Shown here piece by piece: positions 1 through 64,000 of a stretch of DNA of 64,000 bases. The position numbers and the translations under genes were made by a program. The DNA is from Lampropedia cohaerens (lineage in GTDB: Bacteria; Pseudomonadota; Gammaproteobacteria; Burkholderiales; Burkholderiaceae_C). How positions within the stretch are numbered: position 1 is the stretch's first letter; every line of letters begins with the position of its first letter. The notes beneath the pieces are model-generated. The model was not told the DNA's origin and did no database searches. It saw nothing but the letters and a program-made list of their open reading frames with translations. The stretch spans positions 124,001-188,000 of the forward strand of contig NZ_LBNQ01000023.1 of the NCBI RefSeq assembly GCF_001005215.1, given 5' to 3'.

Positions 1-1056
1 CTAGAGCCGCCAGCGGACATCTGGGAGCGTATGCGACGTGGCTTCGCGATGCCGGACTTTGACAGTGCGCTAGTGCTGGAGCGGCAGGACTGGTGTGCAC
101 AGCGCCCCACCGCGTTGCTGCGCATGACCGAGCAGGCGCGCAAGTATCTGTTCTACATCGTCGAGGAGCTGGAGCTGCGCGGCATGCCTACGGAGCTGGC
201 ACTGCTGCCGTTCGTGGAGAGCGCCTACAATCCCGCCGCCGTCTCGAGTGCGAAAGCTGCAGGCATGTGGCAGTTCATGCCGGCGACGGGAACCTATTTC
301 GATCTGACCCAGAACGCCTTTCGCGATGACCGGCGCGATGTGCTGGCCTCGACACGGGCAGCGCTCGATTATCTGCAGCGCCTGCATCGAATGTTCGGTG
401 ACTGGCATCTTGCGCTGGCTGCCTACAACTGGGGTGAGGGCAATGTGGGGCGCGCGCGGGCGTTCAATCAAAACCAGGGTCGCCCGACGGGCTACATGGA
501 TCTAGTCATGCCCGAGGAGACCCGCTGGTACGTGCCGAAGTTCCAGGCACTGAAGAACATCGTGCGCGATCCTGCCGCATTCGGAGTGCAGCTGGCCGAG
601 ATCGGCAACCATCCCTATTTCGACGTGGTGCCGATTGCGCGGGATATTGACGTGGCACTCGCTGCCAGGCTGGCGGGCATCAGCGAGGAGGATTTCAGGC
701 AGCTCAACCCATCGCACAAGGGCCCGGTGATCTTTGCGGCGGTAACGCAGGGGGTTTTGCTGCCGTGGGACAACGCGCGAATCTTCGCGCAGAAACTTGC
801 CGATCAGCAGGATGAGCGCCTGTCAAGCTGGACGGTGTGGCAGGTGCCCAGGCGCATGGCGGTGGCGGAAGTTGCCAGGCGCGTCGGCGCCGGCGAGCGT
901 GCCGTGCTGACGGCTAACGCAATCCCCCGCGGCATGCTGGTTGATGCCGGCTCGACGCTGCTGGTGCCGCGCTCGCCGCAAGCGCAGGGCAATGCCCCGG
1001 CACATCTGGTGCAGCGTGGCCATGTGCGGCTGGTCAAGGCCTCGCGTGAGCGGTAG
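1..1056 (+). CDS. mltD: Membrane-bound lytic murein transglycosylase D, 5'-truncated by the window edge
   Basis: The reading frame is open from base 1, so the N-terminus with its expected signal peptide or lipobox lies outside the window. The protein cleaves the glycan strand of peptidoglycan between MurNAc and GlcNAc in the periplasm, releasing 1,6-anhydro-muropeptides. The SLT domain is clear: LPFVESAYNP carries the catalytic glutamate, followed by GMWQFMP, DDRRDV and ALAAYNWGEGNV, then the MltD-type YVPKFQALKNI stretch. The last 70 or so residues (SSWTVWQVPRRM to TLLVPR) resemble a single degenerate LysM peptidoglycan-binding repeat, whereas many MltD proteins have two or more. An internal ATG at position 31 is not the start, because conserved MltD sequence (PPADIWERM) lies before it. 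Confidence 0.93.
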   Translation, partial: LEPPADIWERMRRGFAMPDFDSALVLERQDWCAQRPTALLRMTEQARKYLFYIVEELELRGMPTELALLPFVESAYNPAAVSSAKAAGMWQFMPATGTYFDLTQNAFRDDRRDVLASTRAALDYLQRLHRMFGDWHLALAAYNWGEGNVGRARAFNQNQGRPTGYMDLVMPEETRWYVPKFQALKNIVRDPAAFGVQLAEIGNHPYFDVVPIARDIDVALAARLAGISEEDFRQLNPSHKGPVIFAAVTQGVLLPWDNARIFAQKLADQQDERLSSWTVWQVPRRMAVAEVARRVGAGERAVLTANAIPRGMLVDAGSTLLVPRSPQAQGNAPAHLVQRGHVRLVKASRER

Positions 1057-1101
1057 CGCTGCCGCGGTCAGCGCGCGCCAGGGTGCCTGCAAGGCGGCGT
1101 G

Positions 1102-1569
1102 TCAGCCCATCTGGGACTGGAGGTAATTCTCCAGGCCAATCTTCTCGATCAGGCCAAGCTGCTGCTCCAGCCAGTAGGCATGGTCTTCCTCGGTATCGAT
1201 CAGCTGGCGCAGCAGCATGTCGCGCGAGACGTAGTCGCCGTGCTGCTCGCACAGCTTCATGGCCGCGCGCAGGCGATCGCGCACCTCGATCTCGGTGTCC
1301 AGATCCTTGCGCAGCATCTCGGGCACCGTGTCGCCCGGCGTGAATGGCAGAGGGCGCATGTCGGGCTTGCCTTCCAGCAGGAAGATGCGGCGCATGATGT
1401 CGTCGGCATGCTGGGTTTCCTCCTCCATCTCATGGTTGAGGCGTTCGTACAACTTCTTTAGGCCGAGATCGTCATAGCGGCGCGAGTGGTAGAAGTACTG
1501 GTCGCGCGCGGCCAGTTCGCCACGCAGCAGCTCGACAAGGGTGTCAATGACTTGTGGGTCGCCTTTCAT
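1102..1569 (-). CDS. bfr: Bacterioferritin, probably a non-heme-ligating subunit
   Basis: This is a 155-residue ferritin-like four-helix-bundle protein that oxidises Fe(II) and stores iron as a cytoplasmic 24-mer. It aligns along its whole length with E. coli Bfr (MKGD start, [20 protein letters not shown]). The ferroxidase ligands are all present: E18, E51, H54, E93, E127 and H130. The residue matching the E. coli heme ligand Met52 is Thr52 (context EEETQHAD), so this subunit should not ligate heme in the usual way. The ATG at 1569 was chosen because it gives the canonical N-terminus and has an AAGGA-like ribosome site upstream; a longer frame to 1617 is not conserved. No bfd gene lies beside it. 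Confidence 0.93.
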
Positions 1570-1760
1570 GGAGGTGTTCCTTTCGATGGGCGTGCGCGCC
1601 GCAGCCTGGTGCTGCAACGGTCAAGTTGGTGCAAGTATGCGCGCTGTCGGCGCCGCTTCCAAGCCTTGTCCCTGCTGCGCCGCTCTGCATGCAGATGGCT
1701 ATGCAAAGGCAGCTGATAAGCGTTCCCGTTGGGGCGCAGCCTGCATGCACTGGCCGCTCC

Positions 1761-1766
1761 TATAAT
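1761..1766 (+). promoter_or_regulatory. Candidate -10 box upstream of ispB
   Basis: A perfect TATAAT lies 64 bases before the ispB start. No convincing -35 hexamer is placed 16–18 bases upstream, so this is only a candidate sigma-70 promoter. Confidence 0.35.
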
Positions 1767-1829
1767 GGCCGCTTTGCCAGATGCAGCGCCTTGCCTGTTT
1801 GTCCGGCGCCCTCTTCGTGATTTTTCCCC

Positions 1830-2801
1830 ATGACTCGCAACGACCAAGGACTGACATTGATTGCCCGCGACATGCAGGCCGTCGATGCGGTCATCGACGC
1901 TCGTCTGACGACCAGTGTGCCACTGATCGGTCAGGTAGCGCGCTACATCATCAGCGCGGGCGGCAAGCGCCTGCGTCCGGCCATGCTGCTGCTGGTGGCC
2001 AATGCGTTGGGCTATCAAGGGCGCTTTCACCACGAGATGGCGGCCGTGATGGAGTTCATCCATACGGCCACGCTGCTGCATGACGATGTGGTCGATGAGT
2101 CCACGCTGCGACGCGGTCGGCCCACGGCCAACGAAAGCTTCGGCAATCCGGCCAGTGTGCTGGTGGGCGATTTCCTGCACTCACGCGCCTTCGAGATGAT
2201 GGTGGAGACCGGCAACCTTCGCGTGATGCAGATCGTGGCGGCGGCGACCAACATCATTGCCGAAGGGGAGGTGCAGCAGCTCATTAACATGCACGATGCC
2301 TCGCTCGACGAGGCAGGCTACCTGCAGGTGATTCGCTCTAAGACGGCCAAGCTGTTCGAAGCCAGCACGCAGGTCGGTGCGGTACTGGCTGGTGCCGATC
2401 CTGATAGGGAGGCGGCTGCCGCCACGTACGGGCAGGCGCTGGGCGTGGCATTTCAGATCATCGATGACGTGCTTGATTACGACGGCTCAGCCGATGAGAT
2501 GGGCAAGAATGTGGGCGACGACCTGCGCGAAGGCAAGGCAACGTTGCCGCTGATCGTGGCCATGCAGCGGGGCACGGCCGAGCAGGCAGCGGTAGTGCGT
2601 GGCGCCATCGAGCAAGGGTCGACCGAGCAATTGGCCGATGTCATCGCCATCGTGCGTGAGACGGGCGCGATCGAGCAGGCCCGACACGCCGCGCAGACCG
2701 AGGCGCAGCGCGGCCTGGATGCCATCGCGATCTTTCCGGATAACGCCTATACCGGCGTACTGCGCAGCCTGCCGCAGCAGCTGCTGACGCGCCGCAGCTG
2801 A
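1830..2801 (+). CDS. ispB: Octaprenyl (polyprenyl) diphosphate synthase
   Basis: This 323-residue trans-polyprenyl diphosphate synthase elongates farnesyl diphosphate with isopentenyl diphosphate to make the ubiquinone side chain. Both aspartate-rich Mg-binding motifs are present: DDVVD at residues 85–89 with the following RRGRPT, and DDVLDY near residue 212, followed by GKNVGDDLREGKATLPLI. The GGKRLRP substrate-binding motif sits near residue 44. The length is that of the family. The usual betaproteobacterial neighbours rplU–rpmA–obg are not seen here. The ATG at 1830 has only a weak ribosome site, but the next in-frame Met would remove conserved N-terminal sequence. Confidence 0.95.
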   Translation: MTRNDQGLTLIARDMQAVDAVIDARLTTSVPLIGQVARYIISAGGKRLRPAMLLLVANALGYQGRFHHEMAAVMEFIHTATLLHDDVVDESTLRRGRPTANESFGNPASVLVGDFLHSRAFEMMVETGNLRVMQIVAAATNIIAEGEVQQLINMHDASLDEAGYLQVIRSKTAKLFEASTQVGAVLAGADPDREAAAATYGQALGVAFQIIDDVLDYDGSADEMGKNVGDDLREGKATLPLIVAMQRGTAEQAAVVRGAIEQGSTEQLADVIAIVRETGAIEQARHAAQTEAQRGLDAIAIFPDNAYTGVLRSLPQQLLTRRS

Positions 2802-3115
2802 GCAGCTGCCCTCGGCTTGCGTAGCCTGGATTCGCACGGCGGCGTGTTCTGCCAGTGCGCCGAGTCCGCCCGCCTGGTTTGGCGCTGGCGCATTTTCCTG
2901 TTGGGAATGCCGCCCGAGAACGCGCCGGGCAGCATGGTCCCTCTTGTGAGCACGCCCAGCCTGGCTGTGCCAGGCACCCTGCGCGCCACGTCTTCCCGGC
3001 CCTGCGTGGTGCGAAAAGGCTTTGAACTATTGCAAACGCCGTTGCTGACGTTGCCGCAAGGTGTGCAAACGTTGATAATCGCACGAATTCGTTTCTATTG
3101 ATAGGAAATGTAAAA
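2802..3115 (+). other. Intergenic region between ispB and pilT, no gene
   Basis: No reading frame here has convincing coding character, and no tRNA cloverleaf was seen. A short inverted repeat (GCAGCTG-AG-CAGCTGC) overlaps the end of ispB but lacks a T-run. The region presumably carries the pilT promoter. Confidence 0.5.
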
Positions 3116-4159
3116 GTGGATATCACCCAGCTGCTGGCGTTCAGCGTCAAAAACAAGGCTTCCGATCTGCACCTGTCGGCTGGCATGCCGCCGATGATCC
3201 GCGTCAACGGCGATGTGCGTCGCATCAATGTCGAGCCGCTGGACCACCGCGAGGTGTTCTCCATGGTCTACGACATCATGAGCGATTCGCAGCGCAAGAT
3301 CTACGAAGAGTTCCTGGAGGTGGATTTCTCCTTCGAGATCGAGGGGCTGGCACGCTTTCGCGTCAACGCCTTCAACCAGAATCGCGGCGCAGCAGCGGTG
3401 TTTCGGACGATTCCCAGCAAGGTGCTGACGTTGGAGCAACTGCACGCGCCGAAGATCTTTGCCGACCTGGCCCTCAAGCCGCGAGGTCTGGTGCTGGTGA
3501 CCGGACCGACGGGCTCCGGCAAGTCGACCACGCTGGCGGCCATGATCAACCATCTCAACGAGAACGAGTACGGTCACATCCTCACGGTGGAGGACCCGAT
3601 TGAGTTCGTGCACGAGTCCAAGAAGTGCCTGGTCAACCAGCGCGAGGTGGGGCCGATGACGCACTCCTTCACCGCTGCGCTGCGCTCGGCATTGCGGGAG
3701 GACCCGGATGCCATTCTGGTGGGTGAGCTGCGTGATCTGGAAACGATCCGCCTGGCACTGACGGCGGCGGAGACGGGCCACTTGGTGTTTGGCACGCTGC
3801 ATACCTCCAGCGCCGCTAAGACCATCGACCGCATCATTGACGTGTTCCCCGCCGAGGAGAAGGAAATGGTGCGCTCCATGCTGTCGGAGTCGCTGGAGGC
3901 GGTGATCTCACAGACGCTGCTCAAGACCAAGGACGGCGGTGGACGCATCGCCGCACACGAAATCATGCTGGGCACGCCCGCGATCCGCAACCTGATTCGC
4001 GAGGCCAAGGTGGCACAGATGTATTCGACCATCCAGACCAGTCAGTCGCAAGGCATGCAGACGCTCGACCAGAATCTGGTGGAACTGGTACGCCGCAACG
4101 TCATCAGCGCACGCGATGCCCGGCTCAAGGCCAAGATGCCGGAGAACTTCCCGGTCTAG
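3116..4159 (+). CDS. pilT: Type IV pilus retraction ATPase PilT
   Basis: This hexameric AAA-type secretion ATPase disassembles the type IV pilus at the cytoplasmic face of the inner membrane and powers twitching. The Walker A motif GPTGSGKST lies near residues 130–138, followed by the Asp box and Walker B, the His-box GHLVFGTLHTSS, and the C-terminal AIRNLIRE motif specific to PilT. A GTG at 3116, eight bases after AGGAAA, gives VDITQLL and exactly the family length of 347 residues; the TTG at 3098 would add an unconserved leader. A CNB protein gene and pilU follow on the same strand, a common Burkholderiales arrangement. Confidence 0.96.
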   Translation: MDITQLLAFSVKNKASDLHLSAGMPPMIRVNGDVRRINVEPLDHREVFSMVYDIMSDSQRKIYEEFLEVDFSFEIEGLARFRVNAFNQNRGAAAVFRTIPSKVLTLEQLHAPKIFADLALKPRGLVLVTGPTGSGKSTTLAAMINHLNENEYGHILTVEDPIEFVHESKKCLVNQREVGPMTHSFTAALRSALREDPDAILVGELRDLETIRLALTAAETGHLVFGTLHTSSAAKTIDRIIDVFPAEEKEMVRSMLSESLEAVISQTLLKTKDGGGRIAAHEIMLGTPAIRNLIREAKVAQMYSTIQTSQSQGMQTLDQNLVELVRRNVISARDARLKAKMPENFPV

Positions 4160-4192
4160 CCGGGCCTTTCATGCCGCGAAGCGAGCCCTGAG

Positions 4193-4828
4193 ATGTGGTG
4201 GAACAAGCGTCATCGTCCCCCGGCGGCACGGCCACTGCAGCCGCAGCAGCAGCCCCTGCGGCTGAGTGGGGAGTCGCTGCTATTGAGCCAGTTCGATAGC
4301 ACGGGCGATGCCGAACTGCCGGTCGTGCCGTGGCAGCGGCGCGCGCGCAGCCTGGGCGCGAGGCCGCTGCGGCCGGAGCGGGGGCTAGCATTGCTGCAGG
4401 CGGCATGGTCGCATCAGGGACCGTCCCAGCCGTTCGGGCGCGACGACATGGCGGCGCTGGCCCCGTTTCTTCAATTCCAGCAGGTGCCTGCCGAACGCGA
4501 GGTGGTGCAGCAGGGCGAATATGGCGACTTCATGCTGGTGCAGCTCTCCGGGGTGATGGGCGTGGAGCGCCAGGGCGCCGACGGTGCGCCGCAGCGCATG
4601 GCCGAAACGCATGTGGGCGATTTCATCGGCGAGATGTCGCTGCTCGACCAGGGGCAGCGTTTTTCCTCCTGCGTCACGCTCACGACCTGTGATCTGGCGG
4701 TACTCACGCGTGAAGGGCTCGACGGCATGCTGCACAATCAGCCGCAGTTGGCAGCACGGTTGGTGATGCTGCTGGCGCGCAAGCTGTCGGTGCGTCTGCG
4801 CGCCGTCAGTGCCTCGCTGCGTCGGTAA
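4193..4828 (+). CDS. Cyclic nucleotide-binding (CNB) domain protein between pilT and pilU
   Basis: This is a 211-residue protein. Residues about 1–75 are basic, proline- and glutamine-rich and low in complexity. Residues about 80–205 form a CNB/CAP-type beta-barrel (LQFQQVPAEREVVQQGEYGDFMLVQLSG, then HVGDFIGEMSLLDQGQRFSSCVTL, which contains the phosphate-binding-cassette-like GEMSLL…R stretch). There is no helix-turn-helix, kinase or transmembrane segment. Its place 33 bases after pilT and 65 before pilU suggests it tunes retraction in response to a cyclic nucleotide, perhaps cAMP or c-di-GMP; that role is inference. Homologues at this position are common in Comamonadaceae but have no settled function. 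Confidence 0.85.
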   Translation: MWWNKRHRPPAARPLQPQQQPLRLSGESLLLSQFDSTGDAELPVVPWQRRARSLGARPLRPERGLALLQAAWSHQGPSQPFGRDDMAALAPFLQFQQVPAEREVVQQGEYGDFMLVQLSGVMGVERQGADGAPQRMAETHVGDFIGEMSLLDQGQRFSSCVTLTTCDLAVLTREGLDGMLHNQPQLAARLVMLLARKLSVRLRAVSASLRR

Positions 4829-4893
4829 AAACGGGCTCAAGAGACCGCTGCCCACACACCGTACGATTTTTCGACATCAATCAGGAGAGAGCC

Positions 4894-6030
4894 ATGGAGC
4901 GTGATCAGGCCAGCAAATTCATCAACGACTTGCTCCGGTTGATGATCAGTCGCAAGGGCAGTGACTTGTTCATCACGGCCGACTTTCCGCCAGCCATCAA
5001 GGTCGATGGCAAAGTCACCAAGGTCTCCCCGCAGCCGCTGACGCCAGCGCACACGCTGGCCCTGGCGCGCTCCATCATGAGCGACCGGCAGGCCGCCGAG
5101 TTCGAGCGTACCAAGGAAGCCAACTTCGCCATCTCGCCCGCGGGCGTGGGGCGCTTTCGCGTCAACGTCTTCATGCAGCAGGGCCACGTTGGCATGGTGC
5201 TGCGGGTGATCCCGCTGCAGGTGCCCACCATCGACGGTATGGGGCTGCCGCAGGTCCTCAAGGAAGTGTCCATGGCCAAGCGCGGCCTGTGCATCCTGGT
5301 GGGGGCGACAAGCTCGGGCAAGTCCACCTCGCTGGCAGCGATGGTGGACTGGCGCAACGAGAACTCGTTCGGGCATATCGTGACGATCGAGGATCCCGTC
5401 GAATTCGTGCACGCGCACAAGAACTGCGTCATTACCCAGCGCGAGGTTGGGCTGGATACCGAGTCCTGGGAGGCCGCGCTCAAGAACACGCTGCGCCAGG
5501 CGCCGGACGTGATCCTGATGGGCGAAATCCGCGATCGGGAAACCATGGAGCATGCCATCGTCTTCTCAGAGACAGGCCATCTGTGCCTGGCCACCCTGCA
5601 TGCCAACAACGCCAACCAGGCGCTGGACCGCATCATCAACTTCTTTCCCGAGGAGCGCCGTGCCCAGCTGCTGATGGATGTCTCGCTCAACTTGCGCGCC
5701 ATCATTTCGCAGCGGCTGATACCGCGCCAGGACGGCAAGGGCCGCGTGGCGGCCGTGGAGGTGCTGCTGAATACGCCGCGCGTGGCTGACCTGATCTTCA
5801 AGGGCGAGGTTTCCGAAATCAAGGAAGCCATCAAGCAAAGCCGCAACCACGGCATGCAGACCTTTGACCAGGCGCTGTTCGATCTGTTCGAGGCCAACCT
5901 CATCAGCTACGAGGATGCGCTGCGCAATGCCGACTCACTCAACGACCTGCGCCTGCAGATCAAGCTGCAGAGCACACGGGCGCGCAACAGCGATCTGGCC
6001 GCCGGTACCGAACACCTGTCGGTGATCTGA
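4894..6030 (+). CDS. pilU: PilT-like type IV pilus ATPase PilU
   Basis: PilU is the PilT paralogue that assists forceful pilus retraction. This one has 378 residues, with Walker A ATSSGKST, Walker B region DVILMGEIRDRETM, His-box GHLCLATLHANN and AFDQALFDLF-type C-terminal sequence. The start at 4894 is supported by AGGAGAG seven bases upstream. It is more divergent from PilT in the C-terminal tail, which is extended (RARNSDLAAGTEHLSVI), as is typical of PilU. It is probably co-transcribed with pilT and the CNB gene. Confidence 0.96.
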   Translation: MERDQASKFINDLLRLMISRKGSDLFITADFPPAIKVDGKVTKVSPQPLTPAHTLALARSIMSDRQAAEFERTKEANFAISPAGVGRFRVNVFMQQGHVGMVLRVIPLQVPTIDGMGLPQVLKEVSMAKRGLCILVGATSSGKSTSLAAMVDWRNENSFGHIVTIEDPVEFVHAHKNCVITQREVGLDTESWEAALKNTLRQAPDVILMGEIRDRETMEHAIVFSETGHLCLATLHANNANQALDRIINFFPEERRAQLLMDVSLNLRAIISQRLIPRQDGKGRVAAVEVLLNTPRVADLIFKGEVSEIKEAIKQSRNHGMQTFDQALFDLFEANLISYEDALRNADSLNDLRLQIKLQSTRARNSDLAAGTEHLSVI

Positions 6031-6243
6031 CGCGCGGGCCGTTGCCAAGTAGCGTGGCGCACTGCACTCTGCACTGCATTGATCCCGCACGGCGCGTGTA
6101 GAAAAAAAAGTCTGTGGGCAGGTGCATGCCGGACCTTGAATCGCCAGCATGCGGTACCAATTGCTGACAGAATCGGGGTTTTCAATGCTGTTGTTCCGCC
6201 GTGCGAGTTGCAGGGCGGGCTGATTGATCGAGGTGTATATCCC

Positions 6244-7200
6244 ATGAGCGCAGCTTCTCCAGCATCCATTTATCCGCGTGCGTACGAAAGCGTTGCTGCC
6301 AAGCGCGTGGCTTTCATTGGCCTGGGCGTCATGGGCTATCCCATGGCAGGACATCTGGTCGCAGCAGGCCATAGCGTGACCGTTTACAACCGTACTGCCA
6401 GCAAGGCGCAACAGTGGGTCGCCGAGTTCGCGCCTGTTGCGGGTGCCGAGCGCGTGCGCGCAGCAACCACTCCTGCACAGGCAGCGCAAGGGGCGGACAT
6501 CGTATTCAGTTGCGTTGGCAACGATGATGATTTGCGCAGTGTCACCACTGGCGAGCAGGGAGCGTTTGCCGGCATGGCCTCCGGTGCCATCTACGTCGAT
6601 CACACCACTGCTTCTGCCGATGTGGCGCGTGAGTTGTACGCCGTGGCACAGCAGCGCGGGTTGCACTTCGTTGATGCACCGATCTCTGGCGGTCAGGAGG
6701 GCGCGCAAAAGGGGGGGCTCACCGTCATGTGCGGGGGCGATGCGGATGTGTTCGAGCGTGTTGCACCGGTCATTGCAGCCTATGCGCGCGCCTGCGCGCG
6801 GATGGGGCCGGCCGGCGCGGGCCAGTTGACCAAGATGGTCAACCAGATTGCCATTGCGGGCGTCGTGCAGGGTCTGGCCGAGGCCGTTGCATTCGGGCAG
6901 GCTGCAGGGCTGGACATTCCCAAGGTCATCGAGGTCATCAGCAAAGGCGGCGCCCAGAGTTGGCAGATGGAAAATCGCGCGGTTTCCATGGCCGAGGGGC
7001 GTTTTGACTTCGGTTTTGCGGTGGACTGGATGCGCAAGGACCTGGGGCTGGTGCTGCAGGAAGCGCGGCGCAATGGTGCGCAGGTGCCGGTGACGGCACT
7101 GGTTGACCAGTTCTACGCTGAAGTGCAGGCTATCGGTGGCAACCGCTGGGACACCTCCAGCCTGATTGCGCGGCTGCGCAAGCCAGCCAACAAGCACTGA
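6244..7200 (+). CDS. NAD(P)-dependent beta-hydroxyacid dehydrogenase family oxidoreductase
   Basis: This 318-residue member of the 3-hydroxyisobutyrate dehydrogenase / tartronate semialdehyde reductase family has a Rossmann [13 protein letters not shown] motif, the substrate motif [22 protein letters not shown], and the catalytic-lysine region [11 protein letters not shown]. The alpha-helical C-terminal domain follows. The exact substrate cannot be read from sequence; family members oxidise 3-hydroxyisobutyrate, tartronate semialdehyde or L-threonate-type acids. The ATG at 6244 follows GAGG; the longer frame from 6079 has no family counterpart. Downstream of pilU, this gene belongs to the usual Comamonadaceae neighbourhood. 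aroQ follows after 22 bases. Confidence 0.9.
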
Positions 7201-7222
7201 GAACGGGCGAGGGACTTCCACC

Positions 7223-7687
7223 ATGCAGGCCAATGCCCCGACACCGCGCACCGTCATCGTGCTCAATGGCCCCAACCTGAATCTGCTCGGCACGCGCGAG
7301 CCCGAGATCTATGGCGCGGCGACGCTGGCCGATGTCGAGGCATTGTGCGCGGAGCGTGCGCGCCAGCACGGACTGCGCGCACTGTGTTACCAGAGCAACA
7401 GCGAGGGTGATCTGGTCAGCTGGATTCATGAGGCTGGGCAATTGTACCGGCAGGGGCAACTGGCGGGCGTGGTGCTCAATGCCGGCGCCTACACCCACAC
7501 CAGCGTTGCCTTGCTCGATGCGATCAAGGGAACGGGCGTGCCGGTGATCGAACTGCACATCAGCAACGTGCATGCGCGTGAGCCGTTTCGCCACCATTCC
7601 TACCTGTCCGCGGCAGCCCGCGCGGTAATGTGTGGTTTCGGTGTGGCAGGCTACGGCTTGGCCATCGATGCCATTGCCGGCTGGTGA
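7223..7687 (+). CDS. aroQ: Type II 3-dehydroquinate dehydratase
   Basis: This enzyme catalyses dehydration of 3-dehydroquinate to 3-dehydroshikimate in the shikimate pathway, as a dodecamer in the cytoplasm. The protein has 154 residues with the type II signature [16 protein letters not shown] (lid Arg and catalytic Tyr), [16 protein letters not shown] and [20 protein letters not shown]. The start at 7223 gives the conserved N-terminus; an upstream extension overlapping the previous gene was rejected. The usual downstream accB–accC genes are absent here. Confidence 0.96.
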
Positions 7688-7822
7688 CGTCAGCCTGGGC
7701 GGGCACGCAACGGGGCACTGCGGCGCAGTGTCATTAGGCATCACAGGCACTCTGCTGTCGGGGTATAGTGTGGGCAGACTGCGCAAACGTTTGGGTTGCC
7801 AGTGTTGACAGTTAGGCGAGCC

Positions 7823-8467
7823 ATGACCAACGAGAACGATACTCCCTTTGAAATCCATGTCCACGGTCAGGTATTCGTGCGACCTGACGTGAATTTTTCC
7901 GCCATCGAGGAGGCGCTCAAGCCGATGTGGCGTTACGCCGGTGCCCGTTCGCTGACCGCTGCGGCCGTTGGTTACTATGACGAGGAGCCTGGCATCGAAT
8001 TCGTGGCCCGCGACCATGTGCTGCAGATGTGCTGGACGGTGCGCGGCGATGACGACTTCCGCCAGGTCATCGACGAGGTCTGCATGAATCTCAATGAGCT
8101 GGCCGACCGCGGTTGCGTGATCGAGGTCACCTTCTACGACCGTGCGTTCGACGAGCAGATGGACGAGGAGGACATGTCCGGCCACGAGGATGCCTCGCGC
8201 GACGACTTCTTCCTGCTGTTCGTCGGGCCCACCCCCTCGGCCATCATGCAGGTCCAGCGTGATCTGCTGGTGCAGGATGTGGTGTCCCTGATGGAGCGCC
8301 ACTTCGAGGCCAATGAGCTGACCGGTGTCGTGGCGGAGATTGACCGCCTGTTCACCAACCGCTTCGATGCGCTGGTCAATTCGCTGGAGCTGGGGCGTCC
8401 GCCGCGCGGCGAACCCGGCACGGGCGGCCCCGGCCACGGCCCGCGCAGGCCGCGCCACCTGCACTAG
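7823..8467 (+). CDS. Uncharacterised cytoplasmic protein, 214 aa
   Basis: I do not recognise a characterised family. The protein is soluble and acidic in its central part (DEQMDEEDMSGHEDASRDDF), with no signal peptide, transmembrane segment or metal-binding Cys motif. The tail is Gly/Pro/Arg-rich (RPPRGEPGTGGPGHGP) and likely disordered. The body, from FEIHVHGQVFVRPDVNF to about residue 190, looks well folded with alternating strands and helices. The codon bias matches neighbouring genes and the frame is long, so it is probably real. The start at 7823 was chosen because earlier residues (MPVLTVRRA) look like an untranslated leader. A strong hairpin follows it. Confidence 0.75.
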   Translation: MTNENDTPFEIHVHGQVFVRPDVNFSAIEEALKPMWRYAGARSLTAAAVGYYDEEPGIEFVARDHVLQMCWTVRGDDDFRQVIDEVCMNLNELADRGCVIEVTFYDRAFDEQMDEEDMSGHEDASRDDFFLLFVGPTPSAIMQVQRDLLVQDVVSLMERHFEANELTGVVAEIDRLFTNRFDALVNSLELGRPPRGEPGTGGPGHGPRRPRHLH

Positions 8468-8489
8468 TCAGGTGTGCTGCGCCCGACCT

Positions 8490-8512
8490 TGAAGCGGCCC
8501 TTGGCCGCTTCA
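8490..8512. terminator. Perfect 10-bp hairpin between convergent genes
   Basis: TGAAGCGGCC and its exact complement GGCCGCTTCA flank the loop CTT. It includes the murI stop codon and lies between two convergent genes. Neither side has a good T-run, so bidirectional termination is likely but not proven. Confidence 0.45.
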
Positions 8513-9361
8513 TGCGTTTGCGGGGTGCGCAGGCAGTGCGTCCGGCTCGTCGCCGTGCAGGGCAGCGCCAGCATGCAGGTGGCGCTGCGCCGCGGCCTGC
8601 AGGCATGGCAGGCTGCCCGACGTGCGCAGCGTCAGCGGCAGGCGGGCCTGCGCGTTGCCAGCGGCAGGCGGGCGCAGCAACCGCTGCGCCTGTAGCCGCA
8701 GTGCGGTATGGCGCGCCACGGCCGCCGCCGAATCCACAAAGCGCAGCTGTGGCGGCGCGAGCCGCTGCAGGGCCGGCAGTACCAGCGGATAGTGCGTGCA
8801 GCCCAGCACCACGGTGTCGACCGGCGCAGCGCTCGGGCGCAGCGCCTGCACCAGGAAATGCCTGCACAGACGCTCGATGGCGGCAGTGTCATTGGCTTCG
8901 ATGGCGCTAGCCAGGCCCGGGCAGGGAATGTCGTCGACGCGCACGCTCGTACTGAGTGACTGCCGCAGCCGCTGGTACTTGCCGCTTTGCAGGGTGCGTT
9001 CGGTCGCGAGCACAGCGATGTGGCCGGTCTGCGTGATGCGCACGGCCGGTTTGATGGCCGGTTCGACGCCGATGATGGGCAGGACGGGAAAGTCCTCGCG
9101 CAATGCCTCGATCGCCACCGTGGTGGCCGTATTGCAGGCCACCACCAGGGCTTTGATGGCGTGTTCGGTCAGCAATTGCTGCACAATTTGTTGGCAGCGC
9201 AGCTGTACGAACGCATCATTGCGCTCGCCATAGGGGGCGTGGCCCGCGTCGGAGAAATAGACAAAGTGTTCGTGCGGCAGTGCCTGCAGCAGCGCATCGA
9301 GAATGCTCAACCCGCCGATGCCACTGTCGAACACACCGATGGGAAGATAAGGCTGGGTCAT
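8510..9361 (-). CDS. murI: Glutamate racemase
   Basis: This 283-residue enzyme makes D-glutamate for peptidoglycan. The two catalytic cysteines are visible in ACNTATT (Cys76) and GCTHYPL (near residue 190). The N-terminal IGVFDSGIGGLS and the FSDAGHAPYG motif are canonical. The ATG at 9361 gives the family start; the frame stays open for another 600 bases upstream but that stretch is antisense to the phosphatase gene. It is divergent from the phosphatase, with about 114 bases between starts. The C-terminal residues past about 265 are Ala/His-rich and not conserved. Confidence 0.95.
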   Translation of the reverse strand: MTQPYLPIGVFDSGIGGLSILDALLQALPHEHFVYFSDAGHAPYGERNDAFVQLRCQQIVQQLLTEHAIKALVVACNTATTVAIEALREDFPVLPIIGVEPAIKPAVRITQTGHIAVLATERTLQSGKYQRLRQSLSTSVRVDDIPCPGLASAIEANDTAAIERLCRHFLVQALRPSAAPVDTVVLGCTHYPLVLPALQRLAPPQLRFVDSAAAVARHTALRLQAQRLLRPPAAGNAQARLPLTLRTSGSLPCLQAAAQRHLHAGAALHGDEPDALPAHPANA

Positions 9362-9475
9362 GGCAGGTTCACACAAGGCTGCGATGCTGCGCTCCAATGC
9401 CGCGCCAGCGCAGAGGCAGGCATTGTAGGCCTGCAGGCGTCGCTGTGCAGTGACACAACGGATGGGGAATTGGCA

Positions 9476-10000
9476 ATGCCAGAAGTTTCGCTGGATTACT
9501 TGAAAAAGCACCCGCCAGGCCAGCCCTTGCGGATTCTGATGGTATGCATGGGCAACATCTGCCGCAGCCCGACCGCCCAAGCCGTGCTGGAGGCCAAGAT
9601 CAAGGCGGCCGGCCTGGCCGGGCATATCCAGGTGGATTCGGCCGGCACGCACGACTACCACGTGGGCGAGCCGCCGGATGCGCGGGCGCAGCAGCATGCC
9701 GCCTTGCGCGGCTATGACCTGAGCGGTCAGCGCGCGCGCCAGTTGCAGGCGGAGGACTTTGCCGCCTTCGATCTCGTGCTGGTCATGGATGCCGTCAATG
9801 AGCGCTCCGCGCATGCCCTGTGCCCGCCCGCACATCGGCACAAGCTGCAGCGTCTTGCCCGCTTTGCACGTCGGCACGATGCCGACGAGGTGCCAGATCC
9901 GTACTACGGCACGGCCGGCGGTTTCGAATACGTGCTGGATCTGGTGGAAGATGCGTGTGATGGCCTGCTGGCACAACTGGCGCCGCTGCTGGCCAGATAG
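9476..10000 (+). CDS. Low-molecular-weight protein tyrosine phosphatase
   Basis: This cytoplasmic 174-residue phosphatase has the P-loop CMGNICRS (nucleophile Cys24, Arg30) and the general-acid loop DPYYGTAGGFEYVLDLVEDAC near the C-terminus. Bacterial relatives either dephosphorylate tyrosine kinases of exopolysaccharide systems or act as housekeeping phosphatases; no polysaccharide genes are nearby, so the role is open. An N-terminal extension of about 17 residues (MPEVSLDYLKKHPPGQP) precedes the core. The ATG at 9476 has GGGGAA upstream. Confidence 0.94.
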   Translation: MPEVSLDYLKKHPPGQPLRILMVCMGNICRSPTAQAVLEAKIKAAGLAGHIQVDSAGTHDYHVGEPPDARAQQHAALRGYDLSGQRARQLQAEDFAAFDLVLVMDAVNERSAHALCPPAHRHKLQRLARFARRHDADEVPDPYYGTAGGFEYVLDLVEDACDGLLAQLAPLLAR

Positions 10001-10053
10001 TGGGCCGGCAAGGCGTCATGGCATCGGCGCGCGCTGCGGGGCGTCCTGCGCTG

Positions 10054-11181
10054 TCATGGCTGCGCCAGCGGCCAGGCCCGAGCTATGCGCACGCCCACCA
10101 TGGCACCTGCCGTGTAAGGTCTGGGGCTGAAGGCGAGCAGCTGCTGGCAAGCGTCGGGCAGGGTCAATGCCAGCTCCACCTCGTAGCGCTCGCCCTTGAA
10201 CACGCAGTCTGTCACGCGGGCTGGCAACGGCGCGTCCTGCGCGCTGTCGACGCTCTCCGGTGACGGGATCAGCGTAACGTGCTCAGGGCGCACCAGCACC
10301 TGGCGCTGGGGCCGGCGCGACTCCTGCAGGGCGTGGCGCAGCCCGGTGTGCAGCAGGGCGCAGTCCTCGATGAACCGGCCATCCTGCCACGGCGCGGCCG
10401 CCGGCGCCTCGATGTGCAGCACACTGCCCTGGCCGATGAACCGCGCCAGCCAAGCCGTGCGCGGCTGCTGATACAGCCGCTGCGGCGTGGCGCGCTGCAC
10501 CAGCTGGCCTTCGTGCAGGACGGCGATCTCATCGGCCAGCGCCATGGCCTCGCCCTGGTCGTGCGTGACGTAGAGGAAGGTGGCGCCGCTACTGCGGTGC
10601 AGGCGGCGAAAGGCGCTCTCCATGGTGCGGCGCAAGTGGCGGTCCAGGTTGGCCAGCGGCTCATCCAACAAAATGACGCGTGGCGCGGCGGCCAGGCAGC
10701 GTGCCAGCGCCACACGTTGCTTCTGTCCGCCCGAGAGCGCATGTGGCATGGCATCGGCCTTGTCGGCCAGTTCGACCTGCTCAAGTGCCTGAACGACAGC
10801 GCGTCGCAGGTCGGCGCCACGCATGCCGCGCAGGCGCAGCGCGTAGCCAACGTTTTCGGCCACCGACATGTGTGGCCACAGCGCATAGGACTGAAACACC
10901 ATGCCCATGCCGCGCAGTTCCGGGGCCACGTGGGTGGATGTGTCGCTCAACAGCCTGCCGTCGAGATGGATGCTGCCGGCATCGGGCTGCTCAAAGCCGG
11001 CGATCATGCGCAGCGTGGTGGTCTTGCCACAGCCGCTGGGGCCCAGCAGCGCAAGAAACTGCCCGCGCGGCACGCGCAGATCCAGCGCACGCACGACGGC
11101 GCGATGGGCAAAGTTGCGCTGCAGCCCGCGCAAGACCAGATGGTCCGCCGCAGCTGCCGGGGCGGTCTTCAGTTGCGCCAT
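10054..11181 (-). CDS. ABC transporter ATP-binding protein, FbpC/PotA type
   Basis: The protein has 375 residues, with Walker A GPSGCGKTT at residues 47–55, the Q-loop, signature LSGGQKQR, Walker B VILLDEP and H-loop VTHDQGEA. A C-terminal TOBE-type regulatory domain (VLVRPEHVTLIP onward) follows. It energises import through the permease encoded just upstream, with which it overlaps by 13 bases. The frame is open far upstream and would merge with antisense or alternate-frame sequence of the permease; the ATG at 11181 is the correct start by homology. Family members serve Fe(III), 2-aminoethylphosphonate or polyamine importers. Confidence 0.92.
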   Translation of the reverse strand: MAQLKTAPAAAADHLVLRGLQRNFAHRAVVRALDLRVPRGQFLALLGPSGCGKTTTLRMIAGFEQPDAGSIHLDGRLLSDTSTHVAPELRGMGMVFQSYALWPHMSVAENVGYALRLRGMRGADLRRAVVQALEQVELADKADAMPHALSGGQKQRVALARCLAAAPRVILLDEPLANLDRHLRRTMESAFRRLHRSSGATFLYVTHDQGEAMALADEIAVLHEGQLVQRATPQRLYQQPRTAWLARFIGQGSVLHIEAPAAAPWQDGRFIEDCALLHTGLRHALQESRRPQRQVLVRPEHVTLIPSPESVDSAQDAPLPARVTDCVFKGERYEVELALTLPDACQQLLAFSPRPYTAGAMVGVRIARAWPLAQP

Positions 11182-12923
11182 GGGATGGCTCCTCGCGGCA
11201 GGTGGCGCCCCAGCCACGCCAGCAGCAGCATGGCGGCGACCACGAACACCACAATCAATACGGCAATTGCTGAGGCCAATACGCTCTCGCCGCTTTCGTA
11301 GAAGTTGAAGATCAGCACGCCCAGCGTTTCCTGCCCGGCACTCCACAGCAGAGCCGAGACGGTCAGCTCGTTGAGTGCGGTCAGAAACACCATCAGCGCC
11401 GCCGCCCAGCATGCAGGCGCAAGCAGCGGAGCCAGAATGCCGCGCATGCGCCTCACTGGCCCTGCGCCAGCCAATTGCGCGGCTTCCTCCAGTGCAGGGT
11501 CGACATCGTGCATTGCGCCCAGCACCGGACGCAGCGCGACGATCCAGAAGCGCGCCAGATAGGCCAGCAGGATCAGCCACAGCGTACCGTACAGGCCCCA
11601 TTGCAGGCCGGGCAGGGGGCGCGCAAAGGTCAGGATGCACGCGACTGCCAGCACCACACCCGGCAGGGCGTAGGGCAGCTCCAGCAGCCCCTCCAGCCAG
11701 CGCAGCGCACGCCCGTGGCGCCGGGTCATCAGCCATGCCAATGGCAGCGCCAGCGCCACCAGTACGGCGGCAGCGGTGGCCGAGAGCAACAAGCTGTTGC
11801 GTGCGGCGCGCCAGGTCACGCCCTGCCGTGTGAGCATCTCCACATACGCTGCCGCCGATGCCGTCTCGGCACTGAGCGGCACGCCCAGTGCCGGCACCAG
11901 GGAGGCCGCCAGCAAGGCCAGCAGCGGAGCAATCAGCACGACCAGCAGAATCAGCGCGAGCGCGACCTCGGCCAGGAGCCGCCAGCGGCCCAGCGGCCAG
12001 ACCAGCGGCTTGCCGACGTGGCCCAGCAGCCGGTAGCCAGGGCCGCGCTGCAGCCGCTGATACACCCAGACGCCAGCCAGCGCCAGCGCGCCGGTCAACA
12101 TCGACAGCGTGGCCACCTGTGCCAGCACGGCCGTGCCCAGGCTGGCCATCTTCTGATAGATCAGTGTCGGCAGGACGTAGTAGCTGACAGGAATACCCAG
12201 CAGTGCCGGAATGCCGAAATTGCCAAGGCCCGAGACGAAGGCCAACATGGCACCGGCGGCCACGCCCCGACGTGCCAGCGGCCAGAGTACGTCGCGCAGC
12301 ACCCGCCCGCGTGAGGCGCCGGCCTGCTGCGCCGCCTCGACCAGATCGGCCGGAATGGCCAGCAGGCTGGCGCGTACGGCCAGGTACACGAGCGCGGCAT
12401 GCTGCACGCCCAGCAGCAGTGCGATGCCTCCGGCCGAGTACAGCGGCTGCGGGCTGCCCAGCGGCGGCGCCGCGCCAATAGCCTGCAGCAGCGCGCTGGA
12501 CGGGCCCGTCATCTGCAGCCAGGCCAGCGCTGTCACTTGCGGCGGAATCATCATCGGCAGCATCAGGCCAAACACCCACAGCGGCTTGCCGCGCACGTCG
12601 GTCAGTGTCACCAGCAGGGCGAAGCTGCCGCCCAGCAGCAATGCGACGACCATGCCCCAAAAGCTGGTGATAAGGCTGCGCCACATTGCCAGCCAGGTTG
12701 CGCGCTCGGCGAGAATGCGCGCTGCGGCGCTGCCATCGGGCTGGAGCCAGTCGGCCACGGCCACGCCGGCCAGCCGCAGCATCGGCAGCAGGCACAGCAG
12801 GGCCGCCAGCGTAAACAGCGCCGTGGTGGCGGCGCGTTCGGCAAACGAGGAGGACAAGGCCAAGGCAATGGGAGGCGGAGAGCCACCGCGCCGATGGCGC
12901 GCGAGGCAAGTCGCAGGCGTCAA
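11169..12923 (-). CDS. ABC transporter permease with two fused transmembrane domains (FbpB type)
   Basis: The 584-residue inner-membrane protein has about twelve predicted membrane segments in two homologous halves. Each half carries an EAA loop (LVEAAQQAGASRGRVLRDVLWPLA, then ALEEAAQLAGAGPVRRMRGILAPL) that docks to the ATPase. Such fused permeases are typical of Fbp/Sfu iron(III) and 2-aminoethylphosphonate importers. The start is uncertain: the first available codon is TTG at 12923, seven bases after the binding-protein stop, and there is no Met before the first membrane helix. Confidence 0.9.
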   Translation of the reverse strand: MTPATCLARHRRGGSPPPIALALSSSFAERAATTALFTLAALLCLLPMLRLAGVAVADWLQPDGSAAARILAERATWLAMWRSLITSFWGMVVALLLGGSFALLVTLTDVRGKPLWVFGLMLPMMIPPQVTALAWLQMTGPSSALLQAIGAAPPLGSPQPLYSAGGIALLLGVQHAALVYLAVRASLLAIPADLVEAAQQAGASRGRVLRDVLWPLARRGVAAGAMLAFVSGLGNFGIPALLGIPVSYYVLPTLIYQKMASLGTAVLAQVATLSMLTGALALAGVWVYQRLQRGPGYRLLGHVGKPLVWPLGRWRLLAEVALALILLVVLIAPLLALLAASLVPALGVPLSAETASAAAYVEMLTRQGVTWRAARNSLLLSATAAAVLVALALPLAWLMTRRHGRALRWLEGLLELPYALPGVVLAVACILTFARPLPGLQWGLYGTLWLILLAYLARFWIVALRPVLGAMHDVDPALEEAAQLAGAGPVRRMRGILAPLLAPACWAAALMVFLTALNELTVSALLWSAGQETLGVLIFNFYESGESVLASAIAVLIVVFVVAAMLLLAWLGRHLPRGAIPWRN

Positions 12924-12929
12924 CCGGAC

Positions 12930-13919
12930 TTAGTTGGTGGCGTCGAAAATCGCGGTAAAGCGCTCACGGTCGGCCTGGGCATCGCTGAGTGCCTTAGCGG
13001 CATCCAGCGGCAGCGTCCTGATCTGCGTGCGCGGCGGAAAGCCCGGCGGCACGTCCATGCCGTTGCGTGCCGGAATGTAGCCCTGCTGCAGCACCAGCTG
13101 CTGGCCAGCCTCGGAGAGTAGGAAATCGACGAACTTCTCGGCGGCCTGCGGCTGTTTGCTGGTCTTGAGAATGGCGACCGGCTCTGTCACGACCGACACA
13201 CCTTCCTGCGGAAACACGAATTCGATCGGCGCGCCCTTGGCCTTCTCGCGGATGGCCAGATAGTCGGCCAGCACACCGTACGGCTTGGTGCCGGTGGCAA
13301 CGTCCTTGAGCACGCCGCCGTTGCCTCCCTGTACCTGGGCGTTGTTGGCCTTCAGCGCCTCGTAGTACGCCCAGCCGAACTCCGGAAGATTGACCAGGGT
13401 CTGCATGTGCAGCATGGCGGCGCCCGAGTACAACGGGCTGGGCGCTGCCACCAGGTTGCGGTATTCAGGCTTGGTCAGATCATGCCAGCTTGTAGGCTTG
13501 TGTGGCGCCTGACTGTGGTGGGCGATCCCGGTGGTAATCAGCTTGGTGCTGTAGTAGTACCCATCTGCATCAAACAGGTCCGACGCATAGTGGCTGCGCG
13601 CGTTGCTCAGATACGGGCGCAGCAGCTCGCGCTGCTTCAATGACTCCAGCGTGACCATGTCGGCGATCAGCAGTACGTCCGGCTTGATGGCTTCTGCGGC
13701 AATCTCCGCTTCGAGACGCGTCATCAACTGGGTTGTGCCATCACGTACCCACTCCACTGTGATACCGGGGTGCGCAGCCATGAATGCATCGACGGTGGCC
13801 TGCGCGTCGGCATTGGGCTGACTGGTGTAGAGCGTGAGCGTCTCGGCATGGGCGGCGGTTGCGAAGATCGCAGTGGCCATGGCGGCACTGGCGAGCAGAC
13901 GGGGCAGAGCGTAAGGCAT
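12930..13919 (-). CDS. Periplasmic substrate-binding protein, Fe(III)/phosphonate-type ABC importer
   Basis: The 329-residue protein begins with a signal peptide whose likely cleavage site follows residue 25 (ATAAHA). The mature part has the type II periplasmic binding fold of the FbpA/PotD cluster: LTLYTSQPNADAQATVDAF, GITVEWVRDGTTQLMTRLEAE and YIPARNGM near the end. The paired tyrosines of true ferric-binding proteins are not clearly identifiable (a YYY lies in DADGYYYSTK), so the ligand could be iron or 2-aminoethylphosphonate. It is the first gene of a three-gene minus-strand importer operon. No Fur-box-like sequence was recognised upstream. Confidence 0.88.
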   Translation of the reverse strand: MPYALPRLLASAAMATAIFATAAHAETLTLYTSQPNADAQATVDAFMAAHPGITVEWVRDGTTQLMTRLEAEIAAEAIKPDVLLIADMVTLESLKQRELLRPYLSNARSHYASDLFDADGYYYSTKLITTGIAHHSQAPHKPTSWHDLTKPEYRNLVAAPSPLYSGAAMLHMQTLVNLPEFGWAYYEALKANNAQVQGGNGGVLKDVATGTKPYGVLADYLAIREKAKGAPIEFVFPQEGVSVVTEPVAILKTSKQPQAAEKFVDFLLSEAGQQLVLQQGYIPARNGMDVPPGFPPRTQIRTLPLDAAKALSDAQADRERFTAIFDATN

Positions 13920-13997
13920 GTGATGGCACCATTTGCAATAGGAACTTCAGCGCCGCGCAGCGTAGAGGGCCTGTGTGACACGACGATGACGCTGAAG

Positions 13998-14024
13998 GTG
14001 CTCTCCGTGCTCTCCGTGCTCTCG
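13998..14024. repeat. Three tandem copies of a 9-bp unit
   Basis: GTGCTCTCC occurs three times head to tail (last copy ends in G) in the intergenic region between the importer operon and the small acidic gene. It may vary in copy number; no function is evident. Confidence 0.7.
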
Positions 14025-14101
14025 GCCTCCAGGGCGTTGTTGTCAAACTGTCATACGTGGCCACTAGCATCGGTATTGCCTGCAACAGTCCGGAGCAATC
14101 C

Positions 14102-14335
14102 ATGAGCCATCACCGCCCTCACGCGCACGCCATCGCCCTGGCCGACCACTTCGTTGCGACCATTCTGGAGGAAGATCCGGAGCTGCTGGTCAGCAGCCTC
14201 GACGGGTTGGAGGACGAGGAAATTCGCCAGGTTGCCAGGCGCCTTGCGACCTTTCGCCTTGCGCTGGTCGAAGCGCTTTCGCTCCAGCCGCTTGATGCGG
14301 ACGACGATGACGAATTGGACGGTGACGATGACTGA
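14102..14335 (+). CDS. Small acidic protein, 77 aa
   Basis: I do not recognise the family. The protein starts HHRPHAHA, has an amphipathic helical middle rich in Leu/Glu (EEDPELLVSSLDGLEDEEIRQ then RRLATFRLALVEAL), and ends in a run of Asp. It has no signal peptide. The ATG at 14102 is preceded by GGAGCAA; an upstream ATG at 14057 is less likely. It lies about 100 bases before the glycosyltransferase gene on the same strand. Confidence 0.6.
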   Translation: MSHHRPHAHAIALADHFVATILEEDPELLVSSLDGLEDEEIRQVARRLATFRLALVEALSLQPLDADDDDELDGDDD

Positions 14336-14437
14336 CTGGCATTGCCGCGTGTATTGAGTATTGACGTTCTCGCGTACCCTGAGCCCGCAGGCCGACGTTG
14401 CCCGCCGGCACCCTATCTGACACCTGAAACGCGCGTG

Positions 14438-15625
14438 ATGACGCCTTCGCTGGAACTCATTTACATCAATGCCGGTGGCGGGCACCGCGCCTCCGCCCAG
14501 GCGCTGCAGGCCATTGCGCAGCAGCAGGGACGCAACTGGGATGTGCGGCTGGTCAATCTCTTCGAGCGAATCGATCCGGGTCAGCGCTTTTACGCCCTGA
14601 CCGGCCTCAACCCCGAGGATCTTTACAACAAGCGCCTCGCGCGCGGCTGGACGCGCGGCATGGCCCAGGAGCTGTATGTGCTGCAGCAGCTCATCCGGCT
14701 GGGCCACCGGCGCCTGCTGCAGCGGCTGTTGCCACACTGGCAGGCCAGCCGTCCGGACATGGTGGTCTCACTGGTGCCCAACTTCAACCGCGTGATGTTC
14801 GAAAGCCTGCGCGCCAGCGGCAGTGCGGCGCCGTACGTCACCGTGATGACCGATTTTGCCGACCTGCCGCGCGGCCGGTTCTGGATCGAGCGTGATCTGC
14901 CCATCCACCTCGTCTGCGGCACGCGAAAGGCCGTGGAGCAGGCGCGCGCCATGGGCCACCCGCCAGCCCTGTTGCACGAGGTATCCGGCATGCTGGTGCG
15001 CCCGGAGTTCTATGCGCCGCCCAAGCAATCGCGCGAGCAGGCCATGCGCCGCCACGGGCTCACGCCAGGCAGGCCCACGGCGCTGGTGCTGTTTGGTGGC
15101 CACGGCGGGCGTCACATGCTGCAGATCGCGCGCAGGCTGGGGGACATGCAGGCGATCTACCTTTGTGGTCACAATCAGGCGCTGGCCGAGCGTCTGCAGG
15201 CGCTGCCGGCGCAGGCGCCACGGCTGATACAGGGCTTTACCAGCGATGTGCCTGCCTTCATGCATATGGCTGATTTCATGATTGGCAAACCAGGGCCAGG
15301 CAGCATCAGCGAGGCGGTGCGCTGTGGCCTGCCGGTGGTCCTGCTGCATTCCGGAGCGACCATGCCGCAGGAGCGCTACAACGTGGAATGGGTGCGTGAA
15401 ATGGGCGTTGGCATCGCCTGCACCACCTACCTGGAGATTGCGCGCGCAGCCCATGCGATGCAGGCGGACCTTCCTGCCTGGCAACAACGGGTGCGGGCCA
15501 TCGACAACCGGGCGCTATTCGAGGTGCCGGAGATTCTCGAGACGATTCTCGCTACCGCCGGGCGCCGCCACGCAGTCCGCGATGACCGCGCGCGCAGCCC
15601 AGCCGTTCAGTCGGCATTGAGCTGA
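14438..15625 (+). CDS. Glycosyltransferase of the monogalactosyldiacylglycerol synthase / MurG-like family
   Basis: The 395-residue GT-B fold protein opens with [15 protein letters not shown], the hallmark of MGDG-synthase N-domains, and has FGGHGG plus [19 protein letters not shown] in the nucleotide-sugar-binding C-domain. Family members add a sugar to diacylglycerol, so a glycolipid synthase acting at the inner membrane is the best guess, but the acceptor is unproven. There is no membrane segment. ATG 14438 gives the conserved N-terminus. The 3' end overlaps the mutS 3' end by 19 bases, tail to tail. Confidence 0.85.
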
Positions 15626-18303
15626 TCCTTGAGCGCATACAGCGTCTGCAGCGCTTCACGGGGGCTGAGGCTGTCCACATCCAGTTCGGCCAGTGCGCGT
15701 TCGATGGCGCTGGGCGCAGGCGGCTCGCCGGTTCCAGCGGTAGGCAGTGGCGCACTGAACAGGTCGGGCTGAAGTTGGGTCGCGTCCTGCTGCTCCAGCC
15801 GCTCCAGCGTGGCGCGTGCATGCTGGATCAGCGCCGCTGGCATGCCGGCCAGCTTGGCGACCTGGATGCCGTAGCTGCGGCTGGCCGGGCCGGGCTGCAG
15901 CTCGTGCAGGAAGACGATGCGGTTGGCGCTCTCCACCGCGGCCACGTGCATGTTGACGGCGTGTGGCAGCTGCGCGGGCAGCTGCGTGAGCTCAAAGTAA
16001 TGGGTGGCAAACAGCGTAAAGGCTTGTGTCTTGTCATGCAGGTAGGTGGCGATGCTGCCTGCCAGTGCCAGTCCGTCGAAGGTGGAGGTGCCCCGGCCAA
16101 TCTCATCCATCAGCACCAGTGAATGGGGAGTGGCGCTGTGCAGAATCTGCGCGGCCTCGGTCATCTCCAGCATGAAGGTCGACTGCGCATTGGCCAGGTC
16201 GTCGGCGGCGCCGATGCGGGTGTGGATGGCATCGATGGGGCCGATGCGGCAGCGGCTGGCCGGCACATAGCTGCCCATGCTGGCCAGCAGCACGATCAGC
16301 GCCACCTGGCGCATGTAAGTCGATTTGCCGCCCATGTTGGGGCCGGTGATGATCTGCATGCGGCGCTTGCCAGCCAGCGCCGTGTCGTTCGCGATGAAGG
16401 GCGATTGCGTGGTTTCGGCCAGCCGCATCTCCACCACCGGATGGCGGCCCCGTTCGATGTCGATACACGGCTCGATGGCGAATTCCGGCCGGCACCAGCC
16501 CAGCGTCTCGGCCCGCTCGGCCAGCGCGCAGAGGGCATCCAGTTCCGCGAGCGCGGCAGCAATCTGCATCAGCTCCGCAACCCGTGGCTGCAGCTGTGCG
16601 AGCAACTGTTGGTAGAGCCATTTCTCGCGCGCCAGTGCACGCTCTTGCGCCGAAAGCGCCTTGTCCTCGAAGTTTTTCAGTTCGGGGGTGATGAAGCGCT
16701 CAGCATTCTTGAGGGTCTGGCGGCGCTTGTATTCGGCGGGCACCTTGTCGGCCTGGCCTTGCGTGACCTCGATGTAGAAGCCATGCACACGGTTGTACTG
16801 TACTTTGAGGTTGGCAATGCCGGTACGGGCGCGTTCACGCGCTTCGAGCTCCAGCAGGAAGTCGTCGGCATTGGTCTGGATGGCACGCAGTTCGTCAAGC
16901 TCCGCGTCAAAACCCGTGGCAATTACGCCGCCATCGCGCACCAGCACGGCGGGCTCGGGCACGATGGCCGCATCCAGCAGGTCAATGACGCCGTCGGGCG
17001 GCGTCAGGCTCGCCAATAGCGGTGCCAGACCCTGTGGGCCGTCCTGCAGCAGCGCCGTGCTTTGCGGCGCCGTAGCGGGCAGTTGCTTCGCCAGCGAGGC
17101 GGCACGCTGCAGCGTGTGCTTGAGGGCCACCAGCTCGCGTGGGCGTGCCTGGTCCAGTGCAATGCGTGCAGCGATGCGTTCGACGTCGGCCACGCCCTGC
17201 AGTTGGTGGCGGTAATGCTGCCAAAGCGCTTGCGCGCCATCGTGCGCATGCAGCAGGGCGATGTGTGTTAGCCGCGCGCTGGCTATCTGGCGATCGCGCG
17301 GGGGATTCAGCAGCCAGTGACGCAGTAGCCGGCTGCCCATGCTGGTGACGCAGGTATCGAGCAGGGAAAACAACGTCGGGCTGGCTTCACCGCGCAACGT
17401 CTGTACCAGCTCCAGGTTGCGCCGGCTGGTAGCGGGCAGGGCGATGACATCGCCCTCGCGCTCGACGACAAGGCGCTGCAGATGCTGCAGCTCGCGCCCT
17501 TGTGTGTGGGCCGCGTAGTGCAGCAATGCGCCGCTGGCGGCATGTGCCAGCGGCAGCGCTTCGGCACTCCACGCCTGCAGGCTGGCAGCCTGCAAGGTGT
17601 CCATCAACTTGTTGCGGCCCAGCTGGGCGTCGAACTGCCAGGCGGGCACAGGCGTGAGCGCCCCCGCAGCGGCGCCGCTTTGCTGGCGCGTGCGCAGCAG
17701 CGTCTCCAACGTTTCGGATGCGCCTGCGCCAAACAGCGTCTCGCTGGGGGCAATGCGCTCAAGCCAGCCCGGCAATGCGTCGGCTTCGCACTCGGCCAGA
17801 TGCAGCGTGGCCTGCGTCAGGCTCATCCAGGCCAGCCCATAGCGGACTTTCCTGCCACGCCCTTCGGCGATGGCCAGCAGCACGGCTTCCTGCTTGTCCT
17901 GCAGGAGCGCGGCGTCAGTCAGCGTACCCGGCGTGACCACGCGCACCACCTTGCGCTCGACCGGCCCCTTGCTGGCGGCGGGATCGCCAACCTGCTCGCA
18001 GATTGCAACCGATTCCCCCAGCTTGATGAGACGCGCGAGATAGGTCTCCACCGAGTGGAACGGCACACCCGCCATGGGAATGGGCTGTCCGGCGGACTGG
18101 CCGCGCTGCGTCAGCGTGATGTTCAGCAGCCGCGCGGCCTTTTGGGCGTCCTCGTAGAACAGCTCGTAGAAATCGCCCATGCGGTAAAAAAGCAGCGTGT
18201 CCGGATGCTGGCTTTTGAGTTGCAGGTACTGCTGCATCATGGGCGTATGGCCGGATAGGTCGACTTCCGCAATCCCTTGATGTGCGCTGGTTTTTCTCGT
18301 CAT
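15607..18303 (-). CDS. mutS: DNA mismatch repair protein MutS
   Basis: This 898-residue mismatch-recognition ATPase has all MutS domains: mismatch-binding [11 protein letters not shown] near residue 40 (the Phe-X-Glu element), connector, lever and clamp regions, then the ATPase core with Walker [11 protein letters not shown] and GRGTSTFDG. The C-terminal region includes the dimer/tetramer helix ([16 protein letters not shown]). Length and order are as in E. coli-type MutS. It is a single gene on the minus strand with no mutL nearby. Confidence 0.97.
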
Positions 18304-18906
18304 TTATTCAGTAATCAATCGGTGGCCTGGCGCGGGGGGACACTGCGCTTCCAGTGGGCCCCGCCCCGCACGGTGCCAAGCCGTGTGCCCGGCGATTACG
18401 CGGGCGACGGTCTGGAAATGTCACGCCACGCGGGTGCATCGGTGGTAGTGTGCGCTAGCAGCGCAAACCCGCACCGCCGGCGAACCCGTTATTGTGAACG
18501 ATGCAGCCGCCGCAGCCTGCGTGCAAACGCTGCATCGACAGCGAGGAGCGCACGGCAGCGGCGAGCGCGGAACTTCAGCAGATGCGAGGCCGATTCGGGC
18601 GGCAGGCATTGCGCGCTGGCGCAGTCAGTCCTGCCGGTGGGGCCGGGCGAGCCTGCAGTCAGCGCACTTTCAGGCGAAACAGCGGCGTAGGCCAATGGGT
18701 GCGCGAAACGCCGTTGTGCAACATTGGCGCCCAGCCCAGCTGTGCGATAGGCAACCAGAGGTAGCCGTCGGGTATTAGTCATGGCGTATCGGCCCAGCGC
18801 AGCCGATCGTCCTGGAGTGCGCCACACGGGCGCCTGCAATAAGGAATTGCTGTGGCGGCATCCGGCACTGCCGTGTGGCGTGGCGGCGCCCCGCATGGGC
18901 GGGCCA
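18304..18906. other. 603-bp region without a recognisable gene
   Basis: Several short frames exist on both strands, but all overlap each other, are rich in Arg/Ala/Pro and match no family I know. No structural RNA or repeat was recognised. It contains the mutS promoter side and the 3' flank of the FUSC gene. Confidence 0.5.
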
Positions 18907-20841
18907 TTACCGCCGAGGCGCGCCGCGCTGCAGGAACGCCTGCTGGTGCACCAAGGCATCGGTGGTCTGCTGTAGCAGGGCGAGGTCCACCTCGCTTGTG
19001 CCCGCCAGCACTGTGCTGGCGCGTCGCAGGGCACGTGCCGCCCGCGCCGGGTCGGCGCCAAGGCGGCCCAGCCGGGTGCGGGCCGCCTGCAGGCGTTTGG
19101 AGGCCTTGACGGAAAGATCCGTGCGGCCCTGCAGTGCGTCCATGTGCAGTAAGGCGCGGCCCACCATCAGTAGTGCAAAGCAGCCGTCCAGGGCCAGTTG
19201 GCTGCTTTGCCCGGCCTTGTCGCACCAGCGTACCAGTCGCAGCATACGATGGCGCAGGCGGGCCTGCCACAGGCTGCGCTGGGTGGCCGCGTCCGGGCGC
19301 GTTGCCATGGCCTCAATTTCCTGCACCATCATGTCCCGCAGGGCATCAAGCCGGCGGGCGGCCGTGACGGGAAAGATCAGGCTGTAAGCGCACAGTGCGA
19401 TCAGCGGGCCGAGCACCACCGCCAGCGCAGCCGACAGTCCCGAGGACAGATCTCCCTGCAGCGGCCAGAGCGGCTGCAACAGCAGCAGCAGGACCATGTT
19501 GTAGTCAAAGCCGATGACGGCGCTGCGACGGTGTGCGGCAATGAGCGCACCCAGCAGAATGAAGGGCATCATCCAGAGGATCAGCCCGGCCTCGCTGCCA
19601 GCCAGAGGCCAAGCCAGCCAGCGGCACGCCAGGGCGCCAACGGCGCCTACGGCCTGGCCTACCGCGACGATGCGCAGCGTCTTGAGCGGGTTGTCGACAT
19701 TGGCGAACACGGTGGTCATGATGGTGGTGCCCAGCATCATGAATGCGCCAGCGCTCCAGCCCGAGGCCAGCCACGCCATGCCCACCAGCAAGGTGGTGCC
19801 GCCGGCGCGCACGGCGGCCTCGCGGGCGCCGATCCAGTCACGGTGCAGCGCCAGCGGCACATTGACATGCACGCCCGCATCCCCGTCGGGGCTAACGCCA
19901 CCATACTCGCGCAGCGCCCGCACCAGTTCCTGCAGCACGTAGTGCAGTTCCTGGTCCGCAACGGCGCACTGCTGCAGACGCCGCAGCGCCGCGTCGAGCC
20001 GGTCGCGCGCGTGGGCGTCAAGGGCCGCGATGGCTTCGCGCAAGGTCTGGCAGACCACGAGATCGGCCGCACCACCGCCAGCGTGCGGATGGCGTTTCAG
20101 CCACAGCAGTGCCGCGACCTGGGCCGAAAACAGCTGCCGTATGGCGCGTGTGGACTGGCGCGCCCGCAGCGATCCCGCCGCAAAGGTGTCGAGCTCGTCA
20201 TCGATCTTTGCCATTTGCGTGAGCAACCGCTGTGTCTGCTCTGCGGTGGCCTGGTCGCGCTGAAGGGCTCGCGCCATCGCCTCCAGCAGCCGCGCAGCCA
20301 GGTCATCCACCTGCAGCGTCAGCTGGCTGCGGTCCATGTCCTTGCCCAACAGCCAGCCAAAGGCCAGCGCCACCAGCACGCCAAGCCATACGGTCAGCAT
20401 CCGGTCGATGCCCAGGGTGAGCACGCCACCGCCGCTTGGGCTGTGCAGCAATGCCACCATTGCGGCCGAGTAGCCGGCCAGCATCACGCCGTAAGAGGCA
20501 AAGCCACGAATCAGGCTGCAGGCGCCGGCGCACAGGCCCACCCAGGCCGACAGCCCGAGCACCAGTACCCACTGCTGCCCGTTGGCTGTGGTCAGCAGGA
20601 CGATGCCAAAGAGCGTGCCGACCACGGTACCGATGATGCGAAAGAACCCCTTTTCCAGGAGATGGCGGCGCATGGGCTGCGAGGCCGCCCACACCGTCAT
20701 GCCGGACCATTGCGGATGCTCCAGCCCCAGCAGCCATGCCAGCGCCACGGCACAGCAGGCGGCCACGGCGGTGCGCACGGTATAGGGCAGCGCCGCAGGA
20801 GAGAAGCCCAGGCGTTCAAGAACGAGACCGGCGTGCGTCAC
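18907..20841 (-). CDS. FUSC-family (AaeB/YccS-like) inner-membrane efflux protein
   Basis: The 644-residue protein has two hydrophobic blocks, each of about five or six membrane segments (residues about 20–170 and 355–500), separated by a cytoplasmic helical region. The WSGMTVWAASQPMRRHLLEKGFFRIIGTVVGTL motif region marks the FUSC family. Relatives such as AaeB export aromatic carboxylates. It overlaps the upstream marR gene by four bases (ATGA), so the pair is an operon with its own regulator. No HlyD-type adaptor gene is present here, unlike aaeA–aaeB. A decayed relative lies at 30.6–32.3 kb. Confidence 0.88.
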   Translation of the reverse strand: MTHAGLVLERLGFSPAALPYTVRTAVAACCAVALAWLLGLEHPQWSGMTVWAASQPMRRHLLEKGFFRIIGTVVGTLFGIVLLTTANGQQWVLVLGLSAWVGLCAGACSLIRGFASYGVMLAGYSAAMVALLHSPSGGGVLTLGIDRMLTVWLGVLVALAFGWLLGKDMDRSQLTLQVDDLAARLLEAMARALQRDQATAEQTQRLLTQMAKIDDELDTFAAGSLRARQSTRAIRQLFSAQVAALLWLKRHPHAGGGAADLVVCQTLREAIAALDAHARDRLDAALRRLQQCAVADQELHYVLQELVRALREYGGVSPDGDAGVHVNVPLALHRDWIGAREAAVRAGGTTLLVGMAWLASGWSAGAFMMLGTTIMTTVFANVDNPLKTLRIVAVGQAVGAVGALACRWLAWPLAGSEAGLILWMMPFILLGALIAAHRRSAVIGFDYNMVLLLLLQPLWPLQGDLSSGLSAALAVVLGPLIALCAYSLIFPVTAARRLDALRDMMVQEIEAMATRPDAATQRSLWQARLRHRMLRLVRWCDKAGQSSQLALDGCFALLMVGRALLHMDALQGRTDLSVKASKRLQAARTRLGRLGADPARAARALRRASTVLAGTSEVDLALLQQTTDALVHQQAFLQRGAPRR

Positions 20842-21302
20842 AACGCGGATCCCTGCTGTTCGCGCACGATGGCGATGCGCCGGTCGATCTGCTCCAGCGC
20901 GTGTGTGAGCTGCTGCAGTGTCCGTTCGTCAATGCCGGCAAGCAGTGAGGACTCGACCTGCAAGAGGCTCTGCTGTATCGCGTCGACGAGCCTGCGGCCT
21001 GCGGGCGTGAGTTTGAGGCGGTTGGCGCGGCGGTCAGTGGCATCCTGCTGCCGCTCCAGCAGGCCCTTGCTGGCGAGGATGTCAATCAGTCGCACGAGGC
21101 TGGAGCCATCGATGCCGATGCGCGCGGCCAGTTCTTTTTGCGACAGGCCTTGCTCGGCCCGCGCCACATGCAGCAGCGGCGCCCAGGTGGCATCCGACAA
21201 TCCTTGGGCTGCAAGGTGCGCATCGACGGCAGCGCGCCAGCGGCGCGCTGTGCCAACGAGCAGCATGCCAAAGCCGCAACGTTCGGAATATGTAGTTTGC
21301 AT
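20838..21302 (-). CDS. MarR-family transcriptional regulator
   Basis: This 154-residue winged-helix protein has the MarR core LSQKELAARIGIDGSSLVRLIDILASKGLLERQ, followed by DATDRRANRLKLTPAGRRL, which is the wing. Such proteins repress adjacent efflux genes and are released by aromatic ligands. The FUSC gene overlaps its stop, so it probably controls that transporter and itself. The DNA upstream of the start is AT-rich against a GC-rich background. Confidence 0.92.
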   Translation of the reverse strand: MQTTYSERCGFGMLLVGTARRWRAAVDAHLAAQGLSDATWAPLLHVARAEQGLSQKELAARIGIDGSSLVRLIDILASKGLLERQQDATDRRANRLKLTPAGRRLVDAIQQSLLQVESSLLAGIDERTLQQLTHALEQIDRRIAIVREQQGSAL

Positions 21303-21604
21303 GGATATAGATTGTATTCAAATCATTTTATTTAAAACATTTCCCTGCGCGTGTGGCTTTGCACGTCACTGGCTTGGCGAGGCGACACTGGCTGCCGCAG
21401 CATGTGGCCGCGCGGCAGAGCTTTCCGAGGCATTACGGGCCGCTGCCCTGCGTTGCGACCGCACGTGGAAGCGGGAGGCGACGCACCGCAGCGACTTCTG
21501 CGGCAGCTCTATGAAGACGTCGGGAAGACTGCGCCGTTGAAAACTTACCGGTGATAAATGGGAGACGGTGCGAGCACTCACGCCCAAGCACCGCGACCGA
21601 TTAC
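21303..21604. other. 302-bp intergenic region between marR and glmS, with a possible MarR site
   Basis: The region is free of convincing genes. An imperfect dyad GATTGTATTCAAATC at 21310–21324 lies just upstream of marR in AT-rich DNA and could be the autoregulatory operator. No clear Rho-independent terminator for glmS was found. Confidence 0.4.
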
Positions 21605-23500
<1,896 letters not shown>

Positions 23501-23684
23501 AGTCAATCCTTGTGGTCAGTAAGAGAAGGAAACAGGATCCAGGCCGGTCTCGGTCACCAGTTCCATGGCCTGGATGGGCTTGCTGCCGCGCATCCTAGCC
23601 GGTGTGCAATGAATTGTGATTGTGTTGTAATGCTATATATGATTGAAAATTTCACGTTTATGTTTTAATTGACGTTTGTATTTT

Positions 23685-23695
23685 TTATCTGATAA
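23685..23695. promoter_or_regulatory. Palindrome in the AT-rich glmS/lrp divergent region
   Basis: TTATC-T-GATAA immediately precedes the lrp-type start, and TTGACG at 23669–23674 could be a -35 element. The region 23600–23697 is strikingly AT-rich, consistent with a divergent promoter and possible autoregulation. Support is by position and symmetry only. Confidence 0.3.
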
Positions 23696-23697
23696 GA

Positions 23698-24186
23698 ATG
23701 AACAAAAATTTCGACGAAATCGACCGGCAGTTGCTGGCATTGCTGCAGGATGATGCGTCGCTGACCAACGTGGCGCTGGCGCGCAGGGTCGGCGTGTCCC
23801 CGGCTACGTGCCTGCGGCGTGTGCAGCGTCTGCGGGAGCTGGGCGTGATCGAGCGGCAGGTGGCCATCGTCAATCCGTGGGCGCTGGCTGAAGCTACCGG
23901 ACAGCCTCCCGGCCTGATGTGCGTGGTCGAGGTCAGCCTGGAACAGCAGGCAGCGGAACATCTGCAGGCCTTCGAGGCACTGGCCGTGGCGCAGCCACAG
24001 GTGCAGCAGTGCTGGCGCGTGGCTTCGGGCCCGGACTTCGTATTGGTGGTCCAGGCGCCGACCATGGCGCAGTACCAGGAGTTTGCCGAGCGCGTGTTCA
24101 CACAGCATGCCAACGTACGCAACGTCAAGGCGTTTTTCGCCACCCGCCGCGCCAAGTTCAGCACCGCAGTGGCATTGCCGCAGTAG
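23698..24186 (+). CDS. Lrp/AsnC-family transcriptional regulator
   Basis: The 162-residue protein has an N-terminal helix-turn-helix ([41 protein letters not shown]) and a C-terminal RAM/AsnC ligand-binding domain ([26 protein letters not shown]). These proteins act as octameric amino-acid-responsive regulators. It is transcribed away from glmS, an arrangement that is frequent in Burkholderiales. The effector is unknown. Confidence 0.93.
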
Positions 24187-24274
24187 GTGCGGGAGGCCGC
24201 GGCAAAGGCGCGTCAGGGCCATGTTGTGCAACGCCGGTACAATACGTTTTTTAACAGCCTCGCCTTCCTTTGCC

Positions 24275-25489
24275 ATGTCTGCCTGGGTGCTGCCCGACCA
24301 CATCGCCGATGTCTTGCCGTCTGAGGCGCGCCATATGGAGGAGCTGCGGCGCAGGCTGCTCGATACCGCCACCGCGCATGGCTACGAGTTGGTCATCCCA
24401 CCGTTGCTCGAACACGTCGAGTCCCTGCTGACCGGTACCGGCGAGGCGCTGGATTTGCAGACCTTCAAGACGGTTGATCAGCTCTCGGGCCGCACGGTCG
24501 GCATCCGCGCCGACAGCACCCAGCAGGTGGCGCGCATCGATGCCCATCTGCTTAACCGCGAGGGCGTCACCCGCCTGTGCTATTGCGGTCCTACCCTGCA
24601 CACGCGCCCCGAGCGGCCCTACGCCTCGCGCGAGCCGCTGCAGTTCGGCGCGGAAATCTATGGCTATGCCGGCCAGCAGGCTGATCTCGAAGCCATTGAG
24701 CTGGCGCTTGCCTGCGTGCGTGAGGCTGGCGTGGTGCGGCCCGTGGTGGTGATGGGGGATGTGCGCATCGCACGTTCCCTGCTCGGCGGGGTACTGGCCA
24801 GCATGGAGACGCTGCGCGCCGTGCACGTGGCACTGGCGGCCAAGGATGCCAGTGCGCTGGCGCAGGTCAGTGCGGCCTTCCCGCCGGCTACGCGCAAGGC
24901 ACTGGCGGCACTCTTGCAGCTCTACGGCGATGCCCAGGTGCTGGAGCAGGCACGCGCGCAGCTGGCGGCGTTTCCTGCTGCGCTCAAGGCCATCGGCGCG
25001 CTGCAATGGCTGGGGGCGCAACTGCAGGTGCAGTTCGGCGCCGATGTCGAGCTTGCCTATGATCTGGCCGACCTGCGTGGCTATGCCTACTACAGCGGCA
25101 TGCGATTTTCCATCTATGCCGAGCGCTGCAACGATGCGCTGGTGCGCGGTGGGCGCTATGACGAAGTTGGCGCTGCATTTGGCCGCAATCGACCGGCGGC
25201 GGGCTTTAGCCTCGACATCAAGCAATTGGTAAGCGTCGCGGCGCAGCGCCCGCTGCAGAGCGCTATCCGTGCGCCCTGGGCGGATGATGCGGCCTTGCGC
25301 ACAAGGATCCGCCAGCTGCGCGCGGCTGGAGAAGTCGTCATCCAGGACTTGCCGGGCATGCCCTCGGAAGTCGACGAGTTCGCCTGTGACCGGGCGCTGG
25401 TGCTGCAGGACGGCCAGTGGCAGATCGTGCCCTTACAGCCTGACAGCCCCGGTCACGCGCAGCCTGCCGGGGTGCGCGTCACCGCATGA
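24275..25489 (+). CDS. hisZ: ATP phosphoribosyltransferase regulatory subunit
   Basis: HisZ is a catalytically dead histidyl-tRNA-synthetase-like protein that associates with short-form HisG in the first step of histidine synthesis. It has 404 residues with class II synthetase-like motifs: [41 protein letters not shown], then [16 protein letters not shown], and [16 protein letters not shown] near residue 270. The tRNA-binding C-terminal domain of HisS is lacking. It precedes purA, the standard betaproteobacterial order. A possible -10 (TACAAT) lies at 24238–24243. Start ATG 24275. Confidence 0.94.
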
Positions 25490-27007
<1,518 letters not shown>

Positions 27008-27057
27008 TGCGCGCCGGCAGCCTTTTCGATCCACCGCCCAACCCGACACGAGAACCC

Positions 27058-27582
27058 ATGCTTACCGAAGACGGCCAACACCTCTACGTCAGCTATCACG
27101 AGTACAACAGCCTGATCGAAAAGCTGGCCCTGCTGGTCTATCGCTCCGGCTGGGAGTTCGACACCATTCTCTGCCTGGCCCGTGGCGGCATGCGCCCGGG
27201 CGACATCCTCAGTCGCATCTTCGAGAAGCCTTTGGCCATCATGTCCACCAGCTCCTATCGCGCCGGTGATGGCACGGTGCAGGGGCATCTGGATCTGGCC
27301 AAGTACATCACCACGCCCAAGGGCGAGCTGTCCGGGCGCGTGCTGCTGGTCGATGACCTGGCCGACACCGGCAAGACACTGGCGGCGGTCGTCAAGACAC
27401 TGCGCGAGAACTATCCGCCCATCACCGAGCTGCGCTCGGCGGTGCTGTGGACCAAGGGGCATTCGGTGTTCCAGGCCGACTATTCGGTCGAGCAACTGCC
27501 CACCAATCCCTGGATCCATCAGCCTTTCGAGAACTACGACAGCATGCGTCCCGCCGAGCTGGCGCGCCGCTGGAGCGTCTGA
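27058..27582 (+). CDS. Purine-type phosphoribosyltransferase
   Basis: The 174-residue type I PRTase has the PRPP-binding motif VLLVDDLADTGKT at residues about 98–110 and an N-terminal CLARGGMRPGDIL typical of xanthine/hypoxanthine-guanine PRTase relatives. It would convert a free purine base and PRPP to the nucleotide. Its place behind purA fits purine salvage. The base specificity cannot be assigned from sequence. ATG 27058 is chosen over the ATG at 27007, which overlaps the purA stop and would add an unconserved proline-rich leader. Confidence 0.9.
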   Translation: MLTEDGQHLYVSYHEYNSLIEKLALLVYRSGWEFDTILCLARGGMRPGDILSRIFEKPLAIMSTSSYRAGDGTVQGHLDLAKYITTPKGELSGRVLLVDDLADTGKTLAAVVKTLRENYPPITELRSAVLWTKGHSVFQADYSVEQLPTNPWIHQPFENYDSMRPAELARRWSV

Positions 27583-27593
27583 GGCGCGGGTGC

Positions 27594-28361
27594 ATGGTAG
27601 CCACCGCGGCGCCCGATCATGCTGCCTTGTGGCCAGCGCCATTGCCCTGTCCGTCCTGCACCAGCGCGATGGAGGCGCTGCGTATTGAATCCCATCAGGG
27701 CAAGCCTGTCGAGCTTGATCTGTGCTTTGCCTGCCAGGGCATCTGGTTCGACCACCGTGAAAGCCTGCAGTTGTCCACGCATGGCACGCTGGCGCTGTTT
27801 CGCAAGCTGCACGCGCACCGCGACGATCCCCATCTGCCGCTCAAGCAGCAGCTGCGCTGTCCGCGTTGCCGCCAGGCACTGCAAAAAGGCAATGATCGCA
27901 CCATCAGCGGTGCCTACACCGTCTACCGCTGTGCAACGCATGGGCGGTTCAGCACCTTTGCATCGTTCATGGTGGAGAAGGGGTTCGTGCGCCATCTCGG
28001 GCCTGCTGAAGTGCGCGCATTGGCCGAGAAGGTGCGCATCATCCACTGCAGCAGCTGTGGCGCAGCGGTTGACCTGCGCCGCGACCACGCGTGTCCCTAC
28101 TGCCGCTCGGCCTTCTCGCTGCTTGATCCCCATGCCGTTGAGCGGGCCCTCGCGCGGCTGCAGCAACGCACGCCGGCAACGGCTGCGCAGGCAGATTTCC
28201 CCGAGGCCGCCGCACAGGTGCTGATTGCACAGGAGCGCATGCGTCAGGACAATGCCCGGCGTGAGCGCGAGCGGCGCAGCGAGGCGTTGGAGATCAGCGG
28301 TTTTGCCGACGAACTCTGGTCCGCAGGGCTGAGCCTGCTCGGTCGCCTGCTGGGACGCTGA
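27594..28361 (+). CDS. Triple zinc-ribbon protein, function unknown
   Basis: The 255-residue cytoplasmic protein carries three Cys pairs. The first ribbon is CPSC with CFAC and the GIWFD segment typical of zf-TFIIB-like bacterial ribbons. The second is CPRC with a Cys-His pair (CATHGRF). The third is CSSC with CPYC. A charged helical stretch follows (RMRQDNARRERERRSE) and a hydrophobic C-terminal end (LWSAGLSLLGRLLGR) may touch the membrane. It starts 11 bases after the phosphoribosyltransferase stop and is probably co-transcribed. No function is known to me. Confidence 0.82.
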   Translation: MVATAAPDHAALWPAPLPCPSCTSAMEALRIESHQGKPVELDLCFACQGIWFDHRESLQLSTHGTLALFRKLHAHRDDPHLPLKQQLRCPRCRQALQKGNDRTISGAYTVYRCATHGRFSTFASFMVEKGFVRHLGPAEVRALAEKVRIIHCSSCGAAVDLRRDHACPYCRSAFSLLDPHAVERALARLQQRTPATAAQADFPEAAAQVLIAQERMRQDNARRERERRSEALEISGFADELWSAGLSLLGRLLGR

Positions 28362-28409
28362 CGGGGCTTTTTTCGCAGTGAATCTGGCAGCCGCAGGTAA
28401 CGCGCCGCT

Positions 28410-29090
28410 ATGATGCAGCGCATGCAACTTTCCTCGACCAGCGCGATGTTTTATGGAATCAGTCACCTGCAGTGGCCCACCACCGATCTGGAGCGCAGCG
28501 TGGCCCTGTGGCGCGATGCCATCGGCCTGATCGAGGCGCGCCGCGGCGAAGGTTATGTGGATCTGGATTCGGGCAACGTGCTGCTGCGCTTGATGCAGGT
28601 TCCGACAATCGAATCGGCTGTGTCGCTGCGCTTGTCGGTGCAGGATGTCGGCAAGGCTTACGAGGCGCTGCTGGCTGCCGGTGCGGCTGCGCGGTACGCG
28701 CCCATGCGCACGCCTGAACTGGAGGAAATGGCCTGCGTCAGCGATGCCAACGGCCATGCCATCGTGCTCTGGCGGGCCTTGAGTGAAGATGAATGGGGCT
28801 TCGTGCCTGAACTGCCCAAACAGGGCGAATGGCAGCCAGATGCCGAGGAGCTGCTCAAGCGCCTGCTCGCCCATGTGCCCGCACTGTTTCGCATGCTGGT
28901 GCGGCGCAAGACCACGCGCGTGATTGAGATGATGGCTGCCGAAGCAAAAAGCCCGGTCACACGTGAGCTGGTGATCCGCGGCTACATCACATCGTCTGCC
29001 AAGGCCACGCGCTTTCGCCTGATTGCCCCGCTCAAGGCCGAGGGTATCAACCCCGACGATTACAAAGAAGATTTTGATTTCGAGGGTTGA
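28410..29090 (+). CDS. VOC-domain protein fused to a PCP_red-like domain
   Basis: Residues about 12–125 form a vicinal-oxygen-chelate (glyoxalase/bleomycin resistance) half-domain: FYGISHLQWPTTDLERSVALWRDAIGL at the start and VSDANGHAIVLWRAL at the end. Residues about 145–200 resemble the PCP_red domain named after light-independent protochlorophyllide reductase (LLAHVPALFRMLVRRKTTRVIEMMAAEAKSPVTRELV). The metal ligands expected of VOC enzymes are not obvious. No photosynthesis genes are nearby. The ATG at 28410 is used, with AGGT upstream; starts at 28422 or 28446 are possible. Confidence 0.75.
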   Translation: MMQRMQLSSTSAMFYGISHLQWPTTDLERSVALWRDAIGLIEARRGEGYVDLDSGNVLLRLMQVPTIESAVSLRLSVQDVGKAYEALLAAGAAARYAPMRTPELEEMACVSDANGHAIVLWRALSEDEWGFVPELPKQGEWQPDAEELLKRLLAHVPALFRMLVRRKTTRVIEMMAAEAKSPVTRELVIRGYITSSAKATRFRLIAPLKAEGINPDDYKEDFDFEG

Positions 29091-29213
29091 AAAGGCTTGG
29101 TGCAACGTTTCCTACTCTGTTCAAAACTTATTTTTTTCTTCATGTGGCCGGGTAAACGTGCAGTGAGCCGCCCTGGGTTTTGAGGAAGCTCTTTTCCCAG
29201 AGAGGATAGAGCC

Positions 29214-29536
29214 ATGAGCAAGAAGTCGAACCAGTTTTCACCCGAAGTGCGCGAACGAGCTGTTCGCATGGTGCTGGAGCACCGTGGCGAGTCCCCATCG
29301 TTGTGGGCCGCCATTGATTCGATCGCGCCCAAGGTCGGCTGTGTGCCGAAGACCCTGCACACCTGGGTCAAGCGCCAGGAGATCGACGGTGGCGTGCGCA
29401 AGGGCGTCACCACTTCCGAGCTGCAGCGTCTGAAGGAACTCGAACGAGAGAACAAAGAACTGCGCAAGGCCAACGAGATCCTCAAGCTGGCCAGTGCGTT
29501 TTTCGCCCAGGCGGAGCTCGACCGCCGTCTGAAGTC

Positions 29537-29540
<4 letters not shown>
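29214..29540 (+). CDS. IS3-family transposase OrfA
   Basis: The 108-residue protein has the IS3 OrfA helix-turn-helix ([19 protein letters not shown], then [21 protein letters not shown]) and a leucine-zipper-like C-terminus ([25 protein letters not shown]). In active elements a -1 frameshift near the end fuses it to OrfB. Here the orfB frame does lie in the -1 phase but is disrupted, so OrfA alone cannot transpose the element. Confidence 0.92.
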
Positions 29541-30442
<902 letters not shown>

Positions 30443-30547
30443 CTTAAACCAACCGGCCTCCATGATTCCCGCGGCGGTTCAATTGATGTACCGGACACGG
30501 CCCATGTGACAGAGCTGTGCCCTGCTAACTAACCCTATCCGATCTGG

Positions 30548-30586
30548 CGACCACTTCGGCACAACTGCTGAGTGGTCGTTTTGTTT
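30548..30586 (+). terminator. Rho-independent terminator downstream of IS copy 1
   Basis: CGACCACT pairs with AGTGGTCG across a 15-base loop and is followed by TTTTGTTT. It points in the plus direction, although no intact plus-strand gene ends immediately before it, so it may be left from a gene lost when the IS region rearranged. Confidence 0.65.
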
Positions 30587-30600
30587 GTCCTACTTCAGTC

Positions 30601-32330
30601 ATGATTCAGATCGACAAGAAATCCTTAGCGCAAGCGGCGCGGCTTGCGCTGGCCGCACGGGCTGCGTTCGCCCTGGCCTCTGCCTTGAGCATTCAACACG
30701 CCTTCTGGGCCTCCATGCCAGTCTGGGTTGTGGCGCAGCCGTGGCGCGGAGTAGTGTTTGAGCGCGCACTGTGGCGCCTGCTTGGCACCGTCGTGGGGGA
30801 CGTGCTCGGGTTGGGGTTGCTGCAGCTGTCTCCTTCCGTGTGGTGCTCTGCGTTGTCGATGGCGGCCCTGATGGCATTGGCCGCTTTTTTTGACGCATTA
30901 CTGGCAAAGCGTGAAGAGCTACATCCCGCTGATGAGCGGCATTGCCGTAGCCGTGGTGGTCATTCCCGCGATGATGGAGCCGCAACTGGGAATGGCACTG
31001 GCAGTGGATCGGCTGGCCTGTACGTTGATTGGTGGGGTTTGCGTTGCCATCATCGTAGGCCTGTTCACCCCGAAGGCGCAGCAACAGAGCTTCCAGGATG
31101 AAGTGCGCGCCTTCGGGCAGGATGTTGAAACAGAAGCACAAGCCATTTTGCAAGGTGCGGCTGGCGCGCAAATCAGCCGCCTGATGCACCAGACCGGTGA
31201 ACTGGAAGCGCGGGCACGCCTGATCGCCGCGGGTTTCCGCACCGGCTAACGGCGCATGTCGGCGACGGACGCTGTGATCGCCGCAGGCATTTCGCTTCTG
31301 GAGGCGTCGGAGGCCTGGAAGATCACGCACAACGACACGCCGCATAGCGCGCAACGCCCCTTGGTACCGCCATCCGATGGCGGCTTGGGGCCCGCAAACC
31401 GGATGCAGGTAGCTGCGCAGATGCTGCGCGATGCCCTGCAATGGTTGCGGCGCGACGATGGCGTGGCACTGCCTGCAGATGCCGGGATCTGGCGCCTGCG
31501 GGCGCCCTCCAACCCGCAGCGATGCGTAATGGCAGCCATGATGGCGCTGATCAGCAGTCTGGGAGGATCTCTGGCGATCATCCTGACGGGGAGTTTTTCT
31601 GCCGAGTTGACCGCCTTTTCGATGGCCGTGTTCGCGCTGGTCATCGGCTCCATGCCACTGCCGCAGGCACTGACACCCAAAGTGGCAATTGGCGTCATCG
31701 CCGATGTCATCCTGGGCGCGCTTTATCGCATCGGTGTACAGCCCTACACATCTGGCTGGTTGATGTTGGTGCTGGGCATTGCTCCTTTCATGATTGTGGG
31801 GGCGCTGGCCAAGGTACCCGGCGCACGGCCGTGTATGCGCTAGATGCCAATATGTGCTTCATGCTGGCCAGTCAGGCAGGGGAGCTGCCGCGCCCGGCCG
31901 GTGCCGTGATGGTCGATTCGGTGTTCATGGCGTTGGGAACCATCGTGATGGTGTGGTGCTACATGTTATTGCCACGACCAAGCCGCAAGCTGGTTGCCGT
32001 AACCGCCGAGCACCTTCTCAAGGATATTGAGCAAATGTCTCGGCGCCCGTCCATTGCCAACGAACGCTGGAATTCCATGGCTGGTCGGCAGCTGCTGACT
32101 CTGGCGTAGAACTGGACAAAGTCGGCGAGATGATGCCGCGCAGTCTGCTGGCCTTGATCGGACTTGGACATGCGAAAAACGACGTGCGCCAGCAGGCACA
32201 ACGCGAAGGCAAACTGGCCGAATGCGATGCCTGGCTGCTGAAGTTGGTGATGCCGACACCATGTCCGATCCACCTTTTGAGGGCCGCATGGACGTGGTGC
32301 AGCTGGCCCGATTCAACTTTACGCAAGTCA
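30601..32330 (+). pseudogene. FUSC-family aromatic efflux transporter, pseudogene
   Basis: Reading across frames gives a FUSC protein: AFWASMPVWVVAQPWRGVVFERALWRLLGTVVGD at the start, SYIPLMSGIAVAVVVIPAMM, TLIGGVCVAIIVGLF, MAAMMALISSLGGSLAIIL and GTIVMVWCYMLLPRPSRKL near the end. Lesions are a frameshift at a run of seven T (30885–30891), an in-frame TAA at 31247, a frameshift near 31820, and another near 32090 (downstream sequence ELDKVGEMMPRSLLALIGL continues in a new frame). The 3' limit is approximate. Together with the adjacent IS this marks a decaying segment. Confidence 0.85.
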
Positions 32331-32397
32331 GACTTTGAGAACCAGCATAACCGGCAAGCGCTGGCAGGAGAGCCTGCCGGGTTTGCCGGTTTCGTCT

Positions 32398-33231
32398 TCA
32401 ATCCAGATGGGTTGATGGTGCATCTAGGTGCTCGATGATCATGCCCTCTACACCCAGCACTTCGTTGCTACGGGAATAAATGCCGTGTCCGATTTCCAGA
32501 ACCTTGCGGACGCTGCCATCAGCGCAGGTAATGGCATACCAGAGTCTGAACGCGCGGTGATGCAGCAGGGCTTCTTGCACGCCATGCCACACGTAGTCGG
32601 CATATTCAGGCAGGATCAGTTGCGAAAAATGCAGGCGCCCGCCCACTTCTATATCAGTGGGCGCATAGCCAGTCAGCAGGCGGCAGCCTTCACTAACCAT
32701 TTCCATGCTCCATTCCCGGTCGTTGCGGCCGCGGTAGAACATGGCTGGAATGCTGTTGAGCAGACTTGACAGCCCGCGGGAGCTTGCCTGCAGCTGCGCT
32801 TCGCGTCGGTGGTAGCGCGTGACGTCGTAGGCAATCATGCAGACGGTATCTGCGCTCTGCTGCAGGCAGATCTGACACCATGCGATACCATGCTGCGGCA
32901 ATAGCAGGCGCATCTCCTCATCCGCCTGATTGGGCAAGACCATGCCTGCGGGATGCCCTGGTGGCAATGGTGCATGCAGACAGGTCGAAAAGCGCTTCAA
33001 CCAACGCTCTCGGTCTTCCGGATGCAGTAGGCTGGAGACGTTACTGCCAACGTGCAAGGTTCCCATCCAGTGCTGCCACGCCGCATTGCCGGCCAGGATT
33101 TTGCCTGCACGGTCTAGCTGCAATGCGGGGATGGGCAGGTTGGCAAGCCATGCAGGTGGTTGGCTTGGCATTGCCTCGCGTGTCATGTCCGCTTCATCGG
33201 AGGCGCAGGACGGTGTCACTCTGTTGATCAT
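32398..33231 (-). CDS. Double-PAS protein without output domain
   Basis: The 277-residue protein has two PAS-like modules: residues about 25–140 (LQLDRAGKILAGNAAWQHWMG onward) and about 150–270 (LNSIPAMFYRGRNDREWSMEMVSEGCRLLTGY, ending with the PAC-type VRKVLEIGHGIYSRSNEVLGVEGMIIEH). There is no kinase, cyclase, phosphodiesterase or helix-turn-helix domain and no membrane segment. It starts one base after the response-regulator stop, with AAGGA upstream, and is the third gene of a kinase–regulator–PAS operon. I infer it supplies the sensory input that the kinase lacks. Ligand unknown. Confidence 0.85.
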   Translation of the reverse strand: MINRVTPSCASDEADMTREAMPSQPPAWLANLPIPALQLDRAGKILAGNAAWQHWMGTLHVGSNVSSLLHPEDRERWLKRFSTCLHAPLPPGHPAGMVLPNQADEEMRLLLPQHGIAWCQICLQQSADTVCMIAYDVTRYHRREAQLQASSRGLSSLLNSIPAMFYRGRNDREWSMEMVSEGCRLLTGYAPTDIEVGGRLHFSQLILPEYADYVWHGVQEALLHHRAFRLWYAITCADGSVRKVLEIGHGIYSRSNEVLGVEGMIIEHLDAPSTHLD

Positions 33232-33232
33232 G

Positions 33233-33895
33233 TCAGGAGTCCTTCGGGTTCATGCCGGTGCTCTTATAGACCCATACCGCAAGTTCCAGTCGCGAGCGCA
33301 TGTTCAACTTGCTCAGCAGGCTTTTGACGTACACCTTCACCGTGCTGTCGCTGATGCCGATTTCGCGAGCAATTTCCTTGTTGCTCAGACCTTGGGCAAT
33401 CAATGCCAAGGTCTGGCCCTCGCGGGGTGTCAGGGTGGAGAGCAGTTCGGCGGAAGGGGCTGATTGCGACTCATCCGGATGGGCCAGCAACGCCACCATT
33501 TCTTCGCTCAGTGCGATCTCTCCATGGCGGCAGCGTCGAAGATGCGCCAGCAGCATCTCCGGATCGGCATCCTTGAGTATGTAGCCGGCCACACCCAGCT
33601 GAAGTGCAGACAGAAACTCATTGCGATTGAGTTGTGCAGTGAGAATGACGGCCTGAATCGGCAGCGCTAGCTGGCGTAGCTCGTCGAGCACCTGCAGACC
33701 GGAGAGGCCTCCAGGCATATGCTGGTCGAGAAGAATCATTTCCGGCCGTAGCTGGCATGCGACTTTGATGGCTTCACGGCCACTGGATGCCTCGGCAACG
33801 ACTTCGAAATCATCGGTGCTTGCGAGAAGCTCTACGATGCCGCGTCGCATCAGCGGGTGGTCGTCCACCAGGAGGATGCAGGAGCGGTTGCTCAT
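33233..33895 (-). CDS. NarL/FixJ-family response regulator (RR1)
   Basis: The 220-residue regulator has a receiver domain with DD at residues 11–12, phosphoacceptor Asp57 (ILLDQHMPG) and Lys in GYILKDADP. A LuxR-type helix-turn-helix follows (LTPREGQTLALIAQGLSNKEIAREIGISDSTVKVYVKSLLSKL). The recognition helix is nearly the same as that of the second regulator at 46.6 kb and close to NarL. Its start overlaps the kinase stop by four bases, so kinase and regulator are translationally coupled. Divergent from tmm; likely regulates methylated-amine genes. Confidence 0.93.
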   Translation of the reverse strand: MSNRSCILLVDDHPLMRRGIVELLASTDDFEVVAEASSGREAIKVACQLRPEMILLDQHMPGGLSGLQVLDELRQLALPIQAVILTAQLNRNEFLSALQLGVAGYILKDADPEMLLAHLRRCRHGEIALSEEMVALLAHPDESQSAPSAELLSTLTPREGQTLALIAQGLSNKEIAREIGISDSTVKVYVKSLLSKLNMRSRLELAVWVYKSTGMNPKDS

Positions 33896-34647
33896 GGTGC
33901 GAGCTTCCCCATTGGAATCTGCAGCAGCACCTGTGTTCCGGGTCTGCCTGGTGAGGTACTGCCGCTGCGCGATGACGAAGTGGCGCACCCGACTGGGGCA
34001 CTGTGCACCGAAAGAGTCGCTCCGATGGACTGCGCGCGCTCCTGCATGATGAGCAAGCCGTAGTGGCCGCCAGTTGTGCCTGGCTTGGGACGCAGGCCCA
34101 CGCCGTCGTCGCTGATCAGGACTTCAACGCGCTCGTTGTCCTCATCCTGCCAAAGGTGAATGCTCACGTGCCGGGCTTGCGAGTGACGCACAGCATTGGC
34201 CAGCGATTCGCGCACGATCTGCAGAACCTGCAGCTTGACGGCCGGTGAAAAAATGCCGTCGGGCAGTCGATTATCCAGCTCGAAGACCATGCTGGTGCGG
34301 CTGGAGAATTCTTCCACCGCCCTGAGCAGTGACTCTCGCAGCGAAACGTCCTGCAGTGTGGTGCGCACGCCGGTAATCATCTCACGTACCTGCTTTTGCA
34401 CTCGGCGCAGTACCAGGCGCATCTCCTTGACCATTGCCTGTGCGTCAGGCTTGTCGTTCAAGAGCCTTTCCACCTGCAGTGCCTGAAGCGCAACAAAGCC
34501 CAGCTGCTGCGCAACCGAGTCGTGCAATTCGTGCGACAGCGCTTCGTAGCGCGAATCGCTGAAGAAACCTACGTGATCGCAAGCAGTCGCAGAACCATTT
34601 GCTGTGCTTGCATCGGGTACTAAATTCGTGTGGTCACAACCTTTCAT
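33892..34647 (-). CDS. Soluble NarX-type histidine kinase without a sensor domain
   Basis: The 251-residue protein has a HisKA_3 dimerisation/phosphoacceptor segment ([17 protein letters not shown], His42) and a HATPase_c domain ([43 protein letters not shown]). Only about 30 residues precede the phosphoacceptor region, with no membrane helix and no PAS or GAF domain, so it cannot sense by itself in a known way. It starts with ATG 34647 after a purine-rich ribosome site. It is the first gene of a minus-strand operon with the response regulator and the double-PAS protein. Confidence 0.92.
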
Positions 34648-34696
34648 GCTTTGCTCTTCTTCGTTGCCACAGCTTGGGTTGCGCCAAGCTGGACAT

Positions 34697-34770
34697 TGCA
34701 CACGTGCGGCTTAGTCCGAGGCCATTGCACTGAAAAAGTGCAGCGGCTTCGAGAAAGTTGCACAAGTGCA
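34697..34770. promoter_or_regulatory. Three helically phased GCAC/GTGC dyads upstream of the kinase operon and tmm
   Basis: The dyads are TGCACACGTGCG (34697–34708), TGCACTGAAAAAGTGCA (34726–34742) and TGCACAAGTGCA (34759–34770). Their centres are 31.5 and 30.5 bases apart, about three helical turns each. The middle one resembles the NtrC consensus TGCACC-N5-GGTGCA. They lie 50–123 bases upstream of the kinase start and 247–320 upstream of tmm. The binding protein is unknown; NtrC or one of the NarL regulators are candidates. Confidence 0.55.
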
Positions 34771-34890
34771 TTGGTAGTGATCCCGACGGGGCATATGGAG
34801 CAAATTTCATGCCTTTTTTGCCAGGCTGTGGCAGGTCAGCATGCAGGATGCGCGCAGTCGGAGGGGCTGGCCATCGGGTCCACGAGGGAA

Positions 34891-34898
34891 TACCCCTT
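34891..34898 (+). promoter_or_regulatory. NarL-like heptamer motif upstream of tmm
   Basis: TACCCCTT matches the NarL heptamer TACYYMT and sits 118 bases upstream of tmm in the direction of transcription. The dmm promoter carries TACTCCTT in the same relative orientation 93 bases before dmmA. The pairing with two NarL-type regulators makes it a candidate site. Confidence 0.4.
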
Positions 34899-35016
34899 TT
34901 GGTTTATTCCTCCCGAGCAATTGAGGACAGGCGCATGCGATTCGATACTGAATTCATCAGTGCTCGCGCTGGTTCACTGCTGCATCTCAATTTTGAAAGT
35001 TGAAAGGATTCACCAC

Positions 35017-36450
35017 ATGACCCGTATCGCAATCATTGGCGCAGGTCCGTCCGGTATGGCGCAAATGCGCGCATTCCAGTCCGACGCCAGCAAGGGTAAC
35101 TCCATTCCAGAAGTCGTTTGTTTCGAGAAATGTTCCGAGTGGGGCGGACTGTGGAACTACACGTGGCGCACAGGCCTTGACGAACATGGCGAGCCTGTGC
35201 ATTGCAGTATGTACCGTTACCTGTGGACCAATGGTCCCAAGGAAGGGCTGGAATTTGCCGATTACACCTTTGACGAACATTTCGGTCGTCCAATCGGTTC
35301 GTATCCGCCCCGCGCCGTGCTGTGGGATTACATGAAGGGCCGCGTGGAAAAGGCCAACGTTCGTCCATGGGTGCGATTCAGTACTGCCGTGCGCAATGTG
35401 CGGTTCGACGCGCAGACGCGGTTATTCACGGTGACTGTCCATGATCTGGAAAATGACCGCATCTACAGTGAGACATTTGACTATGTGGTCGTGGCGTCAG
35501 GCCACTTCTCCACACCCAATGTCCCCAGTTTCGAAGGCATGGAAACTTTCCATGGACGAATCTTGCATGCGCACGATTTTCGTGATGCCCGTGAATTCAA
35601 GAACAAGAACGTCTTGCTGATAGGTAGCAGCTATTCGGCAGAGGATATTGGTTCGCAGTGCTGGAAGTATGGTGCCAAGAGCATTACTACCAGCTACCGC
35701 AGCAAGCCCATGGGTTTCAAGTGGCCAGAGAACTGGGAGGAGAAGCCGCTTCTGATGCGCGTGGAAGAAAACACCGCATATTTTGCCGACGGCACTAGCA
35801 AGGAAATCGATGCCATTATTCTGTGTACTGGTTATATCCATTACCTGCCATTCATGCCCGATGATCTGCGCCTGAAAACCAACAACCGCCTCTGGCCGCT
35901 GGGCTTGTACAAAGGCGTGGTGTGGGAAGAAAACACCAAGCTGTTCTATCTGGGCATGCAGGACCAGTGGTTCACCTTCAACATGTTCGATGCGCAGGCA
36001 TGGTTTGTACGTGATGTGATTCAGGGCCGCATCCAGTTGCCAAGCAAGGCAGAGATGAAGGCCGACAGCCAACGCATGCGCGAGCTGGAAGAGGCCATCA
36101 CCGACGATGCCAGCAGCATCCGCTTCCAAGGGGAATACGTGAAGGACCTGATTACCTACACAGACTACCCCAGCTTCGATATCGACGGTGTGGTCGACAT
36201 CTTCCTCGAATGGAAGAAGCACAAGAAGGAAGGCATCATGACGTTCCGTGACCATGCATACCGTTCGGTCATGACCGGGAAGATGTCACCGCTGCACCAT
36301 ACGCCCTGGAAGGATGCGCTGGACGATTCGCTGGAAGCCTATCTGGCCAATTCGGCGCCCAGCGAATCCGAGCAATATGCTGCCAACGAAAAAGGCATTG
36401 GCGAGTCTGCCAAGGCTGGTGTGCGCGAAGCCAGCATGGCAGGGAGCTGA
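35017..36450 (+). CDS. tmm: Trimethylamine monooxygenase (flavin-containing monooxygenase)
   Basis: Tmm oxidises trimethylamine to trimethylamine N-oxide with NADPH and O2, in the cytoplasm. The 477-residue protein has the FAD motif GAGPSG at residues 8–13, the second FAD segment [14 protein letters not shown], the FMO fingerprint [17 protein letters not shown] (about 171–187), the NADPH motif GSSYSA near 203 and [12 protein letters not shown] near 268. The strong match in the N-terminal third ([22 protein letters not shown]) is typical of bacterial Tmm rather than other FMOs. ATG 35017 follows AAAGGA; the frame is open to 34630 but that part is unconserved. tdm begins two bases after its stop, so the two are one operon. 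Confidence 0.92.
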
Positions 36451-36451
36451 A

Positions 36452-38827
36452 ATGCTGGCCGCGCCGCAACACAGCGCATTGCGCGAACCAGGGCTGCAGG
36501 CATGGCCAGCCGGTGTCGATCGCTATCTCGTGCCTGGCAGAGGCGTATGTCTGCTGGAGATTGCCGCAGGCGAGTGCCTGGAGCTCATTGATCCGGAAGG
36601 TGGCCAGCCCTGCGAGCTGATGCTGTTCGACAAAGATGGCCGATGCCGCAGTACTGAGTGGGTTGCCTCTGAGGGGCAAGCCCCATCGCCATTGCATGCG
36701 GAGGCTGCACGTGGCTTGCAGACACTGCTGCAATTGCGTGAAGAAAGCGACGCCTTGCAGCGGGCCGGTGCTGCGCTGCAAGCCAACGGCATTGACGTAG
36801 CCAATGCGCAAGCGCTGCCAGTATTTGATACACAAGGGGCGCCGGGCGCGCAGGTGCGCTACCAAAGCCCCATTGACGGCTATGCCGTGATTGCCGTACC
36901 AGGGCCGGTCATGGATGTGACTACCCAGGAGACGACCACGGCCATTGAATTACGCCGCTATGTCCGTCCGACGGTTGATGGTGTGATGCTGCGCAAACCA
37001 CCGGCGCCATTGGCCAAGCCGCTGCAGGACATCCACATTCCACCAGGCACTGCCAGTGCCTATGTGGTGCGTGCGGGTGAGTACATCCAGGTGCTGGACA
37101 TTCAAGGGCGCCAGTGTTCTGACTTTCAGGCGTTCTCGCTGGCGGCTTTGAAGGAAGGGCGTGAATCCGGCATTGATGCCACGGTCACCCGCACCATGCT
37201 GGGGCAGGCCTATCCGACGCCGGGCTTGCCCTCCAAGGGTTTTTCGCGCGACATGGAACCCCTGGTACAGGTTGTGCAAGATACCTGTGGCTGCCATGAT
37301 GCCTTCAACACCGCCTGCAATGCCCGCTACTACGATGACTTGGGCTATCCGGGGCATGTCAACTGCTCGGACAACTTCAACCGCGCGCTCGAACCCTATG
37401 GCGTCAAGCCACGTCTGGCTTGGGAGGCGCTGAACTTCTTTTTCAACACCTGCGTGGATGCTAGCAACAACGTGATCACGGAAGTGCCGTGGTCACGCCC
37501 TGGTGACTATGTGCTGCTGCGCGCGCTCACCGATCTGGTCTGTGTCAGCTCATCCTGCCCGGATGACATCGACCCCGCCAATAACTGGGAACCGACCGAC
37601 ATCCAGGTGCGCGTGTATGCCGCTACCGAAACATTCAAGCCTGCCTTTGCCATTCGTATGAGCCCAGAATCCATTCCGCAGTTGACTCAAGAGAGCGCCT
37701 TCCATCCGCGCACCAGCGCCTTGACGCGCTCTTTTACGGAATACCGTGGCTTCTGGCTGCCCGAGCACTTCGATACGGTCGGCACTTTGGGCGAATACTG
37801 GGCCTGCCGTCAGAACGTGGCGGTGATGGATTTGTCGGCACTGCGCAAGTTCGAAATCACCGGACCTGATGCAGAAGCACTGCTGCAATGGTGTCTGACG
37901 CGCGACATGCGCAAGCTTGCCATCGGCCAGGTGGTCTACACCGCCATCTGCTTTCCACATGGCGGAGTGCAGGACGATGGCACCGTGTTGCGCATGGGCG
38001 AACATGCGTTCCGGCTGGTGTGTGGAGAAGATGCAACCGGGCAATGGCTGCGTCAGCAGGCCAGTGAAAAAGGCTACCGTGCCTTTGTTCGCAGCTCCAC
38101 GGCGCAAATGCACAACATCGCCGTGCAGGGGCCCAAGTCACGGGAGCTGCTGCAATCCATCATCTGGACGGCACCGGCCCACACACCGGTCGCGCAACTG
38201 GGCTGGTTCCGTTTCGTGCTAGCGCGCATTGGTGGATTTACCGGCGCTCCGGTGGTGGTTTCCCGCACCGGTTACACCGGCGAGCTGGGCTACGAAATCT
38301 TTTGCCATCCCAAGGATGCACTGACGGTCTGGGATGCTGTCTGGGAAGCTGGCCAGCCACTGGGCCTGCAACCCCTGGGCATGCACGCGCTGGACATGCT
38401 GCGCATCGAGGCCGGTCTGGTGTTCGCCCAGCATGAGTTTGACGATGGTACCGACCCTTATGAGGCCGGTATTGGCTTTACCGTGCCGATCAAGAGCAAG
38501 GAGGTGGACTTCGTCGGCCGGGAAGCCATTCTGGCGCGGCAGGGCCATCCAAGGCATGTGCTGGCAGGTCTGGAATTGCAAGGCCATGACGTAGCCCAGC
38601 ATGGTGCAGGCGTTTTCATTGGCCGCGCCCGTGTTGGGGTGGTGACCAGTGGCTGCTACTCCCCCATTCTGCAAAGGAGCATTGCACTGGCCCGTCTGGA
38701 GCCCAGCGTCGCAGCCATCGGCACGGCCATCGAGATCGGCGCGCTGGATGGCCATCAGAAACGCCAGCCGGGCCAAGTGGTGCGTTTTGCGCATTACGAC
38801 CCGGACAAGACCCGCGTGCGGGCCTGA
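36452..38827 (+). CDS. tdm: Trimethylamine-N-oxide demethylase
   Basis: Tdm converts TMAO to dimethylamine and formaldehyde. The 791-residue protein has a DUF1989-type metal-binding region (about residues 180–400, with IPPGTASAYVVRAGEYIQVLDIQGRQCSDFQAF, DTCGCHDAFNTACN and LVCVSSSCPDD as Cys-rich candidate zinc ligands) fused to a GcvT-like tetrahydrofolate-binding domain (about 430–785, with SRTGYTGELGYEIF and LRIEAGLVFAQHEFDDGTDPYEAG). In the characterised Methylocella silvestris enzyme the second domain captures formaldehyde as methylene-tetrahydrofolate. Start ATG 36452 lies behind AGGGAG; order and spacing after tmm are as in known tmm–tdm operons. Confidence 0.9.
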   Translation: MLAAPQHSALREPGLQAWPAGVDRYLVPGRGVCLLEIAAGECLELIDPEGGQPCELMLFDKDGRCRSTEWVASEGQAPSPLHAEAARGLQTLLQLREESDALQRAGAALQANGIDVANAQALPVFDTQGAPGAQVRYQSPIDGYAVIAVPGPVMDVTTQETTTAIELRRYVRPTVDGVMLRKPPAPLAKPLQDIHIPPGTASAYVVRAGEYIQVLDIQGRQCSDFQAFSLAALKEGRESGIDATVTRTMLGQAYPTPGLPSKGFSRDMEPLVQVVQDTCGCHDAFNTACNARYYDDLGYPGHVNCSDNFNRALEPYGVKPRLAWEALNFFFNTCVDASNNVITEVPWSRPGDYVLLRALTDLVCVSSSCPDDIDPANNWEPTDIQVRVYAATETFKPAFAIRMSPESIPQLTQESAFHPRTSALTRSFTEYRGFWLPEHFDTVGTLGEYWACRQNVAVMDLSALRKFEITGPDAEALLQWCLTRDMRKLAIGQVVYTAICFPHGGVQDDGTVLRMGEHAFRLVCGEDATGQWLRQQASEKGYRAFVRSSTAQMHNIAVQGPKSRELLQSIIWTAPAHTPVAQLGWFRFVLARIGGFTGAPVVVSRTGYTGELGYEIFCHPKDALTVWDAVWEAGQPLGLQPLGMHALDMLRIEAGLVFAQHEFDDGTDPYEAGIGFTVPIKSKEVDFVGREAILARQGHPRHVLAGLELQGHDVAQHGAGVFIGRARVGVVTSGCYSPILQRSIALARLEPSVAAIGTAIEIGALDGHQKRQPGQVVRFAHYDPDKTRVRA

Positions 38828-39003
38828 TTCGCTAGCGCAAGCAGGAAATGGCAACCGAATGGCACCCCAAACCAGTTGCGATGCCATGATGCCGAGCGCC
38901 TCGCCATACCGGCAGGGCACTTGCGGTTTCCCCAAAAGCAGGAAACACCACCATCTTCATGTGCGCCCTATTCCATGCGGAGACGGTCCATTTCGGCGCA
39001 ACC

Positions 39004-39036
39004 AAGCGGCGATGGATCGCCTCCGCTTTTTCTTTG
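39004..39036 (+). terminator. Candidate terminator downstream of tdm
   Basis: An imperfect GC-rich stem (AAGCGGCGAT with ATCGCCTCCGCTT, one bulge) is followed by TTTTTCTTT. It lies about 180 bases after the tdm stop and 170 before amtB, so the two may be separate transcripts. The remaining 38828–39204 region holds no recognisable gene. Confidence 0.45.
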
Positions 39037-39204
39037 TTGGCGCACGAATGGCATATAGGCCTTGGTGCGGCGTTGCGGTGGCGCAAAGGCCAGTGCTTTC
39101 GCCCCCGCTGCTAATCAACTGGATGCCTGACAGCGCAAAGCGCATCGCACTTGCTGAACCCCGTTTTTGATTTATCGACAACCTGCTGGAAGGATAGCTG
39201 CCCC

Positions 39205-40575
39205 ATGAAAACACGACTACGTCTCAAACACTCGATGAAAAACGAGCCACCAGTCTCCGGCTGCCGCGCCGCAGGACTGGCAGGTGCGCTGGCGACGCTA
39301 CTGCTGACAAGCGTTCCCGCGCGCGCGCAGGAAGCTATGACTCCTGTCCTAGATAGCGGCGACACCGCATTCGTGGCGGTCTGCGCCCTGGTGGTATTGC
39401 TGATGATGCTGCCGGGCTTGGCGTTGTTTTATGCGGGCTTGGCGCGTAGCAAGAACGTGCTTTCGGTGCTGATGCAGGTGTTTACCGTCGTCGCGTTCAT
39501 GTCTGTGCTGTGGGCCGTATTTGGCTATAGCCTGACCTTCGCCGATGGGGGGAGCTTGCAGCCTTTCATTGGCGGTATGGACAAAGTGTTTCTGATGGGA
39601 ATTGATGGGGATGCACTGGTTGGCACCATTCCTGAGTATCTTTACGTTTTTTTCATGATGATGTTTGCGGCAATTACCCCACCCATCATTGTTGGCGGTT
39701 TTGCCGAGCGTATGAAGTTTTCCGCCGTAATGGTGTTCATGCCCATCTGGCTGTTAATCAATTACATCCCGATGGCCCACATGGCTTGGGGCGGTGGCTG
39801 GGTGTTCAACCTTAGCGTGCAGGATTTCGCCGGTGGTAACGTAGTGCACGTCAATGTCGGCATTGCGGCGCTGGTGGGTGCTGCCATGATCGGGCGCAGG
39901 CAAGGCTGGGGCTCTGCCGCTGTAGCCCCTCACAACATGACCATGACCATGACGGGAGGCTCCATGCTGTGGGTTGGCTGGCTGGGTTTCTGTGGCGGCT
40001 GTGCGCTCGCCGCGAACGGCTTTTCTGCCCTCATCATGCTCAATACCATGCTGGCCAGTGCTGCAGGTACGCTCGGCTGGCTCTTCGTCGAATGGCGTCA
40101 GCGTGGCCGCCCCAGCATGTTGGGCGCGGTATCGGGCGCGATTGCGGGTCTGGTGGCCGTGACTCCTGCTTGCGGCTTCGTCGGCCCCATGGGCGCCATC
40201 ATTCTGGGCTTGCTGGCCGGGCCGGTCTGCCTGTGGGCGGTGGAATGGCTCAAGCCTCGCCTGGGCCTGGACGATGCCTTTGATGTGTTTGGCGTGCACG
40301 GCGTAGGGGGCATTCTCGGCGGTCTGCTCACCCCTTTGTTTGCACTGCCTGCACTGGGCGGCCTCGGTTTTGCCGAAGGCCGCGGCCTGCTGGAACAAAC
40401 CGGCATCAACTTCGGCGCATTGGTATTCAGCATCCTCTACGCGGCCGTCACGGCGTGGATTGCCTTCAAAATTGCCGCTGCCTGCTGCAAGGGCCTGCGC
40501 GTCGATGCCGATCAGGAACGCGATGGGCTGGATCTCAACGCGCACGGTGAAGTGGGCTATCGGGATATTGGTTGA
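39205..40575 (+). CDS. amtB: Ammonium-transporter-type channel, copy 1 (methylamine cluster)
   Basis: The 456-residue Amt/Mep/Rh protein has a basic N-terminal leader and signal peptide with likely cleavage near residue 41 (VPARAQEA), then eleven predicted membrane segments. Conserved features are GLALFYAGLARSKNVLSVLMQ, AWGGGWVF, GGNVVHVNVG (first pore His), PACGFVGP and DVFGVHGVGGILGG (second pore His). ATG 39205 has GGAAGGA upstream. Its place between tdm and folD suggests it conducts ammonium or monomethylamine released or used by the pathway; substrate is inference. It is closely similar to copy 2 at 48.0 kb. Confidence 0.93.
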   Translation: MKTRLRLKHSMKNEPPVSGCRAAGLAGALATLLLTSVPARAQEAMTPVLDSGDTAFVAVCALVVLLMMLPGLALFYAGLARSKNVLSVLMQVFTVVAFMSVLWAVFGYSLTFADGGSLQPFIGGMDKVFLMGIDGDALVGTIPEYLYVFFMMMFAAITPPIIVGGFAERMKFSAVMVFMPIWLLINYIPMAHMAWGGGWVFNLSVQDFAGGNVVHVNVGIAALVGAAMIGRRQGWGSAAVAPHNMTMTMTGGSMLWVGWLGFCGGCALAANGFSALIMLNTMLASAAGTLGWLFVEWRQRGRPSMLGAVSGAIAGLVAVTPACGFVGPMGAIILGLLAGPVCLWAVEWLKPRLGLDDAFDVFGVHGVGGILGGLLTPLFALPALGGLGFAEGRGLLEQTGINFGALVFSILYAAVTAWIAFKIAAACCKGLRVDADQERDGLDLNAHGEVGYRDIG

Positions 40576-40747
40576 GCCTACTCGCGCTGCGCCTGATTAG
40601 GTGCCTTTGTTCTTGCCTGCCTCTGCAAAAGAAGTTCTTGCTACCTTTCCATGTGGGCGCAAGCCCGGTCACTCGCGCAATGCATGGGTGCTATTTCAGC
40701 TGTGCAAATTGTGCTTCCATAACCACATCAGGCAGTGTCCAAAGCGC

Positions 40748-40779
40748 AAAGCGCCAGCCGGAGGCTGGCGCTTTGCTTT
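40748..40779. terminator. Bidirectional Rho-independent terminator between amtB copy 1 and folD
   Basis: A perfect 12-bp stem, AAAGCGCCAGCC with GGCTGGCGCTTT, encloses a GGA loop. T-rich sequence follows on the plus strand and an A-run before it serves the minus strand. It sits between two convergent transcription units. Confidence 0.85.
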
Positions 40780-40816
40780 GGCAGGCCCCTTGGGGAGTCT
40801 GCAGTGTTTTATCAAC

Positions 40817-41706
<890 letters not shown>

Positions 41707-41710
<4 letters not shown>

Positions 41711-42570
41711 CTGAAGACCACCGTCTTGGCCTGGTTGAGGAACACGCGGTGCTGCGTGTGGTATTTGACGGCGCTGGCCAGGGCCACGGTTTCGGTCGCG
41801 CGGCCAATTTCCACCATGTCGTCGGGACGGAAGGTGTGGTCAACACGCTGCACGGCCTGCTCGATGATCGGGCCTTCGTCCAGATCCGCGGTGACGTAAT
41901 GGGCCGTTGCCCCGATGAGCTTGACGCCACGCGCGTGCGCCTGGTGGTAGGGCTTGGCGCCTTTGAAACCGGGCAGGAAGGAGTGGTGGATGTTGATGGC
42001 ACGGCCTGCCAGCTGGGCACACAGATCGTCGGAGAGGATTTGCATGTAGCGGGCCAAGACGACCAGTTCGGTCTTGGTTTCTTCCACGATCTTGAGCAGC
42101 TCTTTTTCTTGCTGGGCCTTGTTGTCCTTGTTGACGGGCAGGTACACGAATCGCAGGCCCTCGCGTTCGGCCATTGGGCGCAGGTCCAGATGATTGGAGA
42201 CGACGGCGGTGATGTCCATGTCGATCTCGCCCTTGCTGCGACGGTACAGCAAGTCAGCCAGACAGTGGTCGAACTTGCTGACCATCAGCAGCACCTTCAT
42301 TGGCTGGGCGCTGCTAAAAATGCGCCATTCCATGCTGAATTGCTTGGATGTCTTGGAAAAGTCACTGCGCAGTTTCTCGATGTCACCGGCTTGCCCAGTG
42401 AAGTGAAATACGCAGCGCATGAAAAATCGCTGGGTATCCTCGTCATCGAATTGGGCCAGTTCGCTGATGTAGCAACCACGCTCGGCGAGGAAGGAGGAGA
42501 CGGCAGCAACGATACCTGTGGTGGCGGGGCAGCTGATGGTGAGAATGAAGTTTTCGCGGGTGTTGTCCAT
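41707..42570 (-). CDS. purU: Formyltetrahydrofolate deformylase
   Basis: PurU hydrolyses 10-formyl-THF to formate and free THF. The 287-residue protein has an N-terminal ACT domain ([28 protein letters not shown]) and a C-terminal GART-like formyl-hydrolase domain with [41 protein letters not shown] and [15 protein letters not shown] (catalytic Asp). The start ATG 42570 follows DmmD after a 95-base gap. In this operon it regenerates THF and discharges the methyl carbon as formate. No formate dehydrogenase is encoded within the window. Confidence 0.96.
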
Positions 42571-42665
42571 GATGAGAGCGAATAGGCGCCAAGGAAAGCC
42601 CCACGTGCGACGCACGCGGTGGGGCTATTGAGACGTGAGAAGGCTTGGCTGGCTGCGGTGCGGGT

Positions 42666-43799
42666 TCAGCCCTTGACCGTGCGCTTTTTCTTCTCCGGGT
42701 CGTCAAAGGGCATGGTCTCTGCGGTGGCGGCTGCCTCGATGCTGCCCTTGACCTGCAAAGGCGTTCCTGCAACTGCCGCGTCCACGTTCATACGCGCAAT
42801 CGCCAGGTTGCGTTGGGTCAGGGGAGAGAACACACCAGCGGTGATCATGCCAACTTGCTGGCCATCGCGCCACAGCGTATCGCCGCCGGCCGCCGGCTGC
42901 TGGGTCCCCTGGATCTCCACACCGAAGATCTTGAAGCGCTCCTTGCCCTGCAGGCGGTAGTGCTCTTCCGCGCCACGAAATTGCTTCTTGCCGGGTGAGA
43001 CGGTGAAGTCCAGCCCCAGCTCCCACAGCGTATCGCCCGCCTTCTCATCGGCAAAGGGATACATCTCAGAGTTGTCAAACGGGAAAAACAACAGTTGGCT
43101 TTCCACGCGCAGCCAGTCCAGCGTGGCGAAAGAGCAAGGAATGATGCCGAATGCAGCGCCATTCTCAAGAATGGTGTCCCAGATCAGGGGCGCATCGGCG
43201 GCCTTGCAGAAGATTTCATAACCTCGCTCACCGGTGTAGCCGGTGCGCGAAATCATCACCGGACGGCCAAACAGCTGCGTCTGCATGTGATGGAAATAGT
43301 TCAGGTTGCGGATCCCCGGTACATGCTCGGCGAGAAAGTCCACCGCTGTGGGGCCTTGCAGGGACAAGTCATGCAGGTCATCGTCAAACAGCACGGCAAC
43401 TTGCTTGCCCTCAATGCCGCGGGTGAGCATTTCGTAGCCGGTGCCACCACCGTGCACGACCATGAAGGCATTCGGGCCGGTGCGATAGACGATGCCGTCA
43501 TCGACGAATTTGCCTTCGTCGTTCAGGAATGTGACATAGACCGACTTGCCCGGGTAGAGCTTGTCGATATTACGCGTGGTGGCCCAGTTGAGCAGGTGCT
43601 CGGCGTGCGGGCCGACATAGTGAACCTTCTTCAGGCCCGAAACATCCATCAGGCCGGCTTTGGTGCGGATGGCCTTGTAGTGTTCGCTGGTGTCGACGTC
43701 ATAGGTCCAGGCCGTGCCCATGCCGAGCCAGTCTTCCAGGTTCGAGCCGAGTGCGCGGTGTCTGCTTTCCAGCGCGGAAAAGCGCCATTGAGTGGCCAT
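42666..43799 (-). CDS. dmmD: GcvT-like THF-dependent subunit of dimethylamine demethylation
   Basis: The 377-residue aminomethyltransferase-family protein has HYKAIRTKAGLMDVSGLKKVHYVG near the start, SRTGYTGERGYEIFCKAAD, and the THF-binding C-terminal barrel (VGMITAGVFSPLTQRNLAIARM). It is far from the glycine-cleavage context; no gcvH or gcvP is present. Next to the heme oxidative N-demethylase it matches DmmD of marine Roseobacter clusters and the folate-binding subunit of the Pseudomonas enzyme, where it traps formaldehyde. The ATG at 43799 was chosen by homology; the open frame extends upstream without conservation. Confidence 0.85.
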   Translation of the reverse strand: MATQWRFSALESRHRALGSNLEDWLGMGTAWTYDVDTSEHYKAIRTKAGLMDVSGLKKVHYVGPHAEHLLNWATTRNIDKLYPGKSVYVTFLNDEGKFVDDGIVYRTGPNAFMVVHGGGTGYEMLTRGIEGKQVAVLFDDDLHDLSLQGPTAVDFLAEHVPGIRNLNYFHHMQTQLFGRPVMISRTGYTGERGYEIFCKAADAPLIWDTILENGAAFGIIPCSFATLDWLRVESQLLFFPFDNSEMYPFADEKAGDTLWELGLDFTVSPGKKQFRGAEEHYRLQGKERFKIFGVEIQGTQQPAAGGDTLWRDGQQVGMITAGVFSPLTQRNLAIARMNVDAAVAGTPLQVKGSIEAAATAETMPFDDPEKKKRTVKG

Positions 43800-43842
43800 T
43801 GTCAGGTTCTCCAGTTGGTTGTGATTAACGGGCAAAGGGTTT

Positions 43843-44925
43843 TCAGGAATGGCTGCTGGCATGCAACGCTGCCGCATCGGCGGTGGCTGCAGCAGCCTGG
43901 GCGGGGGTGCGCACTGCTTCGTCGAACTGGCTAAGCCATTGCACGAGCTGCGGGCGATAGCGGGTAATGCCTTTGTAGTCAGCCAGCGCATCCGGCAGAT
44001 CGCGCATCACTCGGTGCAAACGCTGGCCCCAGCCGGGCTGGGTGACCAACTCGTTCATACTGGCCAGATAGGTACGGATGCCAAAGTAAAGCGCATTGCT
44101 GCGGGGCAGGCGTACCAGCAGTTGCAGCTCGACCCGCAGATGCACCTTACTGCCGACGTTGTCCACGGTGACAGTGCCGCGGTCCTTGCCCCATTCATGA
44201 TAGGTTTCTGCGGACGTGTCCATGCGCGGATTGATGGTCAGCGTCCAGTTCAGGCGGCGCACAGGGTGGCCGACCTGGATATTGAGCAGATACTTCAAGG
44301 CGCGATCGAAAATACCCATCTGGTGCGCCAGAGGCACAGGCGCATGCCATTGCTTGAAGCTCATGCCCACATCAAATGCCAGTGACCAGTCCGCTGGGCA
44401 GGTGACAACGCCTGCATCCATGAACAGATCGCCATCGCGCTGGTCCAGCAAGGCGATGTCGCCCTGCGTTTGGCGTGCGATGTATTCAAGTGGCTCGTAG
44501 GGCAGAGTGTCTTCCTGGCCGACAATGAATTCCTGGCGGATGTCCAGTGCCTTGTTTTCCCACGTCCAGGCGTTGCCATTGCGCTGTAGCGTGAACCATT
44601 CCGGGTAATCGCGGCTGAAGCTTTCCATCACCAGCTCCAGCGTTTCCCAGGCGGCTTCACGCATGTGTGGCAACACCATGCTGCGGCGTGGGTCCTTGTC
44701 CAACACCAGGGCCCGTTCGGCCATTTCGGAGCGGTAGTGCTCATCGACGTCGAGCAAGTGTTCAAATACCGTGCCGGGACGCGGCGTGGCAGGCTCGATG
44801 TTCACCGAGTACATGTAGGAGTCTTCGGGAAACGGCAGCGGAAAACGCTTGATGGCTTGCGGGCTATTGCGGTAGGTGAAGTCGTCACGAAACGATTCGA
44901 TGATTGGAGCAAATTGCAGGGGCAT
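43843..44925 (-). CDS. Heme-dependent oxidative N-demethylase catalytic subunit (DUF3445; dimethylamine monooxygenase)
   Basis: The 360-residue protein belongs to DUF3445. The Pseudomonas representative has a PAS-like fold with a heme centre and oxidatively demethylates secondary amines such as dimethylamine. Recognisable stretches are FRNSPQAIKRFPLPFPE-type N-terminal sequence, EFIVGQEDTLPYEPLEYIARQTQGDIALL, CPADWSLAFDVGMSF, and RVELQLLVRLPRSNALYFGIRTYL. It lies between the GcvT-like and the reductase genes, 12 bases after the latter, exactly as expected for a multi-subunit enzyme. The heme ligand cannot be assigned with certainty from sequence alone. Confidence 0.88.
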   Translation of the reverse strand: MPLQFAPIIESFRDDFTYRNSPQAIKRFPLPFPEDSYMYSVNIEPATPRPGTVFEHLLDVDEHYRSEMAERALVLDKDPRRSMVLPHMREAAWETLELVMESFSRDYPEWFTLQRNGNAWTWENKALDIRQEFIVGQEDTLPYEPLEYIARQTQGDIALLDQRDGDLFMDAGVVTCPADWSLAFDVGMSFKQWHAPVPLAHQMGIFDRALKYLLNIQVGHPVRRLNWTLTINPRMDTSAETYHEWGKDRGTVTVDNVGSKVHLRVELQLLVRLPRSNALYFGIRTYLASMNELVTQPGWGQRLHRVMRDLPDALADYKGITRYRPQLVQWLSQFDEAVRTPAQAAAATADAAALHASSHS

Positions 44926-44937
44926 GGTGCGGACTCC

Positions 44938-45888
44938 TTAGAGATCAAGCGTCAGGGTGCTGTTTTTGCGGCAGCGTGAGACACACGGCATGAGCATGTG
45001 CTGGCGGTCCTCCGCGGAGAGGAAGTGGTCACGGTGATCAACATCACCGCTTTCGTAGCGGGTGGCACATTGCCCGCATACGCCGCCCCGGCAAAGGTTG
45101 GCCACCTCAATGCCCACGCCTTCGAGTGCTTCCAGCAGGCTTTCGTCGGCGCCGACGGTGATGGTGGTGTTGCTGCGCAGCAGGCGTGCGGTGAAAGGCT
45201 CACCGGGTTCAGGAGCGGCAAAGGCTTCGAAGTGCACGCGGGCATCCGACCAGCCCAGGCTGCGCGCTGCGTCACGCACACCGTCGATCAGGCGCTGCGG
45301 GCCACAGCAGTAAACGTGGGTGGTCAGGCTCCGCTCGCGCAGCAGTTGTGTCAGCTCCAGTGGCGTGTTGCGATCGGCGTCATAAACGTGCAGGCGCTCA
45401 CCCAGACGCTCACGCAGCTCCTGTTCATAGGCATTGGTCAAATCGGAGCGGAAGGCGTAATGCAGCTCGAACGACAGGCCGCGGCGCTCAAACTCATGGA
45501 TGTAGGCCATAAAGGGGGTGATGCCAATTCCGCCTGCTACCAGGATGTGGTGCCCGGCACGTGAATGTGGTGCAAACAGGTTGGCGGGGGAGCCAATGAC
45601 CAGTTGGTCGCCCACTTGAACCTGTTCGTGCATGTAGCGCGAGCCGCCACGCGAGTCATCCTGCCGGCGCACGGCAATGCGGTACTGCCGGCTGTCGCCG
45701 GGGTCGCTGACCAACGAATAAGCGTTGCGCAGCAACCGCGTGCCATTGGGAATCTGCACCTGGATGTGGCTGCCGGCGGAAAAGCGTGGCAGAGCGCTGC
45801 CGTCGGTGGCGGTGAAGGTGAATTCGCGAATCAGCGGCGTCAAGGCGCGCGCGGATGTGACGGTGACGTCGATGGTTGTGCGGCTCAT
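44938..45888 (-). CDS. Phthalate-dioxygenase-reductase-type oxidoreductase of the dimethylamine monooxygenase
   Basis: The 316-residue protein has a flavin domain (RNAYSLVSDPGDSRQYRIAVRRQ), an NAD(P) domain (LVAGGIGITPFMAYIHEFE) and a C-terminal plant-type 2Fe-2S domain with Cys266, Cys271, Cys274 (CRGGVCGQC) and Cys302. It passes electrons from NAD(P)H to the heme subunit encoded next. The start overlaps the dmmA stop by four bases (ATGA), implying coupled translation. Confidence 0.9.
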   Translation of the reverse strand: MSRTTIDVTVTSARALTPLIREFTFTATDGSALPRFSAGSHIQVQIPNGTRLLRNAYSLVSDPGDSRQYRIAVRRQDDSRGGSRYMHEQVQVGDQLVIGSPANLFAPHSRAGHHILVAGGIGITPFMAYIHEFERRGLSFELHYAFRSDLTNAYEQELRERLGERLHVYDADRNTPLELTQLLRERSLTTHVYCCGPQRLIDGVRDAARSLGWSDARVHFEAFAAPEPGEPFTARLLRSNTTITVGADESLLEALEGVGIEVANLCRGGVCGQCATRYESGDVDHRDHFLSAEDRQHMLMPCVSRCRKNSTLTLDL

Positions 45889-46430
45889 GCCTGCTTCCTT
45901 CCAAAAGGTTGATCGGCATCGGCAACTACTCCAAGGTAGGCGCCATGGATGCGGGAGAAGTGCTGGCGCACCTCCAGCACCACGCCGCAGGAGGCGCAAC
46001 TTGGATGTTCCTCGCTGCGGTCAATCAATTGCTGCGTGCTGCAATGCACGCAATAAATTGGAGTCAGGGCCTCCTCATGCCGGAACATGCTGATTTCCTG
46101 TGGATGCATACCCACCGCAACGGCCGCGTTGTACAGTTTCCAGATTGCGTGTTCTGTGCCGCTGAGGTAAAGGTGCGTGCCGACACACGCTTTCTGTAGC
46201 ATCGCCTGCAATTGCGCCTGCGCGCTCTCTATCGACTGGCCCGCCAGATTCAGTATCTGAAAGCTGCCCGGTGCTCTTGCCTTGAGTTGCTGTTCAAATT
46301 GCAGGTCTTGCGCATCGGGCGTGTCCGACCGAACCACCAGGTGATGAATGGCGTTTTCCTGCAGCGCACGGTTCTGGTAACTTGGCAGGCTCGCAGGGCG
46401 TGTTGCATAGCTGGCTGGGGTGGCTTGCAT
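45885..46430 (-). CDS. dmmA: DmmA-like small subunit of dimethylamine monooxygenase
   Basis: The 181-residue protein has an N-terminal domain (about residues 25–115; IHHLVVRSDTPDAQDLQFEQQL, then THLYLSGTEHAIWKLYNAAVAVGM) and a C-terminal zinc-ribbon-like segment with YCVHC and CASCG, followed by FSRIHGAYLGV. This pattern matches the DmmA family that accompanies DUF3445 proteins. It is the promoter-proximal gene of the six-gene minus-strand operon dmmA–reductase–heme subunit–dmmD–purU–folD. Its precise role, probably structural or flavin-delivering, is not settled. Confidence 0.8.
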   Translation of the reverse strand: MQATPASYATRPASLPSYQNRALQENAIHHLVVRSDTPDAQDLQFEQQLKARAPGSFQILNLAGQSIESAQAQLQAMLQKACVGTHLYLSGTEHAIWKLYNAAVAVGMHPQEISMFRHEEALTPIYCVHCSTQQLIDRSEEHPSCASCGVVLEVRQHFSRIHGAYLGVVADADQPFGRKQA

Positions 46431-46508
46431 GAGAACTCCGGGTAAGAGGGGCTGTGTCTGCTTCTGGGAAAATTCTCTGCGCTGGCGTTTGCCGGCTCAA
46501 TCCCGACA

Positions 46509-46530
46509 AGGTGATACCACCTAAGGAGTA
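46509..46530 (-). promoter_or_regulatory. Candidate NarL-type site between dmmA and RR2
   Basis: TACTCCTT (46530 down to 46523, minus strand) fits the NarL heptamer. A second, poorer half-site lies two bases away, so TACCACCTAAGGAGTA (46515–46530) is a 7-2-7-like arrangement. A near-perfect 14-bp palindrome, AGGTGATACCACCT, overlaps it at 46509–46522. It lies 93 bases before dmmA and 72 before the divergent regulator gene. Confidence 0.45.
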
Positions 46531-46601
46531 GTTACTGCGCCGAGGTCGGTGCCTACAATCGCCGCCCGCACCGGGTGCTTTCGCCTCGGGCACGAAATCC
46601 G

Positions 46602-47255
46602 ATGAGTCTGCCCACAGAGCCTGTGACAGTGGTTGTCATCGACGACCACCCGATGTTTCGAAAAGGATTGGTCATGCTGCTGGAAGGCAGCAGCATCTGG
46701 CGCATCCTTGGCGATGTCGACGGCGGTCGCGAAGGGCTGGCCTTGATCCGCGAGCAACAGCCCCAACTGGTATTGCTGGACTGGCACATGCCAGCGTTTT
46801 CTGGCATGCAGGTGCTGGAGGAGATCCGCACTTTGTCGCTGGAGTGCAAGGTGGTGGTTCTGACGGCATCGCAGGACCGTGAAGATCTGCTGCTGGCGTT
46901 GCGCCTTGGTGCCAACGGTTATTTGCTCAAGGACACGGATCCAGATGAGCTGCAGGACTATTTGCTGCAGTGCTGCTCGGCCGAAGTGGTGCTCAAAGGA
47001 CAGATGGTCAGCCTGCTGCTGCAGCCAGAAGGGGCACAGGGCTCGCCGCCGTTTCCCGGCCAGATCAACCTGACGGCACGCGAGACGCAGACTTTCGAGC
47101 TGCTGGCGCGGGGCTTGAGCAACAAACTGATTGCCCGCGAGATGGGCATCAGCGACGGCACGGTCAAGATTTATGTCAAAAGTCTTCTGCGCAAGTTCAA
47201 GGTGCGTTCGCGCCTGGACTTGGCCGCCAGTTTCCATCGCGTGCCTGCCCCCTGA
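46602..47255 (+). CDS. NarL/FixJ-family response regulator (RR2)
   Basis: The 217-residue regulator has a receiver domain (DD at 14–15, Asp60 in LVLLDWHMP, Lys in GYLLKDTDP) and a LuxR helix-turn-helix (LTARETQTFELLARGLSNKLIAREMGISDGTVKIYVKSLLRKF). The recognition helix differs from RR1 in only a few residues. No histidine kinase accompanies it, so the kinase at 33.9 kb is the obvious candidate phosphodonor for both. It is divergent from the dmm operon, with 171 bases between starts. ATG 46602 gives the standard N-terminus. Confidence 0.93.
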   Translation: MSLPTEPVTVVVIDDHPMFRKGLVMLLEGSSIWRILGDVDGGREGLALIREQQPQLVLLDWHMPAFSGMQVLEEIRTLSLECKVVVLTASQDREDLLLALRLGANGYLLKDTDPDELQDYLLQCCSAEVVLKGQMVSLLLQPEGAQGSPPFPGQINLTARETQTFELLARGLSNKLIAREMGISDGTVKIYVKSLLRKFKVRSRLDLAASFHRVPAP

Positions 47256-47402
47256 CAGTCCGGTCACGATCTTTTCATGCGCTACGCTGTCAGGATGCAC
47301 TGCAGTGGATAGGCCACCAGTAGCTAGGTGCGCTTTCGCCCGACGGTCCTAAAGGTTGCGCCGCCAACGTTTCTGAATACAGCGCCTGGGCTGCTGGCTG
47401 AT

Positions 47403-47439
47403 AAAAAAGCGCGCGTCTGTTATCGGACCGGCGCGCGTC
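47403..47439 (-). terminator. Candidate terminator downstream of glnK
   Basis: On the minus strand GACGCGCGCC and GCGCGC enclose a loop of about 16 bases and are followed by six T. It lies 158 bases after glnK. The rest of 47256–47596 holds no gene that I recognise. Confidence 0.5.
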
Positions 47440-47596
47440 ATGCTACAGATGTCTGGTGCCGGGCTCCACTGCATTGGCAAAGGCCATCAAGTCAAGCATG
47501 ACGGCGTCTGCACCCGTGCCAGCGATGCCAGCCCTGCAGCAATAGCGGCCGTCCACGCATGAGGGGCGAGCAGGAAAGCACCGCTTGGTGAGCGCG

Positions 47597-47941
47597 TCAA
47601 ACAGACTCTGCTCCCCGTTCCCCCGTGCGGATGCGCACGGATTCCTCCAGACTTTGCACAAAGATCTTTCCATCGCCGATCTTGCCGGTGCGTGCGGCGC
47701 TGGTAATGGCTTCAATGACCGCATCCAGCACGTCTTCGGCCACGGCCAGTTCCACCTTGACCTTGGGCAGGAAGTCCACCGTGTATTCGGCGCCGCGGTA
47801 GAGCTCGGTATGGCCTTTCTGGCGTCCAAAACCCTTGACTTCGGTGACGGTCAGTCCGCGGACATTCAGCGCCGAGAGGGCTTCGCGTACTTCGTCGAGT
47901 TTGAATGGTTTGATGATGGCGGTGACAAGTTTCAGTGACAT
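47597..47941 (-). CDS. glnK: Nitrogen regulatory protein PII, GlnK type
   Basis: The 114-residue trimeric PII protein binds ATP/ADP and 2-oxoglutarate and blocks AmtB when nitrogen is plentiful. The T-loop is intact (KGFGRQKGHTELYRGAEYTVDFLPK), with Tyr53 equivalent to the uridylylated Tyr51 of other PII proteins because of a two-residue N-terminal extension. The signature GKIGDGKIFV is present. It follows amtB copy 2 after 105 bases, the reverse of the usual glnK–amtB order. Confidence 0.96.
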   Translation of the reverse strand: MSLKLVTAIIKPFKLDEVREALSALNVRGLTVTEVKGFGRQKGHTELYRGAEYTVDFLPKVKVELAVAEDVLDAVIEAITSAARTGKIGDGKIFVQSLEESVRIRTGERGAESV

Positions 47942-48046
47942 GGTTGGAACTCCGAAGGGTGAAAGATTGGATGGGGACCGTCCAGATATGGCGCCAATCA
48001 GCTGATCGACACTCGGCCGGCCCTTGTTGGGGCAGCGGCAGGCGAC

Positions 48047-49396
48047 TCAGGCACTGAGCTTGTAGCCGACTTCGCCATGCTCGGATGGATCCAGGCCGAT
48101 TTCCTGCTGCTCATCGCTCACGCGTAGGCCGCCACAGGCGATGGAGGCGATCTTCAGGGCGATGTAGCTGGTGATGGCGCTGAAGATGATGCTGAAAACA
48201 ATGGCTCCAATCTGGACAAGCATTTGCGCCCCCAGGCCCCGGCCTTCCGGCAATCCTTGACCCGCGAAGACCGACAGGGCGAACACGGTCGTGAGCAGGC
48301 CGCCAATGATGCCGCCGATGCCGTGAATGCCAAAAACATCCAGCGCATCGTCCTGGCCCAGCATGGGCTTGAGCTTTTCAACGGCGAGGATACAGACAGG
48401 GGTGGACAGGACACCGACCAGGATGGCGCCGACGGGCCCGACGAAGCCGCAGGCCGGCGTGATGGCCACCAGACCGGTAATGGCACCGGAGGCAATGCCC
48501 AGCATGCTGGGTTTGCCACGATGCAGCCATTCGATGAGCATCCAGGCGGTAGCGCCACCGGCCGAGCCAAGCATGGTATTAAAGACCACGAGCATCGAGT
48601 AACCGTTGGCCACGAGGGCACAGCCGCCGCAGAAACCCAGCCAGCCGACCCACAGCAGGGAGGCTCCCGTCATGTTCATGGTCATGTTGTGTGGCGCCAT
48701 GGTTGGTTCCAGGCGCGGCCCGACCATCCAGGCGGCCACCAGTGCCGCAACGCCGATGTTGATGTGCACCACGTTTCCGCCCGCGAAGTCTTGCGGGCCC
48801 CATTCAAAGACCCAGCCACCGCCCCAGCCCATGTGGGCCATCGGGATGTAGTTGATAGTGAACCAGATCACTGTGAACAGCATTACCGCGGAGAACTTCA
48901 TGCGCTCGGCAAAGCCTCCGACGATGAGGGCTGGCGTGATCGCGGCAAACAGGCCCATGAACAGGATGTAGAGCAGTTCGGGAATCTCGCCGACCAGGGA
49001 TTCCGTATTCACCCTGCGCAGAAAAACCTTGTCCAGCCCGCCGATGAAGGCCTGCAGGCTGCCGCCATCGGTGAAGGCAAGGCTGTAGCCATACAGCACC
49101 CAGAGGATGCTGATGACCGAAGTCGTGGCAAACACCTGCATCAGTACCGAAAGCACGTTCTTGGCGCGCACCAGACCGGCATAGAACAGGGCCAGCCCCG
49201 GAATGGTCATCAGTAGCACCGCCAGTGCACATGCGAACACAAATGCCGTGTGACCGGGGTCGGCCAGGGCCGTGGTTGTTTCCTGTGCCCAGGCCGGCAT
49301 TGCGAGCAAGGCCGTGCCAAGCGTGGGTGCAACGAGTAGACTTGACTTGAGCTTGCGATCAGTAATTGTCGGGTGCGAGGGTAGAGGGAGATTCAT
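48047..49396 (-). CDS. amtB: Ammonium transporter AmtB, copy 2
   Basis: The 449-residue channel has a signal peptide with likely cleavage near residue 37 (MPAWAQ), eleven predicted membrane segments, GLALFYAGLVRAKNVLSVLMQ, GWGGGWVFEWG, GGNVVHINIG (first pore His), PACGFVGP and DVFGIHGIGGIIGG (second pore His). It is the first gene of an operon with glnK and lies behind a perfect sigma-54 promoter, so it is expected to be induced by nitrogen limitation through NtrC. AAGGAC precedes the start. Confidence 0.96.
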   Translation of the reverse strand: MNLPLPSHPTITDRKLKSSLLVAPTLGTALLAMPAWAQETTTALADPGHTAFVFACALAVLLMTIPGLALFYAGLVRAKNVLSVLMQVFATTSVISILWVLYGYSLAFTDGGSLQAFIGGLDKVFLRRVNTESLVGEIPELLYILFMGLFAAITPALIVGGFAERMKFSAVMLFTVIWFTINYIPMAHMGWGGGWVFEWGPQDFAGGNVVHINIGVAALVAAWMVGPRLEPTMAPHNMTMNMTGASLLWVGWLGFCGGCALVANGYSMLVVFNTMLGSAGGATAWMLIEWLHRGKPSMLGIASGAITGLVAITPACGFVGPVGAILVGVLSTPVCILAVEKLKPMLGQDDALDVFGIHGIGGIIGGLLTTVFALSVFAGQGLPEGRGLGAQMLVQIGAIVFSIIFSAITSYIALKIASIACGGLRVSDEQQEIGLDPSEHGEVGYKLSA

Positions 49397-49447
49397 GGCA
49401 GTCCTTCATGAGTTGAGCGAATGCGAAAGGAAGGCCGCCAACGTGGT

Positions 49448-49462
49448 GCAAATTGTGTGCCA
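49448..49462 (-). promoter_or_regulatory. Sigma-54 (-24/-12) promoter of amtB–glnK
   Basis: On the minus strand the sequence reads TGGCAC-N5-TTGC, an exact match to the RpoN consensus. It predicts transcription starting near 49436, about 40 bases before the amtB start. This is the expected promoter class for nitrogen-controlled ammonium channels. No clear NtrC dyad was found upstream. Confidence 0.88.
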
Positions 49463-49734
49463 ATTGTTCCTTTTGGGAATCAAATATTCCTTACAAGAAA
49501 TTATCAACTGGCGTCAACAATGCGGGTTGCGGTACCGCCAAATCTGGTTCGGGGCTGCCTCGCGTTCCTTGACCGCAGATGGCGGTCCTGTCTCACGCGG
49601 GAGGGGGGACAACAAATGTGCAGGGAATATCAGCAGAAGATTTCCAGGCCTTCCCTAACGCGAACACCCGTCGATTTGTGTCAGCGAGTGGCCAGGTAAT
49701 AGCAGTGTCACTGTGTCTGAATGCGGCTGGCGGT

Positions 49735-49748
49735 GCGCAGTACTGCGC
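49735..49748. repeat. Perfect 14-bp palindrome in the 49397–49991 gene-free region
   Basis: GCGCAGTACTGCGC is fully self-complementary. It lies about 275 bases upstream of the amtB–glnK sigma-54 promoter, a distance at which enhancers can act. The remainder of 49397–49991 carries only short overlapping frames and no gene I can support. Confidence 0.4.
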
Positions 49749-49991
49749 GTACATAGGCTCGGCGCGATCAATGTGCCCCGATGGTGCGGGCCGGGCCCGT
49801 TTTGAATACGCTCGCTGCCAATGTTGGTGCGCGCACAGCCTGAGATCGCTGCTGCGCGTACGGACGGCCGCTGCCGCACGGTGCTATTGCGTTGCGTCCG
49901 GCCCAAAACGTGGCCGCCACCTGATGGCTGGCCGATGCGTCTCTGCCACCGCACCGATCTTGTACCGACAGAGATGACATCTACAAGGCGC

Positions 49992-50378
49992 TCAGCGCGA
50001 TTCTTGTTCGTATTCCTGCATCGCTTCACGCGCCAGTCGGAAGCTGTCCACCGCTGCGGGCACACCGCAGTAAATGGCTACTTGCAGGAGCACCTCGGAT
50101 ATCTTCTCCTTCGACACGCCATTGCGCAATGCGCCCTTGACATGCAGCTTGAGTTCGTGCGGACGGTTCAAGGCCGAAATCATTGCCAGATTGATCATGC
50201 TGCGTTCGGCAGGCTCCAGTCCCGGTCGGCCCCACACCGCACCCCAACAGTATTCAGTCACCAGCTCCTGCAGCGGGCGGTTGAAGGCATCGGCTTTGCC
50301 GATCGACTGGTTGACGTATTCCTCGCCCAGCACTTGCTTGCGAATGGCCAGGCCCTTTTCAAACACTTCATTATTCAT
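49992..50378 (-). CDS. Carboxymuconolactone-decarboxylase-family protein
   Basis: The 128-residue protein has the CMD fold signature: FNRPLQELVTEYCWGAVWGRPGLEPAERSMINLAMISALNRPHELKLHVKGALRNGVSKEKISEVLLQVAIYCG. The Cys-X-X-Cys of AhpD-type peroxidases is absent, so it groups with the PcaC-like decarboxylases. It is the last gene of the catabolic operon and its start overlaps the stop of the upstream aldehyde dehydrogenase by four bases. It may decarboxylate or isomerise a ring-opened acid; the substrate is unknown. Confidence 0.9.
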   Translation of the reverse strand: MNNEVFEKGLAIRKQVLGEEYVNQSIGKADAFNRPLQELVTEYCWGAVWGRPGLEPAERSMINLAMISALNRPHELKLHVKGALRNGVSKEKISEVLLQVAIYCGVPAAVDSFRLAREAMQEYEQESR

Positions 50379-51831
50379 GCGGAAATTCCTCCAAAGAGAC
50401 TGTATTTGATCTCAAGGTAATCTTCGATTCCGAATCGGGACCCTTCCCGCCCGAGGCCGGACTGCTTGATCCCTCCAAAGGGCGCGACCTCGGTAGAGAT
50501 AGTGGCCTTGTTGATGCCTACCATGCCGTATTCCAGGCGCTCGCTCATGCGCCATGCCCTGCCCAGGTCGCGGGTATAGCAATAGGCGGCCAGACCGAAT
50601 TCCGTCGCATTGGCCAAGGCAATGGCCTGTTCTTCGTCATCGAAGCGGAACACGGCCGCTAAGGGGCCGAATGTTTCCTCCGTGGCGACATCCATCTGCG
50701 CGGTGACTTCGGTAATCAGAGTAGGCTCGAAGAAGAAGCCACCTGACGCATGTCGCTTGCCTCCGTGCACCAGCTGCGCGCCTTTGGCCAGGGCATCTTG
50801 CAGATGCTTTTCAACTTTCCTGACTGCGTTTTCATTGATCAAGGGCCCGATGTCGACGCGTTCTTGCATGCCATCGCCAATCTTAAGGCAGCAATGCGGG
50901 CCTGAAATTGGCGCACAAACTGATCGTGTACGTGTGAGTGCACCAGAAACCGGTTGACGCACACACAAGTCTGCCCGGCATTCCTGAATTTAGCCAGCAA
51001 GGCGCCCTCGACTGCGGCGTCAATGTCGGCATCCTCGAACACAATGAAAGGGGCGTTGCCACCCAGCTCCAGAGATACCTTCTTGAGCGTCAGTGCCGCT
51101 TTCTGATAAAGCATGCGCCCGACCGGCGTTGAGCCGGTAAAGGTGAACTTGCGCACCAGCGGACTTGCAAAAATCGCCTCGCCAATTTCCGCAGCATCGC
51201 CGGTCACCACGCTGAACACATCCCCCGGTACCCCGGCACGCACCGCCAGATCGACCAGTGCCAGCGCCGTAAATGGGGTTTCAGGCGCGGGCTTGAGCAC
51301 ACAGGGACAACCCGCCGCCAGTGCAGCAGCGACTTTGCGTGTAATCATCGCCGCGGGGAAGTTCCACGGCGTGATTGCCGCGACCACGCCAATCGATTGT
51401 TTGCTGACAACAATCCTGGCATCGGCATAAGGGCTGGGGATTGTTACGCCGTCGATGCGCCGCGCTTCTTCCGCGAACCATTCCACAAAGCTGGCGGCGT
51501 AGAGAATCTCGGTGCGTGCCTCGGCCAAAGGCTTGCCTTGTTCGGTGGTGAGAATCCGGGCCAGATCATCGGCGCGCCCGATGATCAGCCTGAACCAGGC
51601 TTTCAGAATATCGGCTCGCTCCTTGGCAGGGCGTGCACGCCAGGCGGGCCAGGCCTGTGCGGCGGCGGTGATGGCCTGCTGCGTTTCCTGCTTGCCTAGG
51701 GCCGGTACGGAGCCGATCCGGGCCTGGGTTGCAGGGTTGATGATGGTGCTTACTTCGCCATTGGCAGCGCTGCGCCAATGGCCAGCCACAAAGGCCTGTT
51801 CGTGGAATAGATCGATATTATGTAAGCTCAT
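50375..51831 (-). pseudogene. Succinate-semialdehyde-dehydrogenase-like aldehyde dehydrogenase, frameshifted
   Basis: The N-terminal part (51831 down to about 50888) has VSKQSIGVVAAITPWNFPAAM, FTGSTPVGRML, SLELGGNAP (general-base Glu) and FRNAGQTCVCVNR (catalytic Cys). The C-terminal part continues in another frame from LKIGDGMQERVDIGPLI to EVAPFGGIKQSGLGREGSRFGIEDYLEIKY. One missing base near 50888 explains the break: restoring one C in the minus strand after GCTGCC rejoins AALKIGDGM. It is either a genuine recent mutation or a sequencing error. Intact, it would be a GabD-type enzyme of about 485 residues oxidising a C4–C5 semialdehyde. Confidence 0.9.
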
Positions 51832-51875
51832 GATTTTCTATTAATGTGTGCTGACTATGGGGATGGGCAGTGCGG

Positions 51876-53282
51876 TCAGTTGGCACGCTGTGGCGCTGAC
51901 AGCGAAGCGCTCAGGCCAAGCCGGCTGCTGTTCAGTACCAGATACACCACTGCGGTTACCAGCAGGCCCACCAGCCACGACACATCAATGTCACCTAATG
52001 CGCGTGACCAGCTGCCTTCGAACCATGCGTTGCGGATGAATGGCAGCTGCACACCGATGCCCACGAAATAGGCAGTCATTGCGCTGACGTTGAATTTGCC
52101 GTAGACGCCCCCGTCCCTGGCGAAAATCGAAGCAATGTCATAGCCAGCACGGTTGATCAGATAGAAGTCGATCAGGTTGATGGCTACCCAGGGAGCCAGG
52201 ATGAACAGCAGCGCAAATACCGCGCTGATAAAAATGCTGATGAAGTCGGCCGATGCCAGCAGCGCCCCCCAGGTTGATACGATCAGCACGGTAACGGACA
52301 GGGCGATGCGTGCTTTGCGGCCCGGACGCCACTCGATCGAGAAAGTCTGTATGGAGGTGATACAGGACAGCACTGCGCCATACAAGTTCATCGCGTTGTG
52401 GCCGATGACGTTGGCGAGAAACAGCACCATGATGGCAAAGCCCAGTATCCCCGTATGCTCTTTTACCGCCAGCATGGCGTCGCTGGTATCGGTGATGCTA
52501 ACGGCCAGCACGCCAAACAGGAAGGCGCATATGGTGCCCAGCGCCGCGCCAAGATAGGTGTACAGGAATGGCTTGAAAATACCGGTTGATTTCGGCAGAT
52601 AGCGTGAGTAATCCGAGGTATATGGTGAAAAGCTGATCTGCCACACCGCACAGATCCCAAACACTGCAAACCAAGCGGAGGCACTGAACTGCCCTTGCTG
52701 CAGCATGGCCGGAGTCAGCTGCGGCAGCATGATGGCGGTGCCCAGCAGCAGAGCACCGCCCATGAACCACGTACCGAGCTTGTTGATGCGGTGTATGAAG
52801 TTGTAGCCAATGACGCCAATCAGCGTTGCCAACACCGCGCCGATAACGGTGGCAGCCGACAGAGGAATCGCCGGAGCCACCGTGTGCAGGGTTTTGCCGG
52901 ACAGAATGATGTTGGAGATGAAGTAGCCAAGGTAGATGATGGTGGTGAACACCACGACCAGCAGCGAGCCGTAGCGCCCGAACTGGGCGCGACTTTGGAT
53001 CATCTGCGGAATGCCGACTTGAGGTCCCTGCGCCGAAGTCAGGCCCAGAATCAGCGCGCCAAAGAAATGACCGAAGCAAATTGCCAACACCGCACTGACA
53101 ACGTCGAGCCTGAATGTTACAATCGCAGTCGCGCCAGTGATGACGGCTAGCGGCGCAATATTGGTACAAAACCACAGCGTGAAGAGATCCTTCGGGTTGC
53201 CATGGCGCTGCTCGGGCGGCACGTAGTCGATGGAATTGCTCTCAATGGAAAACGCGCCTTCAGAACTGTCTGCTTGTTTCAT
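51876..53282 (-). CDS. NCS1-family cytosine/purine permease-like transporter
   Basis: The 468-residue membrane protein has about twelve predicted helices. NCS1 features are the N-terminal YVPPEQRHGNPKDLFTLWFCTNIAPLAVITGA, GPQVGIPQMIQSRAQFGRYGS, and SFSPYTSDYSRYLPKST. The closest known group is CodB-like cytosine permeases, and the family also carries allantoin, hydantoin, uracil and pyridoxine-type rings. It lies within the monooxygenase operon, where it would import the N-heterocyclic substrate. ALDH genes flank it on both sides. Confidence 0.92.
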   Translation of the reverse strand: MKQADSSEGAFSIESNSIDYVPPEQRHGNPKDLFTLWFCTNIAPLAVITGATAIVTFRLDVVSAVLAICFGHFFGALILGLTSAQGPQVGIPQMIQSRAQFGRYGSLLVVVFTTIIYLGYFISNIILSGKTLHTVAPAIPLSAATVIGAVLATLIGVIGYNFIHRINKLGTWFMGGALLLGTAIMLPQLTPAMLQQGQFSASAWFAVFGICAVWQISFSPYTSDYSRYLPKSTGIFKPFLYTYLGAALGTICAFLFGVLAVSITDTSDAMLAVKEHTGILGFAIMVLFLANVIGHNAMNLYGAVLSCITSIQTFSIEWRPGRKARIALSVTVLIVSTWGALLASADFISIFISAVFALLFILAPWVAINLIDFYLINRAGYDIASIFARDGGVYGKFNVSAMTAYFVGIGVQLPFIRNAWFEGSWSRALGDIDVSWLVGLLVTAVVYLVLNSSRLGLSASLSAPQRAN

Positions 53283-53480
53283 TGCCTTGTGCCTTCAAGC
53301 TGTGGTTGTGGGTTGCGATGCGTCAAGTCGATACCAGCCCTGCCAAGCGCACGCTGGCATGGTTGTGTTCGTTTGACTCGGTGTGTTTGCAGGGCGGGCT
53401 TGTCGCTCCTCCCTTGTGTTCACAGCAGATCCACCTCGGTATGCAGTGGGGTCTGCTGGATGCAGCCGTTCGGTGCGCGA

Positions 53481-54950
53481 TTAGCGCATCATGAACGGAT
53501 CGCCAATCGGCGTATCGGCGGTTCTCAACCAGACCGTTTTGGTGGTCGTGTAGTCGAGTACGGCGTCAGCGCCACCTTCACGCCCGTGACCAGAGAGGCC
53601 AAAACCACCAAATGGCGCGAGTGGTGAGATGGCCCGATAGGTATTCATCCACACCACCCCGGACTTGATCGCCTTGACCAGTCGGTGTGCCCGCGTCAGG
53701 TTGCTGGTGAAAACGCCCGCAGCCAGGCCGTACGCGGTTTTGTTGGCCTTGGAGATTGCCTCTTGTTCGCTGCGAAACACATCCACCGACAGTACCGGGC
53801 CGAACAGTTCGGTGAGGACGCATTCGGCATCCGGTGCGGCGCTGCAGTCCAGAATGGTCGGGGCGTAGTAGTAGCCTGCTCGATCCAGGCGGCGACCGCC
53901 GGTAATCAGCCGCGCGCCCTGCGTCAGCGAAGTCGCCACCACTTGCTCGATGTGCGTGAGCTGGCGGGCGGTGCAAAGTGGGCCGAATTCGGTGGCCATG
54001 TCATCGGGTAGGCCGACCCGAATGGCCTGAACCTTGGCAAGCAGGCGCGCGACGAAAGCGTCCTTGATGCTCTCCTCTACCAGCAAGCGCGAGCCGGCAA
54101 CACAGCTCTGGCCGCTGGCGGCAAAGATGCCGGCCAGCTGGGCGTTGACCGCGCTGTCGATGTCGGCATCGGCAAACACCAGAATCGGCGATTTTCCGCC
54201 CAGCTCCAGCGATACCTTGGCAAGGTTGTGCGCACTGTTGTTAACAATGTGCCGCGCCGTTGCCGGCCCGCCGGTAAAGGCAATGTGATCAACCTGCGGG
54301 TGGCTGCTCAACACCGCACCGCATTCGGCGGCAAAGCCGGTTACGACGTTGACCACGCCGGGCGGAAAGCCGGCCTCATGCACCAGCCGGGCAAATGCCA
54401 GCAGCGGTGCCGGTGCATCTTCCGAGGCTTTGAGTACGACTGTGCAGCCAGCCGCCAGTGCTGGTCCAAGCTTTACCGCAGACAAGAACAGCTGACTGTT
54501 CCAGGGAACAATGGCGGCCACTACGCCGAGCGGCTCGCGCGTGATCCAGGTTTGCATGTCTGCCTTGTCGATTGCGACGTGACGGCCATCGATCTTGTCG
54601 GCGATGCCGGCGTAGTAGCGGTAGTACTCGGCGATGTAGGCAATCTGACTGCTGGTTTCCCGGATGATCTTGCCGGTATCGCGGGTTTCTACTGCGGCAA
54701 GCTCGGGGGCGGCGTCTTCCAGCAAATCGGCCAAGCGCGCGAGCAGCTTGCCGCGTTGGCTGGCGCTGATGCCTGCCCATGCCGGGTCAGTGAAGGCGCG
54801 CCGAGCCGCAGCCACGGCACGGTTGACTTCGTCCGAGCGCGCCTCCGGCATCTGCGCCCACACTGCACCGGTGGCAGGATCAATGCTGCCAAATGTCGCC
54901 GCACCTGGCTCGAACTTGCCGTCGATGTACAACTCGAATTCGGAGATCAT
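53481..54950 (-). CDS. Aldehyde dehydrogenase (NAD-dependent superfamily)
   Basis: The 489-residue enzyme has NAD-binding VVAAIVPWNSQLFLSAVKLGPALAAGCTVVLKASEDAP, FTGGPATARHIV, catalytic Glu in LELGGKSP and catalytic Cys in AASGQSCVAGSR. It is intact, unlike its operon partner at 50.4 kb. It follows the luciferase-like gene after nine bases with a good AGGAGAG ribosome site. It resembles betaine-aldehyde/hydroxymuconate-semialdehyde types but the aldehyde cannot be named from sequence. Confidence 0.93.
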   Translation of the reverse strand: MISEFELYIDGKFEPGAATFGSIDPATGAVWAQMPEARSDEVNRAVAAARRAFTDPAWAGISASQRGKLLARLADLLEDAAPELAAVETRDTGKIIRETSSQIAYIAEYYRYYAGIADKIDGRHVAIDKADMQTWITREPLGVVAAIVPWNSQLFLSAVKLGPALAAGCTVVLKASEDAPAPLLAFARLVHEAGFPPGVVNVVTGFAAECGAVLSSHPQVDHIAFTGGPATARHIVNNSAHNLAKVSLELGGKSPILVFADADIDSAVNAQLAGIFAASGQSCVAGSRLLVEESIKDAFVARLLAKVQAIRVGLPDDMATEFGPLCTARQLTHIEQVVATSLTQGARLITGGRRLDRAGYYYAPTILDCSAAPDAECVLTELFGPVLSVDVFRSEQEAISKANKTAYGLAAGVFTSNLTRAHRLVKAIKSGVVWMNTYRAISPLAPFGGFGLSGHGREGGADAVLDYTTTKTVWLRTADTPIGDPFMMR

Positions 54951-54959
54951 TTTCTCTCC

Positions 54960-55997
54960 TTAGGAAAAGGCAGGCATCACTTCATTGATCATGCGGAGCA
55001 ATGACGCCTTTTTGCGCTCGAAGCTCATGCCGGTGTCAATCCAGAAAGAATATTCGTCGTAACCCATGGCTTCATAGGCCTTCAGACGATCGATGACTTC
55101 CTGCGGCTCACCGATGACGTTATTTCTGCGCATCAGCGCTGGTGAATACAGCGGATGTGCCTTGATTTCCTCTTCGCTCAAGGGCTCGATCAACCCTTTG
55201 GTGATGTTGCGTTCATTCTTGAACCAGGCGCCGTAGTAGTTGTAGAAGACGTTGATTTCTTCTGCGGCGCGCTGTGCATCAGCTTCGCTGTCGGCCACGT
55301 AGGTGTGACGCAGCAGCATGATTTCCGGGCGCGGTACTTCGGTGAATTTCTGACAGGCAGCCTGAAAGTGCCCCATCAGTTTCTCGACTTCCTCATCGCC
55401 CAGGAACAACGGTGTGACCTGCACGTTGCAGCCATTCTTGACGGCGAATTCATGGCTATTGGGGTCACGTGCGGCAATCCAGATCGGTGGATGTGGCTGC
55501 TGTACTGGCAGCGGCGATGAGGTGGTTTTGGGAAACTTCCAGAATTCGCCATCATGCGTGTAGTCGCCTTTCCACAGACCTTTCAAGGCCGGCACCATTT
55601 CCCGCATGCGTTGCCCGGCCGTCCAGGCATCCAGGCCAGGCATCATGCGTTCATATTCGAACGAGTAGGCTCCCCGCGCAATACCCAGCTCCAGCCTGCC
55701 ATTGGTAATGACATCGGTCATGGCCGCTTCACCGGCCAAGCGGATCGGATGCCAGAACGGCGCGACAATGGTGCCTGTGCCTAGCCGCACCCGTTTGGTC
55801 TTGTTGGCAAGGTCGACCAGGTTGATGAAGGGATTGGGAGCAATGGTGAAGTTCATCCCATGATGCTCGCCAGTCCAGATCGCGTGCATGCCACCCTCAT
55901 CGGCGATCTTGCACAGCTCGACCATTTCCTCGTACAGTTGCTTTTGTGGCTCATCTTCCGAGAGCCGTTCCATATGAACAAACAATGAGAAACGCAT
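54960..55997 (-). CDS. Luciferase-like (LLM class) flavin-dependent monooxygenase
   Basis: The 345-residue TIM-barrel protein has LCKIADEGGMHAIWTGEHHGMNF, RVRLGTGTIVAPFWHPIRLAGEAAMTDVITNGRLELGIARGAY and PPIWIAARDPNSHEFAVKNG, all bacterial-luciferase-family hallmarks. It would use reduced flavin from the adjacent reductase gene to insert oxygen into, or cleave, a ring, as RutA does with uracil and PyrA-type enzymes with pyridine. The start ATG 55997 (MRFSLFVHME) lies one base after the reductase stop; earlier residues are not conserved. Confidence 0.93.
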   Translation of the reverse strand: MRFSLFVHMERLSEDEPQKQLYEEMVELCKIADEGGMHAIWTGEHHGMNFTIAPNPFINLVDLANKTKRVRLGTGTIVAPFWHPIRLAGEAAMTDVITNGRLELGIARGAYSFEYERMMPGLDAWTAGQRMREMVPALKGLWKGDYTHDGEFWKFPKTTSSPLPVQQPHPPIWIAARDPNSHEFAVKNGCNVQVTPLFLGDEEVEKLMGHFQAACQKFTEVPRPEIMLLRHTYVADSEADAQRAAEEINVFYNYYGAWFKNERNITKGLIEPLSEEEIKAHPLYSPALMRRNNVIGEPQEVIDRLKAYEAMGYDEYSFWIDTGMSFERKKASLLRMINEVMPAFS

Positions 55998-55998
55998 A

Positions 55999-56916
55999 TC
56001 AGCCTGCCTTTTTGAAAAGTTCACGGATTACGCCTGCGCTGTTATTGCCGTAATACAGGCCGTAGTTTTTCAATTCATCCTCTCGCCGGTATCGCTCCAG
56101 CATGCGGAGGACCGCAACGTCCTCAAAATTGAGCGTGTGCAGGTCGTCGAGACTGACGTATTGGCCAGCGAGCGGCTCGCTGACTGGCGAACTGCATAGG
56201 AACGTGATGTGCTGGCACCTTTTTTCGCTGTCGGTATAGACGGAATAAACGAAGTTGGCGCTGGCATCGGGCTGGAATTGATTGAAGAGCCTTGTGATCG
56301 CCTTGTCAGTGCCCGCCAGGTCCGTTGCCATGGCAGGCAGGGTCCAGCGACCGTTGGAAGCGGGAATCAGCAATACCTTTCCAGCGTGGCCAATGATGGC
56401 GCTGATGATGGTCTCTGGCGCCGTCTTCACTTCGGTGAACATTTTGTTCGGGGTAAAGTAGCCGCCTCTGTAATACCCCAATCCGGCAGGGCCGGCAGAG
56501 TGAAAGTTCTCCACTCTTCCGATCAGAATCGAGTGGTCTCCGGCGTCGATGACCGCATGCATGGCGCAGTCGAACCATGCGCTCACGCCCTCCAGTAGCG
56601 GACTGCCGCAGTCACTGAAGTGCCATGCCACATTGGCGAAACGGTTTTCGCCGGGGCGTGCGAAGGTATTGGATATATCCACCTGATCCTCCGCCAGCAC
56701 ATTGATCGCAAAATGCGAGGCATTAATGAAGCTCGTATGGTTTCTCGAAGACTTGGCGATGCTGATTTGCAGCAAGGCCGGCTCCAGCGAGACGGACGAA
56801 AACGAATTGGCGGTAAATCCGATTGGTCCGATCTCCTGCACATGGGTGGTTGCCACCGTCACTCCAGTCATGAAGGTGCCGAACGCCTCGCGCAGTTCCT
56901 TGGTCGTGTGGCTCAT
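55999..56916 (-). CDS. Flavin reductase with a C-terminal extension
   Basis: Residues about 1–165 form a flavin reductase-like FMN-binding split barrel (FGTFMTGVTVATTHVQEIGPIGFTANSFSSVSLEPALLQISIAKSS, SHFAINVLAEDQ, GDHSILIGRVENF). Residues about 170–305 are an extra domain not found in RutF- or HpaC-type reductases, with no motif I can name (VLLIPASNGRWTLPAMATDLAG hints at a NUDIX-like strand). It supplies reduced flavin to the luciferase-like monooxygenase encoded next. Its start overlaps the hydrolase stop by four bases. Confidence 0.9.
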   Translation of the reverse strand: MSHTTKELREAFGTFMTGVTVATTHVQEIGPIGFTANSFSSVSLEPALLQISIAKSSRNHTSFINASHFAINVLAEDQVDISNTFARPGENRFANVAWHFSDCGSPLLEGVSAWFDCAMHAVIDAGDHSILIGRVENFHSAGPAGLGYYRGGYFTPNKMFTEVKTAPETIISAIIGHAGKVLLIPASNGRWTLPAMATDLAGTDKAITRLFNQFQPDASANFVYSVYTDSEKRCQHITFLCSSPVSEPLAGQYVSLDDLHTLNFEDVAVLRMLERYRREDELKNYGLYYGNNSAGVIRELFKKAG

Positions 56917-57737
56917 GTACTTGCTCCCAACGATTCTTCTGACGGCGCCAACGCGGTTATTTGCATCCAGTCGCTGAGCGCCTGATTCACCGCGTCCGGC
57001 GCGGTGAGATTCACCATATGTTTGTGACCGTCTATAACTACGGCATAGGCCTGCTGACCTAGGCTTGCCATGCGAACCGCCATTTCTGCTGTGGAGTTAG
57101 GGTCTTGTGCGCCAGTCAGCACCAAAGCCGGGCAGGCAATTTCGGGCCACCGGTCGGCATAGACTTCGTCACCCAATGCAAAAGCCCGATAAGCTGCTGC
57201 GTAACCTGCCAGGTCCACGCTCTCCAGCCAGCCTCGAACGCGATCTACCACTACTGGATCGTCCGTAGGGTCAAACCAGCGCGACAGCGGCGCCTGCACA
57301 TCGAGACCGCCGGTCTGCAACTGATGTGCACGTCGGAGCACTGCGGCGCGCGCCTCTGGGCTGCGCCTGTGTACGCCATTGACGGCAGCGACGCGCGTGA
57401 CGAGCTCCGGCCGCTCGATGGCCGTTCCCACTGCCACCAGGGCCCCCATCGAGTGCCCGGCAAGGCTGACTGGCCCGACATCCAGACGCTCAATGCATTC
57501 GGCCATCCACCGCACATAGTCCTGCAGACCGACTTCGCCGGCGAGACCCTCGCTTGCTCCATGTCCCGGCATGTCCACCGCAATCACGCGATAGTTGTTG
57601 GACAAAAATTCAATCTGGGGATGCCATGCCAGCGCCTGCATGCCAACGCCGTGGACCAGCAGCACCGGCTCGCCGCTGCCGCTGTCCAGGTAGTGCACCA
57701 GCCGATTACTTGACAGCCGCAGGGTTCGAGAGGTCAT
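56913..57737 (-). CDS. Alpha/beta hydrolase
   Basis: The 274-residue hydrolase has the oxyanion region VLLVHGVGMQALAW, the nucleophile elbow GHSMGA (Ser96), an acid in TGAQDPNS and His in DGHKHMVN. The size and fold match RutD, MhpC-type C–C hydrolases and lactonases, so it may hydrolyse the ring-opened product. The 5' end overlaps the upstream PF06684 gene by 32 bases. ATG 57737 is preferred to TTG 57743. Confidence 0.91.
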   Translation of the reverse strand: MTSRTLRLSSNRLVHYLDSGSGEPVLLVHGVGMQALAWHPQIEFLSNNYRVIAVDMPGHGASEGLAGEVGLQDYVRWMAECIERLDVGPVSLAGHSMGALVAVGTAIERPELVTRVAAVNGVHRRSPEARAAVLRRAHQLQTGGLDVQAPLSRWFDPTDDPVVVDRVRGWLESVDLAGYAAAYRAFALGDEVYADRWPEIACPALVLTGAQDPNSTAEMAVRMASLGQQAYAVVIDGHKHMVNLTAPDAVNQALSDWMQITALAPSEESLGAST

Positions 57738-58308
57738 GGCCAAGTTCTTTCAGATCGGTATAACGATCACCAATGCGGTGGTGCGGGCGTCCGGCAGTTG
57801 CTGCGCCCAGCACCACAACGATCTCATCTGCTGCTGGGGCGTCGGCAATGGAGAACTGCAACGTCAGGTAATGAGAGCGGCGCCCTTCGTCGTTTTTGTC
57901 CATCATCGGCACCTGAATGGGTGCAGCTGCCGGTCCGCGCGTGTTGGTGAAGGCCAGGTAGCTTTTGGCGCCGACTGCCTGGCGATAGATGTTGCCGAAA
58001 TGCAGCGTGTGAATCAGCGCCGAGGCATGCTCAAGCTCGCCATCAAGGCCGACCACAGCGCTTTTTCCAAATGCCTCGACTGCTTCCCCCGAGCCTGCGG
58101 ACTCAAGGATGAGGGGTGTCAGATGCGCGCTCAAAGTTGGCGCCACTGCACGAATTTCAGCAGAAAGATCGTCGACGAATCCGCGCCCCGCCCAAGGGTT
58201 CCTAATGACTGCTGCGGCGCCGATCATCTTTAGTGGGCGAGTCCCCTCGCGCCCCCCGTCAACATAGACGGTTTCAACATACACCACTGTTTTTCGAATC
58301 AGACTCAT
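57706..58308 (-). CDS. PF06684 ('amino acid synthesis') family protein
   Basis: The 200-residue protein matches the family named AA_synth: RKTVVYVETVYVDGGREGTRPLKMIGAAAVIRNPWAGRGFVDDLSAEI at the start and GAATAGRPHHRIGDRYTDLKE at the end. As I recall, the family has a chorismate-mutase-like fold related to the YjgF/RutC and ring-opening amidohydrolase architecture; the family name reflects only genome context and no reaction is established. ATG 58308 is chosen because AAAGGA sits six bases upstream. It is the first gene of the eight-gene minus-strand operon. Confidence 0.82.
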   Translation of the reverse strand: MSLIRKTVVYVETVYVDGGREGTRPLKMIGAAAVIRNPWAGRGFVDDLSAEIRAVAPTLSAHLTPLILESAGSGEAVEAFGKSAVVGLDGELEHASALIHTLHFGNIYRQAVGAKSYLAFTNTRGPAAAPIQVPMMDKNDEGRRSHYLTLQFSIADAPAADEIVVVLGAATAGRPHHRIGDRYTDLKELGHDLSNPAAVK

Positions 58309-58353
58309 TGCCATTCCTTTGGAAGAAAACATATCCTAAATACAGGAATATGA

Positions 58354-58383
58354 ATTATGGTATTCAGTATGTTGGTATACCAA
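58354..58383 (-). promoter_or_regulatory. Predicted promoter and GntR-type operator of the catabolic operon
   Basis: On the minus strand a -35-like TTGGTA (58383–58378), an 18-base spacer and a -10-like CATAAT (58359–58354) precede the PF06684 gene. The -35 forms half of the perfect 12-bp palindrome TTGGTATACCAA (58372–58383), which resembles FadR-family GntR operators (TGGT…ACCA). Binding there would block RNA polymerase. Confidence 0.6.
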
Positions 58384-58385
58384 TA

Positions 58386-58397
58386 GGTGTATACCCC
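58386..58397. promoter_or_regulatory. Second, imperfect GntR-like site
   Basis: GGTGTATACCCC repeats the GTATACC core with its centre 14 bases from that of the upstream palindrome. A near-identical GGTGTATACCAC occurs at 61436–61447. Confidence 0.45.
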
Positions 58398-58444
58398 AAG
58401 CTGCTGCTCGTGGTTTAAGCAATATGCATGCCATCGCTCTTTGC

Positions 58445-58488
58445 GTGGAGCCATTGCAACCGCCGCAGGGTGGGTGCAATGGCTCCAC
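58445..58488. repeat. Perfect 14-bp inverted repeat with a 16-base loop
   Basis: GTGGAGCCATTGCA (58445–58458) is exactly complementary to TGCAATGGCTCCAC (58475–58488). No T-run follows on either strand. It lies between the catabolic operon promoter and IS copy 2. It may be a terminator relic, a protein-binding site or the footprint of an older mobile element. Confidence 0.65.
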
Positions 58489-58723
58489 TACTTTACAGTG
58501 CGTGCAGGGCACCCGATTGGTGAGTGTTTTGCCATGCGCTCACCGCAGTGGTGCAATCTGGTGTAGCAATCGTGTGGTGCTGGGATGCGTGGAACGTTAG
58601 AACCAGAATGCTGTTGGCGTTAGGGCCAGCAGCATTGAAAGGATGAGCGAAGAACTAATTTTTCAGACCGCTTTGAACCGCCCGGGGATTCCTGGAGGCT
58701 CCAACTCTTGAGAGGATGGAGTC

Positions 58724-59048
58724 ATGAGCAAGCCAGTGAAGTATTCCCCGGAAGTGCGGGTGCGAGCGGTGCGGATGGTGCTGGAGGCACCAGGACACGC
58801 ACAGTTCACAGTGGGCGGTGATCGAGTCGATTGCCGGGAAGATCGGTTGCACGACCGAGACGCTGCGCAACTGGGTGCGGCGAGCCGAGCGTGACCAAAG
58901 GCTGCGGCCAGGGCTGACGACGGACGAGCGGGCGCGGATGAAGGCGCTGGAACGCGTGGTGCGGGAACTGCGGCAGACCAACGAGATCCTGCGCAAGACC
59001 AGTGCGTATTTCGCCCAGGCGGAGCACGACCGCCGCTTCAAGCCATGA
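58724..59048 (+). pseudogene. IS3-family OrfA, frameshifted
   Basis: The start [16 protein letters not shown] is readable from ATG 58724. The frame then shifts between about 58785 and 58805, and WAVIESIAGKIGCTTETLRNWVRRAERDQ to AYFAQAEHDRRFKP continues in another frame. Its stop overlaps the orfB ATG at 59045 (ATGA). Confidence 0.88.
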
Positions 59049-59996
59049 TCGGGTTTGTCGCCAACCATCGCGACGCCTACGGAGTCGAGCCGATCTGCCG
59101 GGGACTGGAGATCGCTCCGTCGACCTGTTACAGCCATGCGGACCGGGAGGCCGATCCCGAGTCTCGTCCGGATCGGTGGTGGCGAGATAGAGCGCTGGAG
59201 GTGGAGGTCCGCCAGGTGTGGGACGAGAACAAGCAGGTGTACGGGGCGAAGAAGGTCTGGAAGCAGTTGCTGCAGGAGGCTGGCAGGTGGCGCGTTGCAC
59301 GATGGAACGGCTGATGCGGCGGCTGGGGTTGCATGACGTGATCCGTGGCAAGCCGGTCAAGACCACGATCAGCGACAAGGCGCAGCCGTGTCCGCTGGAT
59401 CGGGTGAACCGGCAGTTCCATGCCGACCGGCCGAACGCGCTGTGGGTGAGCGACTTCACCTACGTCTCGACCTGGCAAGGCATGGTGTACGTGGCGTTCG
59501 TGGTGGACGTGTACGCGCGCCGGATCGTCGGCTGGAAGGCGTCCAGTTTGATGGCGACGGACTTCGTGCTCAATGCCCTGGAACAGGCGCTGCACGCCCG
59601 GTGAGCGCAGCTTCGCGCGTATCGACCGACCCGATCTCGTCTTCTTACCCATCAACACCTCCATTCAAGAATGTGTTGCGACGACGGGTTGAATCCACCC
59701 AATACGTATCGATCCGCTACAGCGAACGCCTGGCCGAGGCCAGGATCGAACCGTCGGTGGGCAGTGTGGGCGATTCGTACGACAACGCGCTGGCCGAGAC
59801 GATCAACGGACTGTACAAGGCCGAGGTGATCCGCCGCCGGTCATGGCGCAGCCGCGAGCAGGTGGAACTGGCCACGCTGGACTGGGTGCACTGGTACAAC
59901 CACAAGCGGTTGCTGGAGCCGATCGGGCACGTCCCGCCAGCGGAAGCCGAAGCGGCTTACTATCGGCAACACACCGGTCAGGCCAAGGCGGCCTGA
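59045..59996 (+). pseudogene. IS3-family OrfB, frameshifted and altered in the catalytic core
   Basis: Segments include FVANHRDAYGVEPICRGLEIAPSTCY, then in a new frame [13 protein letters not shown] and LWVSDFTYVSTWQGMVYVAFVVDVYARRIVGW (first catalytic Asp), and finally QYVSIRYSERLAEARIEPSVGSVGDSYDNALAETINGLYKAE (catalytic Glu). The stretch that should encode HSDRGSQ with the second Asp is replaced by about 98 bases of unrelated sequence (59602–59700), so the DDE triad is incomplete. Confidence 0.88.
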
Positions 59997-60035
59997 CTCA
60001 ACCCAAACGGTCTCCAAGAAAGCCGGGGCGGTTCA

Positions 60036-60393
60036 GAGACTGTGAACAGGTTCTTAAACCGTTATGCCCGAACGCAAGAATCATGTTGGCATGATCGCGC
60101 ACGCGACAACCGCCTGTTCGTTTGAGCGGTGCCGTACCGCTACCGAGCTGGCATTGCTGGGTATCTGGTTAGCCGGAAAGTTGCGACGATTTGCGTGTTG
60201 TCCCATGTCAGTTTCCCTGCTGGCGCCGCTGGGGCGTCTGGGGCGCGCATTCCGGGCGCGGGCGCCGACAGCTTGTGCTTACATTGCGTTTTCAGTGGTG
60301 GCACTGAGGCGGGTTCGGGCGACAGTGCATGGCAGCAGCGGATAATGCCAAGCGGTAGCAGACGGTCGCTACACTTACTCGGACAGTTTTGCC
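60036..60393. other. 358-bp region between IS copy 2 and gntR, no recognised gene
   Basis: A frame of 93 codons (60064–60345) is present but rich in Arg/Ala and unlike any family I know. The region presumably holds the gntR promoter. No copy of the GTATACC operator core was found in it. Confidence 0.45.
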
Positions 60394-61068
60394 ATGGACC
60401 TGAAAATTCAACACTCACCAGTGACACTGCGCGAGATCTGCGTGGACAAGGTGCGCAAGGCCATCATCGCGGGCTACTTCACTTCAGGTACAAGGCTGGT
60501 CGAGCGCTCATTGTGCGAGGAGCTGGGCGTCAGCAGGACTGTCGTGCGTGAAGTGATTCGATACCTGGAAGCCGAAGGACTGGTCGAAATTCTACCCAAC
60601 AGGGGACCGATCGTGGCCCGGCTCGATTGGGATACGGCGCGCCAGATCTACAGTATCCGCTTGCAGTTGGAGCAAAGCGCCGTGGCCGAATGCACCAGCA
60701 AGCTGACCGATCAGTCGGCCAAGGCGATCCAGTCTGCGCTACTCAGCCTTAAAAAAGCGCTCAAATCGAATGACACCGGCCTTATTACCGATGCGTCCGC
60801 CAAGCTGTACGAAACGATATTTCTCACCGCCGAGCAGAATGTCGCTTGGGAAATCGTGCAGCGTCTCAACAGCCGTATCAGCCGGTTGCGTGCGATGACC
60901 ATGAAGTCCACGGATCGCGAGGTTTCAGGCTATGACCGGATCAGGCAGATTTGTGAGGCCATCTGCGTACATCGCGACGCTGAGCTTGCCAAGCAACGCG
61001 TGGCCGACCACATCAATGAGGCCGCTTCCATTGCCAAAGCAATTCTTCACACTAATAAAAGGAGTTGA
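60394..61068 (+). CDS. GntR-family regulator, FadR subfamily
   Basis: The 224-residue protein has an N-terminal winged helix (LREICVDKVRKAIIAGYFTSGTRLVERSLCEELGVSRTVVREVIRYLEAEGLVEILPNRGPIVA) and an all-helical FCD effector domain (about residues 80–215, with DASAKLYETIF and ICVHRDAELAKQRVADHI). FCD regulators repress catabolic operons until a carboxylic-acid-like ligand binds. It is the nearest plausible controller of the operon at 50–58 kb, whose promoter has a TGGT…ACCA palindrome. It is followed one base later by a DUF1330 gene. Confidence 0.92.
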   Translation: MDLKIQHSPVTLREICVDKVRKAIIAGYFTSGTRLVERSLCEELGVSRTVVREVIRYLEAEGLVEILPNRGPIVARLDWDTARQIYSIRLQLEQSAVAECTSKLTDQSAKAIQSALLSLKKALKSNDTGLITDASAKLYETIFLTAEQNVAWEIVQRLNSRISRLRAMTMKSTDREVSGYDRIRQICEAICVHRDAELAKQRVADHINEAASIAKAILHTNKRS

Positions 61069-61069
61069 T

Positions 61070-61360
61070 ATGCCTGCCTATTGGATTGCACATGTAGATG
61101 TGCATGATCCACAACAGTATCGCAACTACACCGATCTCGCGCCTGAGGCCTTCCGCAAATATGGCGCGAAGTTTCTGGCACGTGGCGGTAAGTCGCAGAC
61201 CTTGGAAGGGCCGGCGTTCGAACGCAACGTGGTCATAGAGTTTCCCGACTTCCAGGCTGCGATTGACTGCTACAACTCTGCTGAGTACCAGCTTGCCAAG
61301 ACCAAGCGCATTGGTCACGCCGTATCTCAGGTCACGATTGTCGAGGGTCTGCAGGCTTGA
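61070..61360 (+). CDS. DUF1330-family protein
   Basis: This 96-residue protein has a ferredoxin-like alpha/beta fold of the dimeric-barrel type (MPAYWIAHVDVHDPQQYRNYTDLAPEAFRKYGAKFLARGGKSQTLEG, then VVIEFPDFQAAIDCYNSAEYQLAKTKR). Members occur in many catabolic clusters, and no reaction is established. The start has a strong AAAGGAG site and lies one base after the gntR stop, so the two are co-transcribed. Confidence 0.92.
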   Translation: MPAYWIAHVDVHDPQQYRNYTDLAPEAFRKYGAKFLARGGKSQTLEGPAFERNVVIEFPDFQAAIDCYNSAEYQLAKTKRIGHAVSQVTIVEGLQA

Positions 61361-61435
61361 GTCTGGTATTGGCAGGCGCATCACGTCTGCCAATGTCAAC
61401 ACGCGCGGCTGACACCCTTTGGGTTGGAATCATCG

Positions 61436-61447
61436 GGTGTATACCAC
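61436..61447. promoter_or_regulatory. Third GTATACC-type motif, in a convergent intergenic region
   Basis: GGTGTATACCAC is nearly identical to the copy at 58386. It lies between the 3' ends of the DUF1330 and amidohydrolase genes, where no promoter is expected. Confidence 0.35.
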
Positions 61448-61574
61448 ATGACTGTCCAAATGCCAGTCAAGCCACTCGCTTGACCCCGTGTGCAATTGGC
61501 ATTGCATCGCACGGCAGCACTCACAGGTGTCGGATACAAGGGCTCTTGAGCCGGAGCTCCCCGGACTCGCCTGC

Positions 61575-62387
61575 TCAGGGCGCCTTGACTTGCGCCAGTG
61601 CACTGCCCAGCATGGTCTTGAGCAAGGGCTGAACATTCTTGGCCAGATCGGGACGATAAGCGAATGGCGCCGTCTCATTCATGTACAGGCATTGCGCCAT
61701 TTCAAGCTGAACGGCGTGAAAGCCTTGCTGTGGCTGGCCGTAGTTGCGGGTGATGTAGCCGCCCTTGAAGCGGCCGTTGACCACATGGCTGAATTGCACG
61801 TCTCCGCTTTGTTGATTCAGGGTTTGTTCGATGGCAGCAAGGACTTGTGGCGCACAGGATGCGCCTGAGTTTGTGCCCAGGTTCAGATCCGGCAGCTTGC
61901 CTTCAAACAGTCGCGGCAGCACGCTGGCAATGGAATGGGCTTCCCACAACAGTACCTGCCCATGCTGTGCCTTGATGCGATCGAGTTCGCTGCGCAACGC
62001 ATCGTGATAAGGCTGCCAGTAGGTCTGACGACGGCGTGCGATCTCGGCATCGTCAGGTTCCTTGCCCGGCTGGTAAAGCGGTTGTCCTTTGAATGTTTCC
62101 GTCGGACACAGACCGGTGGTCGTCTGGCCGGGGTAGAGGCTTTCTCCGGTAGGAGGACGATTCAGGTCGATGGCGTAGCGGGAGACTTTCGCCTGCAGCA
62201 CGGAGTAGCCCAACTCCTTGGCAAAGGCATAGAGCTGGTCGAGATGCCAGTCGGTATCGGCTAGGACGCGCGCCTCCTCGGTCATGGTGGCGAGGATTTC
62301 CTCAGGCAGACGTGTGCCCAGATGAGGAATGGAAACAAGCAGCGGTTGATTGCCCTGATGCAGTTCGTAGAAGTCAGTGGATGGCAT
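61575..62387 (-). CDS. hutG: N-formylglutamate amidohydrolase (HutG-type)
   Basis: The 270-residue zinc hydrolase matches HutG: LVSIPHLGTRLPEEI, ADTDWHLDQLYAF, YAIDLNRPPTGESLYPGQTTTGLCPTETFKGQPLY, WEAHSIASVLPRLFEGKLPDLNLGTN and FKGGYITRNYGQPQQGFHAVQLEMAQCLYM. HutG cleaves N-formyl-L-glutamate to glutamate and formate at the end of one histidine-degradation route. No other hut gene is present here, so the true substrate could be another N-formyl amino acid. It follows the lysR gene after 37 bases on the same strand. Confidence 0.9.
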   Translation of the reverse strand: MPSTDFYELHQGNQPLLVSIPHLGTRLPEEILATMTEEARVLADTDWHLDQLYAFAKELGYSVLQAKVSRYAIDLNRPPTGESLYPGQTTTGLCPTETFKGQPLYQPGKEPDDAEIARRRQTYWQPYHDALRSELDRIKAQHGQVLLWEAHSIASVLPRLFEGKLPDLNLGTNSGASCAPQVLAAIEQTLNQQSGDVQFSHVVNGRFKGGYITRNYGQPQQGFHAVQLEMAQCLYMNETAPFAYRPDLAKNVQPLLKTMLGSALAQVKAP

Positions 62388-62424
62388 GGTGTATGGCTCC
62401 GCAATGAAAAAAGTTGGACAGGAG

Positions 62425-63462
62425 TTAGGAGAAAGAGGCAGCGCTAGGCAGGCTCACGACGTCTGTGCCAAGCGCTGGCATGGCACGGCGCAGATCGGGA
62501 ATGACGTTTTGTAGCAACACCCGGCGAGTCAGGGTGGCAATCTCCTCGGCGCTGGCGGACCATTGGCGCTCGCGGCACAGCAAATGGAAATCGCGCTGAC
62601 CTAGCCGTGTGGCAGGCAGGCTGACCACCTGAACCTCGTCAAGCCAGGCACGTGACTGCCACAGACATAACGGGGTGCTGATAGCCCAGCCAAGGCCGGC
62701 GGCCACCATGCTTAGCAGTGGATCGGTGGCATCGAAGGCGTAACGCTGGGGAAAGCTCAATCCCAGGTGTCGTATGAAGCGTTCGATTTGCTGGCCAATC
62801 ACCGAGCGCAGGGTATAGCGGATCAGGGGCAGTTGCGGCAGTGCCTGCAGTTGCGCACGCAGGCGTTTGGTGTCGTTGTCAACGCCTTGTTCCATGAGGG
62901 GTCCACTGACATTTTTCGGGAATACCGCCACCCAGCTCTCGGACAGCAGCAAGTGCTGTGTCACGCGCGGATCGGTCGGGACCTCGGTGCAAATGGCCAA
63001 GTCCAGATCGCGAGCCAGCAATTGGCTGTTGAGGCCCGGCGTCAAGCCAGACCAGAGCTGCAATTCGCGTGCGGAACCCGACAGCGCGTGAATCAGTGCT
63101 GGGCCGACGGTGGCGGCAAAGGAATCCACACAGCCGAGACGAATCTGCGCATGATCCTGGCGCACGCGCTGGCGCAATTGCTCGGCCATGTCACGCGCCT
63201 GTGTCAGCAAGGCCTCGGCCATTTCCAGCAGGATGCTGCCTGCTGGTGTGGGGCGTGCTGGCCGCACTTCACGATCCAGCAGGGCAACGCCATACGTGTT
63301 CTCCAGCGTCTTGACCATCTGGCTGACCGCGCTCTGACTGACACCCATGTGCTGCGCTGCCAGAGACATGGACCCCGCTTCGCACACCGCCAGAAAGGTC
63401 TCCAGCGCGTGCAAGTCGGGGAGCGAGCGCTCGTGGCGAAGGGCAAGAGAAGAAGGTGTCAT
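62425..63462 (-). CDS. LysR-family transcriptional regulator
   Basis: The 345-residue protein has a LysR helix-turn-helix (LHALETFLAVCEAGSMSLAAQHMGVSQSAVSQMVKTLENTYGVALLDRE) and a two-lobed effector-binding domain. It is divergent from an FAD-dependent oxidase gene, the usual arrangement for a LysR activator and its target. ATG 63462 gives the conserved start; the frame stays open to 63510. Confidence 0.92.
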   Translation of the reverse strand: MTPSSLALRHERSLPDLHALETFLAVCEAGSMSLAAQHMGVSQSAVSQMVKTLENTYGVALLDREVRPARPTPAGSILLEMAEALLTQARDMAEQLRQRVRQDHAQIRLGCVDSFAATVGPALIHALSGSARELQLWSGLTPGLNSQLLARDLDLAICTEVPTDPRVTQHLLLSESWVAVFPKNVSGPLMEQGVDNDTKRLRAQLQALPQLPLIRYTLRSVIGQQIERFIRHLGLSFPQRYAFDATDPLLSMVAAGLGWAISTPLCLWQSRAWLDEVQVVSLPATRLGQRDFHLLCRERQWSASAEEIATLTRRVLLQNVIPDLRRAMPALGTDVVSLPSAASFS

Positions 63463-63525
63463 GGCTAGCCTGTGATGAATATGGTCCGAGATGTTGCAAG
63501 GACCGTACAAATATGCACAAAAACT

Positions 63526-63549
63526 AATACTGTCAATAAGTATTACTTA
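63526..63549. promoter_or_regulatory. Overlapping dyads in the lysR / oxidase divergent promoter
   Basis: AATACT-N7-AGTATT (63526–63544) is a perfect inverted repeat containing the LysR T-N11-A pattern. TAAGT-ATT-ACTTA (63537–63549) overlaps it. They lie about 70 bases before the oxidase start. Confidence 0.55.
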
Positions 63550-63620
63550 AGCAATGGCTGTGCCACGGCGGCGTTCGTAAGCTTGCGGCTCATCACCTCA
63601 TTTCGAGCTTGGAGTCCTTT

Positions 63621-64000
63621 ATGGAAAAGTACGACGCAATCGTTATCGGTGCCGGAGTCATTGGCACTTCGGTGGCATTTCATCTTGCCCGGCTGGGCTG
63701 TCCCCGCGTGCTGGTGCTGGATCGCACGCTCATTGGAGCTGGGACGACCTCGCAATCCAGCGGCATTTTGCGCACGCACTATTCAGTGATCGAGAACGTG
63801 CGCCTGGCGCAGGCATCCTGGGCCGTATTCAATGACTTTGCCAACTACTTGGGCGATGGGGAGGCTTCAGCCGGCATGGTCAAGTGCGGCTACATGATTG
63901 CTGCGCCGGAAGGACCCAAGCTCGCGCCGTTGGCAGAAGCTCTCAAGGCGCAGCAGGCCCAAGGCATAGAAGTGCGCCTGCTGGGGCGCAGCGAGGCGAC
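63621..64000 (+). CDS. FAD-dependent amine/amino-acid oxidase (DAO family), 3'-truncated by the window edge
   Basis: The frame starts at ATG 63621 behind GGAG and stays open to the end of the window (126 codons). It has the dinucleotide-binding motif GAGVIG at residues 10–15, followed by VLDRTLIGAGTTSQSSGILRTHYS, which is characteristic of the sarcosine/dimethylglycine oxidase-like DAO family. Members oxidise N-methylated glycines, D-amino acids or related amines in the cytoplasm. The divergent LysR gene is its likely regulator. The substrate cannot be assigned from this fragment. Confidence 0.88.
   Translation, partial: MEKYDAIVIGAGVIGTSVAFHLARLGCPRVLVLDRTLIGAGTTSQSSGILRTHYSVIENVRLAQASWAVFNDFANYLGDGEASAGMVKCGYMIAAPEGPKLAPLAEALKAQQAQGIEVRLLGRSEA

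Follow-up and report, generated by a model that had tools for sequence, protein, structure and literature searches.

Plants and algae produce trigonelline, a methylated vitamin B3, which serves as an osmolyte. The tgn chemistry by which it is broken down is said to have been demonstrated in Acinetobacter baylyi ADP1 by Perchat et al. in 2018, reportedly also the source of the pathway steps other than ring opening, the TgnC substrate and the effect of TgnF. PMC8269262 and PMC7913881 cite that study for the A. baylyi tgn cluster, and PMC8269262 attributes the opening of the trigonelline ring to TgnA/TgnB. TgnB is listed in the literature as a flavin-dependent trigonelline monooxygenase, and TgnF is described there as a DUF1185 (PF06684) homologue that stimulates the oxidation of succinic semialdehyde by TgnE. 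The accessible part of PMC4213383 names trigonelline only as a detected metabolite, and neither trigonelline nor tgn occurs as a term in PMC13352529.

Two described clusters were used for comparison. The A. baylyi locus (L009) is that of the type strain, not ADP1, and was taken as the tgn locus because of its species, the annotation carried by the PK01 cluster and secondary citations. The other is the plasmid-borne cluster of Acinetobacter sp. PK01 (NZ_CP094644.1), which is annotated with tgnA, tgnB and tgnC, and whose TgnB shares 93.3% identity with the A. baylyi protein.

The window, a 64,000-nucleotide stretch of Lampropedia cohaerens DNA, carries an operon of eight minus-strand genes, and the gene families that a first-pass annotation had named for it were confirmed by Pfam. 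Judged by sequence comparison, the gene set is very probably the tgn operon for the uptake and catabolism of trigonelline. It is an ordinary example of a known system rather than a new ring-opening pathway; the suggestion of an undescribed system with an unknown substrate gives way to a gene-for-gene match with the trigonelline cluster.

Features of the tgn-like locus, with coordinates in the window
Feature	Coordinates	Strand	Evidence
Operon, eight genes	49992-58332	-	Pfam matches
tgnF homologue, PF06684 (AA_synth/DUF1185)	57706..58332 (likely start codon 58308)	-	Pfam 3.4e-65
tgnD homologue, alpha/beta hydrolase, GHSMG motif	56913..57743	-	Pfam match; 55.2% identity to A. baylyi
tgnA homologue, flavin reductase (Flavin_Reduct) with C-terminal domain	55999..56916	-	Pfam match; 54.0% identity to A. 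baylyi
tgnB homologue, luciferase-like monooxygenase (Bac_luciferase), putative ring cleaver	54960..56024	-	Pfam match; 81.7% identity to A. baylyi
tgnC homologue, aldehyde dehydrogenase (Aldedh)	53481..54950	-	Pfam match; 73.2% identity to A. baylyi
NCS1-family permease (Transp_cyt_pur, PF02133), putative trigonelline importer	51876..53282	-	66.2% identity to A. baylyi
tgnE homologue, 5' piece (Aldedh; succinate-semialdehyde dehydrogenase), frame-broken	50839..51831	-	Pfam; NCBIfam; 67% identity to A. baylyi
tgnE homologue, 3' piece (Aldedh), other frame	50375..50968	-	Pfam; 71% identity to A. baylyi
CMD (carboxymuconolactone decarboxylase) family protein	49992..50378	-	PF02627; 81.9% identity to A. 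baylyi
Degenerate IS3-like element, between operon and GntR regulator	58671..60038	.	Terminal inverted repeats; broken transposase-like frames
GntR/FCD regulator gene, divergent	60394..61068	+	Pfam; 57% identity to A. baylyi
DUF1330 protein	60932..61360	+	PF07045; 59% identity to A. baylyi

The A. baylyi cluster has the same gene order and orientation, including the divergent GntR and DUF1330 genes, and its counterparts of the seven unbroken window proteins are 54-82% identical. It differs in an additional porin-like ORF (388 aa, identified by eye) between the permease and tgnE, which the window lacks, whereas in the window tgnE is broken across two frames and the regulator is separated from the operon by an IS3-like element. 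Gene order is likewise shared with the PK01 cluster, in which the tgnA, tgnC and tgnD homologues adjoin one another as they do in A. baylyi and in the window. Next to the PK01 cluster are a gene of the aminomethyltransferase family and an ammonium transporter, and comparable genes adjoin the operon in the window; the PK01 cluster is set apart by its plasmid location, its unbroken tgnE and a hypothetical gene that follows the permease gene on the side of tgnE.

In the ORF list, short overlaps, from a few bases up to some tens, occur between the CMD gene and the 3' piece of tgnE, and at the monooxygenase/reductase, reductase/hydrolase and hydrolase/PF06684 junctions. The alignment of window TgnB with that of A. 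baylyi extends over 345 residues from window residue 10, and the monooxygenase probably starts around nine codons further in, where its relatives begin, which would remove its overlap with the reductase. In the PF06684 gene, position 58308, the upper limit given in the first-pass annotation, is a later start codon, from which the protein opens with the same MSLIRK as its A. baylyi homologue, and the coding part of DUF1330 likely starts at an inner ATG of its frame. The IS3-like element is bounded by inverted repeats of 27 nt (81% complementary), and was assigned to the IS3 family by eye, without a model. This element aside, the GntR gene has the relative place and orientation seen in A. baylyi, and by synteny the divergent GntR and DUF1330 genes belong to the cluster, from which the element parts them. 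The element, the membership of these two genes, the frame split in tgnE and the closeness of trimethylamine/TMAO genes had all been missed in the first-pass annotation.

In the proposed pathway, the NCS1 permease would import trigonelline, and TgnB, using reduced flavin from TgnA, would open the pyridine ring. TgnC would oxidise the resulting hydroxybutyrolactone (the substrate name being that of the PK01 annotation), TgnD would hydrolyse the enamide diacid, giving succinic semialdehyde together with methylamine, formate and CO2, and a succinate-semialdehyde dehydrogenase (SSADH), stimulated by TgnF, would produce succinate. The outline given earlier, in which an N-heterocycle is taken up, opened oxidatively by a two-component flavin monooxygenase and hydrolysed before a semialdehyde is oxidised, stands, without its novelty. 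The TgnC homologue retains its ELGGK and GQSC motifs and the hydrolase its GHSMG motif. Among the PDB matches listed for the hydrolase, 3kxp, (N-acetylaminomethylene)succinic acid hydrolase, ranks fifth (E 7.7e-15, 58.1 bits), behind esterase and enol-lactonase entries; going by its PDB molecule name, it is an alpha/beta hydrolase acting on an enamide of aminomethylenesuccinate, although it is distant in sequence. The TgnA homologue matches 3rh7, a hypothetical oxidoreductase, at near full length, and its N-terminal part matches the reductase of p-hydroxyphenylacetate hydroxylase.

Conservation of the gene set was followed across 80 loci with a TgnB relative, using identity and coverage thresholds set by the analyst. 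A hydrolase was present in 79, the first aldehyde dehydrogenase (ALDH1) in 79, a flavin reductase in 78, PF06684 in 78 and a GntR regulator in 73, so that the core tgnF-D-A-B-C recurs throughout, a few contig-end or divergent cases aside. PF06684 was missed in L038 and L058 only, both on contigs cut off short of where it would lie; the latter (3.4 kb) also lacks hydrolase and reductase. ALDH1 is absent from L046 at a contig end, L065 has no flavin reductase above threshold, and the reductase counted in L021 is a 35% match on the opposite strand. Distant luciferase-like loci of relatives gave PF06684 in 0/14, flavin reductase in 1/14 and hydrolase in 2/14, a weak control at locus lengths of about 2.4-4.0 kb. 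Chance adjacency was rejected on the near-constant presence of PF06684, missing at contig ends alone.

The pathway first proposed, new and Rut-like and acting on a pyrimidine, a hydantoin or a lactam, draws on parallels that hold at the level of broad families, since the Rut pyrimidine pathway also combines a luciferase-like monooxygenase, a flavin reductase, an alpha/beta hydrolase and an NCS1 permease; the window operon adds dehydrogenases, PF06684 and CMD. However, the reductase scores 73.1 bits against the RutF model (cut-off 254.75) and the hydrolase 68.2 bits against RutD (cut-off 238.5), both far too low, and RutA is not among the best 25 of the 31 matched families. With the failed RutF and RutD cut-offs and the gene-for-gene tgn match, a Rut-like or undescribed heterocycle pathway was rejected, and the original proposal retains next to no probability. 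Alternatively, a tgn-like operon with the same ring-opening chemistry could have drifted to another N-methylpyridinium (e.g. homarine) or a related pyridine. TgnA and TgnD are just around 55% identical to their A. baylyi counterparts, and closeness of sequence does not prove a substrate; nevertheless, TgnB (81.7%) and TgnC (73.2%) are closer, gene order is kept, and action of TgnA/TgnB on homarine is argued to be unlikely on steric grounds in the available text of PMC8269262 (which carries a correction concerning its homarine standard). We regard such drift as very unlikely. Points against the trigonelline assignment are this divergence of TgnA and TgnD, the indirect identification of the A. 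baylyi locus, the split tgnE with the IS-like element, and the lack of a full-length sarcosine-oxidase-alpha relative.

A different question is whether the trigonelline operon is still in use. The second dehydrogenase, tgnE, whose best NCBIfam match is an SSADH model, lies in two overlapping pieces in different frames with no single open frame. With the SSADH gene of the operon broken in this way, the final oxidation probably falls to another SSADH of this genome; one on contig 12 scores above its curated cut-off (706.7 vs 646.35 bits). This split, together with the IS-like element in the divergent promoter region, indicates that the operon may be impaired in this genome. A decaying operon out of use, which is compatible with the trigonelline reading, would account for both the broken tgnE and the degenerate element separating operon and regulator, but the other seven genes are open, the motifs looked for in the hydrolase and TgnC are retained, another SSADH is available and the break could be an error of the draft assembly (41 contigs). 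Decay thus appears possible, though rather improbable.

The PF06684 protein is 79.0% identical to its A. baylyi homologue and is the only match to the family in its own genome; with PF06684 proteins from eight relatives it shares 28-38% identity. In a set of 79 TgnF sequences that takes in the one from the window, identity reaches 97% or more at 94 positions, and solved structures exist among PF06684 relatives (2qtp, 3byq). Its role, formerly listed as unknown, has a published description in the stimulation of TgnE, while a limited search of partly available literature found neither a mechanism for TgnF nor a PF06684 reaction. PF06684 accompanies the ring-opening core in nearly all of the 80 loci, yet a tgnE relative lies inside the fetched stretch in only 26. 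The CMD protein scores 149.2 bits against the PcaC model, under its cut-off of 155.7. It is a tentative and somewhat doubtful idea, drawn from presumed chemistry, that TgnF could be more than a helper of SSADH, namely an enzyme working directly ahead of it, and the CMD protein a decarboxylase for the same step; TgnF may, for example, hasten the formation of succinic semialdehyde from the TgnD product (an enamine or 2-formylsuccinate).

Near the operon are genes for trimethylamine, TMAO and dimethylamine. With these methylated-amine genes, which speak for the trigonelline reading, and the methylamine that trigonelline breakdown would release, the region resembles an island devoted to methylated nitrogen compounds. 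As to the fate of methylamine, a glutamine synthetase-like protein of type III, which could conceivably make gamma-glutamylmethylamide, scores above its cut-off (641.3 vs 469.6 bits). No full-length relative of the sarcosine-oxidase-alpha-like neighbour of the A. baylyi cluster was found in this genome; the query gave two partial matches (29% and 25%), both in the window's aminomethyltransferase-type genes.

Monooxygenase matches at E <= 0.001 occurred in 40 of 60 genomes (its own and 59 relatives). Close TgnB was confined to its own genome, the best match elsewhere being 31% identical, a distribution that fits horizontal gain and does not support inheritance from the ancestor of the genus or of the family. 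The G+C content of the operon (0.585) adds nothing to this, as it differs from that of bases 1-30000 (0.651) but not from the neighbourhood at 34000-48000 (0.593).

The value of the finding is chiefly one of annotation, as a member of an already described pathway. The question worth an assay is the chemistry of PF06684, a family with solved structures. The host carries a close TgnB, which none of the 59 searched relatives does, and may have the capacity to use trigonelline.

The operon at 49992-58332 on the reverse strand encodes, in transcription order, a PF06684 protein (TgnF), an alpha/beta hydrolase (TgnD), a flavin reductase (TgnA), a luciferase-like monooxygenase (TgnB), an aldehyde dehydrogenase (TgnC), an NCS1 permease, a split second aldehyde dehydrogenase (TgnE) and a CMD-family protein, the families correctly listed in the first-pass annotation. 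The matching locus of the Acinetobacter baylyi type strain carries the same gene set in the same order and, like the window, includes GntR (divergently oriented) and DUF1330 genes. In local alignments, identities to A. baylyi were 79.0% (TgnF), 55.2% (TgnD), 54.0% (TgnA), 81.7% (TgnB), 73.2% (TgnC), 66.2% (permease) and 81.9% (CMD), with the tgnE pieces 67% and 71% identical. Gene order is also that of a cluster on an Acinetobacter sp. plasmid (PK01, NZ_CP094644.1), where tgnB and tgnA are annotated as the oxygenase and reductase components of flavin-dependent trigonelline monooxygenase and tgnC as (Z)-2-((N-methylformamido)methylene)-5-hydroxybutyrolactone dehydrogenase, the hydrolase, PF06684, succinate-semialdehyde dehydrogenase (SSADH) and CMD genes bearing family names only. 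The earlier outline, uptake and oxidative opening of an N-heterocycle, hydrolysis and semialdehyde oxidation, was right; it erred in proposing an undescribed system, given these two clusters. The operon is the known tgn trigonelline system, about which TgnF poses a modest question.

Coordinates of features in and around the tgn operon
Feature	Position	Strand	Remarks
Trimethylamine monooxygenase	34630-36450		Over curated cut-off, 824.6 vs 675 bits
TMAO demethylase	36314-38827		Over curated cut-off, 1127.8 vs 1100 bits
Dimethylamine-monooxygenase-like subunits	43843-46430		Match haem-dependent oxidative N-demethylase and DmmA-like dimethylamine monooxygenase families
Ammonium-transporter-like gene	48047-49396		Named by eye
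tgnE (second aldehyde dehydrogenase), two overlapping pieces	50839-51831 and 50375-50968	-	Pieces lie in different frames
Degenerate IS3-like element, 1.37 kb	58671-60038		Terminal inverted repeats 58671-58697 and 60012-60038

The abstract of the primary tgn paper, by Perchat et al. in 2018, reportedly describes conversion of trigonelline to methylamine and succinate in four enzymatic steps, reconstituted with six proteins, among them a conserved hypothetical protein and the SSADH that it helps; the reactions are said to have been shown in A. baylyi. Trigonelline would be imported by the NCS1 permease, TgnA would supply reduced flavin to TgnB, and TgnB would open the ring, as a published passage has it for A. 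baylyi (PMC8269262). TgnC would then oxidise the butyrolactone product (the substrate in the PK01 product name), hydrolysis of the enamide diacid by TgnD would reportedly release CO2, formate and methylamine along with succinic semialdehyde, and the SSADH would reportedly give succinate. The match of TgnD to (N-acetylaminomethylene)succinic acid hydrolase (PDB 3kxp, E 7.7e-15), fifth in a match list where esterase and enol-lactonase entries are closer, fits the role proposed for TgnD. TgnB is called a flavin-dependent trigonelline monooxygenase in a figure legend (PMC11354265), and the passage on ring opening argues that action of TgnA/TgnB on homarine is unlikely (PMC8269262).

Scanning named genomes with the monooxygenase turned up relatives encoded in 237 stretches; the best 80 (68-83% identity) were kept. 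Using identity and coverage thresholds of our own setting, these 80 loci contained the monooxygenase (80/80), hydrolase and TgnC-type dehydrogenase (79/80 each), flavin reductase and PF06684 (78/80 each), which defines a conserved core. GntR (73/80), DUF1330 (35/80), a tgnE relative (26/80), NCS1 (18/80) and CMD (11/80) were found less often within stretches reaching at most ~9 kb to each side, absence from which is not absence from the genome; a looser limit gave 16/80 for CMD and 20/80 for NCS1. Going by record titles, one of the 18 permease loci belongs to Paracoccus and the other 17 to either Acinetobacter or the Burkholderia group, all 11 CMD loci belong to Acinetobacter, and the tgnE loci to Acinetobacter (11), the Burkholderia group (4) and alphaproteobacteria (11).

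The presence of PF06684 follows the ring-opening core, not tgnE (78 vs 26 of the best 80 of 237 loci), and 94 positions are at least 97% identical across 79 TgnF sequences. Together, these sequence patterns leave room for a catalytic role of TgnF ahead of the SSADH. According to a published passage, TgnF is a homologue of HcdD, a DUF1185 protein, and in A. baylyi ADP1 it stimulates the oxidation of succinic semialdehyde that depends on TgnE; the passage adds that attempts to see such stimulation with HcdD failed (PMC7913881). Among the literature passages and listings covered, none assigned a reaction to PF06684, and the genome gave no second PF06684 match. Four host relatives (loci L109, L110, L111 and L113) carry PF06684 genes in adjacent pairs, with 28-38% identity to the gene of the window.

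Both tgnE pieces score best against an SSADH model, and the split may reflect either genuine decay of the gene or an error in the draft assembly. Contig 12 of the genome encodes an SSADH over the curated cut-off.

No close TgnB was found in the 59 relatives searched (best match 31% identical), which suggests that the operon was gained horizontally; its G+C does not set it apart from its neighbourhood. Some DNA match to 51876-58332 was present in 498 plasmid records, with at least 80% covered in one place in only 3. Whereas the PF06684 and GntR genes of A. baylyi diverge ~0.14 kb apart, in the window the IS-like element, with broken transposase-like frames resembling IS3 (family judged by eye), lies between them in the divergent promoter region. 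Between this element and the PF06684 gene is an inverted repeat (58445-58488; 20-nt arms, 90% complementary, 4 nt between) that might be an operator or terminator. An N-formylglutamate amidohydrolase family gene (PF05013, 61575-62387) adjoins the DUF1330 gene on the opposite strand.

Near the operon, 34630-46430 forms a methylated-amine island, with ammonium-transporter-like genes recognised by eye. FolD- and PurU-type genes lie between the TMAO demethylase region and the dimethylamine-monooxygenase-like genes. The ammonium-transporter-like product is 45% identical to an annotated ammonium transporter adjoining the PK01 tgn genes, which an aminomethyltransferase-family gene also adjoins. As trigonelline breakdown releases methylamine, a methylated-amine neighbourhood makes metabolic sense.
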